A DNA stretch of 26,350 nucleotides from a virus. The notes below the pieces were generated by a model that saw only the letters and a list, made by a program, of their open reading frames with translations, had not been told where the DNA came from and searched no databases. The stretch covers positions 1 through 26,350 of IMG/VR virus record IMGVR_UViG_3300028398_000014; one strand, given 5' to 3'. The position numbers were made by a program, and so were the translations under genes. This document shows positions 1 to 26,350 of the stretch, one piece after another. Numbering within the stretch: position 1 is the first letter of the stretch; each line of letters opens with the position of its first letter.

Positions 1-1
1 C

Positions 2-346
2 TCGAAGACTAGTCACCTATGGGCGTTTATCCGCACAAACTTATCTGTTGACTCAGGTACTTATCAGTCGTTTGACTTGGGGACAATGCCACTGGGCACA
101 GAGTTTACATATAAACTGCAGGCGGGATATAATAAACTCAGTGTGTGGATAGACGGTGTGCAAAAAGTAATTGGCTTTGACATCGGATATTGGGCTGGTA
201 TGCACTCATATTTCAAAAATGGGACATATTTTAAATATCATGATTCGACTGATTCCAACACCCTTATCAAATATTCGGCATTATCATGGTCAGAGGGTGG
301 CTCGGCTTTCAACTGTGGAGCAGTTCCAATAATGATGATTCATTAA
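2..346 (+). CDS. C-terminal part of alginate-lyase-like (PL7) tail protein
   Basis: The reading frame is open from the window edge to the TAA at 344-346, so only the C-terminal ~114 residues are seen. They contain YFKNGTYFK, which resembles the YFKAGxYxQ signature of polysaccharide lyase family 7 alginate lyases (a beta-jelly roll). Before it lies a stretch of the kind 'LGTEFTYKLQ...NKLSVWIDG', also typical of that fold. Family knowledge: these enzymes cleave uronate polysaccharides by beta-elimination. A lyase just upstream of lysis genes in a phage is most simply a tail-fibre or tailspike depolymerase domain that opens a capsule or exopolysaccharide. The catalytic R/H/Q motifs would lie upstream and cannot be checked. 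The lysine where the usual Gln of YFKAGxYxQ sits is a small deviation. A non-catalytic jelly-roll binding domain is the main alternative. Confidence 0.6.
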   Translation, partial: SKTSHLWAFIRTNLSVDSGTYQSFDLGTMPLGTEFTYKLQAGYNKLSVWIDGVQKVIGFDIGYWAGMHSYFKNGTYFKYHDSTDSNTLIKYSALSWSEGGSAFNCGAVPIMMIH

Positions 347-359
347 ATGAGAGGAGAAT

Positions 360-1082
360 ATGCGATATACAGCTTTGTTAATAATCTTGCTCATGCTGGG
401 CGGGTGTTCATCAGGGATAATCAATATCCCATCAACAGAGGTAATTGATTCATCCGGTAAGATCGTCAAGAAAACGGCGGAGACAGTGGGGAATGCCTCT
501 ACCTATCGTACACATGAAAAATATAACGCCTGGAATGTTGCAAACGTCGAATACACTAAGCAGACGAAAGCATCCGGTTTCAACATGAGTTTTGCAAAGG
601 TTAAGATTAACGGTGTTGTTGCCTACCTACCAAGTAAAATATCATTTAGGGAAGCACCACAGTTCCATGCTCCTGCCGATCTCCATGACCATCCTGTTTG
701 GCATACTGTTGATACGGCGATTAAGACAATCACACCATGGGGGTTTGGAACGTGGGCAGCAACCTCTATTGTTGGCTCTATGGAGGCAGTGGCTAACCGG
801 CCGACCAACCAATACAATGGGCCGGTGCAAAATACCGGGTCGTATAACCAATCGGGCCGCGACCAAACTATTACTGCCAATGGCCCAAAAATGGACCAGG
901 GCCATCGGGATAATTCGCCAGGATGCAGTAATGGAAACTGTGGAGAGTCTTCCGGTGAAACCTTACCTCCAGGAACGCCGCCGAAACCGGCATCATGCGG
1001 GTCAGGAGGATTCTGGAATGGAATAAGATGGCAGCTTACTCCCACTTGCTCGTGTGACAGCCACGCCGCAGGTCATTGTTAA
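360..1082 (+). CDS. Predicted phage lipoprotein with Cys/Pro/Gly-rich tail
   Basis: The start follows a GAGGAG ribosome site. The first 16 residues form a lipoprotein signal peptide: a charged start, a leucine-rich core and the lipobox LGGC with Cys16 as the expected lipidation site. Ser at +2 argues for outer-membrane sorting in a Gram-negative host. The middle (about residues 85-150) has two moderately hydrophobic stretches. The last ~60 residues are rich in Cys, Gly and Pro, with at least six cysteines that could form disulfides or bind metal. It sits directly before a holin-like gene, so a role in lysis (outer spanin-like) or in superinfection exclusion is possible. At 240 residues it is longer than a typical outer spanin. 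I do not recognise the family. Confidence 0.75.
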   Translation: MRYTALLIILLMLGGCSSGIINIPSTEVIDSSGKIVKKTAETVGNASTYRTHEKYNAWNVANVEYTKQTKASGFNMSFAKVKINGVVAYLPSKISFREAPQFHAPADLHDHPVWHTVDTAIKTITPWGFGTWAATSIVGSMEAVANRPTNQYNGPVQNTGSYNQSGRDQTITANGPKMDQGHRDNSPGCSNGNCGESSGETLPPGTPPKPASCGSGGFWNGIRWQLTPTCSCDSHAAGHC

Positions 1083-1097
1083 AAAGGAGAAATAATA

Positions 1098-1352
1098 ATG
1101 AAAGAAGGAAAGAACACGTCTGAATATGCGCTGGCAAAAAACATGATGATTGTCGGGGTTATTCTTGCCGTCGCATCCAGTCTTGGCAAAGTCCCGTTTA
1201 CCCCTGATCAGGTTTCGGCCTATTTAGCGAACGTCATCAAAGAGGCATCAAACTGGTCAAAGGTATTGCTCCCTTATGCTACAGCTATATGGGCATGGTA
1301 TAGTTATCTTCGCACCAGCCTAAAAAAGAAAGAGATTGAAAAGGGAGAATAA
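1098..1352 (+). CDS. Holin-like small membrane protein
   Basis: This 84-residue protein starts after AAAAAGGAG. It has two probable membrane segments (about residues 15-32 and 56-73), a short polar stretch between them, and a highly charged Lys/Glu C-terminal tail. This is the plan of a class II holin, which opens the inner membrane so that endolysin can reach the peptidoglycan. The position supports the call: it is followed by another small membrane protein and, five genes later, a lysozyme. No family motif is recognisable, and holins are called mainly on topology and context, so another small phage membrane protein cannot be excluded. Confidence 0.55.
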   Translation: MKEGKNTSEYALAKNMMIVGVILAVASSLGKVPFTPDQVSAYLANVIKEASNWSKVLLPYATAIWAWYSYLRTSLKKKEIEKGE

Positions 1353-1356
1353 ACCA

Positions 1357-1632
1357 ATGGTGCATGAACGCAGGAACTATGAAGAACTGGCAAAAGCTAT
1401 CGCCGACGAGCTGAAAAACAACACCTCTACATGTGCCCTTGGTATTGACCCTGTTGAACTCCAGGAGGAAAGACGGTTTGTGCGTGACTTAATGGCAATA
1501 GCTGATCGTTTTGATAATATAAAGTGGGGTTTTTTGGGCACAGTTATTCGCTCTGTTGGTTTGGCTGCGCTGGCTATTTTTGTCCTTGGTCTTGGCGTTT
1601 ATATCAAGAAAAAACTTGGTATTGAACTGTGA
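1357..1632 (+). CDS. Small protein with C-terminal membrane anchor
   Basis: The ATG at 1357 was chosen because AAGGGAG lies 8 nt before it and it clears the stop of the upstream gene; an in-frame ATG at 1336 would overlap that gene. The protein has 91 residues: a charged helical N-terminal part (residues 1-57, Glu/Arg-rich), one hydrophobic segment (about 58-83) and a short KKKLG tail. A cytoplasmic helical domain plus C-terminal anchor is common in phage lysis cassettes (second holin or antiholin, or an inner-spanin-like protein in reverse topology). I cannot assign one. It overlaps the next gene by 4 nt (GTGA), implying translational coupling. Confidence 0.6.
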   Translation: MVHERRNYEELAKAIADELKNNTSTCALGIDPVELQEERRFVRDLMAIADRFDNIKWGFLGTVIRSVGLAALAIFVLGLGVYIKKKLGIEL

Positions 1633-2132
1633 AATTCTATATCGGCCAATACCGTGGCATCGGGCTATTATCACGAGGAATTGAGTTATTTACCCGTTCC
1701 GAATGGTCTCATTCTTGCGTAGTATTCCCGCCAAAAGAAGAGGGTGACAAGTTTGTACTTGTCGAGGCATGGGGATTTAAGGGCGTTGTTAAAGTAGAAG
1801 AGCATGACCTGATTTCCTGCTTATCCGTAAACCACCATCCTGGAACAAGGGTAGATATTTTTGAAATTGAAGTGACAGAGATCGCATATGACCGGGCCAT
1901 GGAATTTGCCATGCAGCAGGTAGGGCATAAATATGACTGGTCACTGATTATCAAGTTCCTAACCAGGAAACCTGCCAAAGAGAATGGCCGGTGGATATGT
2001 TCCGAATTGACTGGGGAAATTTGTAAAACTGCCGGGTATCAGCTTCAGCGAATGCCGACGTGGCGGATGAATCCGGATCATGTAGGAATCAGTCCAGTGA
2101 TTAAACCGAAAATGCAGGCGGTAACGATTTGA
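1629..2132 (+). CDS. Permuted NlpC/P60 (YiiX/YaeF-like) peptidase or amidase
   Basis: The GTG start overlaps the preceding stop by 4 nt. The 167-residue protein has the order expected of circularly permuted papain-like enzymes: a His in WSHSC (His28), an acidic residue in VEAW (Glu46), and the catalytic-type Cys in WICSEL (Cys124), preceded by a conserved-looking GHKYDW stretch. Family members hydrolyse cell-wall peptides or lipid-linked amides. In a lysis cassette that also encodes a lysozyme, a second peptidoglycan-active enzyme is plausible. No signal peptide is seen, so export would need the holin. The catalytic assignment is by motif order only. Confidence 0.7.
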   Translation: MKFYIGQYRGIGLLSRGIELFTRSEWSHSCVVFPPKEEGDKFVLVEAWGFKGVVKVEEHDLISCLSVNHHPGTRVDIFEIEVTEIAYDRAMEFAMQQVGHKYDWSLIIKFLTRKPAKENGRWICSELTGEICKTAGYQLQRMPTWRMNPDHVGISPVIKPKMQAVTI

Positions 2133-2434
2133 GATGGTACAGAGATTTTGTTACCCGTGCTCCGAAGCGGTCTCCTTATTGGCGGAAACTACGCAAGAGG
2201 CTGATAAAAGATCACCCGTACTGTTCAGCCTGTTTGAGCGTGAAGAGATTGAAGGCGCATCACAAAGTACCTCTTCACGTTGATCCCACAAAAGAGCTTG
2301 AACAAACAAACATTATCATCCTATGCCGGAGATGTCATTTTATCATGGGGCATCTCAGGTCGTGGAAATCTTGGAACACTCACATTGGAATGGACGCTTT
2401 AAAACTTAAAATGAGGATATTAAACAGGCCATGA
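2129..2434 (+). CDS. Small HNH endonuclease-type zinc-finger protein
   Basis: The start is a TTG overlapping the previous stop by 4 nt (TTGA). The 101-residue protein carries a compact HNH domain: C32-x2-C35, the H44-H45 pair, N61, and C66-x2-C69 followed by H70. The four cysteines fit a structural zinc site and H45/N61/H70 a metal-dependent nuclease centre. In many phages a small HNH protein is needed for DNA packaging with the terminase, but those normally sit beside terS/terL; here it is inside the lysis cassette, far from TerL in this window. A free-standing homing-type nuclease is less likely because it is tightly coupled to both neighbours. Confidence 0.75.
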   Translation: MRWYRDFVTRAPKRSPYWRKLRKRLIKDHPYCSACLSVKRLKAHHKVPLHVDPTKELEQTNIIILCRRCHFIMGHLRSWKSWNTHIGMDALKLKMRILNRP

Positions 2435-2631
2435 CATATATTGTAAAAGCCGACATCCCAGCATGTAATGGGTCGTGTTGCAGGCTGTGTGAAAACTATT
2501 TGCCTGGATTTTTTGAAAAGAATGGCGGGATTACTGTTGTTGAGACTTCACCCGAAATAGACGCTGCTGAACTGGCGGAGCAATTTTGCCCTAATCAGTG
2601 TATCAGTATGGAGGTGGTGCAGGATGTATAA
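2431..2631 (+). CDS. Small cysteine-rich ferredoxin-like protein
   Basis: A 66-residue protein starting at an ATG that overlaps the HNH stop (ATGA). It has six cysteines in two groups: C12, C16, C17 and C20 near the N-terminus (followed by ENYLPGFF) and C53-P...C57-I near the C-terminus. The layout resembles single-cluster bacterial ferredoxins, in which three Cys precede a P-x-x-F stretch and a distal Cys-Pro lies before a short terminal strand. The acidic middle (TSPEIDAAELAEQ) also matches. The spacing of the first group (C-x3-CC-x2-C) is not the canonical C-x2-C-x2-C, so an iron-sulfur cluster is inferred, not proven; a zinc-binding protein is the alternative. It overlaps the lysozyme start by 8 nt. 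Confidence 0.55.
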   Translation: MTYIVKADIPACNGSCCRLCENYLPGFFEKNGGITVVETSPEIDAAELAEQFCPNQCISMEVVQDV

Positions 2632-3028
2632 TAAGCTGCTTGATGAAATTGAATGTGATGAAGGGTATAAGCGGTTTATTTATGAAGATACTAATGGAAA
2701 CAAAACCATAGGTATCGGCTTAAATCTTGACGCAGGGATGAGCAAAGAACTGGCCCGTTATATCGCCCTTTGGTCTATAGATGATATACGGGAAAAACTA
2801 TCTTATCGGCTTGAATTCTGGAACAGGTTGTCCCGTAACCGACAGGACGTTCTTATTAACATGGCGTTTAATCTTGGGATTGATGGCCTGTTTAAATTTA
2901 AAAAGATGTTAGCCGCGATGTCTGAGGAAAATTGGGACCGAGCAAAATATGAGCTTTTAGACAGCGATGCCGCCCGTGAACTGCACAACAGGTACGGGCA
3001 GCTCGCCGAGAAGATGGAGAATGGTTGA
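2624..3028 (+). CDS. T4-type lysozyme (GH24 endolysin)
   Basis: The 134-residue protein aligns by eye with phage T4 lysozyme. The catalytic Glu13 is in DEGYKRFIYED, Asp22 follows nine residues later, and Thr28 is in KTIGIG, giving the E-x8-D-x5-T triad of family GH24. The substrate-lobe motif 'NRQDVLINMAFNLG' and the helix with 'WDRAKYELLDSDAA' are also typical. It hydrolyses the MurNAc-GlcNAc bond of peptidoglycan. There is no N-terminal signal or SAR segment, so it should be a classical holin-released cytoplasmic endolysin. A GGAGG ribosome site lies inside the upstream ferredoxin-like gene. It is slightly shorter than T4 lysozyme (164 residues). Confidence 0.93.
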   Translation: MYNKLLDEIECDEGYKRFIYEDTNGNKTIGIGLNLDAGMSKELARYIALWSIDDIREKLSYRLEFWNRLSRNRQDVLINMAFNLGIDGLFKFKKMLAAMSEENWDRAKYELLDSDAARELHNRYGQLAEKMENG

Positions 3029-3034
3029 TATTGC

Positions 3035-3059
3035 AATAAGTGGAAAGTTTCTACTTATT
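3035..3059. terminator. Palindrome at convergent gene ends (putative two-way terminator)
   Basis: Between the stops of the lysozyme (plus) and the RNA ligase (minus), AATAAGT (3035-3041) pairs perfectly with ACTTATT (3053-3059). The inner bases extend the stem with one G-T pair, leaving a small loop. The location between converging genes fits a bidirectional terminator. Weak point: no clear run of T follows on either strand. Confidence 0.5.
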
Positions 3060-3077
3060 ACTCTGTTCGGTTTCCTT

Positions 3078-3704
3078 TTAGAAGTCCCGGCTCTTTATCT
3101 TTGTAATCAGGCGAGTTCCATTCCTTGCAAAAATGTCCGTTGCTGGCCTGGCCACAATCCCTTCAGCTTTAAAGTCGCCCCAGAAAGAAATAATACCTTC
3201 TCTGGCCATGTTTACCATGTCCGCAAGTGTTCCCTCTCCAATGATAGGAACAACGTCAATGCCAAGTTTACGAGCAACGTCCTCGACATCTTTTCTCCGC
3301 AACCACCAATTACCAATTTTAACATCAAACAACACAAAATCTTGATCTTTGCGGTAATTTCCACCGCCTTTTTGTATTTTTGCCCCATATCCTTCACCAT
3401 AAAGACAAACAGGGGCTGCATTGAAAATATTAGCAAATTTATCCGCCAACGGCAAGAAAGTATCATTCAATCTTTCCACCAGCCTTGCGGGTATTTGCGC
3501 CCTGTCGGTTCTACCCCCAAAAGTTATCCTTCCTTCATTATGCATAACCCTGATATTTGTTCCATCAACCTTCTCTGTAAAAATCCACTTATTATTTTGT
3601 AGGTACTCAAATTCAGGCAATGAAAAATCACCTTCCAGCAATGTCTTAAATTTAGTTTTAGGGTCGCGTTTAAAAACTGTTTGTATCTTATGATATGTTT
3701 CCAT
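3078..3704 (-). CDS. RNA ligase (nucleotidyltransferase superfamily)
   Basis: The ATG at 3704 is preceded by GGGAGG at a good distance and was preferred over an upstream TTG. In the 208-residue protein the adenylation motif I is EKVDGTNIR with Lys45 as the nucleophile, then GGRTD (motif Ia/III region), YGEGYGAKIQ, AEGIVARP (motif IV) and ITKIKSRDF (motif V). This set is typical of short RNA ligases of the Rnl2/RNA_ligase family. Such enzymes seal 5'-phosphate/3'-OH RNA ends via ligase-AMP, and in phages they often repair tRNAs cut by host defence nucleases. No polynucleotide kinase is seen in the window. It is the last gene of the minus-strand block, behind a structured intergenic element. 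Confidence 0.85.
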   Translation of the reverse strand: METYHKIQTVFKRDPKTKFKTLLEGDFSLPEFEYLQNNKWIFTEKVDGTNIRVMHNEGRITFGGRTDRAQIPARLVERLNDTFLPLADKFANIFNAAPVCLYGEGYGAKIQKGGGNYRKDQDFVLFDVKIGNWWLRRKDVEDVARKLGIDVVPIIGEGTLADMVNMAREGIISFWGDFKAEGIVARPATDIFARNGTRLITKIKSRDF

Positions 3705-3727
3705 GAAACTTCCTCCCAAATTAAAAA

Positions 3728-3842
3728 GATAACAATCGCATGAAAGGGGCGCTTGCCGCCTGGCGATTTACCCGGCAGATCCAGCGATTGTCTTATTTAT
3801 CACTTCGCCTTGTCCTGCATGGCGCCCTCATGCTGGTCGTTA
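3728..3842 (-). repeat. Intergenic element A (shared with 4091-4207)
   Basis: Read on the minus strand it begins at the stop codon of the upstream gene with TAACGAC and ends with CATGCGATTGTTATCTTTT just before the ribosome site of the RNA ligase. The end is nearly identical to element B. Within it ACAATCGC (early) and GCGATTGT (late) form an 8-bp inverted repeat, and GCC/GGC stretches lie between. It could be a structured 5' leader, a terminator-leader unit or a small mobile or recombination repeat. Confidence 0.5.
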
Positions 3843-4070
3843 TTTTAACAAACCTGCTTTTCTTATATTTTTAATTGCTTGAAAAACCCACTCAGCCGGC
3901 TGCTTGCCGGTACGATACGATATAAGTAATCTTTCTTGCGCTTCTAATGCTTTTTGCATTAAAATTACTATTCTCGTCGTTGTGTCATGGTCAAAACCGG
4001 CAATAAAGCCACTACAATCATTATGTTGATATTGACGCAGGGCCGGTAACAATATTTCAGGTGTTTTCAT
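3840..4070 (-). CDS. Small unknown phage protein (76 aa)
   Basis: The ATG at 4070 is preceded by GAGGAGG, so I take it as the start. An in-frame ATG farther upstream (the codons for MIEKKD, near 4148) also has a GGAGG and would add 26 residues, but that extension runs through the repeated element and is unlikely to be under protein selection. The 76 residues are helical and charged (for example the stretch from TRIVILMQ to AQERLL) with no recognised motif and no membrane segment. It is flanked by the two copies of the intergenic element, suggesting a cassette-like accessory gene. Confidence 0.55.
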   Translation of the reverse strand: MKTPEILLPALRQYQHNDCSGFIAGFDHDTTTRIVILMQKALEAQERLLISYRTGKQPAEWVFQAIKNIRKAGLLK

Positions 4071-4090
4071 TATAATCCTCCTCAATAAAA

Positions 4091-4207
4091 GATAACAATC
4101 GCATGGAAGGGACGCTTTGCCAGGTGCGATTTCATCCTTCTTTTCAATCATTATCTTTTCCTCCACATTACCGGGCGCCGGATAGGCGCCCGTCAACTTT
4201 GTCGTTA
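4091..4207 (-). repeat. Intergenic element B (shared with 3728-3842)
   Basis: On the minus strand it starts with TAACGAC at the stop codon of the upstream gene and ends with CATGCGATTGTTATCTTTT before GAGGAGG. It contains a perfect 7-bp hairpin GGGCGCC-TATCC-GGCGCCC (4173-4191) and a second stem ATCGCA...TGCGAT next to the ribosome site. Total length (117 nt) is almost the same as element A (115 nt), although the middles differ. Confidence 0.5.
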
Positions 4208-4414
4208 TGCTGAAAATCGATTAACGCACTCATCAATAAATTTCTCAAATTTCTCAAAGAGTTTCCCATGGTCTTCATCCATGCGCGGCCCGAAATAGAA
4301 AGTTCCAAAATTTACTAAAGTTCCGTCAATATTCAATCCTAACGTCACTATTTCGTGAGGGCCAACGCTGTCATCAAACCTTGGGCACACGCCTTTAATT
4401 TTTTCAATCTTCAT
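4205..4414 (-). CDS. Small unknown phage protein (69 aa)
   Basis: Starts at an ATG preceded by GGAGGGATT. The 69 residues look like a compact alpha/beta domain: strands around EIVTLGLNIDG and LVNFGTFYFG, then a helix from about residue 46 with KLFEKFEKFIDECV. I recognise no family. Its stop codon is the first TAA of intergenic element B. It lies with other small genes at the end of the minus-strand block, where phages often carry host-takeover or anti-defence genes, but nothing here shows such a role. Confidence 0.6.
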   Translation of the reverse strand: MKIEKIKGVCPRFDDSVGPHEIVTLGLNIDGTLVNFGTFYFGPRMDEDHGKLFEKFEKFIDECVNRFSA

Positions 4415-4461
4415 AATCCCTCCAAATCTAATTGCTTTTTATCTGCAACCCCCTGAATTTT

Positions 4462-4468
4462 GTCGTTA
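4462..4468 (-). repeat. Third TAACGAC copy in the 4415-4482 gap
   Basis: On the minus strand CTAACGACAAAATTCAGG occurs in this gap, matching the TAACGACAAAGTT start of element B. The rest of elements A and B is not recognisable here; only a small TTGC...GCAA hairpin follows before the ribosome site. It may be a degenerate copy of the same element. Confidence 0.3.
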
Positions 4469-4482
4469 GCCGTATTTAGATT

Positions 4483-4731
4483 TTACTTTAAACCCTTTGT
4501 ATTAAATTCAAGTATCATATGAGGATAGGCAGTTGAATCAGCTTCTTCAATTAGCTGTAATAACATAAGCCCTATTGAACGTCGGCCCGCATCATACTTG
4601 TATATGGAATCCACGTATAAACCTGAGACCCCTAATAAATGCCACAGCACTTTTCGTCCGGCTTTCGTTTTTAATACCGCACGCAAATCTGCTAATAAGA
4701 AATCATGCTCAGTCGGCTTTTTAATATTCAT
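4483..4731 (-). CDS. Bbp19-like phage protein
   Basis: The 82-residue protein has the pattern FLLADLRAVLKTKAGRKVLWHLLGVSGLY followed by GRRSIGLMLLQLIEEADSTAYPHMILE. I recognise this as the Bbp19 family, named after a gene of Bordetella phage BPP-1 and widespread in short-tailed and some long-tailed phages. Its function is not established; in BPP-1 relatives the gene tends to lie with structural genes. Here it is on the opposite strand, directly behind the replication block. The ATG lies within the end of the 38-codon gene at 4721-4837, whose last codons carry the AAAAGGAGG ribosome site. Confidence 0.75.
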   Translation of the reverse strand: MNIKKPTEHDFLLADLRAVLKTKAGRKVLWHLLGVSGLYVDSIYKYDAGRRSIGLMLLQLIEEADSTAYPHMILEFNTKGLK

Positions 4732-4837
4732 TTTCTAACCTCCTTTTCCAAAACCTTAATTTAATCCAAAATGGACAATTCCACTTACCTACTAACCAAG
4801 TAGTACGACCCCAACGTCGAATATCCTCTAAAATCAT
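4721..4837 (-). CDS. 38-aa basic, Trp-rich microprotein
   Basis: A short frame bridging two genes. Its ATG overlaps the helicase stop as ATGA, GAGGGAG lies 9 nt upstream at the end of the helicase gene, and its TAA lies 8 codons' worth of overlap or less inside the start of the Bbp19-like gene. It encodes a peptide starting MILEDIRRWGRTTW, rich in Trp, Arg and Lys, with one Cys. Start and stop overlaps on both sides and a good ribosome site are the support; there is no homology evidence. Without it there would be an unusual 102-nt hole in an otherwise packed operon. Confidence 0.5.
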   Translation of the reverse strand: MILEDIRRWGRTTWLVGKWNCPFWIKLRFWKRRLENEY

Positions 4838-6171
4838 AAATAAATCTCCCTCAAATAATTTAATAACGCGGCTTGTCCTTTCTCCTTGTTCTTAAGAGCC
4901 GTATATATGTGTTCATCAATAGAGTCCTTAATTAACACATGATGAACTACTACTGCCTGTTTCTGACCCTGTCTATATAGACGGCCAATCAACTGCATAT
5001 ATTGTTCATATGACCAAGGTAAGCCTAAAAATACTATGATATGCCCTCCTGCTTGAAGATTTACGCCGTGGCTTAAAGACGCAGGATGGCAGAACAATAG
5101 CTGAAGTTTACCAGCATTCCATGCTCGAATATACTTATCTGCATCCGCGGCTTTAGTTCCTCCTGCTATAACGCCCGCAGCCGGAAATTTAGCTCGCAAT
5201 CGAGCCAATTCCCCCCGAAACTGAACTGCGCATAAAACTGGTTGACCCGCGGCTCGATCAATAATATCTTGTAATGCCTTATGCTTAAGGTCATGCAGCT
5301 CATGCCATTTAGAATTTTCATCATATACCCCACCTTGCACAAATTGACGTAATTTCATACCTAATGATACTGAAGTTGCAGCTTCAATTTCAGTTTGTTT
5401 CAGCTCCAAAATGAACTCGGTTTCGAATTCTTTATAGGCTTTACGTGCGTTAGCATTAAGCTTACACATATACCTATTTTGGATCAATTTTGGCATTGAC
5501 AAATAATCTTTAGCCGCTAATCGATAAGTTACCGGAGCTATCGTTTTATAAATAACAGAGTATGCTGTGGGTTCTACTTCGTATTTTACTACTCGCAGTC
5601 CTGGATAGGAGATAGCTCTACAGAATTTACGCCTAAACGCCGTTATATTTTTGCCCAGCCCACATGCGTAAGGCGGGACTAGAATCTGATACTGCGCCCA
5701 TAAATCATGCAATGAATTAGGAGCCGGCGTAGCTGATAAAGCTAAGCGGTATTCTGACATCAGTGGCTCCATACGACGTAATAACTTAAACCGCTGAGTA
5801 CTATGTGACTTAATCATAGAGGCCTCATCAAAGATAAATATCCGCGGCTTAAAAGAATACGGCTGCGTGGATAACCATTTAAGACCCTCGTAATTTATTA
5901 GTAGAATATCATATTTCTCGTGGTCTCGAAGCGTTTTACTCGAACCATGCAGAATTTTAAAAGTTAATTCTGGAGCCCATTTAGCTATTTCTTCTGGCCA
6001 AGTACTGCGTATAGCCTGTAGCGGGCCAAAGACAATAGCCGGCTGTTTACACCGGCGTATAAATTCAAGGGCGATAGCTGTCTTACCCAACCCCATATCT
6101 AACGCCATATAAGCCTGTTTTTTATCTAAAGCAAATTCTACTGCCTTTCGCTGGTATGGGTGTAATTTCAT
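4834..6171 (-). CDS. SNF2-type superfamily 2 helicase
   Basis: This 445-residue protein shows the SF2 motifs in order: Q-like LHPYQRKAV, motif I DMGLGKT (Lys30), motif Ia VFGPL, motif II DEAS, motif III LSATP, and in the second RecA-like domain motif VI QLIGRLYRQGQ. The DMGLGKT and GRxxRxGQ forms are typical of the SNF2 branch. Family knowledge: phage SNF2-like helicases next to VRR-NUC and DUF2800 proteins are thought to act in phage DNA replication or recombination as ATP-driven DNA translocases. It overlaps the DNA ligase stop/start region by 4 nt and the microprotein by 4 nt. Motif II has DEAS rather than DEAH. Confidence 0.93.
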   Translation of the reverse strand: MKLHPYQRKAVEFALDKKQAYMALDMGLGKTAIALEFIRRCKQPAIVFGPLQAIRSTWPEEIAKWAPELTFKILHGSSKTLRDHEKYDILLINYEGLKWLSTQPYSFKPRIFIFDEASMIKSHSTQRFKLLRRMEPLMSEYRLALSATPAPNSLHDLWAQYQILVPPYACGLGKNITAFRRKFCRAISYPGLRVVKYEVEPTAYSVIYKTIAPVTYRLAAKDYLSMPKLIQNRYMCKLNANARKAYKEFETEFILELKQTEIEAATSVSLGMKLRQFVQGGVYDENSKWHELHDLKHKALQDIIDRAAGQPVLCAVQFRGELARLRAKFPAAGVIAGGTKAADADKYIRAWNAGKLQLLFCHPASLSHGVNLQAGGHIIVFLGLPWSYEQYMQLIGRLYRQGQKQAVVVHHVLIKDSIDEHIYTALKNKEKGQAALLNYLREIYL

Positions 6172-7286
6172 TTATCTCTCCGCATGCGTTTAAATACTGG
6201 AAAACGTAGACTACCAGTATGAGTCTGCTCCATGTATCCTATTTCGGCCGTGGCTCCAATAAACTGAGCGGGGTCAGTCCAGATTAGTTGTCTTAGCCTG
6301 TTATTAAAACCCGTACCCACTCGTACTTCTTTACCGTTATACTGAACGACTATAGCTCCTAACATCCCTTGGAATTTTCCAACGCCTTCTTCAATATTTA
6401 TAATACGTAAATCTAAAGTACATTCAGGCTTCATCTTCATCCAAGAATAGGACCGCTTAGCTTCATATTGGTAATTATATGGCTTAATAACTAATCCTTC
6501 ATACCCTAACTTCAACGCTTTATTATATGCTTGTCTAATATCTGTAGCACACGTACATCGCTGAGTTGCAGGCATGCGTAAAACGCCATTGGCCGCTGAC
6601 ATCCCCTTAATCCGCAATAACCTATTATAAAATGTAGATCGATCTTTAGGTAAATCTATAATATAATAGACTGCGTCAGGAGTTACGCTGAAGGACCGTA
6701 ATTTCCCACTGCTCTCATTAAAATCGGATCCAGGTATAAGTAACTCACCATCTACATTCCTATATGGGAACCGTGCTAACTCATTGAGTATATGGTCTAC
6801 TCCATAAATCCGTTTCCCATTTCGCGTATACATCTTACCGTTTCGATAGATGCCGCGTAAACCATCAAGTTTAGCGGTAGCCCAACATGGGTATTGCAAC
6901 TTGTCCCAATGTAATTGTTTAGCTAACATAACATCGTGCTGGCGTATCAATTCAGGGAATATTTTGTTTATACCTTTAGCTGCAATACCAATTCGTAAAT
7001 TCTTTCGAATTATACCCTTATAAAGTTCATAACTCCAATATGTTAAATCACTCGCTTCTAGCCGATCTCCTCGCTCTAAGAGATCTAAATCTGATTTTTG
7101 TAACTCTCGTATTCCGTAGCCAACCTCTGACTCAGGAATAGTATAACCAAAATGAATAAAGGGGTCATAAGTGAATCTCAGAATGGGCCGAAGTCGCCTA
7201 TCCAAATCTAAAGCTTTAAGCTCGTTTTGCTTGTGTACAACCCCTCGAATATCTTTAATCTGTAACAACCTTTCTGCAAAACTCAT
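6168..7286 (-). CDS. ATP-dependent DNA ligase
   Basis: I place the start at the ATG at 7286, which has AAAGGAGG 6 nt upstream; the frame is open farther but would overlap the nuclease gene much more. In the 372 residues the N-terminal part (1-130) includes LRPILRFTYDPFIHFG, reminiscent of T4-type phage ligases. The adenylation motif is AKLDGLRG with Lys139, followed by DGELL (motif III-like), EGLVIKP (motif IV) and SWMKMKP (motif V), then an OB-fold with GMLGAIVVQYNGKEVRVGTG. It seals nicks in duplex DNA using ATP. Having a ligase inserted between SNF2 and VRR-NUC is an addition to the usual gene set. Confidence 0.9.
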   Translation of the reverse strand: MSFAERLLQIKDIRGVVHKQNELKALDLDRRLRPILRFTYDPFIHFGYTIPESEVGYGIRELQKSDLDLLERGDRLEASDLTYWSYELYKGIIRKNLRIGIAAKGINKIFPELIRQHDVMLAKQLHWDKLQYPCWATAKLDGLRGIYRNGKMYTRNGKRIYGVDHILNELARFPYRNVDGELLIPGSDFNESSGKLRSFSVTPDAVYYIIDLPKDRSTFYNRLLRIKGMSAANGVLRMPATQRCTCATDIRQAYNKALKLGYEGLVIKPYNYQYEAKRSYSWMKMKPECTLDLRIINIEEGVGKFQGMLGAIVVQYNGKEVRVGTGFNNRLRQLIWTDPAQFIGATAEIGYMEQTHTGSLRFPVFKRMRRDK

Positions 7287-7536
7287 CAACATCCTCCTTT
7301 GATTTAATAATATATACTGAGGCTCCTTGCTCTCGCATACGTTTAATTTCTCGTCGCTGTAGTTTAGATAATTTACCCGTGGCTTTTTTAACTTCCACAA
7401 AATGCGCCCCATTTATAAAACATATTCTGTCTGGCACTCCCCGATGCCATGAAACGAACTTGCGGGTGAAACCACCTAGCCATTCGACTCGACGAGTCAA
7501 ATAGGTCTCGATTGCTTTTTCTGTGTTAGAGGCCAT
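7255..7536 (-). CDS. VRR-NUC domain nuclease
   Basis: A 93-residue single-domain protein of the VRR-NUC (PD-(D/E)xK) group. The N-terminal Glu in TEKAIETYL, then GVPDRICF (catalytic Asp), FVEVKKATGKLSKLQ (E-x-K with following Gln) are in the expected order. Family knowledge: stand-alone phage VRR-NUC proteins resemble Holliday-junction resolvase-type nucleases. It has an AAGGAG ribosome site, overlaps the ligase by 32 nt and the upstream gene by 40 nt. It probably acts with the SNF2 helicase on replication or recombination intermediates. Confidence 0.88.
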   Translation of the reverse strand: MASNTEKAIETYLTRRVEWLGGFTRKFVSWHRGVPDRICFINGAHFVEVKKATGKLSKLQRREIKRMREQGASVYIIKSKEDVDEFCRKVVTD

Positions 7537-7772
7537 TTTAATAACTCCTTCAACTTACTATACCGGGTTAAACGTAAATATCTACCATAGATTCTATTAA
7601 CAAAAGACGGCCGGTTTCTATGAGTTAACTCCCAATGCATTAGCTCTACTACTTCATATTCGAGATTAGTTAAAGCCAACGCGGATGCTAAAGTAGAGGT
7701 ACTAGCCAATACTGTATAGAAATACGAATCGGTTTTCGTGTAGCCATTAAAACTATTTAACTGTGTAATCAT
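7497..7772 (-). CDS. Unknown protein in the replication block (91 aa)
   Basis: Its ATG overlaps the polymerase stop as ATGA, and its 3' end overlaps VRR-NUC by 40 nt. The 91 residues include a Ser/Thr/Ala-rich N-terminal stretch (from TVLASTSTLASALAL) and a basic C-terminal half with RIYGRYLRLTRYSKLKELLKW. The composition suggests a nucleic-acid contact, possibly a small HTH-like domain, but no motif can be named. Gene position between a polymerase and a nuclease suggests an accessory replication factor. Confidence 0.65.
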   Translation of the reverse strand: MITQLNSFNGYTKTDSYFYTVLASTSTLASALALTNLEYEVVELMHWELTHRNRPSFVNRIYGRYLRLTRYSKLKELLKWPLTQKKQSRPI

Positions 7773-9688
7773 TTCTTATACCTTTTCCCAATCCATCCTT
7801 CTGCGGTGATAGGCGCATCACACCAATCAGAAGATGTACATAATAGGTTATTAAAACGGTTGATAGTATCATCTGTTATATCAATTTCCGCCACTTCCGC
7901 AATCGCTTCATCGTGAACCAGGCCGATCAACAGCGCCTCAGGCATAAACGCTTCTATGGCCATACAGCCATCAACCAATACATCCCTAGCTATACCTTGA
8001 ATTATATTCTCAATAAGCCGCCCCGGTGTTAGAGTTTTAGGCCCCCATTTTTTGGAATACGGATTTATACCATAATGCCGTACTTCAGGACCGTATTTAC
8101 CCTGTTCTATAAACGGTTGACAGTAGTAGAGTTTACGCTTAGAAGGCAAAGTCAACAACAGCCAATTTCGACCAGCCCGATCTATAGTAGTTTTAAAAAC
8201 GCATTTGTTAGTTTCATATGGCACCCCCGGATTCTGAATAGCAGCTATCGCGCATATTTGCAAATGCTTCCAAGTCTTTTTTAATTTTGGATGCGCTCCA
8301 CGATAAGTATTAACTGCATACTGCGCCTCTTCGTCAAACATTGTTACCCCCCAACTTTCGGCGGTTTCTTGGAGGCGCAACCACCCCATTTGATACCCAC
8401 AGCCTAGAACAATGATTTTTCCTACAGTTCGTTGATACTTAGATACATTAGCGTACTCACAGCCAAACAGCCGACAAGCCATTTTCTTGTATAAATCAAT
8501 CCCATTTCGTATATCTTGCAGCACTTCTTGCTCGTCTGCAACCCACATTGTCAAGATATTTTCGATAGAATGATAGTCACTTACCAGAAGCATTTTTCCT
8601 TCCGGCGCGCATATAACACTGCGAATCAATGCTTTGGCTATGTTTACTGGGTCCTCAACTGGACGAAAAGTCCTAAACCGTTCTAACATATCATCTGGAT
8701 TATCAACCGACGCCCGCGGTAAATTTTGGAGTTGAAAACCAGAACCAGACCACCGCCCGGTCCCTGTTCCATGGTATATTAAATTATCATAAATACGATC
8801 ATTATACGCCATAGACAGTAACTTTTTAAATTTTGCAGTACTACTACGGGCCAATGTTTGACGAAGTTTTAAGACTAAGCGTACATTTTCAGGCAGCGTA
8901 GAGTCTTTTAAAACCTTTTCCACTGTTCCAGCCTGTAAGTTAGGAAGTTCAATCCCTTTAGACTCTATCCAATCTCTTATGCGCTTAGTCTGGGTTGCCT
9001 TAGTCACTCGACCATCAGTCAATTCAGCCAATTGGCCTTGCATCTCATCGACATAAGATAGAATATAATCGTAGATTTTCTCACAGACTTCCGTATCTAC
9101 AGGCAATCCTCGCTGATTTATAAAACAAGTAAATCGCCACACCCAATCTTCATACTCTGATAGTTTATCGGCCGGTAAAGTATTAACTAAATCGTATGTA
9201 GTTGCCACATCCTGCTTACAGTATTCGAGCAATGCCTCAAAATCAGCCGCCGAATAATCCATATTCATTATTGGCCGTCGGTTATTGTGCGGCGCACATA
9301 TCTTTTTAATTAACGAGAGTCCAGCCGAAGATTTCTGTTGTGTTAATTCCAGAGTTTTTGCGACAATATCTAATTTACGAGGGAAAGTAAATCTCGAGGC
9401 TAACGCAGCTGTATCGACGAATCGAGTCAATGGTACAACAGGAAACGCATATTTTCGAACTCCTATCTGCCACATATTATACTCAAACAAAGCATTGTGC
9501 GCATAAATAGCAGCCGTTTGGAACTCTTTCGGTAATAAGTTTCCAGGTAGCCACATTTCTATGGGGTTATTATCTATTTGGTACGCCATGCAAATAATAT
9601 CAACTTCGCGCCCATGACTATATGCATAGGACCCTGCATTTATAGACACATCTGAATATGTCTCCATGTCTATGATTATCTTTGTCAT
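7769..9688 (-). CDS. Family A DNA polymerase with 3'-5' exonuclease
   Basis: A 639-residue replicative polymerase. The exonuclease domain has IIIDMET (Asp7, Glu9), an Exo II-like IYAHNALFEYN (62-71) and Exo III EYCKQD (155-160). The polymerase domain shows TGTGRWSGSGFQLQNLPR (308-325), motif A LLVSDYHSIE (Asp371), motif B RTVGKIIVLGCGYQMG (420-435, Lys424) and motif C LVHDEA (His592-Asp593-Glu594). This matches phage PolI/T7-type enzymes without a 5'-3' exonuclease. DYHSIE replaces the common DYSxIE, so the Ser after Tyr is changed to His. It is presumably the phage replicase working with DUF2815 and the VapE-type helicase. Confidence 0.96.
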   Translation of the reverse strand: MTKIIIDMETYSDVSINAGSYAYSHGREVDIICMAYQIDNNPIEMWLPGNLLPKEFQTAAIYAHNALFEYNMWQIGVRKYAFPVVPLTRFVDTAALASRFTFPRKLDIVAKTLELTQQKSSAGLSLIKKICAPHNNRRPIMNMDYSAADFEALLEYCKQDVATTYDLVNTLPADKLSEYEDWVWRFTCFINQRGLPVDTEVCEKIYDYILSYVDEMQGQLAELTDGRVTKATQTKRIRDWIESKGIELPNLQAGTVEKVLKDSTLPENVRLVLKLRQTLARSSTAKFKKLLSMAYNDRIYDNLIYHGTGTGRWSGSGFQLQNLPRASVDNPDDMLERFRTFRPVEDPVNIAKALIRSVICAPEGKMLLVSDYHSIENILTMWVADEQEVLQDIRNGIDLYKKMACRLFGCEYANVSKYQRTVGKIIVLGCGYQMGWLRLQETAESWGVTMFDEEAQYAVNTYRGAHPKLKKTWKHLQICAIAAIQNPGVPYETNKCVFKTTIDRAGRNWLLLTLPSKRKLYYCQPFIEQGKYGPEVRHYGINPYSKKWGPKTLTPGRLIENIIQGIARDVLVDGCMAIEAFMPEALLIGLVHDEAIAEVAEIDITDDTINRFNNLLCTSSDWCDAPITAEGWIGKRYKK

Positions 9689-9792
9689 TTAACTATTCTC
9701 CATGTATATGCAGTCATTAGTTGTAAAGAGTCCATGGATATATCTGCTTGGGACCACAATGTAGCCCCAAGCATAAAACACTCCCAATACAT
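9685..9792 (-). CDS. Possible 35-aa coupling microprotein upstream of polymerase
   Basis: The frame ends in TAAATGA, overlapping the polymerase ATG. Starting at the ATG at 9792 it encodes 35 residues; a second ATG at 9774 (29 residues) has a better ribosome site, GGGAG 6 nt upstream. Without it there would be a 117-nt gap before the polymerase, and the polymerase itself lacks a clear ribosome site, so coupling through this short frame is plausible. No homology is recognisable, and the peptide could be a mere leader. Confidence 0.35.
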   Translation of the reverse strand: MYWECFMLGATLWSQADISMDSLQLMTAYTWRIVK

Positions 9793-9805
9793 AAGACTTC
9801 GATGT

Positions 9806-10345
9806 TTATTCAAAATCGCTAACTGAGTCTTCTTTTGCAAACGCCTCAAAAGCCTCTGTAGCGGATTTACGGCCGTCCAATCGTTCGCCCTCTTTATACA
9901 GCATGATATTATTAAGACCCGCTCCAATACCTTTGCCGCCTTTGGGATGATTGTATGGATAGAAATTAACATCAACATGGCAATAACAACCCGAATATAG
10001 CCGATCAGACTCCATTAAAGGTTGAACATTTTCATCAACTATACCAGGTTGATTCTTGTTATATGCGTTAAAAAACATGCAACCTTTATAATGCTCTCCG
10101 CGTTCTTCAGCCTCGACAGCTTCATCTCCATCCCAAAGACAGCGTTTAAAAGTTCGACTTTTCACATTAGCTTCGGTGAACTTACCCGCAGCTATACCTT
10201 TTTTTACTGTATCAGCTATTGCTTTCTGAACCTTAGCTAATTGTGGGTCATCTTTTCGAATCAATACGCAAACACTATATTTATCATTATTTCGTGATGG
10301 CTCGAAAATAAAGGCCCAGTCAATTCGTACATTCTCAATAATCAT
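9806..10345 (-). CDS. DUF2815 single-stranded DNA-binding protein
   Basis: This 179-residue protein matches DUF2815 by its N-terminal 'NVRIDWAFIFEP', central KGCMFFNAYNKNQPGIVDEN, and 'SGCYCHVDVNFYPYNHPKGGKGIGAGLNNIMLYK'-type segment. Family knowledge: DUF2815 proteins resemble T7 gp2.5-type OB-fold ssDNA-binding proteins and usually sit next to DUF2800 and polymerase genes. The C-terminus is acidic and ends with SVSDFE, the kind of acidic aromatic tail by which SSBs recruit partners. It starts at an ATG that overlaps the upstream stop (TAATG), with GGAGG 8 nt before. Confidence 0.88.
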   Translation of the reverse strand: MIIENVRIDWAFIFEPSRNNDKYSVCVLIRKDDPQLAKVQKAIADTVKKGIAAGKFTEANVKSRTFKRCLWDGDEAVEAEERGEHYKGCMFFNAYNKNQPGIVDENVQPLMESDRLYSGCYCHVDVNFYPYNHPKGGKGIGAGLNNIMLYKEGERLDGRKSATEAFEAFAKEDSVSDFE

Positions 10346-10629
10346 TACATATACCTCCGCTCATTGTTAATCATAACTTCGTCAAATTTCTCATTTAGCT
10401 CTTCATTAGTTATCTCATAAGCGTCTGCTATATGGGACAAGAAGAACATTACATCTACGATTTCTCGTTTTAAATTTTCGCGATCTACCTCCATATCTTT
10501 CCATGGTTTCCAATTAAATGACTCTACTAATTCAGCTACTTCCATAAATAACGCCAGCGCGTATTGGTTAACTGAATAAGTACCCACTTCCTGCTTAAAT
10601 CGTTGAATTCTATTCCGATTTCCAATCAC
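10345..10629 (-). CDS. MazG-like nucleotide pyrophosphohydrolase
   Basis: I choose a GTG start at 10629 because AGGAGGG lies right before it and it falls one base after the ThyX stop; an upstream ATG at 10656 would place the N-terminus inside the ThyX gene. The 94-residue protein has the all-alpha NTP pyrophosphohydrolase pattern: FMEVAELVESFNWKPWK, then NLKREIVDVMFFLSHIAD, giving the E-x3-E ... E-x2-D metal-binding set. Such enzymes cleave (d)NTPs to monophosphates. Neighbouring ThyX and the dATP/dGTP diphosphohydrolase-like gene suggest a role in shaping the dNTP pool. The preferred nucleotide cannot be read from sequence. Confidence 0.82.
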   Translation of the reverse strand: MIGNRNRIQRFKQEVGTYSVNQYALALFMEVAELVESFNWKPWKDMEVDRENLKREIVDVMFFLSHIADAYEITNEELNEKFDEVMINNERRYM

Positions 10630-10630
10630 C

Positions 10631-11302
10631 TTAACCCTCCTCCTCTTGCCGATCATACACTATGCCGCAAGACATCTTTCCTTGGTTACATTTCCCATCC
10701 ATCCAGCATGGTGGCCCAGCAACTAAACCGAAATCCCTCCAGTAAAGCTTGGTGGCTACTCGAATTTTTTCGGTTAATATTTGTATCTCTTTACAATTAC
10801 GTTGACAAAGTCGCAGCCTAAAGAAATTTAATAATGAACGGGCATTCACGGTCCACATTAGATTTACGGCACAAGCATTTGGCAGTAACTGCCGGGCTTC
10901 TTCTTTTGATGCGCCTTTGATACGTATAGCCGTTACATATGCGTTAAGGCTATGCTCTAATGCACTAGCATCAGCCGTAGACGGGTCTTCTACAACCATC
11001 GGCATGTCATCATAAGTCGCATAGTGCTGACTGGCGCTGGTAAAAGAACCCATTCTATGCCGAGTTATCTGAGCTAAACAACTACGACTTATACCCTCGA
11101 TATAAAACGTCCAAAAACAATGCTCCAACACTGAAGTATGCTCGGCTTTGATTAGAAATCGTAGCATTTTCTTACCACATATTGGCGGATCATATATGGT
11201 CTTATTCATAGTAAGACCACATGCTTCTCCGACTAATAAATCGGGGTAAGAAGGAAATTGCAAACAACGAACTACTATATCATTATAGCTCTGAATCTGC
11301 AT
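10631..11302 (-). CDS. thyX: FAD-dependent thymidylate synthase ThyX
   Basis: The 223-residue protein carries the ThyX signature RHRx7S as RHRMGSFTSAS (Arg81-His82-Arg83 ... Ser91), preceded by HTSVLEH (55-61), and later EARQLLP and NARSLLNFFRLRLCQRN..KEIQ, both typical of this flavoenzyme. It converts dUMP to dTMP using methylenetetrahydrofolate and NADPH as reductant through FAD. Length is in the usual range. The start follows CCGGAGGGTTAA and directly abuts the upstream stop. It supports phage DNA synthesis; the C-terminal segment contains extra Cys residues (CWMDGKCNQGKMSC), as in several phage ThyX proteins. Confidence 0.95.
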   Translation of the reverse strand: MQIQSYNDIVVRCLQFPSYPDLLVGEACGLTMNKTIYDPPICGKKMLRFLIKAEHTSVLEHCFWTFYIEGISRSCLAQITRHRMGSFTSASQHYATYDDMPMVVEDPSTADASALEHSLNAYVTAIRIKGASKEEARQLLPNACAVNLMWTVNARSLLNFFRLRLCQRNCKEIQILTEKIRVATKLYWRDFGLVAGPPCWMDGKCNQGKMSCGIVYDRQEEEG

Positions 11303-11749
11303 TTAACCCTCCGGATATAATCTATTGATCTTCTGAAGCTGCTTTATCCAAGTATCAGCCAGCGCAGCCGAAGCAACTTGATACTGTGACTGACAAGTAA
11401 TTTTGGCTAAATGACCTAAAGATATAATACTGAGATCCAAGGCCTCCCTTTCAATATTTAATTTTTCAATAATAATAACACAATTACAGGCCAAATGCGC
11501 CGCATGCGGTAAACCAGTATCTGGGTCAGGTTCATCACTGTTATACTTCGCCAACTGGTGGCGTAGAGCGGCCCCGGTAAACTTATTAAGTGGGGTTTCT
11601 CTCCAGTTATCCGCTCCGTATTTCATTGCCCCGAAAGACATAATTTGCCATACATCTTGTAACAATTTTACATTAGTTATATACTGTGTAGCTACATGAG
11701 GTAATACGGCGAGATCCAATTTTTCTCGGGGCTCCTGAGTTTTATTCAT
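11303..11749 (-). CDS. dATP/dGTP diphosphohydrolase-like protein (DUF5664)
   Basis: The 148 residues contain MKYGADNWRETPLNKFTGAALRHQLAKY, DPDTGLPHAAHLACNCVIIIE, the pattern I recognise from phage proteins annotated as dATP/dGTP diphosphohydrolase N-terminal domain (DUF5664). These are all-alpha, MazG-related proteins. The conserved His/Asp/Glu positions in RHQLAKY and PHAAHLACN are the likely metal and substrate contacts. It starts with GGAGGAGG upstream and runs directly into ThyX. The purine nucleotide specificity is taken from the family label and has not been shown for this protein. Confidence 0.75.
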   Translation of the reverse strand: MNKTQEPREKLDLAVLPHVATQYITNVKLLQDVWQIMSFGAMKYGADNWRETPLNKFTGAALRHQLAKYNSDEPDPDTGLPHAAHLACNCVIIIEKLNIEREALDLSIISLGHLAKITCQSQYQVASAALADTWIKQLQKINRLYPEG

Positions 11750-11784
11750 TTAATCCTCCTCCAAACATAATCGCGTTTATTTAA

Positions 11785-11823
11785 GCCAAAAATAAATGAG
11801 TGCCGAGTCATCGACACTCATTT
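11785..11823 (-). terminator. Strong Rho-independent terminator
   Basis: On the minus strand, AAATGAGTGTCGA (11823-11811) pairs with TCGGCACTCATTT (11806-11794) around the tetraloop TGAC, a 13-bp stem with a single G-T pair, followed by ATTTTTGG. It lies 7 nt after the stop of the gene at 11830-12393 and should terminate that transcript. Confidence 0.85.
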
Positions 11824-11829
11824 GGTTAA

Positions 11830-12393
11830 TTACTCAAACTCATCAAACTCAGAGTCTTTTGTCTCATCCACAATCTCAGCCTGAATATTCTCGGACTTAC
11901 CAGCCGGAACTTCAGTAACTGCTGCGGCATCTTCACGAATCTGCTCAATATCAAAACCCGCCTTTTCCGCAACTTCCTCCGCTTTAGCCTGTTCCAATTC
12001 TGCCAATTTCAAATTGATTTCAGCCAAATCGACCCTAAGACCAGTCTCTTCAGACTCCAAGTTCTCGTGCCGGTTCACAGCATTTTCTAAGGTTTTTGCA
12101 CAACGAACTACCCGCTTATCAGCTCTACGAAGCCGTTCAGCCGGATCCTTAGTAGTTCGACCATTTCCTTTTGAGGCCTCCCGAGCTTTAGACCATTCAT
12201 CATAAGTAGTCATTTTAAAGACCCCATCTACTTCAACTGGACAAATATTTGCCCCTGTATATTTGGACGCATTGCGGAACGCGGACAAATATGAACTAAA
12301 TGACCCAGCGGTACATTGAGTCGCCTCCAAAATTTCATCTTTAGTGTATTTCTCCTCTTTCAGCATCGCCAATACATCTTGTTCCTTAGACAT
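11830..12393 (-). CDS. Acidic-tailed, probable DNA-interacting protein (187 aa)
   Basis: Starts after TAAGGAGG. The N-terminal ~50 residues look like a winged-helix or HTH unit (LAMLKEEKYTKDEILEATQ...AGSFSSYLSAFRN). The middle is a long charged coiled coil (about 95-150), and the C-terminus is acidic, ending DSEFDEFE. That tail resembles the SVSDFE end of the DUF2815 protein in the same block. The gene has its own promoter (12440-12468) and a strong terminator, so it is probably made in quantity from a single-gene mRNA. A structural DNA-binding or replication accessory role is inferred. I do not recognise the family. Confidence 0.75.
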   Translation of the reverse strand: MSKEQDVLAMLKEEKYTKDEILEATQCTAGSFSSYLSAFRNASKYTGANICPVEVDGVFKMTTYDEWSKAREASKGNGRTTKDPAERLRRADKRVVRCAKTLENAVNRHENLESEETGLRVDLAEINLKLAELEQAKAEEVAEKAGFDIEQIREDAAAVTEVPAGKSENIQAEIVDETKDSEFDEFE

Positions 12394-12439
12394 GATAATC
12401 CTCCTTAAATAGGGTTAATGAAATAAAATAATACATGTT

Positions 12440-12468
12440 TATATAACACGTATTGTTTATTTTGTAAA
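12440..12468 (-). promoter_or_regulatory. Sigma70-type early promoter
   Basis: Minus strand: TTTACA (12468-12463), 17-nt spacer, TATATA (12445-12440). It lies in the 86-nt gap upstream of the gene at 11830-12393. It shares the TTTACA -35 and 17-nt spacing with two other promoters of this block (14731-14759, 17498-17526). Confidence 0.65.
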
Positions 12469-12479
12469 CCATAAAATGC

Positions 12480-13655
12480 TTATTTTGATTTACAATTCTG
12501 AAATACCTGTTCAGCTTTTTGTACTTTTAATTCAGGACGCCGGTCTTCTTCAAAGGCCAAAACCGGCTTACCTTTTGGCTTCTCGATATATGTAACTAAC
12601 TCTGCGCGTGCTGACTTTGATAATAATTTTTCAGCTTTTGCAGGAGATACCATTTTAGATTCATAAATTTTATCCAATTCCAGATGCCGCCCTAAAAATT
12701 GTTCTGCGACCCTTTGATCCTTCCATTTTCGAGTTGATCTACCCACCACTAATTTAAAACCGGGAAAAGGCCGACCGAGTCGAAGTTCATTGAAAATATA
12801 TAGCCGAACATCTTGGACATACCGTTCAAATTCCTTAGCCCGTTTTAATAAATCAGCCAACTGTCTATTAGACACCGTGGCTACTTTCTTATGGGCTTTA
12901 AAGACGTCTTGCGCTATTTCTTGAACTCGCTCGTATCTAGCGGTACAGAGTACTGAAGCTTCACAAAACCTGCATTGGGATTCCCCTGGAGTCATAGGGG
13001 CATTTTTAGAATACGCTGTTTGAACCCCACGGGTTAACTTATTTAACCAACCAATCAACTCATCCGCCGTATATTCTACCATCTGAAAATTATTCATTCT
13101 AGGCTGCAATACATGAATAAAATAGCGTTTATCCGAATTAAGATTCTGCTTTAATTGAATTGCACCTAGCAAATACGCTAATAACTGTGCATTATCTTTG
13201 GCGTCGACCCATACTCCTTGGCCATACTTTTCATCCATAATATGGATCTCATTAGCTGCTTCTAAGATTATGTCACAGGTTCCTTCAACTTCATACAATA
13301 TAGGGTCTAATTCTTTTAGATAGACTCGTTTCTCAACTGACATTGAAAAATCCAACCGACGTTTTGCCACAGACGCCACATAATCAATGCAGTCTTGAAC
13401 TGCTGATAATTGATCTACCGTAAGATCTGAATGATTTACAGGAGTAAGTGCCCAGGAATCTGGATGGTTAAAGATATGTTGTTCAAACGCCATATGTAGC
13501 ATAGTACCTTCAACAGCATAACTTGATTCGATATGTTCTTGCTGAATTTTCCCGGACAATTCAAGTTGTTGAATCAGTTGAAATGACCCGGGACACGCTA
13601 AAATTCTTGGAAGTCTCGACGGGCTCATTTTAGTGTGGTAAATAATAGGCATCAT
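12480..13655 (-). CDS. DUF2800 PD-(D/E)xK (Cas4/RecB-like) exonuclease
   Basis: The 391-residue protein matches DUF2800: N-terminal SPSRLPRILACPGSFQL, then YAVEGTMLHMAFE, EGTCDIIL (catalytic Asp), HIMDEKYGQGVWVDAKDNAQLLAYLLGA (D/E-x-K with Gln), and C-terminal CRFCEASVLC. The last, together with the early Cys25-type residue, resembles the Cys set that holds a 4Fe-4S cluster in Cas4/AddB nucleases. It probably resects phage DNA ends or processes recombination intermediates together with DUF2815. The ATG overlaps the upstream stop by 4 nt. In canonical members the metal motif is DYKYG; here it is DEKYG. Confidence 0.88.
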   Translation of the reverse strand: MMPIIYHTKMSPSRLPRILACPGSFQLIQQLELSGKIQQEHIESSYAVEGTMLHMAFEQHIFNHPDSWALTPVNHSDLTVDQLSAVQDCIDYVASVAKRRLDFSMSVEKRVYLKELDPILYEVEGTCDIILEAANEIHIMDEKYGQGVWVDAKDNAQLLAYLLGAIQLKQNLNSDKRYFIHVLQPRMNNFQMVEYTADELIGWLNKLTRGVQTAYSKNAPMTPGESQCRFCEASVLCTARYERVQEIAQDVFKAHKKVATVSNRQLADLLKRAKEFERYVQDVRLYIFNELRLGRPFPGFKLVVGRSTRKWKDQRVAEQFLGRHLELDKIYESKMVSPAKAEKLLSKSARAELVTYIEKPKGKPVLAFEEDRRPELKVQKAEQVFQNCKSK

Positions 13656-14077
13656 AATGACGACTCCTGTACAGTAGATAAAAGAGTAATTAAACCGATA
13701 TGAAAGCCATTTTCATAAGCGTCCATAACATCGTTATAGGACCAAGCTACCGCATTGTAACTATGATCCGTTATTAAATCCAAACAATACGCCACTCCAA
13801 TTAGAATTGGTACAACGTCAAAATCCCGCCACTCTTCTTGCGCGTACGCAGTATTCAACATATTCCGAGTCACTTCTGTTATTTTACTTGTTTCGTTTAA
13901 CAATTTACTGCTAGACCAATAAGACGGGCATGTTAAAATTTCTCTACATAGAAAAATGTGTAGAGAAGTATCTGCGAATCGCCTGCATACTTCAGAGTTT
14001 ATTGGGCCTTCATCTAATAAATTCAGCGCTTTTATACTTTGAGCCATTACTTGTTCAACAATTTCTCTTGATTTCAT
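13652..14077 (-). CDS. Unknown helical protein in the replication block (141 aa)
   Basis: Begins at an ATG overlapping the pentapeptide gene stop (TAATG), with GAGAGG just upstream, and overlaps DUF2800 by 4 nt. It is mostly alpha-helical by eye, with several Cys residues and a hydrophobic stretch around FDVVPILIGVAYCLDLI that is amphipathic rather than membrane-spanning. No motif is recognised. Tight coupling to DUF2800 suggests a partner in the same process. Confidence 0.65.
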   Translation of the reverse strand: MKSREIVEQVMAQSIKALNLLDEGPINSEVCRRFADTSLHIFLCREILTCPSYWSSSKLLNETSKITEVTRNMLNTAYAQEEWRDFDVVPILIGVAYCLDLITDHSYNAVAWSYNDVMDAYENGFHIGLITLLSTVQESSL

Positions 14078-14682
14078 TACATCCTCTCAATGTCTGTTCT
14101 GTAATCACATAACCCATTTAATATCGCATCCGGGCAATCAGCTAACCAATCTAGGGCCTCTGAACTTAAATCATTCCAAATTTGCCGGGTTAAATGATAT
14201 ACCAACTGAACGAACAATTTATTGTCTGCTACTATATTAGTGCCCCCACAGTGAAACGGTATTCCAGAGCTATAATCTAGATCTGTCTCTCGAAGATCCG
14301 CTCCCCGAAGATCCGCTTTTTGAAGATCCGCTCCCCGAAGATTCACGCCTCGGAGATCCGCTTCTCGAAGATTCGCGTCTTGAAGATTCGCGTCTTGAAG
14401 ATCTGCTTCTTGAAGATTCGCTCCCCAAAGATCCGCTCCCCGAAGATCCGCTCCCCAAAGATCCGCGCCCTGAAGATCCGCTCCCCGAAGATTCGCTCCC
14501 CGGAGATTCGCTTCTTGAAGATCTGCTTCTCGAAGATTTGCTTTCCGAAAATCCGCTCCCCGAAGATCTGCTCCCCGAAGATCCGCTTTTTGAAGATCCG
14601 CGTAATCACCACCACGACCTTCTAACCACATTTGATGCAGTTCTAATATATTAGCAAGATCAGATTTAGTTAATGCACTCAT
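14077..14682 (-). CDS. Pentapeptide-repeat protein
   Basis: The 201-residue protein has a short N-terminal lead (LANILELHQMWLEGRGG), about 22 consecutive pentapeptides of the A(D/N)LxG type (about residues 27-137), and a 60-residue non-repeat C-terminal domain. Such repeats form a right-handed quadrilateral beta-helix; some members (Qnr, MfpA) mimic B-form DNA and bind gyrase. Here the gene lies in the replication operon just downstream of its own strong promoter. The 15-bp DNA periodicity, with long runs of GAAGATCCGC-like units, shows recent repeat expansion and leaves several other frames open by composition only. Gyrase binding is a hypothesis; many pentapeptide proteins have no known partner. 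Confidence 0.9.
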   Translation of the reverse strand: MSALTKSDLANILELHQMWLEGRGGDYADLQKADLRGADLRGADFRKANLREADLQEANLRGANLRGADLQGADLWGADLRGADLWGANLQEADLQDANLQDANLREADLRGVNLRGADLQKADLRGADLRETDLDYSSGIPFHCGGTNIVADNKLFVQLVYHLTRQIWNDLSSEALDWLADCPDAILNGLCDYRTDIERM

Positions 14683-14730
14683 TCGGTTCCTCCTTTCTTA
14701 AGATTAAAAATTCCAACTTTCTATAAATAA

Positions 14731-14759
14731 ATTATAATAAATTATTTTCTTTGTGTAAA
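14731..14759 (-). promoter_or_regulatory. Strong sigma70-type promoter
   Basis: Minus strand: TTTACA (14759-14754), exactly 17-nt spacer, perfect TATAAT (14736-14731), about 50 nt upstream of the pentapeptide-repeat gene. The sequence TTTACACA..AAGAAAA...ATTATAATTT is nearly repeated in the promoter at 17498-17526, pointing to a common early-promoter type. Confidence 0.75.
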
Positions 14760-14768
14760 TATGAAATT

Positions 14769-17195
14769 CTAGGAAATTTCCTGAACTCTAAAAGGATTTA
14801 TTACAGTGGGTTTAAATATACGTAGCCGATTACCATATTTAACAAATCCATTTTTAACCTCAGTCTTACCTTTTCTACCAGATGGAACTTCTAGCATAGC
14901 ATACAGCCGGCGTAAAACGTGGCCTACTTTTTTCGGATGCCTTGAAAAATCGGTTCCATGAATCTGATCTATATGCTTACATAACTCCAAAATAGTTATA
15001 GTGTAATCTACCACGCTACTTCGAGTAGTCTCCCATTCTCGAATCTGAGTTTCAATTATTTGAGGGTTGATTTGTAAAACGGCATCTAATTGAATTTCAG
15101 CATCTGATTTAGCGCGAAACCCATTATAAATATCAGTCAATCTAGTCTGGGTTTCATCATCTAACTCCCAAGGTGCTCGACCCATTGGATCCGACTGAGA
15201 TAAACGCTTAACTACTTCTCGAACTTGACACCATAACTGTATTTTATTAAATTCGCGTAATTTAGGAATATCTATAGATTTAATCGGCATAACCCACCAT
15301 CGGCGATAACCGCCTTCTGGAAATTTTAATTCAGTATGATTAGTCGAGCCGATAAAAACCGCGGTTCTAGGAACCGAAATAGCTGCTTTTCCATAAGGAG
15401 GCCTATATACGTCTACTGCTTTTGTTATATAATCCTTAAGCATCGCTTGATTCGTTTTTTCAAAAAGAACATCTATTTCACTCAAGCCGACAATAAGTTT
15501 ACCTTTGAGCGTAATCAAAGCATCTTTAGATTTAAGATTTAAAGCCGCTAAATTCTGATCTTGCGCTAAATGACTCCATTCATGTGGAAATAGAAGAGAC
15601 GGTAGAGTTGATTTGCCTTCACCACCGCGCCCCGCTGACATAAGAATAGGTACTCCACCCATAGCTACATTTCTGTGATATGGCGCTAAATTATCGGGCC
15701 ACAGTGACCGAGATACCCCATAAAGCATCTTAGTAAAAAATGTTCGCCACATATCAGTCGGTACTTGGCTAGTATATTTATCTTGTATAATAATGGTGTC
15801 TAGCAGCTCAGTTATATAATCATGGCCATCCCATGGATACTGATCAAGCCACTGCGCAAAAAACGGCCTGGTGTCTGGTTTCGCTATATCATATAAAATT
15901 CGTTGAATCTCGGGATATGTGGGCTGAAGTCCATACTGGTTAAATTGCATCTGCAATATGGGCAATTGGTCTTCTAAGATTTGTTTACTTGAGTCGAACA
16001 TCAATTGTTCATTTAGGTCTTCGTAATATATTGGGAATATCAATCTGTCCGCCCCTTTTATACAGACTTTATCAGTAAGTGCATCTTTAACTACTTTTAG
16101 ACCAGTAAGATTCAACCAATAAATATAATTCGACTCCGCCGCTTTGTTAGGCGTTCCTGCAGCTGATTTTGCGGGCCAATCTGGTCTAAAATGCTGATAT
16201 AACCACCCATAAGTCGCCGCGGTGATTCCGGATTCTTTTGTTACTTCAAGAGATTCCCATTTATCAATCACTTGTTTAGCTGATTCAAATGCCAAATCTT
16301 TTTTAGACCAGGCAATAAGTAATTTTCGTAGAAGAGGTGAATCTTGCCAGGTAGCCCGAATAGCAGTCAAACACGCCAACCAATAATCATAGTGATTCCA
16401 ATTTTTAATTCGACATATATATTGTTCTACAGCGTCTTGTTCATCCAGTCGAACCATAAGCAGCCATCTACTGAGTGGAGTCAATTTCGGCATTTTAGAT
16501 ACCGGCTTAATCCAGCGAAAGTCTATATGGCTAACCATTTCTTCTAAGGGCTGGTCATGAATATCGGCCACATCTACAAAGGTGTTATCCAGTAATTCAG
16601 TCAAACTAGGAACCGGATTTTCCGAGGCAGAGTCTGATTCAGATTTACGGCAAACTTTAGGCCAATTTTGGGTGAGTGCTTCAACTGGTATTTCTGCAAT
16701 TTCAATTCTACATCTTGGGTCAGCAGTTACTATATTATTGGTCAATGTGACATATCCAGTACTGATAAATAATTGCAACTGCTTAGGCGAGTCAACCGGA
16801 TTCTCTAATACTGGCTTAGACGCCAATTTAGCTTTTTGTGATGGGTCGATTTGGTACAAAATACGATACCCGTTACCAGATGGAGAATATTCGATATAAG
16901 TAGGATATTTGGATACGAGGCTATCCAATTTTTCAAATTGATCGATAGAGGTATGATCTACGTCAAAGGCAATAAACGGTTTATTTTTTGTAAGAACTAA
17001 TCCAATTTTAGATCGCTGTTTAATTTGACTCCAGGACATAAATCGGTCGGGCTCATTGATTGGAATTAACGGAAACTTAATTATCTTTTCGGGTTTTTTA
17101 GGGTGTTTTCGGGGTATCCACGGCACAAACATTTTCGTTTTAGATAAGCCTCGCTTTCCAAATAACTTGTTTAGATTAGTATGTTCACTTTGCAT
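14769..17195 (-). CDS. Primase-polymerase / VapE-type helicase fusion
   Basis: An 808-residue replication protein. The N-terminal third looks like an archaeo-eukaryotic primase-polymerase domain: IAFDVDH (Asp78, Asp80), YSPSGNGYRILYQ and QLFISTGYVTLT. The C-terminal half is a virulence-associated-E (VapE) type SF3-like ATPase: WLDQYPWDGHDYI, Walker A SAGRGGEGKST (520-530), Walker B LIVGLSEID (Glu573), then RTAVFIGSTNHTEL and GGYRRWWVMP. It should prime and unwind DNA at the origin. It starts after GGAGA and overlaps the small HTH gene by 11 nt. Being the second gene after the iteron region fits a role in initiation. The substrate of the primase domain cannot be told. Confidence 0.9.
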   Translation of the reverse strand: MQSEHTNLNKLFGKRGLSKTKMFVPWIPRKHPKKPEKIIKFPLIPINEPDRFMSWSQIKQRSKIGLVLTKNKPFIAFDVDHTSIDQFEKLDSLVSKYPTYIEYSPSGNGYRILYQIDPSQKAKLASKPVLENPVDSPKQLQLFISTGYVTLTNNIVTADPRCRIEIAEIPVEALTQNWPKVCRKSESDSASENPVPSLTELLDNTFVDVADIHDQPLEEMVSHIDFRWIKPVSKMPKLTPLSRWLLMVRLDEQDAVEQYICRIKNWNHYDYWLACLTAIRATWQDSPLLRKLLIAWSKKDLAFESAKQVIDKWESLEVTKESGITAATYGWLYQHFRPDWPAKSAAGTPNKAAESNYIYWLNLTGLKVVKDALTDKVCIKGADRLIFPIYYEDLNEQLMFDSSKQILEDQLPILQMQFNQYGLQPTYPEIQRILYDIAKPDTRPFFAQWLDQYPWDGHDYITELLDTIIIQDKYTSQVPTDMWRTFFTKMLYGVSRSLWPDNLAPYHRNVAMGGVPILMSAGRGGEGKSTLPSLLFPHEWSHLAQDQNLAALNLKSKDALITLKGKLIVGLSEIDVLFEKTNQAMLKDYITKAVDVYRPPYGKAAISVPRTAVFIGSTNHTELKFPEGGYRRWWVMPIKSIDIPKLREFNKIQLWCQVREVVKRLSQSDPMGRAPWELDDETQTRLTDIYNGFRAKSDAEIQLDAVLQINPQIIETQIREWETTRSSVVDYTITILELCKHIDQIHGTDFSRHPKKVGHVLRRLYAMLEVPSGRKGKTEVKNGFVKYGNRLRIFKPTVINPFRVQEIS

Positions 17196-17436
17196 TAGTC
17201 AATCTCCGTCGTTGCGCATAAACTGTAGAAGGTTTAACTCCAAGGTGGAAAGCCGTTTCAGCGATTGGTATATTATTATACTGATCCTCGTAAATTTTTT
17301 GCTGTTCTTGTGGACTTATAGGGATACGATGCCCACCACGACGTAAGAATCTGCGCACTTCATCTAGTGCGTATGTGGTATGTGTTTGTAGCAGAGTTTC
17401 TAGTCTACTCCAATGCAGGTAAGAAGTTTGTTTCAT
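17185..17436 (-). CDS. Small helix-turn-helix DNA-binding protein
   Basis: The 83 residues end with a clear HTH: IPIAETAFHLGVKPSTVYAQRRRL (about 56-79), preceded by basic RRFLRRGGHRIPISPQEQQ. GAGGT precedes the ATG. It is the first gene of the minus-strand replication block and is adjacent to the iteron array, so it is the natural candidate for the protein that binds those repeats as an initiator or autoregulator. That link is positional only. A terminase-small-subunit-like or Trp-repressor-like HTH is an alternative fold. Confidence 0.72.
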   Translation of the reverse strand: MKQTSYLHWSRLETLLQTHTTYALDEVRRFLRRGGHRIPISPQEQQKIYEDQYNNIPIAETAFHLGVKPSTVYAQRRRLTNAK

Positions 17437-17497
17437 AATATACCTCTTTGGGCGGAGGTTAGGGTGAAATTTTGATAAGAATTTTTAATGTAAAATT

Positions 17498-17526
17498 ATA
17501 ATAACACTTTTTTCTTAATGTGTAAA
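17498..17526 (-). promoter_or_regulatory. Early promoter of the replication block
   Basis: Minus strand: TTTACA (17526-17521), 17-nt spacer, TATTAT (17503-17498), 62 nt upstream of the HTH gene. It shares TTTACACA, AAGAAAA and ATTATAATTT with the promoter at 14731-14759. It lies immediately beside the iteron array, so repeat-binding proteins could control it. Confidence 0.65.
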
Positions 17527-17635
17527 CCTAAAAATTTTTGTAATTATTTTAAATACTTAGATTTTTAGGGTATTCATCAGTATAAAAGAATATAATTACA
17601 GAATTGTAGTTGGTCGTGTATTAACTCCAAAAGGA

Positions 17636-18346
17636 TGCTAAATCAGCAGCTTAGAAAGCAGGTTTTTTTTAAAAATATTGAAAGATAATAATATCAATGG
17701 GTTATAAATTACCTAATGATATTAGCTACTTGTAGGATTTTTGCTTTATTTTCTTAATAATATCAAAGGTATGTTTAAACTTCCAATGATATTAGTAGGT
17801 TACGAATTATTATAATAATATCAAAGACATGTTTAAAACACGAATAATTTCAATTGGTTAGGAGGCACCACGTCGTGATTCCATAATAAAATCAGCAGGT
17901 TACGCTGCGTTAAATTTTTGTAATTTGGATATTTGTAATAATATTATATACTTATGCACTAGTTTTTACTTTATCAGGCTGAATTGCCCCGAAAAAATAT
18001 GTAATGATTTCAAGTACTTATAAAGTTGAAAATCGCAATTTTCTTAATAATATCAACAGCTTAAGTGATTTTGTTTTACTTTTACCTTTTTTTAAGCTTT
18101 GACACTTTTAATATCGTGTATTTATCGTGATTTTTAATCGTCGGGCAGGACGCCTGCGCTGTGTACCACACCCGAAGAAACGAATGGTCATTCATTTTTG
18201 CATAGGCTATAACGAGCTATTTTGACCCCTCTAATATAAAAAATATACATCTAAGTAACTGATATTATTAGAAAAATTTGTTTTATTTTTCTACGATTTT
18301 TGAAATACAGCTCAAATCTCGCGGCGAGTAAGCCACTGATTTTATT
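17636..18346. repeat. Array of ~12-13 degenerate 18-bp iterons, consensus AATAATATCARYRGSTTA
   Basis: Forward copies begin at 17636 (weak), 17687, 17715, 17756, 17785, 17814, 17843, 17885, 17937, 18003 and 18046. Inverted copies occupy 18252-18269 and 18329-18346. Examples: AATAATATCAATGGGTTA (17687), AATGATATTAGTAGGTTA (17785), AATAATATCAACAGCTTA (18046); the inverted ones read AATAATATCAGTTACTTA and AATAAAATCAGTGGCTTA. Start-to-start spacing in the dense part is 28, 41, 29, 29, 29 and 42 bp, close to three or four helical turns. Such spaced repeats beside primase and HTH genes are what one expects of a replication-initiator binding array. Because the region is AT-rich, the weakest copies could be chance. 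Confidence 0.7.
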
Positions 18347-18500
18347 ATGGAATTAAGCGAATTTTTATTTATTTTTAATTTTTTAAAAGTAAGAAAAACA
18401 AGCCCTGCGTCACATTGAAAAATTTGTAACACTTTATTTTACGCTGCTACCGCGTAAGTATATGGAATTATTACAGAACATTGTGGTATTTTTAAAAGGT

Positions 18501-18554
18501 CTCGTATAGTAACAAAAATAAAAAGAGGCTCGTATAGTAACAATATTCTATACG
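18501..18554 (+). repeat. Direct repeat CTCGTATAGTAACAA x2 plus inverted repeat
   Basis: CTCGTATAGTAACAA occurs at 18501-18515 and 18529-18543 (28-bp period). The second copy also forms a perfect 7-bp inverted repeat, CGTATAG (18531-18537) with CTATACG (18548-18554). The 28-bp spacing echoes the spacing of the iterons, so this may be another protein-binding site of the same control region. Confidence 0.55.
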
Positions 18555-18576
18555 CCACAGTGTAGTATAGCGGTTA

Positions 18577-18756
18577 ATGCACATAGCGCCGCTGACTCGC
18601 AGGGTCGACTATGCCGATGCCGATGCCGATGCTAAGATGGTGTTTGGTTTCTACGCTTCACCGACCCACAGGGTCGACTATGCTGATGTTAAGATGGTGT
18701 TTGGCTTCTACGCTTCACCGACCCACAGGGGCGACTACACAAATACTGGTGTTTAG
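18577..18756 (+). CDS. Possible 59-aa repeat peptide
   Basis: A frame from ATG 18577 to TAG 18756 reads through the tandem repeat and encodes two near-identical copies of KMVFGFYASPTHR separated by VDYADV, then ends with GDYTNTGV. The repeat units differ by multiples of three bases (69 and 57 bp) over the first three copies, which would keep this frame. Against it: no ribosome binding site, a stop just upstream, and another frame (18611-18805) is also open. I do not recognise the peptide. It may be the remnant of a duplicated coding segment from elsewhere. Confidence 0.25.
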   Translation: MHIAPLTRRVDYADADADAKMVFGFYASPTHRVDYADVKMVFGFYASPTHRGDYTNTGV

Positions 18757-18800
18757 CTTTCATGCCTCACCGACCCACAGGGGCGATTGGGTGGATGGCA
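18590..18800 (+). repeat. GC-richer tandem repeat, 3 to 4 decaying units
   Basis: Four units begin with CGACCCACAGGG(T/G)CGA or a variant (near 18591, 18661, 18718 and 18770). Units 1 and 2 share the longer stretch GTCGACTATGC...AAGATGGTGTTTGGYTTCTACGCTTCA; unit 0 also has a GATGCC triplication. Unit lengths are about 69, 57 and 52 bp. The block is richer in G and C than the flanking AT-rich DNA, suggesting separate origin. Confidence 0.75.
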
Positions 18801-18820
18801 GTTGAGGGCTAATAGCAAAA

Positions 18821-18851
18821 ATAAAAAGTGAGGAGGATGCGAGATCCTCCT
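18821..18851 (-). terminator. Rho-independent terminator
   Basis: AGGAGGAT (18831-18838) and ATCCTCCT (18844-18851) form a perfect 8-bp stem with a 5-nt loop. On the minus strand it is followed by CACTTTTTATTTTTG. It lies 8 nt after the stop of the gene at 18860-19165 and should end transcription of the two small minus-strand genes before the repeat and iteron region. Confidence 0.75.
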
Positions 18852-18859
18852 TATGTGGT

Positions 18860-19165
18860 TTATTTGTTGATGTAGACTGGTTCTCCTTTGTTTTCGTCCC
18901 AATACGCTTCGAGAACGATCATGCCCTCGTGCTTGGATATTCCAGCCAAGTATTTCTTTCTGGCGTGTGATAACACACTCGCAAGTGAATTCTTCTTGAA
19001 TTCGTGTGGCCTCTGGTCATCTGGCCAGAGCATGTTAATTGCTTCTGATTCTGTAATGGCGCCCTTGGTTTTGAGATACTCAAAGAGCTGCGTGGGCCTG
19101 GCTGTAGTAGTCGACTTGTTGATACTATTAAGAAATTGTTCTTTAGTTATTTTCTTTTGTGCCAT
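18860..19165 (-). CDS. Unknown protein, winged-helix-like (101 aa)
   Basis: Starts after AGGAGG. The 101 residues contain a probable winged-helix-type segment: TQLFEYLKTKGAITESEAINMLWP, then SLASVLSHARKKYL, and a beta-rich C-terminal end (MIVLEAYWDENKGEPVYINK). This layout suggests DNA binding, but no family is recognised. It is separated from the replication block by the iteron region and has its own terminator, so it belongs to a short, separately transcribed unit with the gene at 19226-19441. A regulator of the early/late switch would suit the position; that is inference. Confidence 0.68.
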   Translation of the reverse strand: MAQKKITKEQFLNSINKSTTTARPTQLFEYLKTKGAITESEAINMLWPDDQRPHEFKKNSLASVLSHARKKYLAGISKHEGMIVLEAYWDENKGEPVYINK

Positions 19166-19225
19166 TTTGCTACCTCCTGTTGATGATGATAGAAATAAGG
19201 GTTAATAGTAAGTGAACCATGATTA

Positions 19226-19441
19226 TTATATACATTGTCCATAGTAACTTAAAATAGGCCGTTTACGACCGGTTGATTCTGTGAATTGAAGATAGAGTTC
19301 ATAGTGCGCCCCGAATTTGTGTTCGAGGCACATTAAACTTCGTAAGCATTCTACTGTAGTGCTGAGTGCCTCCTTATCACTCTTGCAGTTGAGGTTTATA
19401 GTATGAACGTTGTGTTGCGTATACCATTGCATGGTGTACAT
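19226..19441 (-). CDS. Small unknown protein (71 aa)
   Basis: ATG preceded by AAGGAGGTAAAA. The 71 residues have a mixed alpha/beta look: strand HNVHTINLNCKS, helix KEALSTTVECLRSLMCLEHKFG, strand AHYELYLQF, then RKRPILSYYG. This beta-alpha-beta order resembles a small ferredoxin-like fold, but there is no signature. It is the first gene of the two-gene minus-strand unit facing the late promoter region. Function unknown. Confidence 0.6.
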   Translation of the reverse strand: MYTMQWYTQHNVHTINLNCKSDKEALSTTVECLRSLMCLEHKFGAHYELYLQFTESTGRKRPILSYYGQCI

Positions 19442-19498
19442 TTTTACCTCCTTGGTAATGGTTGGGATTTATTACTTCATGATTGTTTAGTTAGATAC

Positions 19499-19541
19499 CC
19501 GACGGTCGGCTGACAGTTTAATGCGGCTTTAGTCTAGCCGC
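19499..19541. promoter_or_regulatory. Two palindromes upstream of the small minus-strand unit
   Basis: CCGAC-G-GTCGG (19499-19509) is a perfect 11-bp palindrome, and GCGGCT-TTAGTCT-AGCCGC (19523-19541) is a perfect 6-bp inverted repeat with a 7-nt loop. Both lie within 100 nt upstream of the gene at 19226-19441, where an operator would be expected. A weak -10-like TATCTA lies beside the first. The rest of 19442-19607 shows nothing else beyond a GC-rich patch. Confidence 0.4.
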
Positions 19542-19607
19542 GACGAGTAGAGGAGGGCCCGGGGAAAATTAGGCGGACGGACCGGAGGGATAGTCGATTC
19601 ACAGCTA

Positions 19608-19845
19608 CAGAGCTAATTTAGATCCTTAAACATATCTACGTTTAGAAGAATAAATTGCAGAGCTAATTTAGATCCTTAAACATATCTACGTTTAGAAGAA
19701 TAACTGTGGAGAAGAATAACTGTGAAGAAGAATAAATTACAGAGCTAATTTGGATCCTTAAACATAGTTATGTTTAGAAGAATAACTGTGAAGAAGAATA
19801 AATTGCAGAGCTAATTTGGATCCTTAAACGTAATAGTGTTTGAGC
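19608..19845 (+). repeat. Four ~50-bp tandem repeats with internal palindromes
   Basis: Copies begin with CAGAGCTAATTT(A/G)GATCC at 19608, 19658, 19740 and 19806. Each is followed by a palindromic core: TTAAACATATCTACGTTTA (copies 1 and 2), TAAACATAGTTATGTTTA (copy 3, perfect 8-bp arms) and a more diverged AAACGTAATAGTGTTT (copy 4), then AGAAGAATAA. The extra length between copies 2-3 and 3-4 is made of 16-bp subrepeats AGAAGAATAACTGTG(G/A). The block sits upstream of the late promoter and so resembles an operator or activator array. Confidence 0.85.
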
Positions 19846-20006
19846 TCAAAATTACTCTGAAAATCTTTGTAACATAATATAGCGCGTAAATGAATACACG
19901 AGTTACAATATTCTGAAATCAGATTGATTCTGGTTTAAATTTAGCTATTTTATGTGAGTTCTATATATGCGCGTGCACATATAATATATAGGACGCGGCA
20001 AAGACC

Positions 20007-20034
20007 TTTACTTTTTTTAAAAATAGTGTATAAT
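20007..20034 (+). promoter_or_regulatory. Late promoter giving a leaderless mRNA
   Basis: TTTACT (20007-20012), 16-nt spacer, perfect TATAAT (20029-20034). A start 7 nt after the -10 falls on the ATG of the terminase small subunit at 20041, and no ribosome binding site precedes that ATG. The 19846-20006 stretch before it also has TTGTAAC...GTTACAA and TATATG...CATATA inverted repeats but no gene. Confidence 0.6.
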
Positions 20035-20040
20035 ACAAAT

Positions 20041-20532
20041 ATGGGAACAATATTACCTGCTACTATCAGAGCTGCTAAATTTGATTATGAGTTTCTTGGT
20101 AGATCCACCAAGGAAATCGCGGAACTTTATTCACTTCCTGAGGCGTCCCTAAAAGCCGAAATTCAGCAACAATCCTGGACTCGCAAATTTAATTTTCCTA
20201 CACCGCAGACTGATGATTTAGAAACTTTAGAAGATTTTGCTCGCGGAGTAGACGCCAGAGCTAAAGCCCAGCTCCTAATAATGTCATCTTACCGGCAACT
20301 ACAGCAGCAAAGTCTTTTAGCGGCTGTAGAAGATACTTTATTGGAAAAATCAATGGCTATTTTGGGGTCGTTATCCTCCTCCGACCCGAGCAGCGCCGCG
20401 GCTCTGACGTCTATTATGCGAGTAGTTTCAGCTATCCAAGAACGCCAGCAAACAGTCACCGGAAAAGTTTCGACTCAGGAATTAGAAGAGGGTAATAAAG
20501 TAGTAGTACAGATTCAGAATAATATCACATGA
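20041..20532 (+). CDS. Terminase small subunit
   Basis: I choose ATG 20041 because the -10 box ends 7 nt upstream; the frame is open to a GTG at 19954, but that would place the promoter inside the gene. The 163 residues have an N-terminal HTH (FLGRSTKEIAELYSLPEASLKAEIQQQSW), typical of DNA-recognising TerS proteins, a helical oligomerisation region (ARAKAQLLIMSSYRQLQQQSLLAAVEDTLLEK) and a short C-terminal beta segment (KVVVQIQNN). It would recognise the packaging site and load TerL. The stop overlaps the TerL start (ATGA). The family is inferred from HTH plus position. Confidence 0.82.
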   Translation: MGTILPATIRAAKFDYEFLGRSTKEIAELYSLPEASLKAEIQQQSWTRKFNFPTPQTDDLETLEDFARGVDARAKAQLLIMSSYRQLQQQSLLAAVEDTLLEKSMAILGSLSSSDPSSAAALTSIMRVVSAIQERQQTVTGKVSTQELEEGNKVVVQIQNNIT

Positions 20533-21953
20533 AAGTTAAATTGCCCATAGTAGATCTTAGGAGTTATCAGAAACCGCTATGGAATTATATGCTGCAGTCC
20601 AAACCTGGTCTTCGAGCGGTAGTTGTTTGGCCTCGTCGAAACGGAAAAGATCTAGTAGCAATTAACATACTAGCGGCTAAAGCGCTTCAGCGCCCAGGAG
20701 ATTATGCTTATATTGCGCCTTTTGCTAATCAGATGCGAGGTATCATCTGGGAAGGACGTGATGGAACCGGTACTAGATTCATCGACTATGTACCAAGAGA
20801 GCTTGTTAAGCGCTCTTTAGATCAAACAATGAAACTGTGGTTAGCTAATGGAAGTACTATTCAGCTGTTTGGTTCTGATAACCCAGATAGTTTAGTTGGC
20901 CGTAATTTCGTCGGAATGGTTTTTACCGAGTTTTCACTGCATAAGGATTTAATCTGGGGTTATATGCGGCCAATGCTTACTGAGAATGGTGGTTGGGCGC
21001 TGTTTAATGGGACCCCAAGAGGGATAAATCACTTTTATGCAATAGCGCAGGTTGCTAAAAGTTCTAAAAAATGGTTTTATGAGCACTTGACAGCTGAGGA
21101 TACTGGTTTTCCGTCTAAGGAGGATATAGAGGAAGAGCGAAAGGCCGGCATGGCAGAGTCGTTAATCGATCAAGAGTTTTATACCTCATGGACGGCATCA
21201 TCAGAAGAAACACTGATTCCACTGGAGTCATTAAAAATCTGTTTAAAAACAGTGGTGGTTCCTAATAGCCAGACAGCTTACCCACGATTGTTGGGGGTTG
21301 ACCCAGCCTATGCGGAAAAAGGGGATAATGCCGCAATTTGCGAGCGCCAAGGACGAATTGTAAGACCGGTATGGGCGCAACGAGGGGTTGATCCTATGGA
21401 TTTAGCCTCATTAGTATCGGCTAGAATCATTGAACGAAAAATAGATTATGTTTGTATTGACGCTGGGCGAGGTGAAGCAGTTTGGTCTCGGTTGCTTCAG
21501 TTAGGGCATGGATCCAAAGTTATAGTAGTAAATTTTGGAGGACGAGCCGCGAATCCGCTTAAATATACGAATAGAAAAACTGAAATGTGGGACCGAGCGC
21601 GGCTGTATCTCTGTAATAAAGCTTTACCACCGCAGTTACCCCCAGATGAAAAGCTGATTCGAGATCTGTCGGCGCCGATGGTAGAAAAGAATGAAAAAGA
21701 GCAGCTAACTCTGGAGTCGAAGAAAAGTTTATTAAAACGGGGATTTCGGTCTACAGATAGGGCCGACGCGCTAGTTTTGACTTTCGCTGAAGATTTTGAT
21801 TCGATGGTGGATCCTCGGGTTGAACAGTTGGCTAAACGTACGGGATTAGATCGGTATGCCATAGGTCAGATGTTGGAACGGCATGACCAGGCATCGTACA
21901 ATCCCTTGGAGTTCATGGAGCAGATTCAAAGGTCTTCAGACTCATGGAGATAA
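20529..21953 (+). CDS. Terminase large subunit
   Basis: The 474-residue protein shows a Walker A-like VVWPRRNGKD (33-41), Walker B NFVGMVFTEF with Glu134 as probable catalytic base, a coupling-type FNGTPRG, and the C-terminal RNase H-like nuclease with LLGVDPAYAEKGD and VCIDAGRGEA plus a later Asp in RSTDRADALVL. This is the ATP-driven motor and nuclease that cuts and packages DNA into proheads. It overlaps TerS by 4 nt and the next gene by 10 nt. The TE in place of the usual DE in Walker B is common among podovirus terminases. Confidence 0.95.
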   Translation: MKVKLPIVDLRSYQKPLWNYMLQSKPGLRAVVVWPRRNGKDLVAINILAAKALQRPGDYAYIAPFANQMRGIIWEGRDGTGTRFIDYVPRELVKRSLDQTMKLWLANGSTIQLFGSDNPDSLVGRNFVGMVFTEFSLHKDLIWGYMRPMLTENGGWALFNGTPRGINHFYAIAQVAKSSKKWFYEHLTAEDTGFPSKEDIEEERKAGMAESLIDQEFYTSWTASSEETLIPLESLKICLKTVVVPNSQTAYPRLLGVDPAYAEKGDNAAICERQGRIVRPVWAQRGVDPMDLASLVSARIIERKIDYVCIDAGRGEAVWSRLLQLGHGSKVIVVNFGGRAANPLKYTNRKTEMWDRARLYLCNKALPPQLPPDEKLIRDLSAPMVEKNEKEQLTLESKKSLLKRGFRSTDRADALVLTFAEDFDSMVDPRVEQLAKRTGLDRYAIGQMLERHDQASYNPLEFMEQIQRSSDSWR

Positions 21954-22444
21954 AAGGCATTTTACAGTTATCCCCCGATGTGGTACAGACGTATTTTCAG
22001 ACTCTGTATATGCATGGGATGCTGGCGGCTAGATTTAACGATGTTCAGGATCCAGTTTGGGCTGACGTTGTTAAGGTTATCCGCGATAATGGATCACAGA
22101 TGTATGGTGTAATTGAAGACGGAGTCATGGTAGCCGATTTTGCCCTGCAGCATATTCAGGAAAAGGCATATTTAATACACTTTAGTAGTATGCCTACTCG
22201 GCCTCTTAAAGAGTCGATTCCTATGATACGGAAAGTTTTATTTCAGATTATGCATTGGCAAGACACTGATTCCTTTTTGATAGACACATTGATAGGAATG
22301 ACACCTAAGATTAACAGGATAGCTTGTATAATGGTTATTAAAATTGGTTTTCGTTTTAAGACAGTGTTACCGCTTACTGGGCCTGATAAAACGGCATGCA
22401 TGTTAACTCAATTACAACGGGAGGATACCGATGGGTGGGGGTAA
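21944..22444 (+). CDS. GNAT-like phage protein
   Basis: The 166-residue protein resembles a GNAT acetyltransferase fold: strand MYGVIEDGVMVADFALQ, strand KAYLIHFSSMP, a helix from SIPMIRKVLFQIMHW, and the typical end NRIACIMVIKIGFRFKTVLP, like the conserved region of GNATs in which a bulky helix is followed by GF-x(2,3). The classical acetyl-CoA loop Q/RxxGxG/A is not evident. Similar proteins occur between terminase and portal genes in podoviruses (for example DUF2824-type). Enzyme activity is uncertain; it may be a virion or assembly protein. Confidence 0.6.
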   Translation: MEIKGILQLSPDVVQTYFQTLYMHGMLAARFNDVQDPVWADVVKVIRDNGSQMYGVIEDGVMVADFALQHIQEKAYLIHFSSMPTRPLKESIPMIRKVLFQIMHWQDTDSFLIDTLIGMTPKINRIACIMVIKIGFRFKTVLPLTGPDKTACMLTQLQREDTDGWG

Positions 22445-23321
22445 GCATCATACTGATAATAGCGCATCTATGTATCAGTTAGGGATGTCCCATTTTAAGC
22501 CCGGCGCTAATCCTGCTAATGGGGGTCCTTGGGCCAATAATCCATACTATATGGCAGGGTGGCAACAAGCGCAAGCGGACTATAATAGAGACGCATTGAT
22601 GCAGCAAATGATGGAAAGCTTTATGAGCGGGGGCGCAGAAGAGTCAAGTGGGCCTAGCCCAGAAGAGATAGCGCATCAACAGCGTATAGCAGGTATTATG
22701 GCAAATCCTAGCGCTAGTTATTCTGATGCTGCTGAAGCTTTGGGGTTAGATTCTGATCCTTATGCTGTCGCATGGGATTCTGAAGTGAATAAATGGGTTG
22801 GATTGGATGAACAGGCATTCAATTCCTTAACTGAAGACCGCGCTGGCGCGATAGATCGGTATCGTGGAATTAGGACTCAGGACAACACTGACTGGCGCGA
22901 TAAATGGGATAAAGCGCTCAAGGGTGAAGCAGAACGTGATGATCTTTACTCAAATTATCTAACGGCGGCGAATACTGCCACAGATTACATAAATCAATTG
23001 ATTCATGATGAACGGGCATCAGCGAATCTACGTGGAGTAGATTATACAATTACTGATGAAGCTAAGCAAGAGCGAATAAACAATTATTTTGCCACTATTT
23101 GGAGTGAAGAGGACCAAACTAAGTTGCAAGGTTTGATGGATAAATGGGGTACTCCTGATGGGTTTACTGATTGGGTTGTTACTCGGGGCCAGGCAGACGC
23201 GGCTAATAGTGATATTGCTAATGGTGGTGGTCTTATAAAAACACCGTCTTCTGGGTTAAATGTAAAACCGCCAAAAGCCTCCGGGGAGGAAGATGAAGAT
23301 ATTTTAGGTATAGGGGGCTGA
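22431..23321 (+). CDS. Unknown Gly/Asp/Ala-rich structural-type protein (296 aa)
   Basis: The start is an ATG 6 nt after GGGAGG, overlapping the previous gene. Residues 1-80 are Gly/Asn/Gln/Met-rich (MGGGKHHTDNS, NPYYMAGWQQAQADYNRDALMQQMMESF), the middle is helical and acidic (for example DAAEALGLDSDPYAVAW), and the C-terminus is a low-complexity acidic stretch (KASGEEDEDILGIGG). It is placed between GNAT-like protein and portal, where podoviruses often encode internal virion, ejection or assembly proteins. No family recognised. Confidence 0.7.
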   Translation: MGGGKHHTDNSASMYQLGMSHFKPGANPANGGPWANNPYYMAGWQQAQADYNRDALMQQMMESFMSGGAEESSGPSPEEIAHQQRIAGIMANPSASYSDAAEALGLDSDPYAVAWDSEVNKWVGLDEQAFNSLTEDRAGAIDRYRGIRTQDNTDWRDKWDKALKGEAERDDLYSNYLTAANTATDYINQLIHDERASANLRGVDYTITDEAKQERINNYFATIWSEEDQTKLQGLMDKWGTPDGFTDWVVTRGQADAANSDIANGGGLIKTPSSGLNVKPPKASGEEDEDILGIGG

Positions 23322-23322
23322 T

Positions 23323-23670
23323 ATGGGAGGAAAAGGCGGTTCAGCACCAGTACCGATTCCTCAAGTGCATGATAATACTGCTGAACTTCAGATGCTGATG
23401 GCTATGATGTCATCGTTAACGCCACGAGAAGAGGATATTCAATCTCAACCACAAGAGTTAAATCAACAGTATCCAATACCACCAGCTCCTGAGATTGAAA
23501 AGCCAGTACATCGGGACTGGAAAAAAGAATATGACAAGATTAAAGCGAAAACCGCTGCTGATTATCTAATGGAGCAAAGGCGGCAATACGGGCGATTAGA
23601 TACTATTCATACTAGCCCGTTATTAGATTCTAAAGATAATGATGATATTTTAGCGCTGGTAACTCAATGA
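23323..23670 (+). CDS. Small structural-type protein upstream of portal (115 aa)
   Basis: Starts right after the previous stop with GGGGG ahead of the ATG and overlaps the portal gene by 4 nt. It opens with MGGKGGSAPVPIPQV, similar in style to the start of the previous protein, is Gln/Pro-rich in the middle, and ends with RRQYGRLDTIHTSPLL, a segment I associate with a group of small podovirus proteins encoded beside the portal (variants of 'GRxxTIxTxPL'). Role unknown; possibly internal virion or assembly. Confidence 0.7.
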   Translation: MGGKGGSAPVPIPQVHDNTAELQMLMAMMSSLTPREEDIQSQPQELNQQYPIPPAPEIEKPVHRDWKKEYDKIKAKTAADYLMEQRRQYGRLDTIHTSPLLDSKDNDDILALVTQ

Positions 23671-25355
23671 TTTCTTTCAAAAAAGCGGTTTCCATGTATC
23701 AAGAACTCTTAGAAGAACGGAGAGTTTATGAGCAAGAATGGAAAAAAGTTTCAAGATATTTATTGCCAGAAAGAGGGGTATACGCGCAATTATCGGCACC
23801 ACGTAAGCGTCGACTAACCTCGGCAGCTATTGTTAATTCAGCTGCTGAGGATTATTTGGGAGTATTGACCTCTGGAATTCATGGGGCATTAACATCTCCT
23901 AGTAAGCCTTGGTTTCGGCTATCCTGGACTTCAGAGCGCGCAAAACAGATTGAGGAGTTAAAAGCCTGGTTGCAACAGGCAGAGGTAATTTTACAACGAG
24001 CGTTACAGGCTAGTAATTTTTATTCAGTGATTGAAGATGGTTATCAAGAGTTATGTGGTTTTGGAGTAAATTCAGTATTTGTTAGTGAAAATTCTGACAC
24101 TGAGGCCGGTTTCTCGTTTATTCCGCTTACTATCGGAGAGTATTTATACACTCTTAATCCTAAACTTACTGTCGACACGTTTGTACGGGTTTTTTACCTA
24201 TCTCCTCAGCAAATTTATGATAAGTATGATAGGGTTCCATCAGAGATAACTAAAATAGTTAAAAACAGGGAAGCAAGTCAATTTAAAGTTGATCGGGTCG
24301 TATTGGAAGTGGTGGAACCCGAGAAAAAGGGGTCTTTTGAGTACGTTAGGCAAGTATTTTTGTATACAACCGATAAATCGGTAGAGAATTCTAGCCGGGT
24401 ACTTCAGACAGATTATTTCTATGAGATGCCGTATATGGTTGGTCGATGGTCGATTATTAACCGGGATGCCTACGCCATTGGCCCTGGAGTAAAAGCCATA
24501 CCTGATATTAAACGGCTTCAAGAGATAGAGAAATCCGCGCTTATGGCTACTCATAAAATGGTAGATCCACCGTTGGCCATACCGGCGCATCTACGTGGGC
24601 AACTAAAAACATTGCCGGGGGCTCAGAATTATACTGCGTCTCCTACTGATAAAATTACTTCACTGTATGATGTTCGATTAGATATAGCTAATGCGGGGGC
24701 TATGGCTGAACGTATTGAACAGCGAATTAAAACTAAATTTTTTAATGACGTATTCTTGACGGCAGCTCGTGACCCTAATGCTTCACCGTATAAGGCAACG
24801 GAAGTAGTAGCACGCGAGCAAGAGCGCGCCTTGCGATTAGGCCCAGTTATTGAAAAATTACAAGGGCATTTTTTGAACCCTATTTTGGAACGATGTTTTA
24901 ATATTCTATTGCGTCAAGAAAAATTTCCACCATTGAATCCAGAGTTGGTGCAATTCATAAATGGTTATGATATAACGATTATTAGCCCATTAGCGATAGC
25001 GCAGCGTCAAGGGGCTCTTCAGAATATAAATTCATTTTTGGCCTTCATTGGCCAAGCAGCACAATTTGACCAATCCGTTTTGGACAAGATAAATATTGAT
25101 GCAGCTGTTGATGAGTACGCCGATATAACCGGCGTACCTTATGGTGTGCTTCGTATGACGAAAGATGTTCAGCAGATTAGGCAACAGCGAGCTCAGATGC
25201 TTCAACAAGAGAAAGAACAACAAGATAGATTACAGCAAGCTGAGACGGCTGGAACTGTAGATGTTCAACGAGCTGCAGCTACAAAGACTCAAGCTGAGGC
25301 AGGAGCTATACTTATTGATGGCCAACAAAAAGCAGCTGAAACAGGTTTAATTTAG
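23667..25355 (+). CDS. Portal / head-to-tail connector protein
   Basis: The 562 residues match the podovirus head-tail connector family (T7 gp8-like, Bbp-type): an N-terminal helix-rich LEERRVYEQEWKKVSRYLLPERG, then TSGIHGALTSPSKPWFRLSW, a middle stem region with WSIINRDAYAIGPGVKAIPDIKRLQEI, KATEVVAREQERALRLGPVIEKLQ, and a C-terminal Gln-rich coiled coil (about 500-550). It forms the dodecameric ring through which DNA enters and leaves. It lies between two small proteins and the scaffold, and ends 9 nt before the scaffold start. About the family's usual length. Confidence 0.93.
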   Translation: MISFKKAVSMYQELLEERRVYEQEWKKVSRYLLPERGVYAQLSAPRKRRLTSAAIVNSAAEDYLGVLTSGIHGALTSPSKPWFRLSWTSERAKQIEELKAWLQQAEVILQRALQASNFYSVIEDGYQELCGFGVNSVFVSENSDTEAGFSFIPLTIGEYLYTLNPKLTVDTFVRVFYLSPQQIYDKYDRVPSEITKIVKNREASQFKVDRVVLEVVEPEKKGSFEYVRQVFLYTTDKSVENSSRVLQTDYFYEMPYMVGRWSIINRDAYAIGPGVKAIPDIKRLQEIEKSALMATHKMVDPPLAIPAHLRGQLKTLPGAQNYTASPTDKITSLYDVRLDIANAGAMAERIEQRIKTKFFNDVFLTAARDPNASPYKATEVVAREQERALRLGPVIEKLQGHFLNPILERCFNILLRQEKFPPLNPELVQFINGYDITIISPLAIAQRQGALQNINSFLAFIGQAAQFDQSVLDKINIDAAVDEYADITGVPYGVLRMTKDVQQIRQQRAQMLQQEKEQQDRLQQAETAGTVDVQRAAATKTQAEAGAILIDGQQKAAETGLI

Positions 25356-25364
25356 GAGGATAAT

Positions 25365-25931
25365 ATGCCGGAAGAAACCCAAGAAACCCAAGAAACTCAA
25401 GAAACCCAAGAAACTCAAGAAACTGAAGAGGCCCAAGAAACTCAAGAAACTCAAGGCACTGAAGAAACCCAAGAAACCCAAGGAACAGAAGAAACCTCGC
25501 AGAGTGATGACTCGTCAGAGGGAATAGAGATTCCAGCGCCGATTCAGGACTGGGCAAGTAAGCATGGATTTTCGAATTCTCAAGTTTCTGCTATGGCTAA
25601 GCAGTATGCGGATTTGACTACTCATTCGAGAGCCGCAGAAATCGCGGCGCTGGTTGAGAAGGGAAAAGAAGTGCTTAATGAGTGGGGAGACAAAGCTGAA
25701 ATAAAACAGAAGGCGGTATCCCGAGCGCTTCGTGAGTTCGATCCTGAAAATGAATTGGGTGAGATTTTGGAGAATACTGGGTATAAGCATCATCCTGCCG
25801 TTATGCGGATGTTTGCTAGGATAGGCGAGTCCCTTAATGAAGGGACTTTTATAAGCGGATCTGCGGGTCCTCGAGTTTCTACAAAGACTCGGGCACAGCG
25901 TATGTATCCATCAATGAAAGGAGATAAATAA
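25365..25931 (+). CDS. Capsid scaffold-like protein with ETQ repeat N-terminus
   Basis: AGGAGG lies just upstream of the ATG. The first ~43 residues are an expanded low-complexity tract of ETQ, EEAQ and GTEE units built from a 9-bp CAAGAAACC/T repeat. The rest is helical and acidic with a recognisable scaffold/assembly-type segment, WGDKAEIKQKAVSRALREFDPENELGEILENTGYKHHPAVMRMFARIGESL, and ends KTRAQRMYPSMKGDK, typical of small scaffolding proteins that precede capsid genes. It would guide prohead assembly and leave before packaging. The stop overlaps the capsid ATG (TAATG). Confidence 0.82.
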   Translation: MPEETQETQETQETQETQETEEAQETQETQGTEETQETQGTEETSQSDDSSEGIEIPAPIQDWASKHGFSNSQVSAMAKQYADLTTHSRAAEIAALVEKGKEVLNEWGDKAEIKQKAVSRALREFDPENELGEILENTGYKHHPAVMRMFARIGESLNEGTFISGSAGPRVSTKTRAQRMYPSMKGDK

Positions 25932-26350
25932 TGGCATTTGAACCTATTAAACCGGGTGAAGTACCCAATATAGTAACAGTTACTAAACGGCTTGATCCAA
26001 ATGGCAATATTGCGGACATTGCGGAGATCCTCACTGAGTCAAATCCGATATTGAATGATATGCCTGTTATGCAAGGAAATCTTCCAACAGGGCATCGTAT
26101 GACTGTTCGCAGTGATATGCCGGAGCCTACTTGGCGCAAGTTAAATTTTGGTGTTCGTGATACTACGAGTATGACGGAACAGCGGGACGAAACTATCGGC
26201 ATGTTGGAGGATTATGCAGAAGTTGATAAGGATCTTGCTAATCTCAATGGAAATTCTGCAGAATTCAGGCTATCTGAAGATCGGCCACATATCGAAGGGA
26301 TGTCTCAAACTATGGCGCGAACCCTATTTTATGGGGATACCGCACAAAAT
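25931..26350 (+). CDS. Major capsid protein (N-terminal part)
   Basis: Starts after AAAGGAG and runs off the window after 140 codons. The visible part, with TVTKRLDPNGNIADIAEILTESNPILNDMPVMQGNLPTGHRMTVRS followed by a predicted acidic helix-rich stretch (TTSMTEQRDETIGMLEDYAEVDKDLANLNG), matches BPP-1-type (Bbp17-like) podovirus capsid proteins of the HK97 fold as I recall them. The order portal-scaffold-capsid supports the call. Completeness cannot be judged. Confidence 0.88.
   Translation, partial: MAFEPIKPGEVPNIVTVTKRLDPNGNIADIAEILTESNPILNDMPVMQGNLPTGHRMTVRSDMPEPTWRKLNFGVRDTTSMTEQRDETIGMLEDYAEVDKDLANLNGNSAEFRLSEDRPHIEGMSQTMARTLFYGDTAQN

Follow-up and report, generated by a model that had tools for sequence, protein, structure and literature searches.

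A conserved array of asymmetric 20-bp sites, probably part of the replication start and early-gene switch, heads the primase–VapE operon of podovirus-like phages

Introduction

What does an array of short repeats do in the non-coding gap that heads the replication operon of a phage? The DNA analysed here (the window) comprises the complete IMG/VR virus record IMGVR_UViG_3300028398_000014, 26,350 bases long, in which no direct or inverted terminal repeats of 11–200 bases were found. Its early replication genes run leftward from 17436, encoding HTH, primase/VapE, exonuclease, ThyX, SSB, PolA, ligase and SNF2 proteins, and its late genes run rightward from 20041, encoding small terminase-like, TerL and portal proteins, the names ligase, SNF2 and small terminase resting in part on reading of the sequence. 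Three early genes frame the array:

17185–17436, minus strand: gene for an 83-aa helix-turn-helix (HTH) protein, overlapping vapE by 11 bp (Pfam HTH matches all below cut-off)
14769–17195, minus strand: gene for an 808-aa primase-polymerase/VapE (SF3-type) helicase (PF05272, E 6e-27)
18860–19165, minus strand: gene for a small early protein of 101 aa, across the array from vapE (homologues in the relatives L193 and L194)

The VapE protein, which would be the replication initiator, also matches Prim-Pol (E 0.002) and PriCT_2 below the Pfam cut-off as well as PHROG helicase/primase families, and Pfam finds no Toprim domain in it at E ≤ 1. The predicted fold of the 83-aa protein (pLDDT 60) has no PDB match at E ≤ 0.001. 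The 101-aa protein appears winged-helix-like by eye, and a gene in the same place in the relative L190 has only 22–24% identity to it. Directly after vapE lies a pentapeptide-repeat-like gene (14077–14682) with 15/45-bp DNA repeats, similar genes being present in several relatives.

At the alpha origin of P4, repeats are bound by a primase–SF3 helicase with a winged-helix domain. A sequence-only reading of the present locus had noticed about a dozen repeats between 17636 and 18346 and proposed them as a candidate replication origin or controlled promoter, with the 83-aa HTH protein or VapE as the binder. Here we define the repeated site, follow it into related phages and weigh what it may be for.

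Results

A position-matrix search found 14 copies of a 20-bp asymmetric site, NTAATRAWWTYARNNRSTTRN, between 17540 and 18474, 11 of them forward and then 3 inverted, in the order of orientations described earlier. All are supported by the matrix and by leave-one-out scoring:

17540–17560, plus strand: copy 1, promoter-proximal (13.2 by leave-one-out, with 0.024 expected in a matched shuffle; similar position in relatives)
17685–17705, plus strand: copy 2
17713–17733, plus strand: copy 3
17754–17774, plus strand: copy 4
17783–17803, plus strand: copy 5
17812–17832, plus strand: copy 6
17841–17861, plus strand: copy 7
17883–17903, plus strand: copy 8
17935–17955, plus strand: copy 9
18001–18021, plus strand: copy 10
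18044–18064, plus strand: copy 11
18251–18271, minus strand: inverted copy 12
18328–18348, minus strand: inverted copy 13
18454–18474, minus strand: inverted copy 14

At a score of at least 11, the full matrix gives 14 matches in the array region, whereas 500 matched dinucleotide shuffles average 0.086 and never exceed 1. When each accepted copy is scored with a matrix made from the remaining 13, a matched shuffle is expected to hold no more than 0.054 matches as good; with the cleaned matrix the 14 sites score 15.6–23.5. The enrichment against a matched background also holds in a de novo count over 17437–18576, in which one 19-mer, itself an inverted motif copy, has 12 non-overlapping matches at up to 5 mismatches (mean 5.1, maximum 9 in 100 dinucleotide shuffles). 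At looser settings the best word is another AT-rich word, with 18 places for a 19-mer with 6 mismatches (mean 10.7, maximum 15) and 12 for a 16-mer with 4 mismatches (mean 7.7, maximum 12, reached by 1 of 100 shuffles). Outside 17437–18576, at most 1 of 50,380 places matches an accepted copy's score under its leave-one-out matrix, these matrices still including a candidate at 17634 that was later discarded. The information content averages 0.67 bits per core column as against 0.18 in the flanks, in a site set that held 17634 in place of 17540.

The array noticed by the sequence-only reading is thus borne out, with a wider extent and a revised list of copies. The initial matrix search gave 16 candidates, from which 17634 and 17618 were dropped. 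The former (17634–17654, plus strand), which had been taken as the first copy, has a leave-one-out score of 2.1, expected 7.0 times per matched shuffle, and is possibly at best a right half-site; the latter was dropped by eye and also scores below 11, since the cleaned matrix yields exactly 14 matches at or above that score. A forward copy on the left (17540) and an inverted one on the right (18454) had been overlooked. The start-to-start spacings of the accepted copies are 145, 28, 41, 29, 29, 29, 42, 52, 66, 43, 207, 77 and 126 bp, so that the steps of 29 and about 41 bp described before do recur; their description as three to four helical turns needs a small correction, because 28–29 bp corresponds to about 2.7 turns, and the copies therefore do not all lie on one face of the helix.

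Several other readings of the repeats were discarded. Coding repeats are ruled out, no ORF of at least 60 aa overlapping 17540–18474; CRISPR is ruled out by the unequal spacing; and the single Rfam match (17.4 bits, E 0.93, where the gathering score is 50) gives no RNA family. The inverted motif contains TGATATTAT, which might have been an extended −10 promoter on each copy, yet its bases 8–9 vary where a −10 element should not.

Two further repeats were seen between the array and the gene at 18860–19165. Four copies of GACYCRCAGGGKCGAYT lie within 18594–18790 (at 18594, 18663, 18720 and 18772; spacing 69, 57 and 52), one of which can form a 6-bp hairpin, with no Rfam family, and a 22-bp repeat with CTCGTATAGTAACAA occurs twice at 18494–18543, its copies being 28 bp apart and promoter-like in the rightward direction.

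With TerL as the query, five relatives at 56–60% identity were obtained, two of which (L191 and L192) end before the region, leaving three that are informative. In these, the syntenic gap was taken as that between the HTH–vapE operon and a small early gene in place of 18860–19165. With the window matrix, sites scoring at least 12 are present in this gap in all three, at 7519 (plus), 7570 (plus) and 7643 (minus) in L193, at 7420 (plus), 7492 (minus) and 7797 (minus) in L190, and at 4637 (plus) and 4805 (minus) in L194, the counts being reached by 0 of 1000 shuffles in each case, and the rest of the three loci, amounting to 55,771 bases, has no match of this strength. The arrangement with forward sites toward vapE and inverted sites toward the late genes is kept in 3 of 3. 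The conservation in relatives that the sequence-only reading had called for is thus found. Over whole contigs, 3 of 5 matches scoring at least 11 in G012 and 3 of 4 in G013 fall in the syntenic gap, the others lying at 1025 (16.9) and 34892 (13.1) in G012 and at 23684 (11.9) in G013. Single matches of 16.9 were observed beyond the SNF2 3′ end, at the far end of the early operon, both at G012 1025 and at L013 15301, and L112 has the same letters at 2121 as the latter.

Two more phages give weaker support. In the distant relative G002, the syntenic gap has a best score of 16.9 (reached by 0 of 500 shuffles), which ties for third among the 2.81 Mb of loci with the cleaned matrix, and four copies of TTCAGTGG (4 of 500 shuffles have four copies of any 8-mer); the syntenic region of G001 has one weak site, reached by 1.2% of shuffles over 331 bases and by 4.2% over 1345 bases. 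Among 188 overlapping loci (2.81 Mb) gathered before the TerL search, no kilobase holds more than two matrix matches above 11, and the more distant MW202510 has two scattered matches scoring at least 12 (14997 and 28048) and no cluster. A DNA-level search of phage records with 14769–19205 gave no match. Relatives found by VapE or PolA did not extend to the region, nor did the portal relatives L002 (54%, 4.9 kb) and L005 (27%, 5.7 kb). A three-copy motif pattern run over IMG/VR returned two stretches, both tandem repeats of other origin and by eye not relatives. No close cultured member of these phages was found in the phage collection. No bacterial genome was found with VapE, and the TerL alignment of bacterial genomes gave a single contig of 4.9 kb, from a Deltaproteobacteria MAG; no motif match on it exceeds 9, its 2.3 kb upstream hold no vapE, and it is too weak a match to name a host. 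A gene like that at 4483–4731 of the window (early, minus strand) adjoins the 3′ side of the portal gene in L002 (2839–3069) and in L190–L194, and has thus moved between operons.

The array sits at the same place in all four phages (the window, L193, L190 and L194), in the non-coding gap heading the early HTH–vapE operon, with a small HTH-type gene at this operon position in each. The array also shares the inter-operon region with the small-terminase-like gene, 1.6 kb before it, and could consist of cos/pac repeats; this we regard as very improbable, because 19557–19841, nearer to that gene, holds another cluster of repeats together with a conserved CGGGG(G)AAA element, which would be better candidates. 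The CGGGG(G)AAA element, a candidate cos/pac site, precedes the small-terminase-like gene in the window and in three relatives (about 9155 in L190 and about 5985 in L194). Tandem repeats before this gene were seen in the window (19557–19841), L193 (9075–9240), L104 (4591–4704) and L093 (1969–2096); they differ in sequence in the window, L193, G001 and G002, and the window repeat AAACATATCTACGTTTAGA resembles AAACATATCTTTGTTAGA of G001 by eye.

A promoter is predicted at the left border of the array, beside copy 1:

17498–17526, minus strand: sigma70-type promoter TTTACA-17-TATTAT before the HTH–vapE operon (consensus match)

A promoter of the form TTTAC-17-TAT(A/T)(A/T)T leading into this operon is predicted in all four phages, chosen among the matches as the leftward one nearest the sites. 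The nearest site lies upstream of the predicted −35 by 13 bp in the window, 12 in L193, 13 in L194 and 21 in L190, and in each phage its TAAT end faces the promoter with an A-tract between. Promoter-like matches number 22 against 13.2 expected in the window (16800–20600), 2 against 1.7 in L193, 4 against 5.0 in L190 and 2 against 2.2 in L194; since those in the relatives are about as numerous as chance predicts, the support comes from the recurrent arrangement and not from the matches alone. This positional evidence makes it somewhat more likely than not that the array, through copy 1 if not more widely, acts in transcription of the replication operon, which does not exclude a role as origin.

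The same arrangement suits a purely transcriptional operator array, in which a phage regulator would control the early leftward promoter, perhaps with a DNA loop joining forward and inverted sites, and replication would begin elsewhere. In three of the phages the site centre falls at about −58/−59 and in the remaining one at about −67, an activator-like place, and the few sites in the relatives suit an operator; the spread of fourteen copies through 0.93 kb, with most copies lying hundreds of bases away from the promoter, does not, and promoter scans of the four phages found no mirror-placed promoter beside the inverted sites. We consider a pure operator possible, at somewhat long odds, the predicted DNA stability (below) bearing on it from both sides.

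By nearest-neighbour stability, the least stable 50 bp lie in the syntenic gap in L193 (7735–7784), L190 (7752–7801) and L194 (4756–4805), touching an inverted site in the latter two, and five of the six least stable 50-bp segments of the window lie in the array region. Two segments of the window are of interest:

18230–18279, no strand: low-stability AT-rich segment over inverted copy 12, the second least stable 50-bp segment of the window and a candidate unwinding element
17468–17567, no strand: least stable 100 bp of the window by predicted stability, around the promoter and copy 1

Iteron origins combine several near-identical repeats of about 17–22 bp in non-coding DNA, an adjacent initiator gene and an AT-rich unwinding element beside the repeats. 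The window has the first in its 14 copies, the relatives having only 2–3; the adjacency is seen in all four phages; and a candidate unwinding element is present on predicted stability, the exceptions being the 50-bp value of the window, whose very least stable segment is 14722–14771, 3′ of vapE, and the 100-bp minimum of L194, which is also 3′ of vapE. The unstable AT-rich DNA adjoining the inverted sites speaks against a mere operator, and the small number of sites in the relatives, few for an iteron origin, speaks against an origin.

Very unstable AT-rich DNA was also observed shortly 3′ of vapE in all four phages (window 14722–14771, L193 4638–4687, L190 4117–4166 and L194 1572–1729). In L190, a 14-bp stem with a long loop lies directly 3′ of vapE (4060–4200, minus strand, z −2.7), similar to that of pRN1; L194 has other hairpins there (z −5.45 and −1.06 in two stretches), and no large stem-loop was found 3′ of vapE at 14670–14790 of the window (z 0.04) or in the stretch of L193 that was folded (z 0.25). 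Such a stem-loop was proposed in PMC4234260 as the origin for proteins that combine primase-polymerase, SF3 helicase and winged-helix domains, which makes the DNA 3′ of vapE a serious rival place: the stem-loop of L190 and the AT-rich DNA common to the four phages could be the origin instead, leaving the array to transcription.

The cumulative GC skew, which is confounded with gene direction, has its minimum inside vapE, on the same side of the array and about 1–2 kb from it, in the three genomes with both features (the 500-bp segment with the minimum begins at 16001 in the window, at 11501 in G012 and at 27001 in G013), and is thereby near both candidate places. The minimum expected from the sequence-only reading is accordingly close to the array and not at it. 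In G015, a contig without vapE and the region, the minimum is at 24501. The candidacy as an origin or controlled promoter survives, as the enrichment and the conservation hold; whether the array includes the replication origin is, on this evidence, evenly poised.

Discussion

The results described above point to an array that is, with high probability, a functional, conserved protein-binding element, and that is probably part of the replication-start and early-gene switch of these phages. The reading we prefer, to which we give a probability of about one half, is that the stretch is the control region heading the replication operon of a podovirus-like lineage and most likely includes the replication origin. 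In the predicted mechanism, the repeats would be covered by a sequence-specific protein. At the copy next to the promoter (its centre at about −58, counted from the predicted −10) this protein may tune transcription of the HTH and primase/helicase genes, and along the array it would build a nucleoprotein complex that promotes melting of the AT-rich DNA nearby, where the primase-polymerase/VapE helicase could then be loaded.

The earlier proposal for the binder is not supported. Both proteins it named are poorly conserved between the phages that share the motif, the HTH proteins having 11–27% identity between the window and its relatives (11–36% over all pairs) and VapE 25–26%, whereas eight of nine other early genes have 38–57%. 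Among the relatives, VapE identity is 42–56% (35–41% in the C-terminal part), and the C-terminal 115 residues of the window protein match those of the relatives at 17–26%. Taking the window, G012 and G013 together, the SNF2, ThyX, SSB, MazG, VRR and 187-aa proteins are about equally far apart (36–57%, all pairs), and for PolA, exonuclease, TerL and portal the identity between the two relatives is 4–10 points above their identity with the window; the gap for VapE is about 18 points (25–26% as against 44% between G012 and G013), and that for DNA ligase is about as large (33–35 as against 53). Because of the ligase, we read vapE as exchanged or fast-diverged, not as simply replaced, and on these comparisons it appears to have been exchanged or to have diverged fast on the window's side, with the site nearly identical throughout.

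That the repeats are iterons of VapE or of the 83-aa HTH protein, like those of P4 alpha or of plasmid Rep proteins, is rather unlikely in our judgement. The operon order is the same in all four phages, the modelled C-terminal region of VapE has the helix/strand order of a winged helix, though at pLDDT 41, and the low VapE identity may mean fast divergence rather than replacement, as the ligase gap of the same size illustrates; against this, the motif is nearly identical despite a VapE identity of 25–26% and an HTH identity of 11–36%. The constancy of the site through these changes points to a factor that did not change, so that the binder is probably not VapE but either another early protein of the phage or a DNA-bending protein of the host. 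That it is a non-initiator phage protein or some further factor is the assignment toward which we tentatively lean, the one to VapE or HTH being held doubtful. One phage-encoded candidate would be the 187-aa early protein (11830–12393; 43–46% identity in all pairs), in which Pfam finds no DNA-binding domain and a helix-turn-helix character is suggested only by reading of the sequence. This protein and the SSB (9806–10345) have similar acidic tails, DSEFDEFE and DSVSDFE, as if a partner were shared.

The host alternative is a DNA-bending protein of the IHF type, for which the array would be a wrapped enhancer or origin scaffold. Motif positions 8–20 match in register the IHF consensus WATCAANNNNTTR, as given in PMC10380432; A12, T19 and R20 are present in 22 of 22 sites, T-tracts precede the promoter-proximal copies, and a host factor would explain why the motif has outlived the change of vapE. 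The likeness thus comprises the core in register, the asymmetry and an A/T-rich upstream flank. The motif differs in an additional fixed TAATRA and RS, and TAATRA, its most constant block, lies outside the IHF core (exact in 19 of 22 sites, with R16 in 22 of 22), whereas the C of the IHF consensus is kept in 15 and its second A in 9 of the 22. With at most one mismatch, the IHF pattern occurs 11 times in the window against a mean of 4.4 (reached by 2 of 200 shuffles) and 6 times in L193 against 1.4 (1 of 200), but it is not enriched in L190 (31 of 200) and absent from L194; of the 14 window sites, 2 carry the exact consensus, a count reached by 8 of 200 shuffles, and 9 carry it with at most one mismatch, as do 5 of 8 in the relatives. 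An IHF-like binder, and with it the scaffold, is therefore an unlikely choice.

Returning to the control region with a probable origin, it is worth comparing with known systems. It is akin to the P4 alpha origin in having short direct repeats next to a gene that unites primase and SF3-type helicase (for P4, in part from PMC4234260), and differs in the motif and in the primase domain, which is Prim-Pol-like in the window and Toprim in P4; repeat binding by VapE in the manner of P4 is disfavoured by the VapE divergence. As in pRN1 (orf56 repressor and orf904 primase-helicase), a small DNA-binding protein gene directly precedes a primase-polymerase/SF3 helicase gene, although the origin proposed for pRN1 is a large stem-loop 3′ of the gene (PMC4234260) and none is seen 3′ of vapE in the window. 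The origin of the PLE1 satellite, which according to PMC8263062 has three semi-palindromic iterons of about 30 bp bound by RepA, is similar in placing a few iterons in non-coding DNA of a phage-like replicon, and different in that the motif of the window is asymmetric and of 20 bp. Literature searches by subject, rather than by motif letters, in a collection with few subscription journals found no description of the motif, and none combining VapE, iteron, origin of replication and phage.

The array may also be regarded as a standing "adaptor" of the phage group, that is, an origin or early-switch element read by a conserved non-initiator factor, such that vapE could be exchanged while the element and its binder stay, the lineage of the window having 14 copies and its relatives 2–3; we offer this as a speculative and on balance unlikely generalization. 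What was a repeat recognized by eye can now be described as a conserved element of 20 bp whose position with respect to the replication operon and a predicted promoter is specified. The constancy of its site across the strong change of vapE is a hint that the initiator does not itself read the repeats. If the array is the origin, these phages would represent a primase-polymerase/VapE-type replicon with an iteron-like array, as against the stem-loop suggested for this set of domains in PMC4234260.

Follow-up and report, generated by a model that had tools for sequence, protein, structure and literature searches.

A putative cos-type packaging site with a tandemly amplified box upstream of the terminase genes in a podovirus group known here from metagenomes

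Gene layout of the locus and its relatives

The window, i.e. the whole stretch of DNA analysed here, is an entire virus record of 26,350 bases, assigned to a podovirus by domain matches of its portal (Head-tail_con) and its capsid protein (GP7 family). Replication genes run leftward (3078-17436) and late genes rightward from 20041. Between and around these two gene sets we located the following features:

18860-19165, minus strand: gene for a winged-HTH-like protein (weak wHTH matches of its predicted model; relatives carry similar genes at this position)
19226-19441, minus strand: small leftward gene left of the GC-rich motif (reading frame without known domain)
19555-19568, plus strand: GC-rich motif GGGCCCGGGGAAAA, proposed cosN (cut site), with counterparts in relatives
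19569-19605, plus strand: conserved spacer block with ATAGTCnAnnCACA
19608-19657, plus strand: repeat copy 1, occupying the ancestral box position (box 19608-19625, dyad 19627-19644)
19658-19739, plus strand: repeat copy 2 (box 19658-19675, dyad 19677-19694), followed by two 16-bp inserts
19740-19805, plus strand: repeat copy 3 (box 19740-19757, perfect dyad 19759-19776), followed by one 16-bp insert
19806-19842, plus strand: repeat copy 4 (box 19806-19823, decayed dyad 19825-19842)
20007-20034, plus strand: late promoter TTTACT-N16-TATAAT, TTTACTTTTTTTAAAAATAGTGTATAAT (promoter scan)
20041-20532, plus strand: gene for an HTH protein in the small-terminase position, candidate box binder (directly 5' of terL in relatives; predicted N-terminal HTH and long helical pair)
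20529-21953, plus strand: large terminase gene (phrog_2, E 2e-32)

A large terminase search of viral contigs yielded L002-L006 (56-60% identity), and alignment of their large terminases brought in further relatives. None of the terminase relatives in this set belongs to a cultured phage; among cultured phages, the best matches stay below 50% identity and mostly cover half of the protein. No relative was found in a TerL scan of bacterial and archaeal genomes; a pattern scan for additional relatives returned only two already known members, and a further candidate, L140, was discarded as a chance match. The longer loci share one order around the site: primase and a small HTH gene, then a long non-coding stretch and one or two small leftward genes, and finally the GC motif, the late promoter, the terS-position gene and terL.

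Several further features were observed in the record and its relatives. A strong hairpin at 18828-18854, scoring as a terminator on both strands, lies just past the stop of the winged-HTH-like gene. The protein encoded at 14077-14682 is pentapeptide-repeat-like and coded by 15-bp tandem repeats, and the frame at 25365-25931, just 5' of the capsid gene, opens with an ETQ-rich stretch of 9-bp tandem repeats. In three relatives, frames that by eye resemble HNH endonucleases (L014:74-592, L017:1429-1935, L006:5754-6005) are inserted directly before terS or between terS and terL.

Four direct repeats upstream of the terminase genes

The earlier note had described four repeats with palindromic cores at this place, one of them perfect and their spacing varied by 16-bp subrepeats, and our analysis bore out each of these points. 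The unit CAGAGCTAATTT(A/G)GATCC plus dyad occurs four times at 19608-19842 and nowhere else in the record. Searched with up to three mismatches, the box pattern CAGAGCTAATTTRGATCC was found at these four sites only (0.01 expected in 26,350 bases), all in direct orientation; an exact box in other viral contigs was limited to one chance match within the unrelated contig L007. The copies start at 19608, 19658, 19740 and 19806, and their start-to-start distances of 50, 82 and 66 bp result from the 16-bp unit AGAAGAATAACTGTGA, inserted twice (32 bp) after copy 2 and once (16 bp) after copy 3. The box is identical at 17 of its 18 positions over all four copies, while the dyad and tail of copy 4 have drifted. 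The dyad of copy 3, TAAACATAGTTATGTTTA, is perfect, with 8-bp arms and a 2-bp centre.

The note had also named structured RNA as an option and had called the imperfect copies compensatory-like variants. Among the eight dyad pairs, four are invariant, three vary on one side only and one only breaks, so that none is changed on both sides; with just three distinct copies, this comparison has low power. The pairing in RNA that the note had suggested for copies 1 and 2 holds on the minus strand (G.U) but not on the plus strand, where an A x C mismatch results, and the dyad of copy 4 has G.U pairs on the plus strand together with an A x A mismatch. The pattern thus favours neither RNA strand. Folding z-scores of -2.1 (plus) and -3.4 (minus) speak for structure; however, repeats containing inner dyads fold well regardless, and the predicted fold pairs the repeats with each other rather than forming one hairpin per copy. 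Moreover, an Rfam search of the window gave nothing near threshold, and the late promoter sits downstream of the array. A structured RNA is thus very improbable. Nor did a search for the palindrome in relatives, which the note had recommended, reveal a consistent family feature, as the dyad was not significant overall.

A GC-rich motif, spacer and box are conserved at fixed spacing

L002, L003, L005, L006, L017, L019 and L093 have counterparts of the GC motif in the interval from the last leftward gene to terS; in the window record SGGGGAAAA occurs once. To align the element, nine members (the window, the seven relatives just named and L015) were anchored at the last G of the motif. Conserved columns without gaps extend over +6 to +40 and +41 to +66, above the maximum from 2000 random rotations. 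This ungapped conservation across the nine members includes the spacer block, where most 14-column windows exceeded all 2000 rotations; most windows reached 8-10.6 bits, compared with a 95% null maximum of 6.75. Given that the terS-position proteins of the relatives are only 26-38% identical to that of the window, unselected DNA would be expected to have lost such similarity.

The family box lies at +47 to +62 from the GC motif, and copy 1 of the array, covering +43 to +92, overlies it. The intermediate relatives L018, L020 and L021, excluded from the nine, were used together with 13 distant ones as a held-out set. The best box match fell within 2 bp of the expected offset in 7 of these 16 (L020 and 6 of the 13 distant relatives), with a binomial p of 2e-6 that is optimistic because it ignores the members' shared ancestry; for L018 and L021, two of the three intermediate relatives, no box match was found at that offset. 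The window's own box was a weak match to a model built without it (4.3 bits), and it is therefore identified mainly by its position.

Repeats of unrelated sequence amplify the box-containing stretch in several members

The box-containing stretch is duplicated in five members, namely the window, L005 (repeat length 49 bp), L093 (about 41 bp), L017 (62 bp) and L019 (53 bp). The repeats of the four relatives are unrelated in sequence to that of the window; in all five members the first copy spans the box. No tandem repeat was found at the site in L002, L003, L006 and L015, which keep a single box-like stretch. The repeats, the conserved element with its fixed spacing, the amplification of the box region and the gene order are direct observations. 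We tentatively propose, at somewhat less than even confidence, that a single docking box at a rigid distance from the cut site changes its sequence and undergoes fresh tandem amplification lineage by lineage, such that packaging specificity and strength would shift fast while the geometry of the cut site stays fixed.

It is also conceivable, though rather doubtful, that only the element around copy 1 is functional, for packaging or otherwise, and that the extra copies are neutral products of slippage, which would be compatible with a role in packaging. Copy number does vary among the relatives, down to the four members without a tandem repeat, and the 16-bp subrepeats suggest slippage. At 10.5 bp per helical turn, the spacings of 50, 66 and 82 bp amount to 4.8, 6.3 and 7.8 turns; not being whole turns, they place the copies on different sides of the helix, and each copy may work on its own, or else copies 2-4 may be neutral. 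Neutrality is, however, at odds with the near-identity of the box in all four copies while the dyad and tail of copy 4 drifted, and with the amplification of the same part in five members.

The position of the box is linked to the GC motif rather than the late promoter

The late promoter named in the earlier note is supported by counterparts in 9 of the 10 relatives searched (L014 being without one), which take the form TTTACTTT with a 16-17 bp spacing and a TATAAT-like hexamer and are present with or without arrays. Depending on the relative, 122 to 442 bp separate it from the GC motif. As the box is fixed to the motif while the promoter distance is variable, the box is tied to the motif and not to the promoter, and the array lacks the fixed placement relative to a promoter that marks an operator array. 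The note had offered the repeats as protein sites switching late transcription and had named, as a finding that would speak against this, relatives that keep the promoter and lack any repeats. This is largely what we observed, in that the promoter is retained in L002, L003, L006 and L015 although these have no tandem repeats, but the single box-like stretch stays. An array of protein-binding sites is likely; a late-transcription switch is not supported.

The repeats might nevertheless be operators for a phage regulator (the wHTH protein of 18860-19165 or the HTH protein of 17185-17436) controlling divergent early and late promoters. The box with its near-palindrome resembles a dimer site, a wHTH-like gene is close by, and the array separates the leftward from the rightward genes. 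Besides the variable distance to the promoter, the absence of box copies at other promoters of the window and the lack of dyad conservation in relatives argue against this explanation, which we regard as unlikely. In the window, as in L005 and L017, the -10 hexamer (20029-20041 region) ends 6 bases before the terS ATG, so that terS mRNA may be leaderless.

Even less probable is a replication or partition role for the conserved element, with the repeats as iterons. The repeats are direct and lie in a non-coding stretch adjoining AT-rich DNA, but the core of the element is GC-rich and tied to the terS side, and a better origin candidate exists at 17541-18474, where TAATAATATCAA-type repeats common to L002, L005 and L017 are found. 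Sites of the TAATAATATCAA..ACTTA type, about ten in number and oriented either way, make this non-coding stretch a candidate replication origin or set of regulator sites; at 14 of 19 matches the whole window contains 16 such sites (2-7 under a Markov null), and similar sites are present in the same three relatives. Four further repeats of the type GACCCACAGGG(T/G)CGACTA, two of them within a 57-bp tandem unit, lie in non-coding DNA at 18594-18797.

A candidate small terminase that may bind the box

The predicted model of the protein encoded at 20041-20532 (mean pLDDT 67) comprises helices at residues 4-18, 23-29 and 34-44 and long helices at 60-109 and 116-135. The N-terminal HTH and helical oligomerisation core of this model, with the gene beside terL, are what is expected of a small terminase, and on account of its place and this modest model we name it a putative small terminase. 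A TerS PHROG match was obtained for one of 11 members and was weak (E 0.075). PDB sequence and structure searches gave no match to a solved TerS; hhalign of the family profile gave none to the TerS or terS-position proteins of epsilon15, CJY, ZP6 and HK97, and a search of cultured phages likewise returned nothing. The wHTH-like neighbour (18860-19165) is a possible alternative binder, likewise judged from a predicted model.

Likeness to known packaging sites

Taken together, the repeats and the GC motif probably form a packaging site of the cos type, arranged as in lambda (cosN, cosB, terS, terL), in which the terS-position HTH protein would bind the repeats. The large terminase would cut the concatemer at the GC motif (19555-19568, cosN), the HTH protein would dock on the box about 47 bp beyond the motif and position the cut (cosB), and tandem amplification of the docking box to four copies would raise site occupancy. 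All three of these roles, i.e. cutting at the motif, binding of TerS to the box and higher occupancy with more copies, are ones that we infer. We prefer a cos site with an amplified box because a GC-rich element and docking box precede terS and terL as in lambda-like cos sites, and because of the P2 end and the L015 contig end described below. The ungapped conserved blocks, the held-out matches, the placement of every first repeat copy on the box, the lack of boxes at other promoters and the predicted HTH with long helices speak for it as well. Against it count the missing TerS matches, the weak score of the window's own box, the two intermediate relatives without a box match at the expected offset, the inconsistent dyad, the missing IHF-like site and the motif searches in cultured distant relatives. 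The element would thus be of a known kind, in a phage family not yet described. If true, this would allow the genome ends of a phage group known here from metagenomes only to be recognised by sequence, make single-box and amplified docking sites directly comparable within one family, and open packaging specificity to study beyond a few lambda-like models.

As expected of a cos site, the motif lies 476 bp upstream of the terS start, with terL next. The contig of L015 begins inside the GC motif; given about 28 contig ends and a 40-kb genome, we estimate the chance that one of them falls in the motif at near 1%. Other contig ends cluster near the motif, many of them 37-111 bp on its far side, which makes contig ends weak evidence for cos. 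The record ends of the cultured distant relatives HTVC034P, HTVC100P and RHph_I3_18 showed no clear motif, the nearest motif match of ZP6 was not at its record end, and the record ends of HTVC010P and CJY were inspected by eye only.

The annotated cosL of P2, GGCGAGGCGGGGAAAGCAC, fits the family pattern GG-N(3-8)-GGGG-AAA; it adjoins a leftward portal gene, whereas the window motif is upstream of terS. In HK97, TerS recognises a site of 15 bp that lies downstream of the cut, from +15 to +29 (PMC10370121). For the VP2-like Vibrio phage OVC8, a tandem sequence located 299 bp before terS was proposed to contain a cos site (PMC4802629); this is a prediction in a distant relative, likened to the window by description.

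The lambda cos resembles the window in having a GC-rich cut region followed by multiple TerS sites, terS and terL; the lambda record opens with the left end and has nu1 at 191. The two differ in sequence, in orientation (the window sites are all direct, while lambda R2 is reversed) and in the IHF-like site that lies between R sites in a complex, lambda-type cosB: no WATCAANNNNTTR match at up to one mismatch was present in the window interval, and IHF sites were fewer than expected by chance. The cosB of lambda has three R sites (R3, R2, R1), while N15 has one critical site (PMC4669245). L002, L003, L006 and L015 likewise lack a tandem repeat, although their sequences are unrelated to N15 and their TerS not recognisably so. 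By analogy, simple and complex cosB forms would coexist in one family, as they do in lambda-like phages (PMC4669245).
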